Source: a virus. Taken from it: DNA of 25,346 bases. The translations under genes were made by a program, and so were the position numbers. The notes beneath the pieces were generated by a model. It searched no databases, had not been told where the DNA came from, and was given only the letters and a program-made list of their open reading frames with translations. The stretch covers positions 1-25,346 of the IMG/VR virus record IMGVR_UViG_3300025133_000552. One strand, given 5' to 3'. This document shows, one piece after another, positions 1 through 25,346 of this stretch (position 1 is its first letter; each line of letters starts with the position of its first letter).

Positions 1-258
1 ATGGCTGGAGATAAACTAAGTAAAGAAGACCCCATTAACCATCCAAACCATTATAACATAAATAAAGATGGCGAGAAAGCCATTGAAACCTTCAGCTACA
101 TTCGTTCTTGGAAGATGGATTACCCTGAAAGCAATATTATTAAATATGTCACCAGACATCCCTACAAAGGTAAATCGCTCCAAGACTTGAAAAAGGCTCG
201 TTGGTATCTTGATCAACTAATCAAAGAGGTAGAAAATGAAAACAGCCCTAACGTATGA
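1..258 (+). CDS. DUF3310 family phage protein (T7 gp1.7-like)
   Basis: This 85-residue protein shows the DUF3310 pattern: NHPNHYN at residues 13-19, a central IIKYVTRHPYKG (46-57) and the helical DLKKARWYL (62-70). The family is common in phages and includes T7 gene 1.7, described as a nucleoside monophosphate kinase. A role in nucleotide metabolism is therefore plausible and fits the purine enzyme that follows. The ATG is the first base of the window, so an upstream extension cannot be excluded, although the family usually has a short N-terminus like this one. Its 3' end overlaps the next start (ATG at 236) by 23 nt, and AGAGGTAG within its last codons serves as that gene's ribosome binding site. 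Confidence 0.8.
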   Translation: MAGDKLSKEDPINHPNHYNINKDGEKAIETFSYIRSWKMDYPESNIIKYVTRHPYKGKSLQDLKKARWYLDQLIKEVENENSPNV

Positions 259-1231
259 TGACGTTTTGCTTTTGCCACAATATTCTGATATAAAAAGTCG
301 TAAAGAAGTTGATATTGGTAATGATTTGGACGACAAGATTCATTTAGATTTGCCAATTATATCTTCTCCCATGGATACCGTAACAGAATCAGCAATGGCA
401 AAAGTTATGTACGAACTTGGTGGCTTGGGAGTGGTTCATCGTTACAATTCTATTGAAGAGCAAGTAAGAGAAATAATTGAAGTTCCACTTGCCGCAGCAG
501 CGGTTGGTGTAACGGAAAACTTTAAAGAACGCGCAAGAGTTTTAGTTTCTGCCGGAGTTGATATTTTATGCGTTGACGTCGCGCATGGACATCACATTTT
601 AGTCGAACAAGCGATTAAAACCTTAAAAGATCTTTTTGGAGACACGGTTCATATTATGGCAGGAAATGTGGCTACAAAAGAAGCCTTTGATGATTTATCA
701 GATTGGGGGGCCGATAGTATTAGATGTAATATCGGTGGAGGTTCAATTTGTTCTACTCGAATACAAACCGGCCACGGTTTACCGGGACTTCAGACTATTA
801 TTGATTGCTCTAAATCTGATGGAAAAGCCAAGATTATTGCCGATGGTGGAATCAAAACAAGCGGAGACATCGTTAAAGCTTTGGCCGCAGGAGCAGATTT
901 TGTTATGCTTGGCTCAATGCTTGCCGGAACCGCAGAGTCTCCGGGCAATATTATCAAAACCGAATCTGGAATCTTGAAACAATATCGAGGCATGGCGAGC
1001 AAAGAAGCTCAAATGGATTGGCATGGTCGCACAAGCTCTAATGAGGGCGTAAGCACTTATATTGATTTCAAGGGTTCCGTAACTGAAGTTCTCGGAGATC
1101 TAAGAAAAGGAATAGCTTCGGGCTTATCTTATTCTGGAGCAAGAAATTTAGCAGAGTTTAGAGAAAAAGCTATTTTTGTTAGACAAACCCCATCAGGCCT
1201 CCAAGAAAGTAAAACTCATATATTGTTTTAA
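236..1231 (+). CDS. guaB: IMP dehydrogenase / GMP reductase family enzyme without CBS domains
   Basis: The protein is a single TIM barrel of 331 residues. It has the family start [15 protein letters not shown] (5-19), SSPMDTVTE (43-51), the catalytic loop GGGSICSTR with nucleophile Cys172, the phosphate-binding IADGGI, YRGMAS, and a C-terminal FVRQT-SGLQES. IMPDH oxidises IMP to XMP; GMP reductase turns GMP back to IMP. The Bateman (two CBS) insert that normally follows VVHR is absent, giving a length near GuaC. The KGSV segment and the ESKTH tail favour IMPDH, while the flap region (GMASKEA, then HGR) lacks an obvious IMPDH Arg-Tyr pair. The family is certain; the reaction direction is not. 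It is translationally coupled to genes on both sides, and its stop overlaps the next start (TAATG). Confidence 0.88.
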
Positions 1232-1557
1232 TGACAAAGAAAATACCAGAAGGTGGAAAATACATTCAATTTCCTTCGCTTGAAGCCTTGGATGTAAACT
1301 TGATTATCAAGTTGAAGTTTGACGATATAACAAAATTCTTTTTCTTTAATGAATACATGAAAGCATACTTAGCAGAAGATCCAGCTTTGATGCCGTTTAT
1401 AGAAAAAGTTAAAGAGAAAAGTATGCTCGCAAGAAAATTTAGATTAAAGAAATCAAAAGTTTTGCGTAAAAAAGAACAAGAAGTGATTAGGCGTTTTGGT
1501 CTCAACGAAGAAGATGTTGAGAATATATTTGATTTAATTGCTTCCGATGAAATTTAA
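1231..1557 (+). CDS. conserved phage protein of unknown function, basic and helical
   Basis: This 108-residue protein is not assigned to a function. The N-terminus (IPEGGKYIQFPSLEALD) is followed by an aromatic stretch (KFFFFNEYMKAYL), a Lys/Arg-rich helix around residues 60-90, and an acidic end (FGLNEEDVENIFDLI). No catalytic motif is visible, and the basic helix would suit nucleic-acid or protein binding. The start ATG overlaps the purine enzyme's stop codon by one base, so translation is probably coupled. I recall similar unnamed proteins in marine myoviruses, but could not check this. Confidence 0.7.
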   Translation: MTKKIPEGGKYIQFPSLEALDVNLIIKLKFDDITKFFFFNEYMKAYLAEDPALMPFIEKVKEKSMLARKFRLKKSKVLRKKEQEVIRRFGLNEEDVENIFDLIASDEI

Positions 1558-1570
1558 AAAAAGGTGAATT

Positions 1571-1807
1571 ATGAAATTATGTGCAACTAAGTGCCTAGAA
1601 GAGAAGAAAAGCTGTGAAGAAAGTGATTGCCGCCAGTGGATTGATTATTGTAAAGATTTCAATTGCTCGCGAATTGCTGTTAAAAAAAATGGGTCAATGA
1701 CCCTGCAGGAAGTGGCTAAGAGATTACAATTATCTCATGTTCGAGTTTCCCAAGTGGAAAAAGAAGCATTAAGAAAACTTCAAAAGAAGATTTTAGAGAA
1801 GAAGTAA
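1571..1807 (+). CDS. stand-alone sigma-70 region 4-like HTH protein with Cys-rich N-terminus
   Basis: Residues 43-73 (MTLQEVAKRLQLSHVRVSQ and the following EKEALRKLQK) match the helix-turn-helix of sigma-70 region 4, which contacts the -35 element and the beta flap. Regions 1-3 are absent, so this is not a complete sigma factor. The first 32 residues hold six cysteines (4, 8, 15, 20, 27, 32), suggesting zinc binding. Small sigma4-like proteins occur in marine phages and probably redirect or modulate host RNA polymerase. The ATG at 1571 has a good ribosome binding site (AAAAGGTG). It sits among nucleotide and virion-type genes, where a middle or late transcription regulator would be plausible; that role is inferred. 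Confidence 0.75.
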   Translation: MKLCATKCLEEKKSCEESDCRQWIDYCKDFNCSRIAVKKNGSMTLQEVAKRLQLSHVRVSQVEKEALRKLQKKILEKK

Positions 1808-1868
1808 CTAATTATTACATTGAATATTGGTATATTGCCCAGAGCGGCGTTATAATAGGAGAAACCAA

Positions 1869-2408
1869 ATGAGCAAGAAAAGTCTATTAAACGAAGGGAC
1901 TATTCGTAGATTTATGAAATTGGCAGAGATTGAGCCTCTGACAAGCCCTTTCATGCAACGTCTCGATGAGGCACCTGAAGACGAAACCGAAGAATTGGAT
2001 GTCGAACTTGACGCCCCTGATATGGGTGGCGAAGAGGGTGGCGAAGAGCTTGACCTTGACTTGGGTGGCGAAGAGGACATGGAAATGGACCTTGGCGACG
2101 AAGATGAGATGGACATGGAAGGCGAAGGCGATCCCATGGAAACTTTGGCCGATGAACTTAAAGATGTTATCGTTGACAAACTCGAAGACATGATCGAAGA
2201 CGGCACCCTCGAAATTAGCGATGGTGAAGAGGCCGAAGATATCGACCTTGAAGATGCCGCCGAAGAAGGCGAGTTTGACGCTGACGTCGAGGCTGACGTT
2301 GATGTCGATCTTGATGACGCTGACGTGGATGTCGAAGCATCTGAAGAAGAAATCGTAGCTGAAGTGGCTCGCCGAGTCGCAAAACGCATTCTTTCTGCAC
2401 GACAATAA
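1869..2408 (+). CDS. highly acidic probable virion/scaffold-type protein
   Basis: This 179-residue protein is about 40% Asp plus Glu. A short basic N-terminus (LLNEGTIRRFMKLAEIEPL) leads into a long low-complexity acidic middle with repeated DVDVD and GGEE runs, and a basic C-terminal helix (EVARRVAKRILSARQ). An acidic core flanked by basic ends resembles phage scaffold or prohead-core proteins, and the N-terminal motif recurs, as I recall, in head-associated proteins of marine T4-like phages. Function is inferred from composition only. I chose ATG 1869 because AGGAG (1857-1861) lies at correct spacing; an in-frame upstream start at 1827 has no such signal and would add an unrelated basic tail. 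Confidence 0.72.
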   Translation: MSKKSLLNEGTIRRFMKLAEIEPLTSPFMQRLDEAPEDETEELDVELDAPDMGGEEGGEELDLDLGGEEDMEMDLGDEDEMDMEGEGDPMETLADELKDVIVDKLEDMIEDGTLEISDGEEAEDIDLEDAAEEGEFDADVEADVDVDLDDADVDVEASEEEIVAEVARRVAKRILSARQ

Positions 2409-2438
2409 TTTGCATAACATACCCTTTTGGAGTTAAAC

Positions 2439-2843
2439 ATGTGGGAGTTCTTTTGGTTTTTCCTTGGCGCATTCGTTTATACGTTTCTATCAAAATTATT
2501 CCATATTTTCAGCAAAGGTGCTTTCATTCGTGAAGTAAGATTTCTTGCAATTCATTTAATCGGGCAAGCCTTTATTGAACTTGTCTCTATTCGCTCCTTT
2601 AGAAATGAAATTTTAAAAAAGAATTTAGCTGAATCAGAAGAACAATTAAAATTAATTCAGAATGAAGATGAATTGTTTTTGCAAGAGTGGCAATCAAGAG
2701 CCATTGAAAATTTCAACAGTGCATTACCACCCATTTACAGACCTTTTGTTGAAATAAAAGACTGGGAGGAACTAACTACTTTATTAGTAGAATATCACAA
2801 CAAGGCCATGAGAGAGCCAAAGGGGAAATCCTATGACCGATAA
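2439..2843 (+). CDS. phage membrane protein of unknown function
   Basis: The 134-residue product begins with an aromatic hydrophobic segment (residues 1-20, WEFFWFFLGAFVYTFLS) that should be a membrane anchor. A second weakly hydrophobic stretch near 37-50 and a charged helical cytoplasmic part follow. No family is recognised. ATG 2439 is favoured by TTGGAG at 2427-2432. The gene overlaps the ClpP-like gene by 11 nt, so the two are probably co-translated; a membrane partner for that protease is conceivable but unsupported. Confidence 0.68.
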   Translation: MWEFFWFFLGAFVYTFLSKLFHIFSKGAFIREVRFLAIHLIGQAFIELVSIRSFRNEILKKNLAESEEQLKLIQNEDELFLQEWQSRAIENFNSALPPIYRPFVEIKDWEELTTLLVEYHNKAMREPKGKSYDR

Positions 2844-3498
2844 GACTCAGGAAGATGACGCTAACGACGAGGGCACAGAAAAAAGCCCAAATGATATATT
2901 TAAAATAAGTTTTGCCGAGCTACCCCAAGAATCGCAACACTCGCGAACAATTCCATTGTTTGGAAACCTTGACGAAGAAAGGGTTGAAAATATTTGCTTG
3001 GCCCTTCTGGCTCTAAAAGATTCATGTTGTCAGGAGAAATTAACCGACCCCAAAGATCCAGAATCAGAAGTTGAAGTTTTTCACAAACCAATTGATATTT
3101 GTATTTCAACTTGGGGTGGAGACGCCTTGGGGATGTTTGCCATTTACGATCTCATGCGAATGATACGAGAAGAATGCGAAATTAACACATTTGCCATCGG
3201 AAAAGTTATGTCGGCAGGAGTTTTATTGCTCGCTGCTGGCACAAAGGGTCAACGCAAGGTTGGAAAACACACAAGAATTATGATTCATTCAATACGAGGT
3301 GGTCATTATGGCCCAGTTCATACCTTAGAAAATGAAATGGAAGAAACTCGCTGGATTCAGGAGCAACATATCGACGCTCTTGTAAAAGAAACAAAACTCA
3401 CTAAACGACAATTTAAGAAAATGTTAGATAAAAAAGTTGATGTCTACTTGAACGCTGAAGAAGCTGTAGAGTATGGAATAGCTGATATTATTGTTTAA
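2833..3498 (+). CDS. clpP: ClpP-like serine protease
   Basis: This 221-residue protein keeps the ClpP fold and triad: Ser127 in KVMSAGV, His152 in RIMIHS, and Asp203 in KKVDVYLNAEEAVEYGIAD. The upstream ISTWGGD (91-97) corresponds to the ClpP NSPGG strand. An acidic N-terminal extension of about 35 residues and an insert near 64-84 (CCQEKLTDPKDPESE) are unusual. Phage ClpP homologues act either as prohead maturation proteases or as true Clp partners. No Clp ATPase is visible here. The acidic scaffold-like protein just upstream and the CTS-like proteins downstream make head maturation an attractive inference. The SMG segment is altered (MSAG), but the nucleophile is retained, so activity is likely. 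Confidence 0.88.
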   Translation: MTDKTQEDDANDEGTEKSPNDIFKISFAELPQESQHSRTIPLFGNLDEERVENICLALLALKDSCCQEKLTDPKDPESEVEVFHKPIDICISTWGGDALGMFAIYDLMRMIREECEINTFAIGKVMSAGVLLLAAGTKGQRKVGKHTRIMIHSIRGGHYGPVHTLENEMEETRWIQEQHIDALVKETKLTKRQFKKMLDKKVDVYLNAEEAVEYGIADIIV

Positions 3499-3527
3499 TT
3501 TAAGATTTTCAAGGACTAATTATAATT

Positions 3528-4988
3528 ATGGCAAAAGTTAAAGATTTGGTGAAGAATTATTTAAACGCACCAGCCGAGTTAGGACTAGATAAATTATTTC
3601 ACTTAATCAAAGAAGTTCAATCTTTGCCCCCTTATCTCGAAGAAGATTCAGAATCGCCCAGTGTTGACCCCGGAGAAGAAAAAACTTTTAGTATCGCTTT
3701 CCCTAAGATTAGAATCACTGAAGACTTTGGCAAGATTGGCACGGAAGACCGTGAAATCATTGAAAAATTTGCCAACAACATTACAGGCGAAACGCTGGAA
3801 GATAAAATTCTTGCCTTAAATAACATTTTAACAGAGAAGAAAGAAAGCGCTACTATTGGAGAAATTCTTTCAACAATGGTAATGTCTGAAATTTTATCTG
3901 CAATTATAACAAACTTTACGGAAGCCGCTGGTGGATTTATTTTTGAGGGTTTTCTTGCTGGACTTTTCGGTGGAACCGCAGTGCAAATAACGAGCGCCGA
4001 AGATATTGGAGCCGATGTAACCGGAAAGCCAATTACAGATGTTATTTTGAACGACAAACATTATTCGTTGAAGTTGCTTGGCGAAAATACCGATGTAAAA
4101 GGTTCCTTTAGAAATATGGTAGAACATTTTAGAGACTTTGATCATGTAATTTATCTTGATGCAAGGCGAGTAGACAAAGATCAAGGATTACAATTTGGTG
4201 AATTTTTGGTTACGTTGGACAATTTCTTAGATATATTTGTGGTTCCCTTCTTAAAAGATGTGACGATAAAGGAACCAGTTCAAGTGGAAACAGGCGCAGA
4301 CCTTAAAAGATTAATGTCATCGCTTATTAAGAACAAACAAGCTATAAAAAGAATCACAACAACAATTCCAATACCTCAATTTGGCAGAGCAACAGCTTTT
4401 CAATACAGCCCAAGTGAACCCACCAGATTAAGTGAAATAAAAGTCAACGATCAAGACTTAAAATATGTTATTGATGTTCTTTTTGATACACCCTCTGATG
4501 AATTGGATGCGTATGCGCCTTTTACAGTTAAGTACGCTGAAAGAAAATTTGAGGGCACAAAAGCTAACACGCTTTTTGGCTCTTACAGAAATGTAGAACG
4601 ATTGCAAGAAGCCATTGATGAGGGCAATAGAGAAGAAATCTTTGCCTCCTTAGAGCTTACTCCCGGCTATGTGAACGAACAGCAATTCGTTCTCACTAAA
4701 AAACAAGTCGAAGACAAGATTAAAAACTTTAAGAATATTGGAACATTGATGATTGGAAAGGAATATATGGAAAAAACTTTTGCCATGTATGCCGATTTGC
4801 TTGCACAAACGATTACTCCGGTCTACGAACAACTTCAATATTTTACTAACAATGTTAATGATTACTTTCTTGGCGTGGGCAATGAAGTCGCCGACCAAGA
4901 CAGAAAACAATATGCGCTTGATGCTATTGAAAATGCAAATAAACTTGCAACGGCTACTCAATCTGCCGTAGAAAAAATTGAGAAATAG
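3528..4988 (+). CDS. unknown phage protein with a possible PD-(D/E)XK-like core
   Basis: This is a large soluble protein of 486 residues that I do not recognise. Residues 135-185 contain GGFIFEGFLAGLFGG, then ITDVILNDKHYSLKLLG. The arrangement Glu140 in a helix, Asp171 in a strand, then Ser-Leu-Lys182 in the next strand is reminiscent of the PD-(D/E)XK nuclease core, with Ser in place of the usual Glu or Gln. The rest looks helical, with a C-terminal amphipathic segment. It could equally be structural. The ribosome binding site AAGGA lies 12 nt before the ATG, slightly far. It is the last gene before the groEL promoter. Confidence 0.6.
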   Translation: MAKVKDLVKNYLNAPAELGLDKLFHLIKEVQSLPPYLEEDSESPSVDPGEEKTFSIAFPKIRITEDFGKIGTEDREIIEKFANNITGETLEDKILALNNILTEKKESATIGEILSTMVMSEILSAIITNFTEAAGGFIFEGFLAGLFGGTAVQITSAEDIGADVTGKPITDVILNDKHYSLKLLGENTDVKGSFRNMVEHFRDFDHVIYLDARRVDKDQGLQFGEFLVTLDNFLDIFVVPFLKDVTIKEPVQVETGADLKRLMSSLIKNKQAIKRITTTIPIPQFGRATAFQYSPSEPTRLSEIKVNDQDLKYVIDVLFDTPSDELDAYAPFTVKYAERKFEGTKANTLFGSYRNVERLQEAIDEGNREEIFASLELTPGYVNEQQFVLTKKQVEDKIKNFKNIGTLMIGKEYMEKTFAMYADLLAQTITPVYEQLQYFTNNVNDYFLGVGNEVADQDRKQYALDAIENANKLATATQSAVEKIEK

Positions 4989-4989
4989 T

Positions 4990-5019
4990 TTGACAACCAA
5001 ATAAATTTTAATATATTAT
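4990..5019 (+). promoter_or_regulatory. sigma-70-type promoter for groEL
   Basis: TTGACA at 4990-4995 is followed by an AT-rich stretch with TATATT (5012-5017) or TATTAT (5014-5019) as -10 candidates, 16 or 18 bp away. It lies in the 46-nt gap directly upstream of groEL, starting 2 nt after the stop of the preceding gene. A ribosome binding site (AGAAGAGG) sits between it and the start codon. Confidence 0.7.
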
Positions 5020-5034
5020 ATAGAAGAGGTGTTA

Positions 5035-6612
5035 ATGAAATATTTTAATGATTCTGAAGTTCTTCGTTCTAAGCTTGAACGAGGAATAAAAATTGTTTCT
5101 ACAAATGTGGCTTCTACTTTGGGTCCAAAGGGCAGAACGGTTATTCTGCATCAAAAAGGTCGCTCCCCGATTATTACCAAAGATGGCGTAACAGTCGCAA
5201 AGTTTATCAATCTGGAAGATCCGTTTGAAAACACGGGCGCAGAGATTGTGAAACAAGCAGCCGAAAAGACAAATCAAGATGCTGGTGACGGAACAACAAC
5301 GACAACAGTTTTATCATATGCAATGTACAAAGAGGCTCAAAAATATATAGCTTCTGGTGCTCCTCCCATAGAATTGCGGAAAGGAATGGACCTTGCCGTT
5401 AAATATCTTACCGAACAAATCATAGAAACAGCATCTTCAATCAAATCCATTACGGATATTGAAAACATTGCAACGATTGCTGCAAATGGAGACGACACTA
5501 TTGGAAAGCTCGTCGCGAAGGCCATTGATGTGGCCGGAAAAGATGGCTCCGTAACGATTGACGACGCTCGCTCCGTAGAAACAAGTCTTGAATTGGTCGA
5601 GGGTTTCCGCTTTGATTCCGGCTACTTAGCCTCTGCCTTCATAAACGACGAACAAAGGGGACTTGCCAAACATGAAAACCCAATTATCATGGTCACTGAT
5701 GAAAAGATAGAAGCCGTTGAAGAAATGCTACCAGCATTGGAAATAGCCTCAAGAGAGGGAAGACCTTTTGTAATTGTGGCAGAAAACATCGAAGGACAAG
5801 CTTTGGCCTCGTTGATAATGAATGCGATGAGAGGAACCATGAGAGTCGTAGGGATAAAAGCCCCTCGCTACGGAGAAGAAAGAAGAGAAATCCTTAAAGA
5901 TCTTGCAATCTCAGTGGGTGCTACCTTTTTGTCTCGCGAAACTGGCCATCGTTTAAAAGATGTTAAGCTGACAGATTTTGGAGAAGCCAAAAAGCTTGAG
6001 GTTAGTAAAAACTCTACAACTTTGGTAGGCGGCTCAGGCAATCAAGAATTGATTGAAAAAGAGATTGATAAGCTCAAAGCCATAATGCAGGACACAAGCA
6101 ACCTTCAAGAGTGCGAGAAGATTCAAGAACGGATTACAAGGTTGGCGTCAGGAGTTTCTATAATTCATGTTGGGGGTGTCACAGAAATTGATATGATTGA
6201 GAAAAGACATCGCATTGAAGATTCATTAGAGGCTGTTCGCTCTGCCCAACTGGAAGGCATCTTGCCGGGAGGAAGTTCTTTTCTCGCCCAGCAATCGAAA
6301 GATTTGTTTGATAATCTTCAAGAAGAAGCAGTCAATGAGTGGCAATGTCTTGGAATAAAAATAGTTGAACAGTCCATTCAAGAACCCTTAAGACAAATGA
6401 TAAAGAATGCAGGAGAATCAATTGATATTATACTAGACAAAGTAAAAAACGAAAAAGAAAACTTTGGTTATGATTTTGTCTCAGGTGATATAATTAATGT
6501 AGCTGAAGCTGGCATAATTGATCCCGCTCGCGTCACTCGCTGTGCATTACAAAATGCTGTTTCGGTGGCCGGAACCTTAATCACATCAAATTATGCAATT
6601 GTGGAGGGTTAA
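5035..6612 (+). CDS. groEL: phage GroEL-type chaperonin
   Basis: At 525 residues this is close to bacterial GroEL (about 548). Group I chaperonin motifs are intact: STLGPKGR (27-34), KDGVTVA (49-55), the nucleotide-binding DAGDGTTT (82-89, with Asp85 equivalent to E. coli Asp87) and the hydrolysis Asp396 in RIEDSLEAV. The Gly-Gly-Met tail is missing; the protein ends in an Asn-Tyr-Ala-Ile-Val-Glu-Gly segment. The apical domain is divergent. Phage GroELs such as that of Pseudomonas phage EL fold phage proteins, some without a GroES. No groES is in this window. ATG 5035 is chosen over an in-frame GTG at 5029 because AGAAGAGG (5022-5029) is correctly spaced only for the ATG. Confidence 0.95.
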   Translation: MKYFNDSEVLRSKLERGIKIVSTNVASTLGPKGRTVILHQKGRSPIITKDGVTVAKFINLEDPFENTGAEIVKQAAEKTNQDAGDGTTTTTVLSYAMYKEAQKYIASGAPPIELRKGMDLAVKYLTEQIIETASSIKSITDIENIATIAANGDDTIGKLVAKAIDVAGKDGSVTIDDARSVETSLELVEGFRFDSGYLASAFINDEQRGLAKHENPIIMVTDEKIEAVEEMLPALEIASREGRPFVIVAENIEGQALASLIMNAMRGTMRVVGIKAPRYGEERREILKDLAISVGATFLSRETGHRLKDVKLTDFGEAKKLEVSKNSTTLVGGSGNQELIEKEIDKLKAIMQDTSNLQECEKIQERITRLASGVSIIHVGGVTEIDMIEKRHRIEDSLEAVRSAQLEGILPGGSSFLAQQSKDLFDNLQEEAVNEWQCLGIKIVEQSIQEPLRQMIKNAGESIDIILDKVKNEKENFGYDFVSGDIINVAEAGIIDPARVTRCALQNAVSVAGTLITSNYAIVEG

Positions 6613-6641
6613 AACTATTTATGAATGGAGAGGATCAAATC

Positions 6642-6923
6642 ATGAAAAGAGAATCCGTTGTGGAGAATGCAGTGGCACTGGCTGAGATAAACAATAAATT
6701 TGATAAAGTAATGCAAACAATTGAATATATCAAAGAGAAACAAGAAGAAGTGGCAGCGGATGTAGCCCATGTCAAAGACGCAGTTTATAATCCTGACCTT
6801 GGTCTTTACGCCAGACTCAGAGAGTTAGAAAATTGGAAAAAGGCTTCATCAAGGCTGCTGTGGGTAATTATAACTTCGATTGCAACGTTAACGGTCGCAG
6901 CTATTTATAGGGCGATTTTATAA
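6642..6923 (+). CDS. coiled-coil protein with C-terminal membrane anchor (XhlA-like topology)
   Basis: This is a 93-residue protein. A helical N-terminal part with heptad-like spacing (INNKFDKVMQTIEYIKEKQ) leads to LGLYARLRELENWKK and one C-terminal hydrophobic helix (LLWVIITSIATLTVAAIY). This plan resembles XhlA/hemolysin-type phage membrane proteins that associate with holins, so a lysis role is possible but not shown. ATG 6642 has AGAGGA at good spacing. An alternative in-frame ATG at 6621 would add seven residues and follows GGAGGG of the groEL 3' end at a long distance. Confidence 0.68.
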   Translation: MKRESVVENAVALAEINNKFDKVMQTIEYIKEKQEEVAADVAHVKDAVYNPDLGLYARLRELENWKKASSRLLWVIITSIATLTVAAIYRAIL

Positions 6924-6924
6924 T

Positions 6925-7239
6925 ATGAAAGTGAACATAGCTTATTCGGTAGAACTTGACGAAGTTCTTTCTAGTACTTTTGAAGTCTTGGCGAAAGAAC
7001 GAGAAACGACGGTAAAAATACTGAATGAGTCTCTGCAACGACTCTCGGTGCCATTTGATGACAACAACCTTATGAGTTCTCTTGAGACGTTAACGAAGTG
7101 TAGAGAAACACTGGCCAAACTTGATATAAAACTTGGTGAAATCTATAACGTTTTGTTAGGTTATGGCCAGATTCGTTATAAACAGATGCAACCACCGCCG
7201 ATGCAAAACGAAACAGAAACAGAAGGAAACGATGAATAA
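6925..7239 (+). CDS. small helical protein of unknown function
   Basis: This 104-residue protein begins one base after the preceding stop codon. Most of it looks helical (SLETLTKCRETLAKLDIKLGEIYNVL appears amphipathic over positions 54-79), ending in a Pro/Glu-rich tail (QPPPMQNETETEG). No motif ties it to a known family. Its last codons hold the AGAAGG ribosome binding site for the following gene, with which it overlaps by 8 nt. Confidence 0.6.
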   Translation: MKVNIAYSVELDEVLSSTFEVLAKERETTVKILNESLQRLSVPFDDNNLMSSLETLTKCRETLAKLDIKLGEIYNVLLGYGQIRYKQMQPPPMQNETETEGNDE

Positions 7240-7510
7240 TTATAATAAGGGCGACTTAGTATGGATTCCTCAAGCAACTTTGGGATTTGTCAAAACATCA
7301 GCATCTAACGCCCCTGTGCAAGTGGACGAACTTGAATCGCTACTGCCAAACTATCACACAAAAAAAGCAAACTATGGCATAGTTTTAAAGGTAAGCCACA
7401 AAGATTTTGTAAAGGTTGCCTTTCGGGAAAATTTAGATATGCAATTGCTTTTTAGAATAACAGACCTAAGAAAACCGAGCACGGAGGGAAACAATGGTAA
7501 AACTTACTGA
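7232..7510 (+). CDS. GDLV-family small SH3/KOW-like protein, long variant
   Basis: At 92 residues this is the longest small member of the GDLV family in the window. The opening NKGDLVWIPQATLGFV matches the KxGDLVx…GxV pattern, followed by YGIVLKVSHKDFVKVAF as a second strand pair. It lacks the LEVI end and instead carries RITDLRKP. ATG 7232 is placed by AGAAGGAAACG immediately upstream. The 3' end overlaps the next gene by 17 nt. Binding function is unknown; the beta-barrel assignment is inferred from strand pattern. Confidence 0.65.
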   Translation: MNNYNKGDLVWIPQATLGFVKTSASNAPVQVDELESLLPNYHTKKANYGIVLKVSHKDFVKVAFRENLDMQLLFRITDLRKPSTEGNNGKTY

Positions 7511-7766
7511 AGTTGTAAAAGATGTTGGACATGTTCGTTTTAGAGAAATCTTTATCAATCCAGAACATGTAATCTATTTGCGCGAAGACAGCATCACAAG
7601 AAAGTTCTTTGCGGAGAGTAAAAATAAAGATTCAAATTTTGATGTGAATCAAACGTTTACAAAGCTTTTTGTACGCAACGGCTCCGGCGGCAGCGAATTT
7701 GTTGTCGTGGGCGAACCAACTTTAATTGAATCTCAACTTAAAGGGAAAACACTTCTCAATGGATAA
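7494..7766 (+). CDS. unknown phage protein, weakly FlbD-like strand pattern
   Basis: This is a 90-residue protein. FREIFINPEHVIYLRED is followed by FTKLFVRNGSGGSEFVVVGEP and a short helix (TLIESQLKG). The order strand, INP-x-x-V-x-x-L, strand, glycine turn, FVVV, helix resembles the small FlbD/SwrD-type fold, but the similarity is faint and function is unknown. It overlaps the next gene by 8 nt. Confidence 0.58.
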   Translation: MVKLTEVVKDVGHVRFREIFINPEHVIYLREDSITRKFFAESKNKDSNFDVNQTFTKLFVRNGSGGSEFVVVGEPTLIESQLKGKTLLNG

Positions 7767-8010
7767 ACATTATTATCTTTGGATAAAATCAGAATGTCCT
7801 TTTTGTCTTGATGCCGTAGGGGAAATGGTGAAGCAAAAAAAGATGTTTTCTGTTTTCACAATGGACGATAGTCTCGAAGAGCTTTCAGCTTTAAAAAAAG
7901 CTCGTAACTGGGAGACCGTTCCTCTTATCGTTGAAAAGAGTCCGACCGGCGAAGAATTTCTCATTGGTGGATTTACTGATCTACAAAAACATTTTAGTAA
8001 AGACAAATAA
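7759..8010 (+). CDS. glutaredoxin-like thiol oxidoreductase
   Basis: The 83-residue protein has the thioredoxin-fold layout of a short glutaredoxin: strand YYLWIKS, active site CPFC at 13-16, cis-proline TVP (53-55) and the GG-F-D segment near 70-74. Such proteins reduce ribonucleotide reductase or protein disulfides, and phage copies usually support deoxynucleotide synthesis. No ribonucleotide reductase is in this window. The first position of the CxxC is Cys13 and both cysteines are present. ATG 7759 matches family length; AAGGGA upstream is somewhat far (13 nt). The stop overlaps the next ATG by one base. Confidence 0.87.
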   Translation: MDKHYYLWIKSECPFCLDAVGEMVKQKKMFSVFTMDDSLEELSALKKARNWETVPLIVEKSPTGEEFLIGGFTDLQKHFSKDK

Positions 8011-8357
8011 TGTCGAAAAAAGAGGTTTATGCACTTAGAAAACTTGAACATAGTCAGTACCTTAAAAGCATTTTTATCAAAAGGACCAATGCCTTCAACC
8101 TTCTGGAATCATCTTTTGAAGATAAAAAATGGGATGAGTGGACTACTTTTTATTCTAATCTTTGCGAGTACATTGGGATTCTTTTTTATCTTGAAGACGC
8201 CTTAGAGGAGGTGAGTTTAACAGGCGACTGGGATAAGAAAAATCAATACTGGCTCTTGCAACCAGAGACGGCCACAAGAATATCGTCTTATATTACTCTT
8301 GAGGCCATGTCTTACCGTGAGCTTTCCTTTTTTAATACAAGTTTGCTAATTCATTAA
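8010..8357 (+). CDS. small protein of unknown function
   Basis: This 115-residue protein starts on the last base of the glutaredoxin stop (TAATG). It looks helical: a basic N-terminal helix, then WDEWTTFYSNLCEYIGILFYLEDALEEV with mixed aromatic and acidic faces. No known motif is visible. It is the last gene before a 125-nt gap with a strong hairpin, so it may close the transcription unit that opened at groEL. Confidence 0.6.
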   Translation: MSKKEVYALRKLEHSQYLKSIFIKRTNAFNLLESSFEDKKWDEWTTFYSNLCEYIGILFYLEDALEEVSLTGDWDKKNQYWLLQPETATRISSYITLEAMSYRELSFFNTSLLIH

Positions 8358-8407
8358 AAAAAATAACCCCTTATCTTCTTTTTAAATTTCTGAACAATAG
8401 TTATGTT

Positions 8408-8431
8408 AGGTGTGTAATTTCTTACGCACCT
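8408..8431 (+). terminator. hairpin, candidate terminator at end of the groEL unit
   Basis: AGGTGTGTAA (8408-8417) pairs with TTACGCACCT (8422-8431) over 10 bp with one G-U pair and a TTTC loop. A TTTTT run starts about 9 nt later, which is further than in a canonical intrinsic terminator, so it could instead be an RNA-stability or regulatory hairpin. It lies in the only gap over 100 nt in this part of the window (8358-8482). The rest of that gap is AT-rich with no clear promoter. Confidence 0.5.
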
Positions 8432-8482
8432 CACTACAGTTTTTGTAATTGTATTTGTCGTTTTGAAAATTAGGGGGTAGAG

Positions 8483-9103
8483 TTGTCAACGCAAGCTAAA
8501 GCTAAATACTTGTTATTGTTTGGAATTATCAACTTTACTTTATATTTTGTGATAGCGGCGCTAATTGTAACAAGCGAATATGACTTTCTGCTGCCCTTTG
8601 ATCTTGTTATTCCGTTGATTCCTGAGTTTATTTGGATTTATCATTCTTTTTTTGCTGTAATAATCATTAGTTTTTTAGGACTGATGAAATCTCGGAAGCT
8701 TTTCTTCACATGCCTTTCTGGATTTTTCATAGCTATGGGGATTTTAAGTTTATTTTACGTTATCTTACCGTCTTATTATCCCAGAGATCTTTGGCCTGTT
8801 TCGATGGAATCTCTTTCTGATTGGCTTTTAATCAAAACAAGAGAGATTGACGCTCCCAATAACACGCTGCCATCTGGCCATAATACTTTTTCTTGGATGC
8901 TCGCGTTCTTTATGACAAAAGCGTCTTGTGCTAAAAAGTTCACATGGCTTGTCCCGGCCTATTTCGTTTGGGCTGTTCTTGTAACGGCATCAACTTTGGT
9001 TTTGAAACAGCACTATATTGTAGATGCGGTTTCGGGTATTGTGTTGGCCTACATTTGTTATCGTTTTTCTATGCGATCTATTTATTCTCGTATAAAAGAG
9101 TGA
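8483..9103 (+). CDS. PAP2-superfamily integral membrane phosphatase/phosphotransferase
   Basis: This is a 206-residue protein with about six hydrophobic segments. Two PAP2 motifs are visible: LPSGH at 129-133 with His133, and KQHYIVD at 175-181 with His177 and Asp181. The upstream basic motif (KxxxxxxRP) is degenerate. The superfamily dephosphorylates lipid phosphates (phosphatidate, undecaprenyl pyrophosphate) or transfers inositol phosphate headgroups at the membrane face. A phage copy could modify host envelope lipids. The start is TTG at 8483, supported by GGGGGTAGAG just upstream. The stop overlaps the next gene's GTG. Confidence 0.8.
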   Translation: MSTQAKAKYLLLFGIINFTLYFVIAALIVTSEYDFLLPFDLVIPLIPEFIWIYHSFFAVIIISFLGLMKSRKLFFTCLSGFFIAMGILSLFYVILPSYYPRDLWPVSMESLSDWLLIKTREIDAPNNTLPSGHNTFSWMLAFFMTKASCAKKFTWLVPAYFVWAVLVTASTLVLKQHYIVDAVSGIVLAYICYRFSMRSIYSRIKE

Positions 9104-9321
9104 GTGTTCAATTCGATATTAAAGTAGGAGACTTGGTGACTTATAAAGAGCCAAGAAGGTTTTTTACTGCCGAAAAGGGTAGCAACTTTTTAGGCGTTGT
9201 CACTCAAGCGGATCAAATTCATGCAAAAGTCTTTTGGCAAGATGGATTATGGTGTCTTGAGAGCTTAGAAGACCTTTCTTCCTTCGAGTGGACTATATAT
9301 TGTCATAAGATGACTAAATAA
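9100..9321 (+). CDS. GDLV-family small SH3/KOW-like protein
   Basis: This 73-residue protein opens FDIKVGDLVTYKEP, continues with FLGVVTQADQIHAKVFWQDG and ends with an unusual aromatic tail (FEWTIYCHKM). The GDLV motif starts about seven residues later than in array members. The start is GTG 9100, giving a 4-nt GTGA overlap with the PAP2 stop; no strong ribosome binding site is seen, so re-initiation from the PAP2 gene is likely. Confidence 0.68.
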   Translation: MSVQFDIKVGDLVTYKEPRRFFTAEKGSNFLGVVTQADQIHAKVFWQDGLWCLESLEDLSSFEWTIYCHKMTK

Positions 9322-9355
9322 TCAACAATTATCTTATAAAGGTGACTTAGTAATT

Positions 9356-9523
9356 ATGAAAATTGGAGACCTCGTAAAAGAAAAAAAGGGAAAACGGTTC
9401 GGTGGGACTGTTGTTAAAATGATTGCAAGCGATCAGGTGTCAGTTCAATGGTCCGATGGCGTCAATCGAATTTATGAAACAAAGCTTCTTGAGAATATCC
9501 GTTCAAGCTCAAACATTTTTTAA
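9356..9523 (+). CDS. GDLV-family small SH3/KOW-like protein (55 aa)
   Basis: The product opens MKIGDLVKEKKGKRFGG and continues VSVQWSDG and YETKLLENI. It is the closest paralogue in this window of the 48-residue gene at 14969: both share IGDLVKEK-GKR, a QW-(S/P)-(D/N)G turn and a KxLE end. Immediately upstream and in the same frame the DNA reads Tyr-Lys-Gly-Asp-Leu-Val-Ile before the ATG, an apparent relic of another GDLV start whose AAAGGTGA now lies where a ribosome binding site would be expected. Confidence 0.7.
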   Translation: MKIGDLVKEKKGKRFGGTVVKMIASDQVSVQWSDGVNRIYETKLLENIRSSSNIF

Positions 9524-9530
9524 AATGTTC

Positions 9531-9558
9531 TTGACATTAAACGCATTTATGATATAAT
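9531..9558 (+). promoter_or_regulatory. strong sigma-70-type promoter
   Basis: TTGACA (9531-9536), 16-bp spacer and perfect TATAAT (9553-9558). It starts 8 nt after the preceding stop and 58 nt before the ATG at 9589. This is the most consensus-like promoter in the window. Confidence 0.82.
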
Positions 9559-9588
9559 GAAGGTGTACTAAAAACAAAAAGGAGTTTT

Positions 9589-9759
9589 ATGTATTCGGTT
9601 CAATATTTAGATGCTCAAAGATGGGTTGAATGGTGTTCTGGCTATGAAGAACAACACAGTATTTCCAAGGCAATGTGTTATGCTGAAAGTAATCCAGAAA
9701 GAAGAGTTAGAATTATTTTTGAACAAAACGGACAGCAGTCGGTAGTATTTTTCATTTAG
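9589..9759 (+). CDS. small protein of unknown function (56 aa)
   Basis: This short gene opens with ATG behind a strong AAAAAGGAG ribosome binding site and a consensus promoter. The product begins MYSVQYLDAQRWVEWCSGY, continues with a helical ISKAMCYAESNPERRV and ends RIIFEQNGQQSVVFFI. The strand-helix-strand order with an aromatic N-terminus suggests a compact alpha/beta domain. It has two cysteines and no recognisable family. Its promoter and ribosome binding site imply high expression. Confidence 0.72.
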   Translation: MYSVQYLDAQRWVEWCSGYEEQHSISKAMCYAESNPERRVRIIFEQNGQQSVVFFI

Positions 9760-9768
9760 GAGGTTTCA

Positions 9769-9990
9769 TTGGCCGAAGAGACAAAGATTACTTGTCCTCT
9801 GTGCGAACGCACATTTTTTTATCACGATTTCCATGAGGGTTTTGTAGCCGATTCTTGTCAATGCGGAAACCTTCAAATAATGTTAAGGGAGAATCCCGAC
9901 AACCGCTTCAATAGATATAAGCATACTCTTGCCATCACATTTAATAAAGAGCATCCACAAATTACTAGCAAATACGAAAAAGACAAATAA
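9769..9990 (+). CDS. small zinc-ribbon-like protein
   Basis: The 73-residue protein has a CPLC (9-12) knuckle and a CQC (30-32) pair, with His19 and His22 between, consistent with one zinc site. The remainder is basic and polar. Such small zinc ribbons often bind nucleic acids or RNA polymerase; the role here is unknown. The start is TTG at 9769, fixed by AGGAGG (9758-9763), which overlaps the stop of the preceding gene. Confidence 0.68.
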   Translation: MAEETKITCPLCERTFFYHDFHEGFVADSCQCGNLQIMLRENPDNRFNRYKHTLAITFNKEHPQITSKYEKDK

Positions 9991-10006
9991 TCAAACTATT
10001 TATAAT

Positions 10007-12250
10007 ATGCAAAAACTTCTTGAATCTTTTCGTAGATTTGCGCTTCTCACCGAAGAACAACTTCTCGTTGAAAATCGAATTAAAAAGGTTCAGAAGATTT
10101 ATCCCGAATTGGCAAAGAAACGTGAAGAGTTCGATGGCGAAAGTCTTCTTGACGTTCTCATCCAATCTGATCCCACCGAAGACAAAAAACAAAAATACCT
10201 ACAGGCCGCAGCCAGAATCTTAAAAAACAAGATGGACTTCTTTAAAAGGATGAATATAGAGCCTGCGTGGACACAAGAAAGAGTGGTGAATATAGGCCGG
10301 GACGCCTATTCTCCTTGGCACTGGGCAACAAAAGTAGCTGGAGAAGTTCAAAGATATCACGACTTAAAGAAATTCCTTGAAGATGACGAAAAAGATCTCA
10401 TGGCAATTAAAACTTGGAGCGACCTTGAACTTATAATAAGGAAAGCATATAACAAGAAAATGAACGCGGAGCTTAAGCGGCGTCAAGAAGAGGAAGGCAA
10501 AGAAGAGTCAGATTTCCTCATTACCGATAAAGAAGACCCTAAAACGGGCAAAACCGACCCCCTTGGCAAAGACTTCTTTATGGTTCGCCCTCTAAGTCAC
10601 GAAGCTGCTTGCTATTGGGGCAAAGACGCAGGAGCAAAATACTGTATTTCTCAAAGAGATTCAAACTATTTTGGACAATTTACAGGCGAAGGCCGGACAT
10701 TTTTCTTTTTGTGGATGGCTAACCAGTCAAATTTTACTAAAGAAGAGTGGGGGACCGACAAACGAATAGTTCTTGAATATCTTGGCGAGAATTTTGACAA
10801 AGCATGGAGCAATGTAAATCAGCAACTTGACGGCAACGAGGTCCACAACATTATCAGAACAAACCTTTTTGGATGGGAACTTGTCGCCGCATATGAAGAA
10901 TTCACTCGCTATGATGATTTGAGACTGTTTGAAGAAAGAGACCCAGAAAATTACAAAATATTAATCGACGCAGGTTTAAAGAGAGAAGACAATCCACAAG
11001 TCTGGTGGCTCGAAATATTGAAACCTACTTGGCATCACATTGAAGCGGTAATTCAAGAATCCATCGAACGACATCCTGCTGGCCCACAAATAGAGGAATT
11101 TAAAGCAAAAATAGAAGAGTATGATCTTGACCATATCCAAGTAGATGTTAACGAAGACGATGGTCATTTTTGGTGGCGAGCGATAATGACTTTTGATTTT
11201 GAGGATTTAAAGTGGATGAGAGAAGGCAATTTTCAAGAGTATTTCTATGGCCACATCGACCTTCCTGAAAATCTGCCCTCAGAAGTCGAAAGAGTTCTTG
11301 AAGACAACGGCATTGAATTACATGCGGCAGAGTTGGAAGCGGAAGGCAACCAGTTGTGGGTGACTTTCGAGCAAAATGATGACCATCGACACGGTTATGG
11401 AAACGATGACAGCGATTTAGCGCTCTTTGATCAATTCCTTGGCGACTTACTGAATTATGATCTCGCCCACAAAGCATCTCACGTTGATTTGGTTGATTTG
11501 TTTATTGAGTCGGACATAATAGATATTTCTGATTCGCCCTACGGTCAATTTAGACAACGGGCAAAAGTTGAAGAATTTGAGAATTTTGACGCCGATACCT
11601 CTGGTGGAACCGTTAGCTATTACACAAGAATGGAACTTAAGATACCAGAAATAGGAGAAGTCGTACAGGCGCTAACGAAGGGAATGAGCGCAGATACAGA
11701 TGAACGCGGAAATGTTTCGGCAGCTTCGGATTATTACCAAGCATTAAGGCGATTAAATCTTGAATTTAATAAGGTGTTTGAGCCGGTAGGCCCAGATAAA
11801 AGATTTCAATTTGCCACCAACATGTTGCTTGACGCTTTAAGTAAACATTTCTTAGAGGCCCATACGAACGCTCGCCGCCAACTTAATTTGCCGGGAATAC
11901 CAGCAAAAGAAATGCGACAACTCATTACTCCCCACAAATTTAAATTAAAATGGGCCACTTTAGATGTCGCTGGAAAACAAATAGATACTTTACTGGGGAT
12001 TGCTATTGACAAAGACGACGACCCAGAACAAATGAAAGCCCTTGAAGAGTTTCTTGATTATTTTGATAAAAATTACGATGCCTTTGTGCGAATTGTACAT
12101 GATGTAATGGTTAAAATTTTATGGTCTGCTGCCAGAGAAGCAGCCCAACAAATGGAGGTCATACGCCGCGAACAAGCATTTTCCAATATGAGACCCTTAA
12201 ATGAAAATAGAAAAAGGATTAAAATCAAAATGAAGGTGTCCCGAAGATGA
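10007..12250 (+). CDS. large unknown protein with capsid-targeting-like N-terminus
   Basis: This 747-residue protein has no family I can name. The N-terminus MQKLLESFRRFALLTEEQL resembles the short amphipathic capsid-targeting peptides of T4 internal head proteins (cleaved after a Glu), suggesting a packaged virion protein. Around residues 205-235 lies GAKYCISQRDSNYFGQF followed by FFFLWM; a Gly-x-Lys-(Trp/Tyr)-Cys block of this kind recurs, as I recall, in uncharacterised large phage proteins. The rest is rich in Glu, Asp and Trp. I chose ATG 10007; there is no Shine-Dalgarno, only the motif AAACTATTTAT just before it. The stop overlaps the next ATG (ATGA), so the two giants are translated together. 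Confidence 0.72.
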   Translation: MQKLLESFRRFALLTEEQLLVENRIKKVQKIYPELAKKREEFDGESLLDVLIQSDPTEDKKQKYLQAAARILKNKMDFFKRMNIEPAWTQERVVNIGRDAYSPWHWATKVAGEVQRYHDLKKFLEDDEKDLMAIKTWSDLELIIRKAYNKKMNAELKRRQEEEGKEESDFLITDKEDPKTGKTDPLGKDFFMVRPLSHEAACYWGKDAGAKYCISQRDSNYFGQFTGEGRTFFFLWMANQSNFTKEEWGTDKRIVLEYLGENFDKAWSNVNQQLDGNEVHNIIRTNLFGWELVAAYEEFTRYDDLRLFEERDPENYKILIDAGLKREDNPQVWWLEILKPTWHHIEAVIQESIERHPAGPQIEEFKAKIEEYDLDHIQVDVNEDDGHFWWRAIMTFDFEDLKWMREGNFQEYFYGHIDLPENLPSEVERVLEDNGIELHAAELEAEGNQLWVTFEQNDDHRHGYGNDDSDLALFDQFLGDLLNYDLAHKASHVDLVDLFIESDIIDISDSPYGQFRQRAKVEEFENFDADTSGGTVSYYTRMELKIPEIGEVVQALTKGMSADTDERGNVSAASDYYQALRRLNLEFNKVFEPVGPDKRFQFATNMLLDALSKHFLEAHTNARRQLNLPGIPAKEMRQLITPHKFKLKWATLDVAGKQIDTLLGIAIDKDDDPEQMKALEEFLDYFDKNYDAFVRIVHDVMVKILWSAAREAAQQMEVIRREQAFSNMRPLNENRKRIKIKMKVSRR

Positions 12251-14949
12251 AACTATTATTTGAAAATTGGAATAAATTTCTCAACGAAGAAGAAATCAAC
12301 GAGGTCACAGAAGACGAATTAGAAAATATCGAAGACATTCTCAATGATCTTGACGCAGAAGATTTATCTTTTGGAAATATCTTTGGCGATAAGATGCGTA
12401 TTATTCGCCCGATGAAAGTTCAAGATAAAAATCTTGACGCTCTCAAAAAGTTACTCACCCAATCAGGTTACGAGCCAGATTTCTCAACTGGATTGGCGTC
12501 CTACTATTCTTTTTCGCTCCCCGCTGTGAAAGAGGGTGACAAGCCGTCAACAATTATCCTTACACCAGAACAGGCAGAACACCTTGTCGATGATAATGGC
12601 GAGCTAAAAAGACTAGTCAACGATACTGAGGAAAGTTTTGCGAAAAGAAAAAAGAAGATACAAAAGAAACAAATTAAAATAGGCAAACTTCTTCAAAAAG
12701 GCGCTCGTCTATATGATAACGCTCGCGAAGCGTGGACAACTTCGGATACAATCAATCCCGAAGACTTTGGTTTAAGCCCGGACGGGGAGTCACAATACGA
12801 CACCGAAAATGTTGAAAAATACAGAGCAGCAGCAAGCGAATTGCTTGCCAAATCCAGAAAAGCCCACCAAAAACTATTCGATGTTTTTCAAGGGGATACG
12901 TCAAAAGCTGTTTCTGCCTACAACCTATACCAAAAATTAGCAGAATGGTGGAATAAGAAGTCAGCTTTTTACCGCGAAAACCCAGAAGAAGCAACAGACG
13001 ATGCAATGACAAATAGCGAATATTCTATCATTTACACTCGTCACCCTCTTGATGTGATGAGAATGAGCGATTTTGATAATATTACAAGTTGCCATACGCC
13101 TCCGTCACGTCCAAGCGACTCAGGCAATTCGTATTTTAAATGTGCAGTTGCAGAGGCTCATGGACATGGACCAGTTGCATATGTGGTAAGAAATGAAGAC
13201 TTAAACGACTGGATTACTTCTTCTGCCCAGTCGTTTGAGGGATATCAAGAGTTTTTAGATTTTTTAGAAGAGCATGAGGAAGAACTTTTTATGGACACTG
13301 AACGCGGAACAGGGGAAATTTCTCCTATTTCGCGAGTAAGGCTAAAGAAGTTTATCAACCCTTCGCTTGAAGTTTCTCTTGCTGTACCAAGCACTCGAAC
13401 TTATGGAAAAAGATTTCCTCATCTTTATAAAAACATCAGCAATTTCGCGAAAGAAAAACAGGCGAAAGAAATAAAAAGAATAGAAGATTCCAAAGATGCT
13501 GAAAATCCTTATGACGATGCATTTGAAGACGGAAAATTAAACTTAGGAAAATGGGAGCGAATGGGAGGGTCGTATCAAGATGGTGGCGATTATCCCGGCG
13601 AAGCAATTCACGCATTTCTTGGCTATACTACCACAGGCCAAGCTCATTACGATAACACTTTTGAAGACAATTTGTCAATCAACGGCGATATTGCAACTCA
13701 ATGGGAAGAACAGGTGAACGAAATACGAGACCGTTTCAATCGTCGGATGCAAGCAATTCAAATCGAAGCGCATGTGCAGGACGATGGAGCAGGAGAATAT
13801 TATATTGATGTAAGTGCTAGACTTAAATTATCATTTGATGAATCTAAATTTAAAAGTAGCGCATATCAAGATGCAACGAGAAATGCAATCCAAGCTCTTC
13901 CCGAAGAATTAATAAATTATGGATATGATTGGCTAGACGACTGGGTAAGTTACACCACTATCAATCAAGGTCATCCCGATTGGGCCGATGAAATCAGAGC
14001 CGCCATTGAAAGCGCTGATTCAGCAGTGGTAGTAGAGATTCCTGTTCAAATCGAAGACGTAAATCCAGAAGGAGGCGGCTACGCCTATAATCCTGATAAT
14101 TTTGAAGAACTTTGTCAAGCGATTGACGAAAAAGATGATCAAGCCGATGCCATAAACGAAATAGCAACAAGTTTTTTGAAACGTGAAGGCATAATAGAAG
14201 GCGGCGGTTTGCATAGTTTGGCAAGGGCGCTCGAAGATGAAAGTTGGTATGAATGGAGCCACGAAATTGACGACGATTGGGCACCCACAAACATTGAAGT
14301 TGAAACAAGAGTTGATGTAAATTTCAATGACTTGATCAAAAAAATACCAATCACTTTTGACTATCAGCCTGATAAATCCTCAGAAGTTTTTATTATGTTC
14401 GCTGGTGAACCGCTTGCTTTGGCATCTAAAACTCACGGCGGCGAAGATTACTCTTTCAAAGGGTTTGAAGTACGCTCACCAGAGTTTGATACTGAAAAAA
14501 TGGACGGTTTTATGACGTTGGATGCTGTAAAAGAATACGCCCAATGGAACGTGGCCAACATGATACTGCGCCCCAAAAGTAGAATGTTATCAAAAGTGAT
14601 GGGCGGATCGCGAAAAGGCGAATCCACCAGAGATTATAGTATAGAAGTGCGAAAGCTTATGCGTGAAGAAGCGGAAGGCAAAGAAGGTGAGTTTGCATAT
14701 CCTAACTCAAGTATGTGGGTAGATGGTCCCGACAGCGAAGACGATTATACAATGAAGTTTATGTTACAGTTGGATGAAGATACTCCTGACGAGGTAACAG
14801 AAAACGCTTTAAGCATCGTTACAGAAACAGACGATGAAGACATTCTAAAGAAAATATTTAGAACAGCGTTCGCAAAAGTTGCCAAGATCCCCGGCGAGAA
14901 TATTCAAGAAACAAAATCTTATTTTAAGAAATTCAATTATATTGGTTAG
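12247..14949 (+). CDS. large unknown protein with capsid-targeting-like N-terminus
   Basis: This 900-residue, strongly acidic protein begins MKLLFENWNKFLNEEEI, again like a T4-type capsid-targeting sequence. A Lys-rich helical region spans about residues 125-160. Then ITSCHTPPSRPSDSGNS with Cys282, FKCAVAEAHGHG with Cys299 and PVAYVVRN form a block comparable in position and style to the Cys-containing block of the preceding protein. Repeated beta-type segments follow (VVVEIPVQIEDV, IEVETRVDV). I cannot assign an activity. Packaged enzymes such as T4 Alt are a precedent for large injected proteins, but no ADP-ribosyltransferase motif is evident. AAGGTG (12231-12236) serves as ribosome binding site. 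Confidence 0.72.
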   Translation: MKLLFENWNKFLNEEEINEVTEDELENIEDILNDLDAEDLSFGNIFGDKMRIIRPMKVQDKNLDALKKLLTQSGYEPDFSTGLASYYSFSLPAVKEGDKPSTIILTPEQAEHLVDDNGELKRLVNDTEESFAKRKKKIQKKQIKIGKLLQKGARLYDNAREAWTTSDTINPEDFGLSPDGESQYDTENVEKYRAAASELLAKSRKAHQKLFDVFQGDTSKAVSAYNLYQKLAEWWNKKSAFYRENPEEATDDAMTNSEYSIIYTRHPLDVMRMSDFDNITSCHTPPSRPSDSGNSYFKCAVAEAHGHGPVAYVVRNEDLNDWITSSAQSFEGYQEFLDFLEEHEEELFMDTERGTGEISPISRVRLKKFINPSLEVSLAVPSTRTYGKRFPHLYKNISNFAKEKQAKEIKRIEDSKDAENPYDDAFEDGKLNLGKWERMGGSYQDGGDYPGEAIHAFLGYTTTGQAHYDNTFEDNLSINGDIATQWEEQVNEIRDRFNRRMQAIQIEAHVQDDGAGEYYIDVSARLKLSFDESKFKSSAYQDATRNAIQALPEELINYGYDWLDDWVSYTTINQGHPDWADEIRAAIESADSAVVVEIPVQIEDVNPEGGGYAYNPDNFEELCQAIDEKDDQADAINEIATSFLKREGIIEGGGLHSLARALEDESWYEWSHEIDDDWAPTNIEVETRVDVNFNDLIKKIPITFDYQPDKSSEVFIMFAGEPLALASKTHGGEDYSFKGFEVRSPEFDTEKMDGFMTLDAVKEYAQWNVANMILRPKSRMLSKVMGGSRKGESTRDYSIEVRKLMREEAEGKEGEFAYPNSSMWVDGPDSEDDYTMKFMLQLDEDTPDEVTENALSIVTETDDEDILKKIFRTAFAKVAKIPGENIQETKSYFKKFNYIG

Positions 14950-14968
14950 CAAGGACATTGGAGAAATG

Positions 14969-15115
14969 ATGATTAAAATCGGTGACTTGGTAAAAGAAAA
15001 AGAAGGAAAACGACACAGTGGTCTCGTCATCGATGTAAAAGAAAATAAAGCCACAATCCAATGGCCAAACGGCACCAGTAAGCTCCATGAAATAAAATTC
15101 TTAGAAAAGTTCTAA
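14969..15115 (+). CDS. GDLV-family small SH3/KOW-like protein (48 aa)
   Basis: This is one of the shortest members, probably near the minimal domain: MIKIGDLVKEKEGKRHSG, LVIDV, ATIQWPNG, then KFLEKF. It is very similar to the gene at 9356, and the two flank the block containing the large CTS-type proteins. ATG 14969 is preferred over the adjacent ATG 14966 because GGAG (14960-14963) is then 5 nt away. It is followed within 7 nt by a promoter. Confidence 0.7.
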   Translation: MIKIGDLVKEKEGKRHSGLVIDVKENKATIQWPNGTSKLHEIKFLEKF

Positions 15116-15121
15116 AAAAGC

Positions 15122-15150
15122 TTGACAAGTTAATTATTATTTGAGATAAT
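15122..15150 (+). promoter_or_regulatory. sigma-70-type promoter, recurrent phage type
   Basis: TTGACA (15122-15127), 17-bp AT-only-rich spacer, GATAAT (15145-15150), preceded by AAGC. It belongs to the repeated promoter class of this region. The ATG at 15186 lies 35 nt downstream with AAGGGG between. Confidence 0.8.
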
Positions 15151-15185
15151 GACTTATAACTTATTAACCCAAAGGGGTAAAAATA

Positions 15186-15680
15186 ATGCAAGCAAATGAT
15201 ATTCTTATGAAAAAATGGTGTTTTGGCATGGGTCGCAGCAAGGTTCGCGAAGAGGCCAAAATGAATAACAAAGGCGAATTGGAAACATATCGCACTTACC
15301 CCAAATACCGTACTATTGTCTTGAAAGTCGAAAATGCGCTGAAAGAGGGCAAGAAACTAAAGGTAAAAGCTATTCAATATTCTTCCCTTAATGGAAAGCC
15401 AAAGAATGTTGATATTGTTTTTTCCGAAAAGAATGGAGCCTATTATGTGGAAGGACAGAAAAAACCCTTCTTTCAGGTTCAGAACCCTAACATCACACCC
15501 GAAGAAGGAATTCCACCAGTCGGCAGCTTGATTGTCGTTGATAAAAAACATGCCATTGTAACCAAAACTGGTCGCAATGAATTGACAGTTTGGGTAAACG
15601 ACAGTTTCAAAACTATTGTTTGCAAGCCCGGAACAATCAAGTGGCACTCGGACAAGATTCTCACAAGTATTGGGAAATAA
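15186..15680 (+). CDS. unknown protein with C-terminal SH3-like strands
   Basis: This is a 164-residue basic protein. The N-terminus has WCFGMGRSKVREEAK and a Lys-rich part (ENALKEGKKLKVKAI). Residues from about 112 (PPVGSLIVVDKKHAIVTKTGRNELTVWVND) repeat the strand-turn-strand pattern of the GDLV proteins without the exact motif, so it may be a distant relative with an added N-terminal domain. It has its own promoter and a clear AAGGGG ribosome binding site. Function is unknown. Confidence 0.68.
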   Translation: MQANDILMKKWCFGMGRSKVREEAKMNNKGELETYRTYPKYRTIVLKVENALKEGKKLKVKAIQYSSLNGKPKNVDIVFSEKNGAYYVEGQKKPFFQVQNPNITPEEGIPPVGSLIVVDKKHAIVTKTGRNELTVWVNDSFKTIVCKPGTIKWHSDKILTSIGK

Positions 15681-15714
15681 TCACTATATATTGTATAACA
15701 CAAGGGAGAAAACT

Positions 15715-16113
15715 TTGAAAAAAACATTTATGATTGCGGCTTTATTGCTAACGTTTGGAGCTTGCGCCACTACAAAAACCAATTCCTACCCCCAGCTTAC
15801 AAGAGCAAACGTTCAAAAAGAGTGCAGTCCTGTTAATTTTTGGAATGTACCAGTTCTCGGCTATCCGGTAGTCGTCGTGAGATTTAATAACTGTTTGAAG
15901 GTTAAAGACCTTTTGATTCTTACTTCGCTCGATGATGGCTTTACGAAAGAAATTCGTGATTCATCAAGAAAATTATTGATGAATCATTATTTGAATTATT
16001 TGAATGATACGGATTCCGATAGAAGCTGGTCAACAAAAGAACTCAAAGAAGATAAAGAAGAAGAACTGACAACACTTTTTTACCTTTTAGAATCACAAGC
16101 AAAAAATAAATAA
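15715..16113 (+). CDS. predicted phage-encoded lipoprotein
   Basis: This 132-residue protein has a classical export signal: a Lys-Lys start, the hydrophobic TFMIAALLLTFGA and a Cys at residue 17 (FGAC), giving an acceptable, slightly atypical lipobox. The mature part is polar with two more Cys and ends in a charged helix. Phage lipoproteins can block superinfection or help lysis (Rz1); neither can be decided here, and it is longer than typical Rz1. TTG 15715 is taken as start because AGGGAGA precedes it by about 6 nt and the signal begins there. Confidence 0.7.
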   Translation: MKKTFMIAALLLTFGACATTKTNSYPQLTRANVQKECSPVNFWNVPVLGYPVVVVRFNNCLKVKDLLILTSLDDGFTKEIRDSSRKLLMNHYLNYLNDTDSDRSWSTKELKEDKEEELTTLFYLLESQAKNK

Positions 16114-16130
16114 CGATGGGAGATCTTATA

Positions 16131-16376
16131 TTGAACGATGAAACAAAAGAAATATTAATCGACTTGATTGACTATTGGAACACAATGGGCACAGAAAGTG
16201 ACCCCGGTATGGAAGCGTTTTGTAGCGTTGTACAACGTGCCAGTAAAACGCTTGAACGACATGCGGAAGAACAAAAAATACAAGCTAGAAAGCGCTCCTC
16301 AGATATTGACCCGTTCGCAATGGATGTTGTGGGTAACCAAGAACAATTTACATTAAAACTTGAAAGCGATTGGTAA
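16131..16376 (+). CDS. small unknown protein
   Basis: This is an acidic, mostly helical 81-residue protein: ETKEILIDLIDYWNTMG, then FCSVVQRASKTLERHAEEQ. No family is recognised. TTG 16131 is placed after GGGAGAT at proper spacing; an in-frame ATG at 16116 lies before that signal and has none of its own, so it would add five residues only if used. It ends five bases before a tRNA gene. Confidence 0.58.
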   Translation: MNDETKEILIDLIDYWNTMGTESDPGMEAFCSVVQRASKTLERHAEEQKIQARKRSSDIDPFAMDVVGNQEQFTLKLESDW

Positions 16377-16381
16377 TTTTT

Positions 16382-16455
<74 letters not shown>

Positions 16456-16466
16456 CTTCAACATTT

Positions 16467-16655
16467 ATGCAAAATACACTAAAAAAAGTAATTGTTTGGA
16501 GAATTCTTTCCACACTGATAGCACTCGTCCTTTCCTACCTTTTCTTGGGAGAGATAGTAAAAACAATAGCAATGACCGCAGCTTTTGCAGCCACAATGAC
16601 CACTGTTCACTACTTCTTTGAGATGTGGTGGGAAAAGCCAAATGGAAAAGGGTGA
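16467..16655 (+). CDS. DUF2061-type small membrane protein
   Basis: This 62-residue protein has KKVIVWRILSTLIALVLSY, a second hydrophobic segment (IAMTAAFAATMTTVHYFF) and EMWWEK. The pattern K-x-x-x-W-R, two helices, then an H-Y-x-x-E-x-x-W-like ending fits DUF2061, a short two-helix membrane family of unknown function. It starts 12 nt after the tRNA with no evident ribosome binding site. Its end overlaps the next gene by 14 nt. Confidence 0.7.
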   Translation: MQNTLKKVIVWRILSTLIALVLSYLFLGEIVKTIAMTAAFAATMTTVHYFFEMWWEKPNGKG

Positions 16656-16821
16656 CTTAGTAAAACATTGGATTTTTGGTGTTGGTTTCATTACCTCAAT
16701 TACCGAACCAACTATTAAGAATCCCTATCAACTGGCCACAATACAATTTACTAGCGGTCAAATTGATGAGTGCGTCACCACATCTCTTACGCTTTTATCT
16801 CAAAAAAAGCTTGACAAGTAA
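16642..16821 (+). CDS. GDLV-family small SH3/KOW-like protein (59 aa)
   Basis: The product opens MEKGDLVKHWIFGVGFI and continues ATIQFTSGQIDECV. ATG 16642 lies inside the end of the DUF2061 gene, with a 14-nt overlap as in the arrays. The last codons (Lys-Leu-Asp-Lys-stop) are written by the -35 box of the next promoter, so the C-terminus and the promoter share sequence. Confidence 0.68.
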   Translation: MEKGDLVKHWIFGVGFITSITEPTIKNPYQLATIQFTSGQIDECVTTSLTLLSQKKLDK

Positions 16822-16839
16822 ATAATAATAAACGATAAT
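16811..16839 (+). promoter_or_regulatory. sigma-70-type promoter overlapping a stop codon
   Basis: AAGC, then TTGACA (16811-16816), a 17-bp spacer starting AGTAAATAA and ending AAAC, then GATAAT (16834-16839). The TAA of the preceding gene lies in the spacer. It drives the gene at 16869 and probably the first GDLV chain. Confidence 0.82.
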
Positions 16840-16868
16840 GGTAGAGTAACTTAATTTTAGGAGCAAAT

Positions 16869-17165
16869 ATGCCCAAAGTATATCAAGCATCTTACAAAGA
16901 GAACGGAAAAAGCTGGAGGACCAACAACGGCTCTCGAACAAAAATATTAGTAGAGGCACGAAATGCAGCCAAAGAATATGGTGTCCGTGTCATTGTCGAG
17001 GAACTTGAAATTGAAAAACTATCTTTCAAATATTTTGTCGAATGTATGAATGGGCGCAAGCCAAACAGTCGCAAGTTTATCTGCGCTTTTGAGCCAAGAG
17101 AATCAGTAATGGTTGAAGGCGAAGATGGCGAATTCACAAGACGTTGGAAAGTGCGGAAAGTATGA
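16869..17165 (+). CDS. unknown basic protein heading the first GDLV chain
   Basis: This 98-residue protein has no recognised family. It begins MPKVYQASYKENGKSWR and has a predicted strand-helix-strand core (ILVEARNAAKEYGVRVIVEEL) and a C-terminal strand pair around the acidic EGEDGEFTRRWKV. AGGAG lies 5-6 nt upstream of the ATG and a strong promoter precedes it. It overlaps the first GDLV gene by 4 nt (ATGA). Confidence 0.66.
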   Translation: MPKVYQASYKENGKSWRTNNGSRTKILVEARNAAKEYGVRVIVEELEIEKLSFKYFVECMNGRKPNSRKFICAFEPRESVMVEGEDGEFTRRWKVRKV

Positions 17166-17347
17166 AGAATAAATTTAAAATTGGGGACTTGGTTTCGCAT
17201 CGACACGAGCGACCTTCACGTTTTGGATTAGTTATGAAAACATACAAAACGAAATCAAATACAAACGAGTACTCAGTAAGCTGGCTCCAAGATAGAGGTC
17301 GTTCGCGTTGTACCGAAGGCATATTGGAAATGGTGAGCAAAGGGTGA
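17162..17347 (+). CDS. GDLV array 1, member 1 (61 aa)
   Basis: The product opens MKNKFKIGDLVSHRHE and continues FGLVMKTYKTK, YSVSWLQDRG and ILEMVSKG. It starts by ATGA overlap with the preceding gene and ends by GTGA overlap with the next. Unlike later members, its end does not show the ISESR-type tail, because the next gene overlaps by only 4 nt. Confidence 0.72.
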   Translation: MKNKFKIGDLVSHRHERPSRFGLVMKTYKTKSNTNEYSVSWLQDRGRSRCTEGILEMVSKG

Positions 17348-17514
17348 AAGTAGGCGACTTGGTTAAATTTAGACAGAATGGAGTGTTGGGCCTAATTGTC
17401 GGCGGCGCAACTGACGGGTTCTCGTTAATGTTCCGCGTCCAGTGGTTTGATGATGCTTGCCCAGTGCAATCTCGTTACGCTGAAGAAATGGAGGTAATCA
17501 GTGAAAGTCGGTGA
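17344..17514 (+). CDS. GDLV array 1, member 2 (56 aa)
   Basis: The product opens MKVGDLVKFRQNGVLGLIV, has a variable middle (GGATDGFSLMF), then RVQWFDD and MEVISESR. The start is GTG in a GTGA overlap. It is the first member with the complete family pattern including the junction-encoded tail. Confidence 0.74.
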   Translation: MKVGDLVKFRQNGVLGLIVGGATDGFSLMFRVQWFDDACPVQSRYAEEMEVISESR

Positions 17515-17719
17515 TTTAGTAAAGCTTGCAAACTGGTGCAGGAACGGACCAGCTTTGATGCAAGTTATGGAGATAGACCCTCTTGGAAGCTGGGGAATGG
17601 TAAGCGCACAATTTTTACAAGGACCAAAAATAGGTTCGATAGTCAATGTAACCAAGGGAAATATCTTTTCCATTGAGAAATACGAAGGGGCGATGAAAAA
17701 ACATTATGAACGTCGGTGA
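17501..17719 (+). CDS. GDLV array 1, member 3 (72 aa)
   Basis: The product opens MKVGDLVKLANWCRNG and continues GSWGMVSAQFL and GSIVNVTKGNIFSIEKYEG. It is longer, and its strand pattern differs after the motif; the end lacks LEVI (MKKHYERR). The GTG start lies inside the previous gene (14-nt overlap), with GGAGGTAATCA as ribosome binding site. Confidence 0.72.
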   Translation: MKVGDLVKLANWCRNGPALMQVMEIDPLGSWGMVSAQFLQGPKIGSIVNVTKGNIFSIEKYEGAMKKHYERR

Positions 17720-17891
17720 TTTGGTAAAACACAAACGCACACAAGCAATGGGCATGATTGTACGAGTCCCCAAGGGACGCAAACCCGGCGCATACGATAT
17801 TTATTTTGATGTTGAATGGTACGATGGGCACAATAACGTGCCGGGGAGCCATCTTCGAGGGGAATTGCTACCAGCCTATGAAAGTCGGTGA
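17706..17891 (+). CDS. GDLV array 1, member 4 (61 aa)
   Basis: The product opens MNVGDLVKHKRTQAMGMIV and continues IYFDVEWYDGHNN and LLPAYESR. Asn replaces the usual Lys or Gln at position 2, and the upstream gene correspondingly ends in Glu-Arg-Arg. It has a 14-nt overlap at both ends; a purine-rich GAAGGGGCG lies about 15 nt before the ATG, further than in its neighbours. Confidence 0.72.
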   Translation: MNVGDLVKHKRTQAMGMIVRVPKGRKPGAYDIYFDVEWYDGHNNVPGSHLRGELLPAYESR

Positions 17892-18075
17892 TTTAGTAAA
17901 AGTTGCAGCAGAAGGGTTGAGAACACCAATTGGTAGTCTTGCGTTGGTCACAAGAGTGGAAGAACGGGAAGACTCAACAGGCACCATAATTCAATATTGG
18001 GCACACATGGTGGAATCAGGCTCCACGTTTTGGTTTCGATTGGAAGCTTTGGAGATCATCAGTGAAAATCGGTGA
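17878..18075 (+). CDS. GDLV array 1, member 5 (65 aa)
   Basis: The product opens MKVGDLVKVAAEGLRTPIG and continues SLALVTRVEERED, IIQYWAHMV, FRLEALEIISENR. The middle is expanded by an acidic loop. The ATG start has a 14-nt overlap on both sides. GAGGGG lies about 15 nt before the ATG, so coupling to upstream translation is probably important. Confidence 0.73.
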   Translation: MKVGDLVKVAAEGLRTPIGSLALVTRVEEREDSTGTIIQYWAHMVESGSTFWFRLEALEIISENR

Positions 18076-18238
18076 TTTAATTAAAGAAGTTGAATATCCT
18101 GAAGTTGCTGTAGTTGCTGAAATTGATTTTAACCGCATCAACGCGCCCTATCGTTTACTCTGTCCCGATGGAAAATACACTTGGTTCAGTCGAGAATATG
18201 TCGAAGAGAGGTGCGAGGTCATAAATGAAAGTCGGTGA
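18062..18238 (+). CDS. GDLV array 1, member 6 (58 aa)
   Basis: The product opens MKIGDLIKEVEYPEVAVV and continues RLLCPDGKYTWFSREY and CEVINESR. It is a divergent member: LI replaces LV in the motif, and the residues after it are acidic where most members are basic. The GTG start lies inside member 5 with a 14-nt overlap. Confidence 0.7.
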   Translation: MKIGDLIKEVEYPEVAVVAEIDFNRINAPYRLLCPDGKYTWFSREYVEERCEVINESR

Positions 18239-18404
18239 TTTAGTAAGAATAACAAGTGCATCCCGTCCTATTGTAACGGAAATTGGTGTTTTTTTGGGGA
18301 TGGGCGAAAGCTGGAAAGAGTGGTATCGAGTTTGGGTGCGCGGCAAAGAACAAAGATATGATGAACCCTTCTGGGAAATAGAGGTAATAAATGAACGACG
18401 CTAA
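18225..18404 (+). CDS. GDLV array 1, member 7 (59 aa)
   Basis: The product opens MKVGDLVRITSASRPIV and continues TEIGVFLGMG, YRVWVRGKEQR and WEIEVINERR. Arg replaces Lys after the motif. It is the last GDLV gene of this chain; its 3' junction still has the GAGGTAATAA signal but leads into an unrelated gene. Confidence 0.71.
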   Translation: MKVGDLVRITSASRPIVTEIGVFLGMGESWKEWYRVWVRGKEQRYDEPFWEIEVINERR

Positions 18405-18609
18405 AATGTTAAAAACTCCTCTGAATACCGAAACAAATCGGGAGGTTCTCGTAAGAATTCTTGTCAACGATTTGACAAAAAAACAGCTACAAGAAATAGT
18501 CAAAGTTCAATTTATGAGCACCTTTAAGGTTTCTAAGGAAACTTTCAAAAAAGCATATTGGAAATATTATGACGAAACCGGCGGCCATTGTCCATTTGAC
18601 CTAAATTAA
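18391..18609 (+). CDS. non-GDLV gene using the array junction
   Basis: This 72-residue helical, basic protein (VLVRILVNDLTKKQLQEIV, then ETFKKAYWKYYDE) is of unknown function. It has no GDLV motif, yet it starts with the same 14-nt overlap and the same GAGGTAATAA ribosome binding site as the array members. It therefore looks like a passenger attached to the array end. Confidence 0.65.
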   Translation: MNDAKMLKTPLNTETNREVLVRILVNDLTKKQLQEIVKVQFMSTFKVSKETFKKAYWKYYDETGGHCPFDLN

Positions 18610-18617
18610 AAATACCC

Positions 18618-18646
18618 TTGACGAACAAAAAATATTTATTGATAAT
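18618..18646 (+). promoter_or_regulatory. sigma-70-type promoter, candidate leaderless mRNA
   Basis: TTGACG (18618-18623), 17-bp spacer, GATAAT (18641-18646). The expected start of transcription (about 7 nt after the -10 box) is within a few bases of the ATG at 18656, leaving no room for a ribosome binding site. Confidence 0.72.
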
Positions 18647-18655
18647 AACTATAAT

Positions 18656-18847
18656 ATGAGCGAAAGTGATGAACCTAAAAATGAATTTCATATTAGTGTC
18701 TATCCTGCTTCCATTTATTGCAGAATAGACCTACCCTTCAAGTTGAATGGAGTCGAAGAAACAATGGTCTTAGAAAACAAAATACACGAGTCCTTAGAAG
18801 AAGCCCTTCTGGATTTTCAAGAAAACTTCTTGACAAATAAAATATAA
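18656..18847 (+). CDS. small unknown protein, probably translated from a leaderless mRNA
   Basis: This is a 63-residue acidic protein: FHISVYPASIYCRIDLPFK, then EETMVLENKIHESLEEALLDF. The strand-strand-helix order is plain, but no family is recognised. No Shine-Dalgarno sequence precedes the ATG; the sequence there (ACTATAAT) is all A/T apart from one C, and the promoter sits 10 nt away. Its last codons contain the -35 box of the next promoter. Confidence 0.62.
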   Translation: MSESDEPKNEFHISVYPASIYCRIDLPFKLNGVEETMVLENKIHESLEEALLDFQENFLTNKI

Positions 18848-18858
18848 TAAAATAGAAT
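18830..18858 (+). promoter_or_regulatory. sigma-70-type promoter for the zinc-knuckle gene
   Basis: TTGACA (18830-18835), 17-bp spacer, TAGAAT (18853-18858). The -35 box lies in the 3' end of the preceding coding sequence. TTGGAGGAAAAC follows as ribosome binding site for the GTG at 18892. Confidence 0.78.
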
Positions 18859-18891
18859 ATATATAGAAACTTAAAACTTGGAGGAAAACAA

Positions 18892-19620
18892 GTGAGTTGG
18901 AATGGAACCGTTAGGTGCAGTTATTGTTACCAGAGCAAACACAATCGAGCGACATGTCCTGCGTTATTGGAAAATATGAAGCAGCGACTTGCAGACAATC
19001 CAGAAGACCTTAGAGCTAAATTCTTTTTCGAAAGAAAGGCAAAAAAACAGGGAAGGCTTAAATCTTGCGGCTATTGCCACAATGCGGGTCACACAAGACG
19101 AACATGCAAAGAGTTGAATAATGCTAAAAAAGTTGCTGTGGAGAAATGCTGCGAGTGGCGGCAAAGATTTATTGCAGAAATAAAGAAAACAGGTTTAGGT
19201 ATCGGCGCACTGGTTCAGATTGATTCTGGTAGACCATATTTAGGAGTTTTGACTGCAATCAACTGGCATAATCTTGACCATCGCATCGAATTTTCTTCCT
19301 CGGGTCACGATGGAAATAAAGCTTTAATACTTCATCCCGTGGGAGATATTCTTGAATCTGGAACTCGCCGTATATCGTCAATTCCAAATTTTGAAGGTCT
19401 TGTCTCAGAAGCTCAATTGACCTATGGTTATGGCCCTCAACCAGCAAATATTATTGGCCCCATTAGCAAAAGCGCCATTGAAAAACAGATTCCAAGTGAT
19501 TTCCTAGATGGAACTGACTGCATTGAATCCATTTTTCAGGAAAGCGCTAAATCTCAAGACAGACCGTCAAGTTGGCAAGTGGAGGAATGGTGCGAATTAG
19601 TAGGATTTTATGACAATTAA
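18892..19620 (+). CDS. double CCHC zinc-knuckle protein with GDLV/SH3-like domain
   Basis: In this 242-residue protein, two perfect CX2CX4HX4C zinc knuckles lie at residues 9-22 and 59-72. This nucleic-acid-binding motif is typical of retroviral Gag and of RNA-processing factors, and is uncommon in bacteria. Residues 101-135 (GLGIGALVQIDSGRPYLGVL and following) resemble the GDLV family's first two strands. The remaining C-terminal part is unassigned, with aromatic and acidic residues. A single-stranded RNA or DNA-binding role is inferred. The GTG start has GGAGGAAAAC upstream. The structured RNA at 19656-19783 follows directly and could be a partner, though nothing proves it. Confidence 0.8.
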   Translation: MSWNGTVRCSYCYQSKHNRATCPALLENMKQRLADNPEDLRAKFFFERKAKKQGRLKSCGYCHNAGHTRRTCKELNNAKKVAVEKCCEWRQRFIAEIKKTGLGIGALVQIDSGRPYLGVLTAINWHNLDHRIEFSSSGHDGNKALILHPVGDILESGTRRISSIPNFEGLVSEAQLTYGYGPQPANIIGPISKSAIEKQIPSDFLDGTDCIESIFQESAKSQDRPSSWQVEEWCELVGFYDN

Positions 19621-19626
19621 GACAAG

Positions 19627-19652
19627 AAGTTAAAAGCAAGGGTTTTTAACTT
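19627..19652 (+). terminator. AT-rich hairpin after the zinc-knuckle gene
   Basis: AAGTTAAAA (19627-19635) pairs perfectly with TTTTAACTT (19644-19652) around an 8-nt loop, 6 nt after the stop codon. No U-run follows, so termination would be weak. It may protect the mRNA end or be the first element of the RNA that follows. Confidence 0.45.
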
Positions 19653-19655
19653 TGT

Positions 19656-19783
19656 AGCGGAGCCGGTTAGAAATAAACATGGATTACCTTCAATGACTCT
19701 AATGAAGAGGGCCAGCGAGCCAAGTTGAAATGAGTCTAAGCGCTCTTGGGCTAAAGAAACCAAGTGCGGCTCCGTTATTTTTT
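19656..19783 (+). ncRNA. candidate structured RNA of unknown family
   Basis: The gap 19621-19799 holds no gene but much structure. A 10-bp closing stem joins AGCGGAGCCG (19656-19665) and CGGCTCCGTT (19767-19776), then TATTTTTT, which would make the stem a Rho-independent terminator too. Inside it are GGT/ACC, GACTC/GAGTC enclosing GGC/GCC, and CTTGG/CCAAG with a 10-nt loop, consistent with a multi-branched junction. I could not match it to a riboswitch, tmRNA, RNase P or 6S pattern. It could be a small RNA or a leader of the GDLV gene at 19800. Confidence 0.6.
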
Positions 19784-19799
19784 AAAATAGAGGTACAGT

Positions 19800-19982
19800 G
19801 TGTTTGAAGTTGGAGATTTGGTCAGGACAAGAGATTTAGTGGGTCTTGTTTTAGAAAAAAAAGCAATGAAACATACTCATGGTGTCCGAACGATTTGGTG
19901 GTACACTGTTGATTTCTTTGAAGAAGAAGAGTTTGAACCAAGGATTGTTTCCCAAGCTAATATCTTTCCACTTGACAAGTAA
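19800..19982 (+). CDS. GDLV-family small SH3/KOW-like protein (60 aa)
   Basis: The product opens MFEVGDLVRTRDLVGLVLE and continues IWWYTVDFFEEEEFEPR and IFPLDK. The GTG start has AGAGGT 5 nt upstream, placed directly after the structured RNA. Its final Leu-Asp-Lys is encoded by the -35 box of the next promoter (CTTGACAAG), as at 16821. Confidence 0.7.
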   Translation: MFEVGDLVRTRDLVGLVLEKKAMKHTHGVRTIWWYTVDFFEEEEFEPRIVSQANIFPLDK

Positions 19983-20000
19983 ATAACAATAAACGATAAT
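19972..20000 (+). promoter_or_regulatory. sigma-70-type promoter overlapping a gene end
   Basis: TTGACA (19972-19977), a 17-bp spacer AGTAAATAACAATAAAC, GATAAT (19995-20000). The spacer differs from that at 16811 by one base in 17. Confidence 0.82.
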
Positions 20001-20028
20001 TATTATAGAAACTTTGTTAGGGGAAAAA

Positions 20029-20655
20029 ATGAATCCATCTTTGTTGCAGCGCATTGAAAGAGTTCTCTCAAAAGGTAAAGCCGAAGGAAGTCTCAACAAC
20101 TGGGAAGCAAGTTTTGCCGACTCCATCGAAACGCAGCTTGTGCGAAACCCTGAGCGCGAGTTGAGCCAGAAACAATTGAACTGGTTTCAAAAGATTGAAG
20201 CAAAAGTTCTTTCAAACAATCCCCAGAAATGGCTAGAAGAATGGAATGAAGAAAAGGCAAAGAAGTTAGCTATCGCGGTTTCTTATTACGAACACGCTGA
20301 ATATTATTTTGCCGACCTTGTTCAATGGGTCAAAGATAATCCCACAAAAATCATAAGTGAAAGAAATTATAAGAAGCTTGTAGAAAACAAGTATGCTCAA
20401 AAGATTATCAACGCTCTTGAGACCGAACCGCTTTATCCCGCTGGTTCTAACGTTTTAGTTCGCTCCAATAGCACTATCCCTCCGCACCTTCAAAGTTATC
20501 GCGGTGAATTGTTTTTCGTCATTAAACCTTTGAATCGCGCAATTTCCGCTGCGAATGGTTGCCGGTTGTATCTCGTGTTGTCATCTAAGTCCTCAGAAAC
20601 ATTTGAGATTGAGGAACGTTGGATAAAAAAGAATAAAAAGAATAAAAAGTCTTGA
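20029..20655 (+). CDS. unknown protein, helical N-terminus and beta C-terminus
   Basis: This is a 208-residue protein. Two related helical pieces (LLQRIERVLSKGKAEGSLNN and LNWFQKIEAKVLSNNPQKW) suggest an internal repeat. After about residue 135, PAGSNVLVRSNSTIPPHL, GELFFVIKP and CRLYLVLSS give an SH3-like strand run, possibly another relative of the GDLV fold, and it ends in a Lys/Asn run. No activity can be assigned. ATG 20029 follows AGGGGA. Its stop TGA is inside the next promoter's TTGACA. Confidence 0.66.
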   Translation: MNPSLLQRIERVLSKGKAEGSLNNWEASFADSIETQLVRNPERELSQKQLNWFQKIEAKVLSNNPQKWLEEWNEEKAKKLAIAVSYYEHAEYYFADLVQWVKDNPTKIISERNYKKLVENKYAQKIINALETEPLYPAGSNVLVRSNSTIPPHLQSYRGELFFVIKPLNRAISAANGCRLYLVLSSKSSETFEIEERWIKKNKKNKKS

Positions 20656-20680
20656 CAAGTAAATAATAATAAATGATAAT
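20652..20680 (+). promoter_or_regulatory. sigma-70-type promoter for the MoxR gene
   Basis: TTGACA (20652-20657), a 17-bp spacer AGTAAATAATAATAAAT, GATAAT (20675-20680). The TGA stop of the preceding gene lies within the -35 hexamer. Confidence 0.82.
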
Positions 20681-20712
20681 GGTTATAGTTAATAGATAGA
20701 AGGGAGAAAACA

Positions 20713-21777
20713 TTGTCTGTTGATTTTAAAACGTTTCGTCTGTGCGCTCCGCATGTAATCAAAGTTCGTAAACCGATTTTGCTTCGTGGTCGCCACGGCA
20801 TCGGCAAATCAGAAGTTGTCTATCAGATAGCAGAAGATTTGAATTTGCCCGTCGTTGAACGACGTGCTTCACAAATGACCGAAGGCGATTTGCTTGGTAT
20901 GCCGTCGCCGGAACAGATTGAAGTCAACGGGGAACGTGCAAGCGTTTTTCGTCCCTTCGAGTGGTTTCTTCGCGCCTGTACAGAACCAGTTGTATTGTTT
21001 CTTGACGAAGTTGACCGTGCTACCACTGAGGTACGGCAAGGGATTTTTGAGCTAACAGACTCTCGCAAACTTGCCGGATGGAAGCTTCACGAAGATACTA
21101 TTGTTGTCGCTGCTGTTAACGGTGGCGAGCATAGCGCCCAATATCAAGTAAACGATATGGACCCTGCGGAATTGGACCGTTATACTGTTTTTGACGTGGA
21201 GCCTACCGTTGAAGATTGGCTAAATTGGGGAAAAGATAACGTAGATTCAATGGTTTGGGACTTTATCAACCAGAATCGCGACCATTTGGAGCACACTGAC
21301 GATTTCGAGCCTAACAAGATTTATCCTTCCCGTCGTTCGTGGAAACGATTGAGTGATTGTTTTGTCGAGGGTCAAATTTTGTCTGAGGAAGCAGACCCAA
21401 CAGTCTTTTTTAGTCTTGCAACAAGTTTTGTTGGATTTGAAGCTGCTGTTTCGTTCCTTGATTTTTACAAGAATTACGAGCGTAATATCACTTGGGAAGA
21501 AATTGTAAATGATGGCAAAGTCGAGAAAACTAAAGACTTTGATATCAATCAGCATTGCGCTTTGGTTGAAAAGATGGATGCTTCAGGTATCTTTTCTGAA
21601 GAATTGAACGACAATCAGCTTGACAACCTTTCAGATTATTTCAAATTGATGCCGTCTGAGGTAGCTATGAAACTCTGGAAGTCTATCGCAAGTGCAAGTT
21701 CAATCGACCAGCACGATACAATCAAAAAGTTTCATTCCCGAGTCCAAACGGCTCTAACGGAAATGCTCTCTGAGTAG
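20713..21777 (+). CDS. MoxR-type AAA+ ATPase
   Basis: This 354-residue protein has Walker A GRHGIGKSE (26-34), Walker B VVLFLDEVDRA (93-103), sensor 1 AAVNGG (133-138) and an ELDRY arginine-finger-like segment. The preceding ASQMTEGDLLG matches the MoxR-specific loop after Walker A. MoxR ATPases remodel or activate partner proteins and usually sit beside a VWA-domain protein, as here. The C-terminal half is helical. The start is TTG at 20713 with AGGGAGA upstream. Target and role in infection are unknown; the pair may act on virion assembly or host complexes. Confidence 0.85.
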   Translation: MSVDFKTFRLCAPHVIKVRKPILLRGRHGIGKSEVVYQIAEDLNLPVVERRASQMTEGDLLGMPSPEQIEVNGERASVFRPFEWFLRACTEPVVLFLDEVDRATTEVRQGIFELTDSRKLAGWKLHEDTIVVAAVNGGEHSAQYQVNDMDPAELDRYTVFDVEPTVEDWLNWGKDNVDSMVWDFINQNRDHLEHTDDFEPNKIYPSRRSWKRLSDCFVEGQILSEEADPTVFFSLATSFVGFEAAVSFLDFYKNYERNITWEEIVNDGKVEKTKDFDINQHCALVEKMDASGIFSEELNDNQLDNLSDYFKLMPSEVAMKLWKSIASASSIDQHDTIKKFHSRVQTALTEMLSE

Positions 21778-21784
21778 ATTTTTC

Positions 21785-21813
21785 TTGACAAATAAATAAC
21801 AATAAACGATAAT
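21785..21813 (+). promoter_or_regulatory. sigma-70-type promoter for the VWA/peptidase gene
   Basis: TTGACA (21785-21790), a 17-bp spacer AATAAATAACAATAAAC, GATAAT (21808-21813). Transcription would start near 21820, which is the first ATG of the next gene. Confidence 0.82.
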
Positions 21814-21825
21814 TAGGGTATGGTT

Positions 21826-23064
21826 ATGGAAAATAAAGAAGAATTCGACCTTGACAAGCATATTCTGGTTTTACTGAAGGACGAGCCGTTTTTCGCGGCT
21901 TTGTCCCGACGTATAAACAAAAGAAAAGCTTATTTCATTCCTACTGCTGGCGTAAGGGTTGACCCCAAAACCGCCCAATTTGAAATGGTCTATAATCCAG
22001 ACTTTTTTCTAAGTCTCACAAAACCACAACGACTTGACGTGCTGAAACATGAATTTTATCATTTGATTTTTCTGCATGTTACATCTCGAAAACCGGAAGA
22101 CGTAAATCCTTTAATGTGGAATTACGCTACCGACCTCTCTATTAATTCTCACTTGAACAACTTACCAGAAAATTGTTTGAAGCCGGGAGTAGACTATTTT
22201 GAAGATTTTCCTTCTGGCTTGACTGCTGAAAAATACTTGAAGCTTCTTGAAAAGAAGAAAAAAGAAGAAGAAGAGAAAGAAGGTAAAGACCAAAAAGGTC
22301 AAAAGGGAGACGGTCAAGAAGGGGAAGAAGGAAAAAGTGGTTCGGGATTCCCTGAAGACGGACAGTTTGATAGTCACGACGACTGGTCAAACGATGCAGA
22401 ACAGGGACAAGAGCGTCAACAAGCTGCTGATATCGCAAAGGAGCGCATCAAAGAGTTTGTTAAGGATGCTGCCGAAGAAGCCCAAAAGTCTAATTCTGGT
22501 TGGGGTTCGATTCCTGAATCGGTTCGACGTGAAATTATTGCCAACTTGCAAACAAATGTTGATTGGCGTAAGGTGTTGCGCTATTTTGTCAAGACAAGTT
22601 TGCGCTCAAGTCGCCGGAGTACTGTAAAAAGACTCAATAAACGTTATCGTTACATTCATCCCGGTAAAAAAGTGTCCAGAATGGCTAAGATTGCAATTTC
22701 TATTGACCAATCTGGTTCAGTTAGCGATGCAATGCTTGAACTGTTCTTTGCAGAATTGAATAAGCTTGCAAAGCTTGCGACGTTTACCATCGTGCCGTTT
22801 GACACAAGAGTAGAGCCAGAATTAGTTTATGAATGGAAAAAAGGCACTACTCATCAGACGACACGAGTGATGTGTGGTGGAACTGATTTTGATGCTCCAA
22901 CAGAGTATGTCAATAAACAAAGCTTTGATGGTCACATTGTTCTCACAGATATGGCCGCACCCAAACCAAAAGCTTCAAAATGTCAGCGCATGTGGATGAC
23001 CACAAAAGCTTGTTTGAGCTATCAGTATTTCCAAACTAACGAAAAAGTTATTGTTGTAGACTAG
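21826..23064 (+). CDS. DUF2201-type putative metallopeptidase with VWA domain
   Basis: This 412-residue protein (counted from ATG 21826) has an N-terminal domain with the zinc-protease motif HEFYH (75-79), followed by a Lys/Glu/Gly-rich linker (about 140-195) and a C-terminal VWA domain with MIDAS residues DQSGS (294-298), GGTDF (351-355) and TD (374-375). This is the architecture of DUF2201/VWA-like predicted metallopeptidases found beside MoxR ATPases. ATG 21826 has AGGG about 7 nt upstream; ATG 21820 coincides with the expected transcription start and would make a leaderless mRNA. The separate promoter for each partner is unusual for such a pair. Confidence 0.85.
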   Translation: MENKEEFDLDKHILVLLKDEPFFAALSRRINKRKAYFIPTAGVRVDPKTAQFEMVYNPDFFLSLTKPQRLDVLKHEFYHLIFLHVTSRKPEDVNPLMWNYATDLSINSHLNNLPENCLKPGVDYFEDFPSGLTAEKYLKLLEKKKKEEEEKEGKDQKGQKGDGQEGEEGKSGSGFPEDGQFDSHDDWSNDAEQGQERQQAADIAKERIKEFVKDAAEEAQKSNSGWGSIPESVRREIIANLQTNVDWRKVLRYFVKTSLRSSRRSTVKRLNKRYRYIHPGKKVSRMAKIAISIDQSGSVSDAMLELFFAELNKLAKLATFTIVPFDTRVEPELVYEWKKGTTHQTTRVMCGGTDFDAPTEYVNKQSFDGHIVLTDMAAPKPKASKCQRMWMTTKACLSYQYFQTNEKVIVVD

Positions 23065-23075
23065 AAGGAGCAAAT

Positions 23076-23279
23076 ATGACGATAGGCGACACAGTTAAAC
23101 TTAAAGATATTCCCCAGAACAACCAGCGATTTTTGAGCAAATATCAAAATAAGACCGGCAAAATTGTAGATGAGCAAGCGTTAGTTAGCAAGAAGCGTTA
23201 TTTCCGTGTCTTGTTTGACGGCGCATGTTCCTATGAGGATTTGGGAAGTTGGCGATTCGAAATTTTTTCGACAGAATGA
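23076..23279 (+). CDS. GDLV-family relative (67 aa, GDTV variant)
   Basis: The product opens MTIGDTVKLKDIPQNNQ and continues KTGKIVDEQA, YFRVLFDGACSYEDLG and FEIFSTE. Thr replaces Leu in the motif, but the strand order matches. A strong AGAAGGAG ribosome binding site precedes the ATG, 11 nt after the VWA gene, so it likely shares that transcript. It overlaps the next gene by 4 nt (ATGA). Confidence 0.68.
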   Translation: MTIGDTVKLKDIPQNNQRFLSKYQNKTGKIVDEQALVSKKRYFRVLFDGACSYEDLGSWRFEIFSTE

Positions 23280-23473
23280 TGCCTCCTCCTCGACCCATTA
23301 AAGTTGGAGATTTGGTAACTCACTTGAGCAACAATATGCTTGGGCTTGTTTACGAGGTGTACCGATGCAAGGACTATTCAGATTTGATGATACGAGTCCA
23401 ATGGTACGACGGCAGAACAGACAAGCTTAACGCCAAACTTTCCTATTGGCACGATGAAATTGAATTAGTTTGA
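23276..23473 (+). CDS. GDLV-family small SH3/KOW-like protein (65 aa)
   Basis: The product opens MMPPPRPIKVGDLVTHLS and continues MLGLVYEVYRCKDY, IRVQWYDGRTD and DEIELV. It has a short Pro-rich leader before the motif, unlike array members. ATG 23276 overlaps the preceding stop; an adjacent ATG at 23279 is equally possible, and no ribosome binding site is evident. Confidence 0.68.
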   Translation: MMPPPRPIKVGDLVTHLSNNMLGLVYEVYRCKDYSDLMIRVQWYDGRTDKLNAKLSYWHDEIELV

Positions 23474-23481
23474 GGTAATCA

Positions 23482-23655
23482 ATGAAGAAACAAATACAAC
23501 AGTATCTTGACGAAATAGCAGTCTTAAAGGCCGAAAACAATCAACTTAGTCAGAAGATTAAAATGTTGGAGACCAAACTTTATTCAGCAGAAAAACGTTG
23601 TGCTTGTTTTCGCAACAATCAAAAGCTATGCGAGGACACAAATGAAAATCGGTGA
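23482..23655 (+). CDS. small coiled-coil protein embedded in a GDLV cluster
   Basis: The 57-residue product is a likely leucine-zipper coiled coil: IQQYLDEIAVLKAENNQL with hydrophobic heptad positions, then KRCACFRNNQKLC with three cysteines. GAGGTAATCA precedes the ATG exactly as in the arrays, and its 3' end carries the junction tail (Asn-Glu-Asn-Arg) with a 14-nt overlap into the next GDLV gene. It therefore occupies a cassette position without being a family member. Confidence 0.66.
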   Translation: MKKQIQQYLDEIAVLKAENNQLSQKIKMLETKLYSAEKRCACFRNNQKLCEDTNENR

Positions 23656-23791
23656 TTTGGTCATGTATAGAAACAAGTTTCATATCGTTACAAAGACTTA
23701 CGGAACAATGGTGTCACTTAGCGGCATGGACCTTAACAGGGTTTTTCGTAAAGAAGAAATAAAAGTTATAAATAAATCAAATAAAGCTTGA
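23642..23791 (+). CDS. GDLV-family small SH3/KOW-like protein (49 aa)
   Basis: The product opens MKIGDLVMYRNKFHIVTK and continues TMVSLSGMDLNRVF and EEIKVINKSNKA. It is one of the shortest members. The ATG lies inside the coiled-coil gene. The TGA stop (23789-23791) falls within the TTGACA box of the promoter for the split tRNA. Confidence 0.68.
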   Translation: MKIGDLVMYRNKFHIVTKTYGTMVSLSGMDLNRVFRKEEIKVINKSNKA

Positions 23792-23816
23792 CAACCACTT
23801 AAATCTATGAGATAAT
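23788..23816 (+). promoter_or_regulatory. sigma-70-type promoter for the split tRNA
   Basis: AAGC, TTGACA (23788-23793), 17-bp spacer, GATAAT (23811-23816). Transcription should start near 23823, about 30 nt before the tRNA, so a 5' leader must be removed. Confidence 0.8.
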
Positions 23817-23852
23817 ACCTACAGAAACAATCGAAAAAGGATTGAAAAATAT

Positions 23853-24068
23853 GCCAAGGTAGCTCAGTGGAAGAGCGTCACCCAGTAGGAAGCCAAAAGC
23901 CCACCGTGACCACAACAAACACGAGATTGATCCTCTCGGTGGAAAAAAAATGTAGCGTGTTATCGCTGCGCGGGGGTCTGGGAAATAGGCTGAAACACTG
24001 CAAAGGTTTTGAGCAGTGGAACTACGTTACGAGGTGGAGGTCGTCGGTTCGAACCCGTGCCCTTGGTA
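23853..24068 (+). tRNA. tRNA-Val (anticodon UAC) interrupted by a 143-nt insert
   Basis: The two halves of one cloverleaf are separated. The 5' part (23853-23883) gives acceptor GCCAAGG, D arm GCTC/GAGC, and anticodon stem TCACC plus C32. The 3' part (24027-24068) gives TTACGA, GGTGG, the T arm and CCTTGGT plus A73. Joined, the loop is CTTACGA with U33 and anticodon TAC (Val), and the stems pair, with G-U at 1-72 and at 27-43. Without removal of 23884-24026 there is no U33 and no 7-nt loop. The T stem pairs only if one base (24058) is bulged. CCA is not encoded. It could also be a decayed, non-functional tRNA. Confidence 0.78.
23884..24026 (+). other. tRNA intron-like insert (143 nt, structured, no ORF)
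   Basis: It lies between tRNA positions 32 and 33. Its ends pair (GTAG 23885-23888 with CTAC 24022-24025). Nested inside are AGCC/GGCT (23891-23894/23988-23991), CCACCG/CGGTGG (23901-23906/23937-23942), hairpin GTAGCG/CGCTGC (23952-23957/23964-23969) and hairpin CACTGC/GCAGTG (23996-24001/24013-24018). The last base is G, as in group I introns, but the 5' exon ends in C rather than U, no P7-like core is evident, and it is shorter than typical group I introns. The class is unassigned. Confidence 0.68.
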
Positions 24069-24080
24069 CTAAAATAAAGC

Positions 24081-24109
24081 TTGACTTATTAATTTTAATA
24101 TGAGAGAAT
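24081..24109 (+). promoter_or_regulatory. sigma-70-type promoter for GDLV array 2, candidate leaderless
   Basis: AAGC, TTGACT (24081-24086), 17-bp spacer, GAGAAT (24104-24109). The expected start of transcription coincides with the ATG at 24116, and no ribosome binding site is seen before it. Confidence 0.72.
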
Positions 24110-24115
24110 ATAAGT

Positions 24116-24307
24116 ATGAAATGTGGAGATTTAGTAAGAATTCCAAAAGCCCGAATTGGCGTACCCGCTAACTCGCTTGGTCTTATCGTCGGAGCGAATA
24201 GAAGCGAACCAAGACATTGGCTTATTTACGACATCCAACTTATGAATACAGACAATCGCGTTGTCAGGCGACTTGGGCGAGACTTAGAGGTAGTAAAATG
24301 CAAGTAG
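24116..24307 (+). CDS. GDLV array 2, member 1 (63 aa)
   Basis: The product opens MKCGDLVRIPKARIGVP and continues SLGLIVGANRSE, LIYDIQLMNTDNR and LEVVKCK. It lacks a Shine-Dalgarno and heads the chain directly after the promoter, so it is probably read from a leaderless mRNA. Its last codons carry GAGGTAGTAAA, the ribosome binding site of member 2 (10-nt overlap). Confidence 0.71.
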   Translation: MKCGDLVRIPKARIGVPANSLGLIVGANRSEPRHWLIYDIQLMNTDNRVVRRLGRDLEVVKCK

Positions 24308-24474
24308 GCGACTTGGTTGTGAGAACTTACGGAGAGGGTCAACGTCCAAGAGCACTTGTTGTGGGGTTTGGGTATAAACCCTCCATCGCAAAAATAATAT
24401 GGTTGGGCACTGACGCGATTATTCAGTTTGGTACAAGCCACTTGGAGGTCATCCAATGCAAAGAGGCGATTTAG
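24298..24474 (+). CDS. GDLV array 2, member 2 (58 aa)
   Basis: The product opens MQVGDLVVRTYGEGQRP and continues ALVVGFGYKPSIAKIIWLG and HLEVIQCKEAI. From here Gln replaces Lys at position 2 in most members. It runs past the usual end and overlaps member 3 by 19 nt, the largest overlap in the array. Confidence 0.72.
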   Translation: MQVGDLVVRTYGEGQRPRALVVGFGYKPSIAKIIWLGTDAIIQFGTSHLEVIQCKEAI

Positions 24475-24635
24475 TTCTGACCACTTTGGCAGGAATAGGT
24501 AAACCATCAAGAAGCGTGTACGGCTTGCTTATAAAGCCAATTGCAACAAGTTTTTGGAGTGTTTTTCTCTTTGAAGAGGAAACATTTATCTGCCTTCCCT
24601 TCGCAGCGTTCGAGGTCATAAATGCAAGTCGGTGA
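24456..24635 (+). CDS. GDLV array 2, member 3 (59 aa)
   Basis: The product opens MQRGDLVLTTLAGIGKP and continues YGLLIKPIATSFWSVFLFEEE and FEVINASR. It is hydrophobic in the middle and has Arg in place of Val before GDLV. The ATG has GGAGGTCATCC as ribosome binding site. Confidence 0.72.
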   Translation: MQRGDLVLTTLAGIGKPSRSVYGLLIKPIATSFWSVFLFEEETFICLPFAAFEVINASR

Positions 24636-24777
24636 TTTAGTAAAGTTAAAAGAAGACAATGACGCAACAGGCTTAATTGTTGCCGCAGAAGGGAACTTCT
24701 TTCACATTCAGTGGCTCGATGGCTTTTGTTTTACCCGCTACGATGATGAATTGGAGGTAATCAGTGCAAGTAGGTGA
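24622..24777 (+). CDS. GDLV array 2, member 4 (51 aa)
   Basis: The product opens MQVGDLVKLKEDNDATG and continues LIVAAEGNFFHIQWLDGF and LEVISASR. This is the most compact complete copy in the array and a good guide to the domain's minimum: motif, GLIV strand, IQW strand, DG turn and LEVI end. It has a 14-nt overlap at both ends. Confidence 0.74.
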   Translation: MQVGDLVKLKEDNDATGLIVAAEGNFFHIQWLDGFCFTRYDDELEVISASR

Positions 24778-24940
24778 CTTAGTGAAGCACAAAAGCTCTG
24801 GCGACATTGGATTAGTTACGGAAACGCCATGGTGGGCGAAACGAGCAAAAGTTCATACTACTACTGTTCATTTTTTTGATGATAATAGGGGAGCAAACTG
24901 TATATGTTCTGCTTTGGAGGTCATCAGTGCAAGTCGGTGA
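24764..24940 (+). CDS. GDLV array 2, member 5 (58 aa)
   Basis: The product opens MQVGDLVKHKSSGDIG and continues LVTETPWWAKRAKVHTTTVHF and ALEVISASR. The middle carries a Trp-Trp and a Thr-rich stretch not seen in neighbours. The GTG start has GGAGGTAATCA as ribosome binding site. Confidence 0.73.
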   Translation: MQVGDLVKHKSSGDIGLVTETPWWAKRAKVHTTTVHFFDDNRGANCICSALEVISASR

Positions 24941-25103
24941 TTTAGTAAAATATAGATATGGTCAACAAGACCTTGGAATTATAATTGAAAGAAAACAAGA
25001 GACAAAAGAGCACACCCCAAAGCTCAGAGTAATGTGGGTTGGATTCCGCAATCTCACAGATTGGATGCGACCAACAGGATTGGAGGTAATCTCATGCAAG
25101 TAG
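24927..25103 (+). CDS. GDLV array 2, member 6 (58 aa)
   Basis: The product opens MQVGDLVKYRYGQQDLG and continues IIIERKQETKEHT, LRVMWVGFRN and LEVISCK. The GTG start lies in the previous gene. The end switches to the SCK type because the next overlap is 10 nt instead of 14. Confidence 0.73.
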   Translation: MQVGDLVKYRYGQQDLGIIIERKQETKEHTPKLRVMWVGFRNLTDWMRPTGLEVISCK

Positions 25104-25255
25104 GTGATTTGGTAAAAAAGCGAAACTGCGTCGGAGTTGGCATTGTGGTCAAGATTACTGACGAGTTTGCACTTGTTTGCGCCGAAACAAAATGGTCGCC
25201 GCTTGGTCATTGTAAAGTTTGGGTTGGGCTGCGCCGTCTTGAGGTAGTAAAATGA
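25094..25255 (+). CDS. GDLV array 2, member 7 (53 aa)
   Basis: The product opens MQVGDLVKKRNCVGVG and continues IVVKITDEFALVCAETKW and RRLEVVK. Two Cys are in the core. The ATG follows GGAGGTAATCTC; the gene ends in ATGA overlap with member 8. Confidence 0.73.
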   Translation: MQVGDLVKKRNCVGVGIVVKITDEFALVCAETKWSPLGHCKVWVGLRRLEVVK

Positions 25256-25346
25256 AAGTAGGTGATTTGGTAAAGCTCACCGATTATGGAGCAAACACTA
25301 AATATGGCGTTGTGACAATAGACGGTCAATTCAATGTCAGAGTGCA
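25252..25346 (+). CDS. GDLV array 2, member 8 (partial, cut by window end)
   Basis: The visible 31 codons read MKVGDLVKLTDYGANTKYG, VVTIDGQFNVRV. The gene is open at the window edge, so the array continues beyond. Its ribosome binding site is GAGGTAGTAAA, and position 2 returns to Lys. Confidence 0.72.
   Translation, partial: MKVGDLVKLTDYGANTKYGVVTIDGQFNVRV

Follow-up and report, generated by a model that had tools for sequence, protein, structure and literature searches.

The window (the whole 25,346-nt stretch of viral DNA analyzed here) carries arrays of short genes that we interpret, with moderate confidence in the explanation as a whole, as a shuffling repertoire of single-domain SH3/KOW-like barrels in distantly T4-like phages. 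An iterated profile search assigns 21 members and 2 marginal members of one family to the window, all on the + strand (Table 1). The same profile has no matches in reversed open reading frames (ORFs) and none in 20 shuffled windows. The cassettes meet at a short DNA element, and related phages differ by the presence or absence of whole cassettes.

RESULTS

A large family of small, arrayed genes

Each cassette is a single ORF of ~60 amino acids. A profile search of IMG/VR finds at least 1,428 members across at least 131 loci, and all 1,372 members with assigned starts lie on the majority strand of their own locus. Large relatives (136 to 204 kb) have 12 to 32 family genes per record by profile, which amounts to several kb of each genome. 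The sequence-only reading of this DNA had counted about two dozen GDLV genes, and the profile built from the members and extended to IMG/VR loci bears out a real expanded family that is larger than was claimed. The two chains that it described, seven ORFs at 17162-18404 and eight at 24116-25346, are both present, the last ORF being cut by the contig end. Among the single genes that it listed, 9100, 9356, 14969 and 19800 match the profile and 16642 is marginal, while 7232 is unsupported (E 0.3); in its group at 23076-23791, 23076 is marginal and the ORF at 23482-23655 is unrelated. By eye, the conserved neighbors at 18892 and 20014 seemed as if they might contain a fused copy of the domain, but the profile lends no support (E ~5).

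Table 1. Family members, joints, promoters and neighboring genes in the window
Feature	Position	Strand	Basis
Single family member (KVGDLVTYKEPRRFF...)	9100..9321	+	Profile E 4e-6
Single family member, paralogue of 14969	9356..9523	+	Profile E 4.5e-8
Single family member	14969..15115	+	Profile E 5e-6
Marginal family member	16642..16821	+	Profile E 3.3e-4, filters off
Sigma70-like promoter TTGACA-17-GATAAT upstream of array 1	16811..16839	+	11/12 consensus
Array 1, cassette 1	17162..17347	+	Profile
Array 1, cassette 2, GTG start	17344..17514	+	Profile
Joint GAGGTAATCAGTGAAAGTCGGTGATTTAGT	17491..17520	+	Exact match; chance expectation 0
Array 1, cassette 3, most divergent window member	17501..17719	+	Profile E 0.005; AF2 barrel
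Array 1, cassette 4	17706..17891	+	Profile
Array 1, cassette 5	17878..18075	+	Profile; orthologue L130.1, dN/dS 0.78
Joint	18052..18081	+	3 mismatches to searched pattern
Array 1, cassette 6	18062..18238	+	Profile; orthogroup 8, 11 members
Joint	18215..18244	+	Exact match
Array 1, cassette 7	18225..18404	+	Profile
Single family member	19800..19982	+	Profile E 0.005
MoxR-type AAA+ ATPase, not family member	20713..21777	+	PHROG 1297 E 1e-54
DUF2201 metallopeptidase-like + VWA protein, not family member	21820..23064	+	PF13203 E 3e-24, PF09967 E 2e-12
Marginal family member (GDTV)	23076..23279	+	Profile E 0.002, filters off
Family member	23279..23473	+	Profile E 1.4e-8
Family member	23642..23791	+	Profile E 3e-4; orthologue in L155
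Sigma70-like promoter TTGACA-17-GATAAT upstream of array 2	23788..23816	+	11/12 consensus
Sigma70-like promoter TTGACT-17-GAGAAT, TG before -10, immediately upstream of array 2	24081..24109	+	9/12
Array 2, cassette 1	24116..24307	+	Profile; orthogroup of 11 members
Array 2, cassette 2	24298..24474	+	Profile
Array 2, cassette 3	24456..24635	+	Profile E 0.006
Joint	24612..24641	+	Exact match
Array 2, cassette 4	24622..24777	+	Profile E 1e-13; AF2 pLDDT 94.9, five strands
Joint	24754..24783	+	Exact match
Array 2, cassette 5, GTG start	24764..24940	+	Profile
Joint	24917..24946	+	Exact match
Array 2, cassette 6, GTG start	24927..25103	+	Profile
Array 2, cassette 7	25094..25255	+	Profile
Array 2, cassette 8, truncated at contig end	25252..25346	+	Profile E 4e-5

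Scans of Pfam, PHROG and NCBIfam returned no description of the family, and neither did the literature on tandem paralogue arrays, KOW/SH3-like phage proteins and Far-T4 genomes. When two single members were compared with 50,697 phage records by tblastn, there was no match, which means either that single queries are too divergent or that the family is absent from those records.

Predicted fold and sequence relatives

Structure models of two members indicate a predicted family fold, a five-strand SH3/KOW-like β-barrel with the KOW/SH3 strand order. The AF2 model of the 24622 product has strands at 6-9, 16-23, 26-31, 36-40 and 44-48, and that of the highly divergent 17501 product (pLDDT 75.9, ~85 over residues 1 to 50) has the same strand order, so that both are predicted barrels rather than unrelated or disordered folds. 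The best Foldseek match is 5oho KOWx-KOW4 (TM 0.82, probability 1.00, E 0.019), and a profile match to Spt5 has an E value of 4e-4. In both profile and fold comparisons, the top matches are to KOW domains of Spt5/DSIF, NusG and ribosomal eS4/uL24. The five-strand barrel is common to these domains and the MutS2-associated SH3 domain, but the family differs in consisting of stand-alone ~60-amino-acid proteins, dozens per genome, with no convincing family-wide Pfam match. The Pfam KOW model PF00467 matches 2 of 100 members (best E 0.002, not convincing); DUF2158/YodC (PF09926) matches 1 of 100 (E 0.06) and scores 11.4 to 11.6 bits against a curated cutoff of 22.3; and no PHROGs v4 family covers most members, the best being phrog_9237, of unknown function (9 of 100 members, E 1e-4). 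In a viral structure library, DUF4314 and T4-type gp30.5 have predicted folds that resemble the family, and DUF4314 has no sequence match among the Pfam matches listed. We know of no arrays of such small SH3-like proteins of the DUF4314/gp30.5 type.

These KOW matches are what favors a reading in which the arrays and their exchange hold, but the proteins are KOW-like regulators that bind nucleic acid, RNA polymerase or the ribosome rather than anti-defense proteins. A precedent is the T4 protein MotB (PMC7827196): made early, it binds DNA and influences host gene expression, its N-terminal domain is predicted to be of the KOW type, alongside an OB fold, and it is conserved among T-even phages. 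The resemblance is that of an early protein of a T4 phage in which a KOW-like domain is predicted; MotB differs in having two domains, and T4 gave no match to the family profile. The average net charge of the family proteins is near neutral (~-0.5, with a wide spread) and therefore does not indicate a single nucleic acid role, a lineage with hundreds of distinct regulators would be out of the ordinary, and the KOW model itself has no convincing match. We consider this reading unlikely.

The joint between cassettes

Neighboring cassettes are connected by a joint, absent from the earlier reading, which is a ~32-nt DNA element, TTGGAGGTnATCARTGAAAGTCGGTGATTTGGT. Read as protein, it gives the closing LEV strand of one barrel and the opening GDLV strand of the next; read as translation signals, it supplies the upstream stop as well as a Shine-Dalgarno sequence (GGAGGT) and a GTG/ATG start codon for the following gene. 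Among the loci listed, 650 of ~850 neighboring pairs of cassettes have an overlap of exactly 14 nt, compared with 10 of 321 outside the family, a statistic that is biased in that loci were mostly retrieved by an exact joint match (the sole exceptions named are L005 to L012). L152, a locus found via an unrelated gene, has ten 14-nt joints. High information in the joint alignment is confined to positions -12 to +19 of the start codon, and the conserved tail ISESR/ISASR is the start region of the next gene in a different reading frame. The sequence-only reading was correct about conserved ends and variable middles, although conservation at the C-terminal end comes mostly from the shared DNA joint and not from the scaffold alone.

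The two alternative frames are closed within 20 nt at 96% and 95% of joints versus 65% and 44% at other starts. We also weighed a programmed frameshift that would fuse adjacent cassettes, but abandoned the idea because a Shine-Dalgarno spacing of 5 nt suits initiation at the internal GTG/ATG. Within the joint, four-fold sites are variable, which suggests that old joints are kept by coding constraint and not by recent copying. Bacterial species genomes were searched with the joint pattern, the family alignment being too variable for a conserved-block search. The only species genome with a joint match is a WOR-3 MAG; the match is in phage-like DNA past a masked stretch, and we rejected it as a host link.

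Cassette gain, loss and exchange

Comparison of related phages shows seven events in which a whole cassette differs and the crossovers lie within the joint, most cleanly in the comparisons of L022 with L020 and of L110 with L106. Between L022 and L020, a 176-bp cassette has been gained or lost with 100% identity on both flanks. Cassettes that are 80 to 97% identical between contigs have a homologous neighbor in 16 to 21% of comparisons, and at 80 to 90% amino acid identity the neighbor is homologous for 15% of family genes versus 58% of nonfamily genes.

The tandem arrays that the sequence-only reading described are real, but their growth looks, from these comparisons, like import plus recombination and not like local duplication. 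If a single gene had simply been duplicated in tandem on the spot and its copies had then diverged, with the overlaps reflecting compact phage operon style, a fold and joint common to all members would be accounted for; compact overlapping genes are normal in phages, and nonfamily gaps also peak at -4. Against this, there are only nine within-locus pairs of similar cassettes among the loci listed, two of them adjacent, near-identical cassettes in other contigs adjoin different neighbors, and the 14-nt overlap is largely a property of the family. Local duplication is therefore quite improbable.

RecA/UvsX is present in 13 of 13 large relatives, while the tyrosine recombinase model PF00589 (control matched 14 of 14) and the reverse transcriptase model PF00078 each match 0 of 13. 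The arrays resemble integron cassettes in that modules of one gene each are acquired, lost and rearranged at a common junction; they differ from integrons in the tyrosine recombinase result and in that their junction is coding DNA on both sides, which makes homologous recombination the likelier route. Diversity-generating retroelements also provide phages with variable binding proteins, but there the reverse transcriptase result differs, and the arrays vary by whole cassettes. We propose that cassettes from coinfecting relatives would be brought together by RecA/UvsX-type recombination of the phages themselves, with the joint providing a short stretch of homology, and that every recombined product would stay a translationally coupled polycistron. 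Selection against broken ORFs could also put surviving breakpoints in joints without homology-driven recombination. As judged from sequence comparison, the array anatomy and cassette exchange described here are very probably correct.

Phage lineage, neighboring genes and promoters

The capsid protein gp23 is found in 19 of 25 related records and not in the window itself; the nearest named gp23 records are Rhodothermus RM378, Flavobacterium immuto and Microcystis Mel-JY01. These matches fit uncultured, distantly T4-like phages as the array carriers, with Far-T4 as a candidate lineage. A cyanophage origin was not supported (psbA in 0 of 25 related records).

Among the loci listed, MoxR is an array neighbor in 37 and DUF2201/VWA in 38. 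This co-location, and the proposal that MoxR-vWA pairs of jumbo phages act in virion assembly (PMC7824862), would fit barrels that are substrates or adaptors of the neighboring MoxR-VWA chaperone pair in the assembly of virions or other complexes. However, 436 cultured-phage records of diverse kinds contain MoxR homologues, the profile finds no array members in six named phages, close gp23 relatives among them, and co-location may merely reflect shared synteny. A fast-shuffling set is also ill suited to a conserved assembly role, and we regard this explanation as improbable.

The window has seven + strand sites of the form TTGACA-17-GATAAT/TAGAAT (11/12) between 15.1 and 23.8 kb. Across loci, strong promoters are weakly enriched upstream of array starts (14 versus 6 expected); a general promoter upstream of arrays was not retained, the signal outside the window being weak.

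Selection on cassettes

The median dN/dS over 137 orthologous pairs, only one of which involves a window member, is 0.158, a value that indicates purifying selection on orthologous cassettes and does not suggest untranslated frames. The modular repertoire proposed from the sequence holds up in that cassettes are swapped between phages while each orthogroup is constrained. Neutral or selfish cassettes spread by recombination without benefit would fit the fast turnover and large orphan content (469 of 724 orthogroups among the loci listed are singletons), but this is very improbable given the purifying selection and the idiosyncratic residues kept across many contigs in orthogroups 0 to 11, although singleton cassettes could be partly neutral.

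DISCUSSION

Our best guess for the role of the barrels is a repertoire of host takeover or anti-defense binders. The proteins may be made early from host-type sigma70 promoters, each orthogroup might bind a different host or rival-element partner, and the phage population might thereby maintain more binders than any one genome carries. This functional step, early-made and partner-specific binders for host takeover or anti-defense, is offered tentatively, and we lean slightly toward doubting it. An integrase-free cassette system, in which the coding joint is the recombination site, any two joined cassettes are coupled and the repertoire of small binders against hosts and rivals is open, is a possibility to which we give just short of even confidence.

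Dozens of copies of one tiny domain have been described in Bacillus phage G, which has ~35 zinc ribbons; the fold differs, and the account of the ribbons in PMC7824862 does not describe a shared joint or cassette exchange. With the module boundary written into coding sequence, the arrays would give a virus a set of genes that can be expanded with neither a dedicated integrase nor a reverse transcriptase. If the barrels are partner-specific binders, the arrays would be a large natural library of anti-host and anti-defense proteins on one simple scaffold, the single cassettes of which are small enough for synthesis and screening.

A large family of tiny barrel proteins

Short GDLV ORFs lie in arrays where the sequence-only reading had placed them in this 25,346-base fragment of a virus genome, which spans an entire IMG/VR record. 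Its observation of about two dozen members holds: 21 are matched by a profile that was seeded with 14 window members and then iterated over the fetched loci, while the ORFs starting at 16642 and 23076 are marginal and the one at 7232 is unsupported. Because the window itself was part of the iteration set, the E values of its members are somewhat optimistic, and the fair measure is the shuffle control, in which the profile gave 0 matches to reversed ORFs and 20 shuffled windows.

With the family alignment, AlphaFold2 predicts a five-strand barrel for the ORF at 24622 (pLDDT 94.9) and an identical strand order, plus a disordered tail, for 17501, which diverges most among the window members (pLDDT 75.9). 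Foldseek matches the barrel to the KOW domains of DSIF, to ribosomal proteins, and to the SH3 domain associated with MutS2 (E about 0.02 to 0.1, probability 1.00, TM up to 0.87), and sequence profile matches agree with this fold (Spt5, E 4e-4; NusG, 0.016). None of the curated families covers it.

IMG/VR was searched with the sequence of the joint, the ~32-nt element that links neighboring cassettes (each a single family ORF), which yielded at least 119 stretches; eight further loci were obtained via an unrelated 900-aa gene. Together, the joint-matched stretches listed and the 900-aa-gene loci make up 131 loci and 1.15 Mb, in which the profile finds at least 1,428 members whose coding sequence accounts for ~260 kb. 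Independent members are fewer, since four of these loci are parts of the window and certain others derive from one contig or from nearly identical ones. The members have a median length of 62 aa, the 1,372 for which a start was assigned all follow the majority strand of their own locus, and each large relative (136 to 204 kb) has 12 to 32 profile matches. We conclude that the family is confirmed, large, and without earlier description. The domain is not solely stand-alone, since it also forms the C-terminal part of ~167- to 171-aa proteins in loci L073, L046, and L109 (E 4e-4 to 2e-3). In orthogroup 11 (L072, L078, L104, L030, and L131), the first strand is followed by a four-cysteine insertion, C..CxCFFC, possibly a zinc-binding loop grafted onto the barrel.

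Judging by IMG sample numbers, many of the contigs are presumably marine. gp23 is present in 19 of 25 related records, with Rhodothermus RM378, Flavobacterium immuto, and Microcystis Mel-JY01 as the nearest named gp23 records (all <50% identity); psbA was not found among the related records. The profile detects one member in an uncultured 484-kb phage and 0 in immuto, Mel-JY01, RM378, S-SSM7, HTVC008M, and T4, and the Far-T4 genome paper (PMC4360716) shows no mention of the family under the terms looked for. A WOR-3 MAG chromosome (L134; CP070664.1) has 11 members in three places; this MAG may include phage sequence, since the joint there sits in phage-like DNA beyond a masked stretch.

The joint is read in two frames

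An exact 14-nt overlap is found in 650 of ~850 overlapping or near neighbor pairs (next commonest, 4 nt, in 90), statistics that are biased upward because most loci were obtained by exact joint match. Locus L152, which is unbiased because its 136-kb contig was found via the 900-aa gene, still has ten joints of 14 nt and seven of 4 nt. In the joint consensus, TTGGAGGTnATCARTGAAAGTCGGTGATTTGGT, information is high from -12 to +19 of the start codon and near zero beyond. Its GGAGGT supplies the E-V codons of the upstream protein's L-E-V and sits 5 nt ahead of the next start codon, and AGTGAAAGTCGGTGA reads S-E-S-R-stop in the upstream frame and, from its second base, M-K-V-G-D in the downstream frame. 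The conserved C-terminal ISESR/ISASR had been read as scaffold conservation; instead, this tail is conserved because AGTGAAAGTCGGTGA also encodes the start of the next gene. In members that end an array, LEV itself is weaker (19% have the strict motif, versus 45%). The two remaining frames are shut within 20 nt at 96% and 95% of joints, compared with 65% and 44% at other genes. Four-fold sites within the joint (-5, +20) vary freely, which argues that two-frame coding and ribosome binding, rather than recent copying alone, maintain old joints.

Cassettes are exchanged as units and are under constraint

Related contigs differ by gain or loss of entire cassettes, with the crossover inside the joint. 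L022 and L020, for example, differ by a 176-bp cassette whose flanks are 100% identical on both sides. Of eleven such events, some have a locus in common and are thus non-independent. Seven are shown; in three of the seven (L106/L054, L032/L125, and L079/L073), many substitutions in the flanks place the crossover less sharply. Cassettes that are 80 to 97% identical between contigs have homologous neighbors in just 16 to 21% of comparisons. Under a single definition for both classes, a homologous neighbor is kept at 80 to 90% aa identity in 15% of cases for the family versus 58% for other genes. At 65 to 80% background identity, gene content in common is 30% versus 65%, indicating faster family turnover, a contrast that is overstated since the way blocks are defined makes their ends common to both contigs and short proteins more easily escape matching. 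There are strong signs, then, of cassette exchange, and the arrays, with their unusual joint, resemble known kinds (paralogue arrays and gene cassettes).

The position of breakpoints at joints could also reflect selection against broken genes, which would concentrate the surviving ones there. Local tandem duplication is disfavored because similar cassette pairs inside one locus are rare (9 in total). For exchange at the joint, homologous recombination or annealing over its ~20 to 32 nt is the likeliest route, as a RecA/UvsX-type protein is encoded in 13 of 13 large relatives, in which neither a reverse transcriptase nor a tyrosine recombinase was detectable.

By sequence comparison, the cassettes are genes under constraint. 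The sequence-only reading had named dN/dS as the check on whether the frames are translated, and values fall in the purifying range: for 137 orthologous cassette pairs, one of which involves a window member (0.78), the median is 0.158 and 99% are <1. The reading-frame control (median, 1.1) has just 5 usable pairs and hence gives weak support.

Neighboring genes and elements

MoxR, DUF2201/VWA genes, a zinc-knuckle protein, and a protein like that of the gene at 20014 recur in 34 to 38 loci. A role in virion assembly has been proposed for MoxR-vWA pairs of jumbo phages (PMC7824862); the pairing with arrays may be either functional or mere synteny. Just upstream of array 2 (24116 to 25346), positions 23852 to 24068 hold tRNA-like halves (5' GCCAAGGTAGCTCAGTGGAAGAGCG and 3' GGTTCGAACCCGTGCCCTTGGTA) with ~130 nt between them, as if an insertion had split a tRNA; no tRNA is called here by ARAGORN or Rfam, and the fold is not unusual relative to shuffles (z -1.2).

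Other genes in the window
Feature	Position	Remarks
IMP dehydrogenase/GMP reductase, phage-borne	236-1231	One stretch with the ClpP-like and GroEL-like genes
ClpP-like protease, phage-borne	2833-3498	
GroEL-like chaperonin, phage-borne	5029-6612	
Zinc-knuckle protein	18892-19620	Two C2H2-type motifs; homologues in 35 array loci

Predicted promoters and role

Seven promoter-like sites (TTGACA, a 17-nt spacer, and GATAAT or TAGAAT) lie between 15122 and 23816, and the near-identical spacers of several (AGTAAATAATAATAAACGATAATGG) suggest a repeated promoter element. Several predicted near-consensus sigma70-type promoters suggest early expression in the window, but array starts in general show only weak promoter enrichment. 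T4 MotB, with its predicted KOW-like domain (PMC7827196), provides a precedent for such a domain in an early host-acting phage protein. Our best guess is that the family serves as a repertoire of putative binders.

Follow-up and report, generated by a model that had tools for sequence, protein, structure and literature searches.

A phage tRNA-Val gene family split in the anticodon loop by a compact structured RNA, a probable tRNA intron of a new kind

A family of phage tRNA-Val-like genes carries a structured RNA of 109–143 nt in the anticodon loop; judged from sequence comparison, this insert probably represents a tRNA intron of a new kind. The position of the insert, its constant ends, its covarying helices and the conserved tRNA body recur in 12 distinct sequences.

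The split tRNA-Val gene and its surroundings

The window (i.e. the whole stretch of virus DNA analysed, 25 346 nt) codes for a GroEL-like chaperonin, a head maturation protease and an AAA ATPase. The nearest relatives of its proteins (∼50–79% identity) are found in virus contigs, several of them 150–190 kb long; we infer that the window is a fragment of a T4-like myovirus. The ORF next to and following the AAA ATPase (21820–23064) has the PHROGs label ‘HNH endonuclease’; motifs KHEFYHL and SIDQSGS are visible by eye in its predicted product, which is more likely a metallopeptidase/VWA-type protein than an HNH endonuclease. Short similar ORFs with N-terminus M(Q/K)(V/C/I)GDLV make up an array (23076–25346), with the split tRNA in the middle of it; relatives of these ORFs are present in other phages as well.

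The tRNA-Val gene (23853–24068, plus strand, as are all features of the window described below) is broken between tRNA positions 32 and 33 by a 143-nt insert, A…G, the proposed intron (23884–24026); the halves and the insert lie where the initial annotation had placed them. The 5′ half (23853–23883) includes the acceptor strand GCCAAGG (23853–23859), the D arm (23862–23876), the 5′ strand of the anticodon stem TCACC (23878–23882) and C32 (23883). The 3′ half (24027–24068) starts with U33 and anticodon TAC (24027–24030), followed by G37 and A38, the 3′ strand of the anticodon stem GGTGG (24033–24037), the T arm with one extra base (24043–24060), the acceptor strand CCTTGGT (24061–24067) and A73; CCA is not encoded. 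The in silico deletion of 23884–24026 does restore the anticodon arm, as had been claimed: ARAGORN then calls tRNA-Val(tac) with loop CTTACGA on stem TCACC/GGTGG. The boundaries of the insert were deduced from the tRNA fold and are uncertain by 1 nt (the alternative, 23883–24025, would leave G32 in place of C32). In the unspliced form, the gene was detected neither by ARAGORN in normal mode nor by the Rfam tRNA model; the intron mode of ARAGORN found the right 5′ junction and a wrong 3′ junction, and named the gene Ser. The T stem has one surplus U (GTCGG/CCG-T-GC, 24043–24060), overlooked earlier; since the extra base is common to the window and its nearest homologue, L199, it is not a sequencing error.

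A putative sigma-70-type promoter of the extended −10 type (TTGACA-17-GATAAT, 23788–23816, with TG before the second hexamer), a match to 11 of 12 consensus positions, is situated 36 nt upstream of the tRNA, and not 30 nt as first reported. By eye, TTGACA/TATAAT-type sites are also seen close upstream of the split tRNA in homologues L211 and L219, together with a leader, TTCTTTAAAA, which we take to resemble a boxA antitermination site. The dedicated promoter is confirmed as a sequence match in the window and is visible by eye in these two members; several other members, located within tRNA arrays, have no obvious promoter of their own. A separate region of contig L010 (11920–12160) has a window-like promoter, then a leader resembling boxA, and after it a GC-rich stretch that looks structured and contains no recognised RNA family.

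Homologues, covariation and carrier genomes

The family includes 12 distinct sequences (the window and 11 more) in 16 contigs, from a dozen or more phage lineages; every homologue has a tRNA-Val-like body with an insert in the anticodon loop. A BLAST search over the whole records of 50 relatives revealed the same split tRNA in L087 and L088. A search of IMG/VR with the junction pattern TAGCTCAG…GAGCG…AGTAGGA produced L187, L188, L190, L195 and L197 along with copies of L087 and L088; the same pattern in GTDB contigs produced L199, a phage-like contig within a Flavobacteriales MAG with genes for a YqaJ recombinase and a KaiC/RecA-like ATPase and with a tRNA array. A covariance model, R1, built from eight members, identified L210 and L211 in the records of relatives, and a two-ended pattern identified L217 (a 284-kb phage contig), L219 and L221. 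The R1 score was 65–119 bits for four distinct members outside its training set and 132.5 bits for the window, which is a member of that set.

A scan with a wider 5′ pattern gave no additional members and a scan with a 3′ pattern gave known members only; the family is therefore rare in the collection searched or has members outside these patterns. Further copies were not found in 395 genomes of the class of the Flavobacteriales MAG, and BLAST matches of the element with its flanks in 50 697 phage records were limited to tRNA-like pieces. Five matches to a 16-mer of the insert alone were judged to be due to chance. Two contigs picked up by the 5′ pattern, L192 and L193, had no R1 match and were not accepted as family members: L193 has a tRNA-like gene (∼4357–4481) with a 50-nt anticodon-arm insert beginning with AGTAGGAGTCCAAAGG, L192 has a tRNA-like gene with an anticodon-arm insert on the reverse strand near 11373, and both are family-like at the first bases only. 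An ARAGORN ‘intron tRNA-Pro’ in L010 overlaps a coding stretch and was taken as a false call. Because the insert recurs in many assemblies made independently, it is not an assembly artefact, and chance is very far from explaining its presence in 12 distinct sequences. The comparison with the same tRNA in insert-free relatives, suggested in the initial annotation, was sought, and no intron-free orthologue was found (the tRNA-Val of genome G058 is not an orthologue).

In all 12 members, the insert starts with A-G-[U/C]-A-G-G-A; it ends with CUAY-G or CUGC-G. The insert sequences were aligned by hand, and each row was verified verbatim against the DNA. The ends of the insert pair with each other, as predicted initially, in helix P1 (in the window, GTAG 23885–23888 with CTAC 24022–24025), which is paired in 12 of 12 members with one compensatory pair, GCAG/CTGC in L211; with so few variants P1 is statistically weak. 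Within P1 there follow a branched arm, P6 (23904–23973), and a hairpin, Pc (23996–24018), with a near-invariant GAAA as linker. The P6 arm is composed of P6a (CCGTG 23904–23908/CGCGG 23969–23973; 100% paired), P6b (CCAC 23910–23913/GTGG 23939–23942; 98%), P6c (CGAGA 23922–23926/TCTCG 23934–23938; 98%) and, between the 5′ strands of P6b and P6c, a bulge AACAAACA (23914–23921), which is A-rich and has a terminal AACA in most long members. Folding of the window predicts one more hairpin inside P6 (TAGCG/CGCTG, 23953–23968), missing from shorter homologues. The Pc hairpin (CACTGC 23996–24001/GCAGTG 24013–24018) has loop AAAGGTTTTGA and is 97% paired (n = 12 for Pc as for all three P6 helices).

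Compensatory changes back P6a, P6b, P6c and Pc. When 3′ strands were permuted among distinct members (5000 trials), the observed pairing was reached in 10 permutations for P6a and in one for each of P6b, P6c and Pc; these figures ignore relatedness and concern helices picked by eye from the same sequences and, hence, are not exact probabilities. A further possible helix, Pa (AGCC 23891–23894 with GGCT 23988–23991, 75% paired), was rejected, as its strands paired no better than permuted ones. Non-nested covarying pairs were also looked for, with no coherent result, and no further long-range pairing came to light. Folding energy by itself is unexceptional in the window (z-score −1.7 for the insert and −0.7 for the whole RNA), and the case for structure therefore depends on comparison of homologues. 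The initial suggestions of a structured insert and of an intron or unknown ribozyme both stand, the first by virtue of the covarying helices and not of the folding energy.

The tRNA body is also maintained: among the 12 members the acceptor stem is 100% paired, the anticodon stem 95% and the T stem 90%, all with compensatory changes (e.g. acceptor stems ATCGGGG/CCTCGAT in L195 and AGCAGGG/CCCTGCT in L211), so the tRNA is under selection. With the insert removed, ARAGORN calls tRNA-Val(TAC) in 8 of 12 members, the window included, and tRNA-Arg(ACG) in L088 and L190; it makes no call at the normal threshold in L195 and L210. In these last four, removal of the insert leaves no canonical loop (7 nt, on a stem of 5 bp). 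The 3′ piece of the loop is TTACGA in six members (the window, L087, L187, L197, L217 and L219), CTACGA in L199 and L211, TACGA in L088 and L190, GACGA in L210 and GACA in L195. A35 and C36, the Val-type letters, are invariant; the window and five others have U33, and L199 and L211 have C33. In L190, C56 and the G18-G19 pair are lost. The base preceding the 5′ junction is C in eight members (including the window), U in three and A in L210.

Besides the split gene, the 185.6-kb and 190.6-kb carriers have tRNA-Leu(TAA), tRNA-Met and, in one of them, tRNA-Arg(TCT); the split gene is therefore the only tRNA-Val of these two phages. The phage of L195 is the only carrier with an intact tRNA-Val(TAC), unrelated to the split gene, and its split copy has an irregular loop, which is consistent with the split gene as the normal source of tRNA-Val(UAC). 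This interpretation is weakened by the phages of L088 (95-kb contig) and L210 (190-kb contig), which depart from the L195 pattern: the split copy is non-canonical, yet there is no intact tRNA-Val. Nearest relatives can also differ between insert and exons. The insert of L210 is closest to that of L195 (0.94 identity versus 0.86 for the exons), while its exons are closest to those of L219, which suggests recombination or movement of the insert. For the pair L190/L217 the identity is 0.88 for inserts and 0.73 for exons.

Two other RNA elements were noticed in carriers and related contigs. A phage tmRNA gene with tag ANDNVEFDYALAA is located at 8839–9249 of L269, from the 185-kb carrier G008. Another noncoding element that is conserved, the second besides the insert, has the sequence ATCACCGGGCAC…GTGGCATGCCGGTTG and occurs in L195 (1674), L217 (reverse strand, ∼4331–4405) and L010 (12256); it lies ∼40–300 nt from the split tRNA in L217 and L195, no split tRNA is nearby in L010, and in L010 it had no Rfam match.

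Comparison with known introns and ribozymes

The anticodon loop is the usual site of tRNA introns and a classic site of group I introns, which are known in bacterial tRNAs such as cyanobacterial tRNA-Leu and Azoarcus tRNA-Ile; to our knowledge, the tRNA introns described in bacteria belong to the group I ribozymes. The insert resembles them in its anticodon-loop position, its terminal G and its folded structure. The initial annotation had proposed a covariance-model search with group I, group II and tRNA models; we ran Rfam release 15 (4227 families, groups I and II among them), and no family matched the element at E ≤ 10 in the window or at E ≤ 5 in eight homologues, apart from weak matches to YrlA (Y RNA-like; E 1–3 in two homologues) taken as chance. 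This result lends no support to a group I, group II or HDV-like identity, or to any other catalogued ribozyme class.

A reduced group I intron, one of the options raised earlier, is very improbable on this comparison. In its favour are the classic site and the terminal G in 12 of 12 members (a single base, weak alone). Unlike the bacterial group I introns of tRNAs, however, the insert is shorter and, at 109–143 nt, has no recognisable P3–P7 core (the lack of a visible P7 had been noted correctly, as had that of U before the 5′ junction of the window); U at this junction is not conserved in the family, where C mostly takes its place, and P1 pairs insert with insert, which also counts against group I. 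As to group II, there was no match to domain V in Rfam, and the inserts begin with AGYAGGA and not with GUGYG.

All phage group I introns known at the time of a 2014 review were in protein genes (PMC3984707). The nearest precedent in the open-licence literature is the enigmatic introns reported from tRNA genes (Tyr, Thr) of Lak megaphages, phages of gut Prevotella (PMC6784885). In both cases, phage tRNA genes are split by an insert of no recognised class, but the host tRNAs differ (Val here), and R1 found nothing convincing in two Lak-A1 genomes, MK250015 and MK250016 (best E-value 4.7). Theta (HDV-like) ribozymes, which adjoin phage tRNAs (PMC10879173), are likewise structured RNAs associated with phage tRNAs; here, in contrast, the RNA is inside the anticodon loop and has no HDV-type Rfam match. 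With the protein-spliced tRNA introns of archaea and eukaryotes the family shares an anticodon-loop insert and a constant tRNA body; unlike them, its relatives are in bacterial phages and P1 is formed entirely within the insert. Inspection of the 12 aligned members revealed no bulge-helix-bulge across exon and intron: the 4-bp helix is intronic, and its 3′ side has a stretch of 4–6 nt ahead of the anticodon stem.

Possible fates of the insert RNA

The reading that we prefer, with confidence about evenly balanced, is that the insert belongs to a new family of compact structured introns whose own fold would catalyse or guide excision, leaving tRNA-Val(UAC). It is supported by the constant ends and the anticodon-loop site in 12 members and by the restored Val(TAC) in 8 of 12. 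The RNA would be transcribed from the upstream promoter or as part of a tRNA operon, as the promoter-like sequences suggest; upon folding of the tRNA body, P1 and the anticodon stem would bring both junctions together (the anticodon stem is backed by comparison; P1 is conserved, with little variation to test). The insert would then be cut at A…G and the halves joined; the product, once charged, would decode as tRNA-Val with anticodon UAC within a small phage tRNA set that appears to read mostly A-ending codons. Genes for Rnl1, Rnl2 and RtcB ligases were absent from carriers G008 and G017 (185–190 kb) by three Pfam models, which define the scope of this exclusion, so joining there would need the host or the RNA itself. 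As these carriers encode none of the tested ligases, catalysis or guidance most likely comes from the RNA itself, with RtcB-type repair by the host as a possible alternative for joining. In its boldest and rather unlikely form, the proposal sees in the insert a self-splicing ribozyme of a new class, which would release the phage tRNA-Val without protein and, at 109 nt, would be among the smallest natural ones.

Several observations disfavour simple splicing: C33 in two members, the missing canonical loop in four, the extra base in the T stem of the window, the losses in L190 and the lack of a recognised catalytic core. The main rival, given that a part of the family no longer yields a canonical loop, is a noncoding RNA of ∼180–217 nt that retains the insert as its working part, e.g. 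as an infection decoy or regulator, with the tRNA ends (through RNase P, 3′ trimming and CCA addition) serving to process and stabilise the molecule. We regard this as a real possibility, if less likely than the intron. The irregular loops and C33 would be tolerated in such an RNA; inserts more similar than exons in several pairs also fit it, as does L190, where D-/T-loop contacts are eroded and the insert helices persist. Most members, however, keep the Val-type AC letters and the loop, which would be needless if the RNA stayed unspliced; compensatory change maintains the anticodon stem, and the gene is often within tRNA arrays, besides being the only tRNA-Val of two large carriers. Under the intron reading, the four members without a canonical loop would be relics or would have acquired another role.

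Cutting and joining by separate activities, with self-cleavage or a nuclease followed by host RtcB or another ligase, seems improbable. The constant ends and P1 would place the cut sites together, RtcB was detected in bacterial controls (E. coli among them), and the 284-kb contig has one Rnl1-like ligase gene, the only carrier with such a gene; still, none of the three RNA ligase families is represented in the two largest of the remaining carriers, and no small self-cleaving ribozyme of Rfam matched. The idea of a degenerate element in a dead tRNA, put forward in the initial annotation, finds some footing in the T stem of the window and in the eroded members L190 and L195; for the family it is contradicted by compensatory changes that keep tRNA and insert stems in twelve homologues across lineages, and we consider it the most remote of the explanations.

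As ordinary tRNA finders overlook the split gene, counts of phage tRNAs may be incomplete. The molecule is short enough to be transcribed and tested in one experiment, which makes splicing directly testable. A covarying RNA of 109–143 nt in the anticodon loop, outside known classes, would represent a splicing RNA of a new type or else a novel design of noncoding RNA framed by a tRNA.
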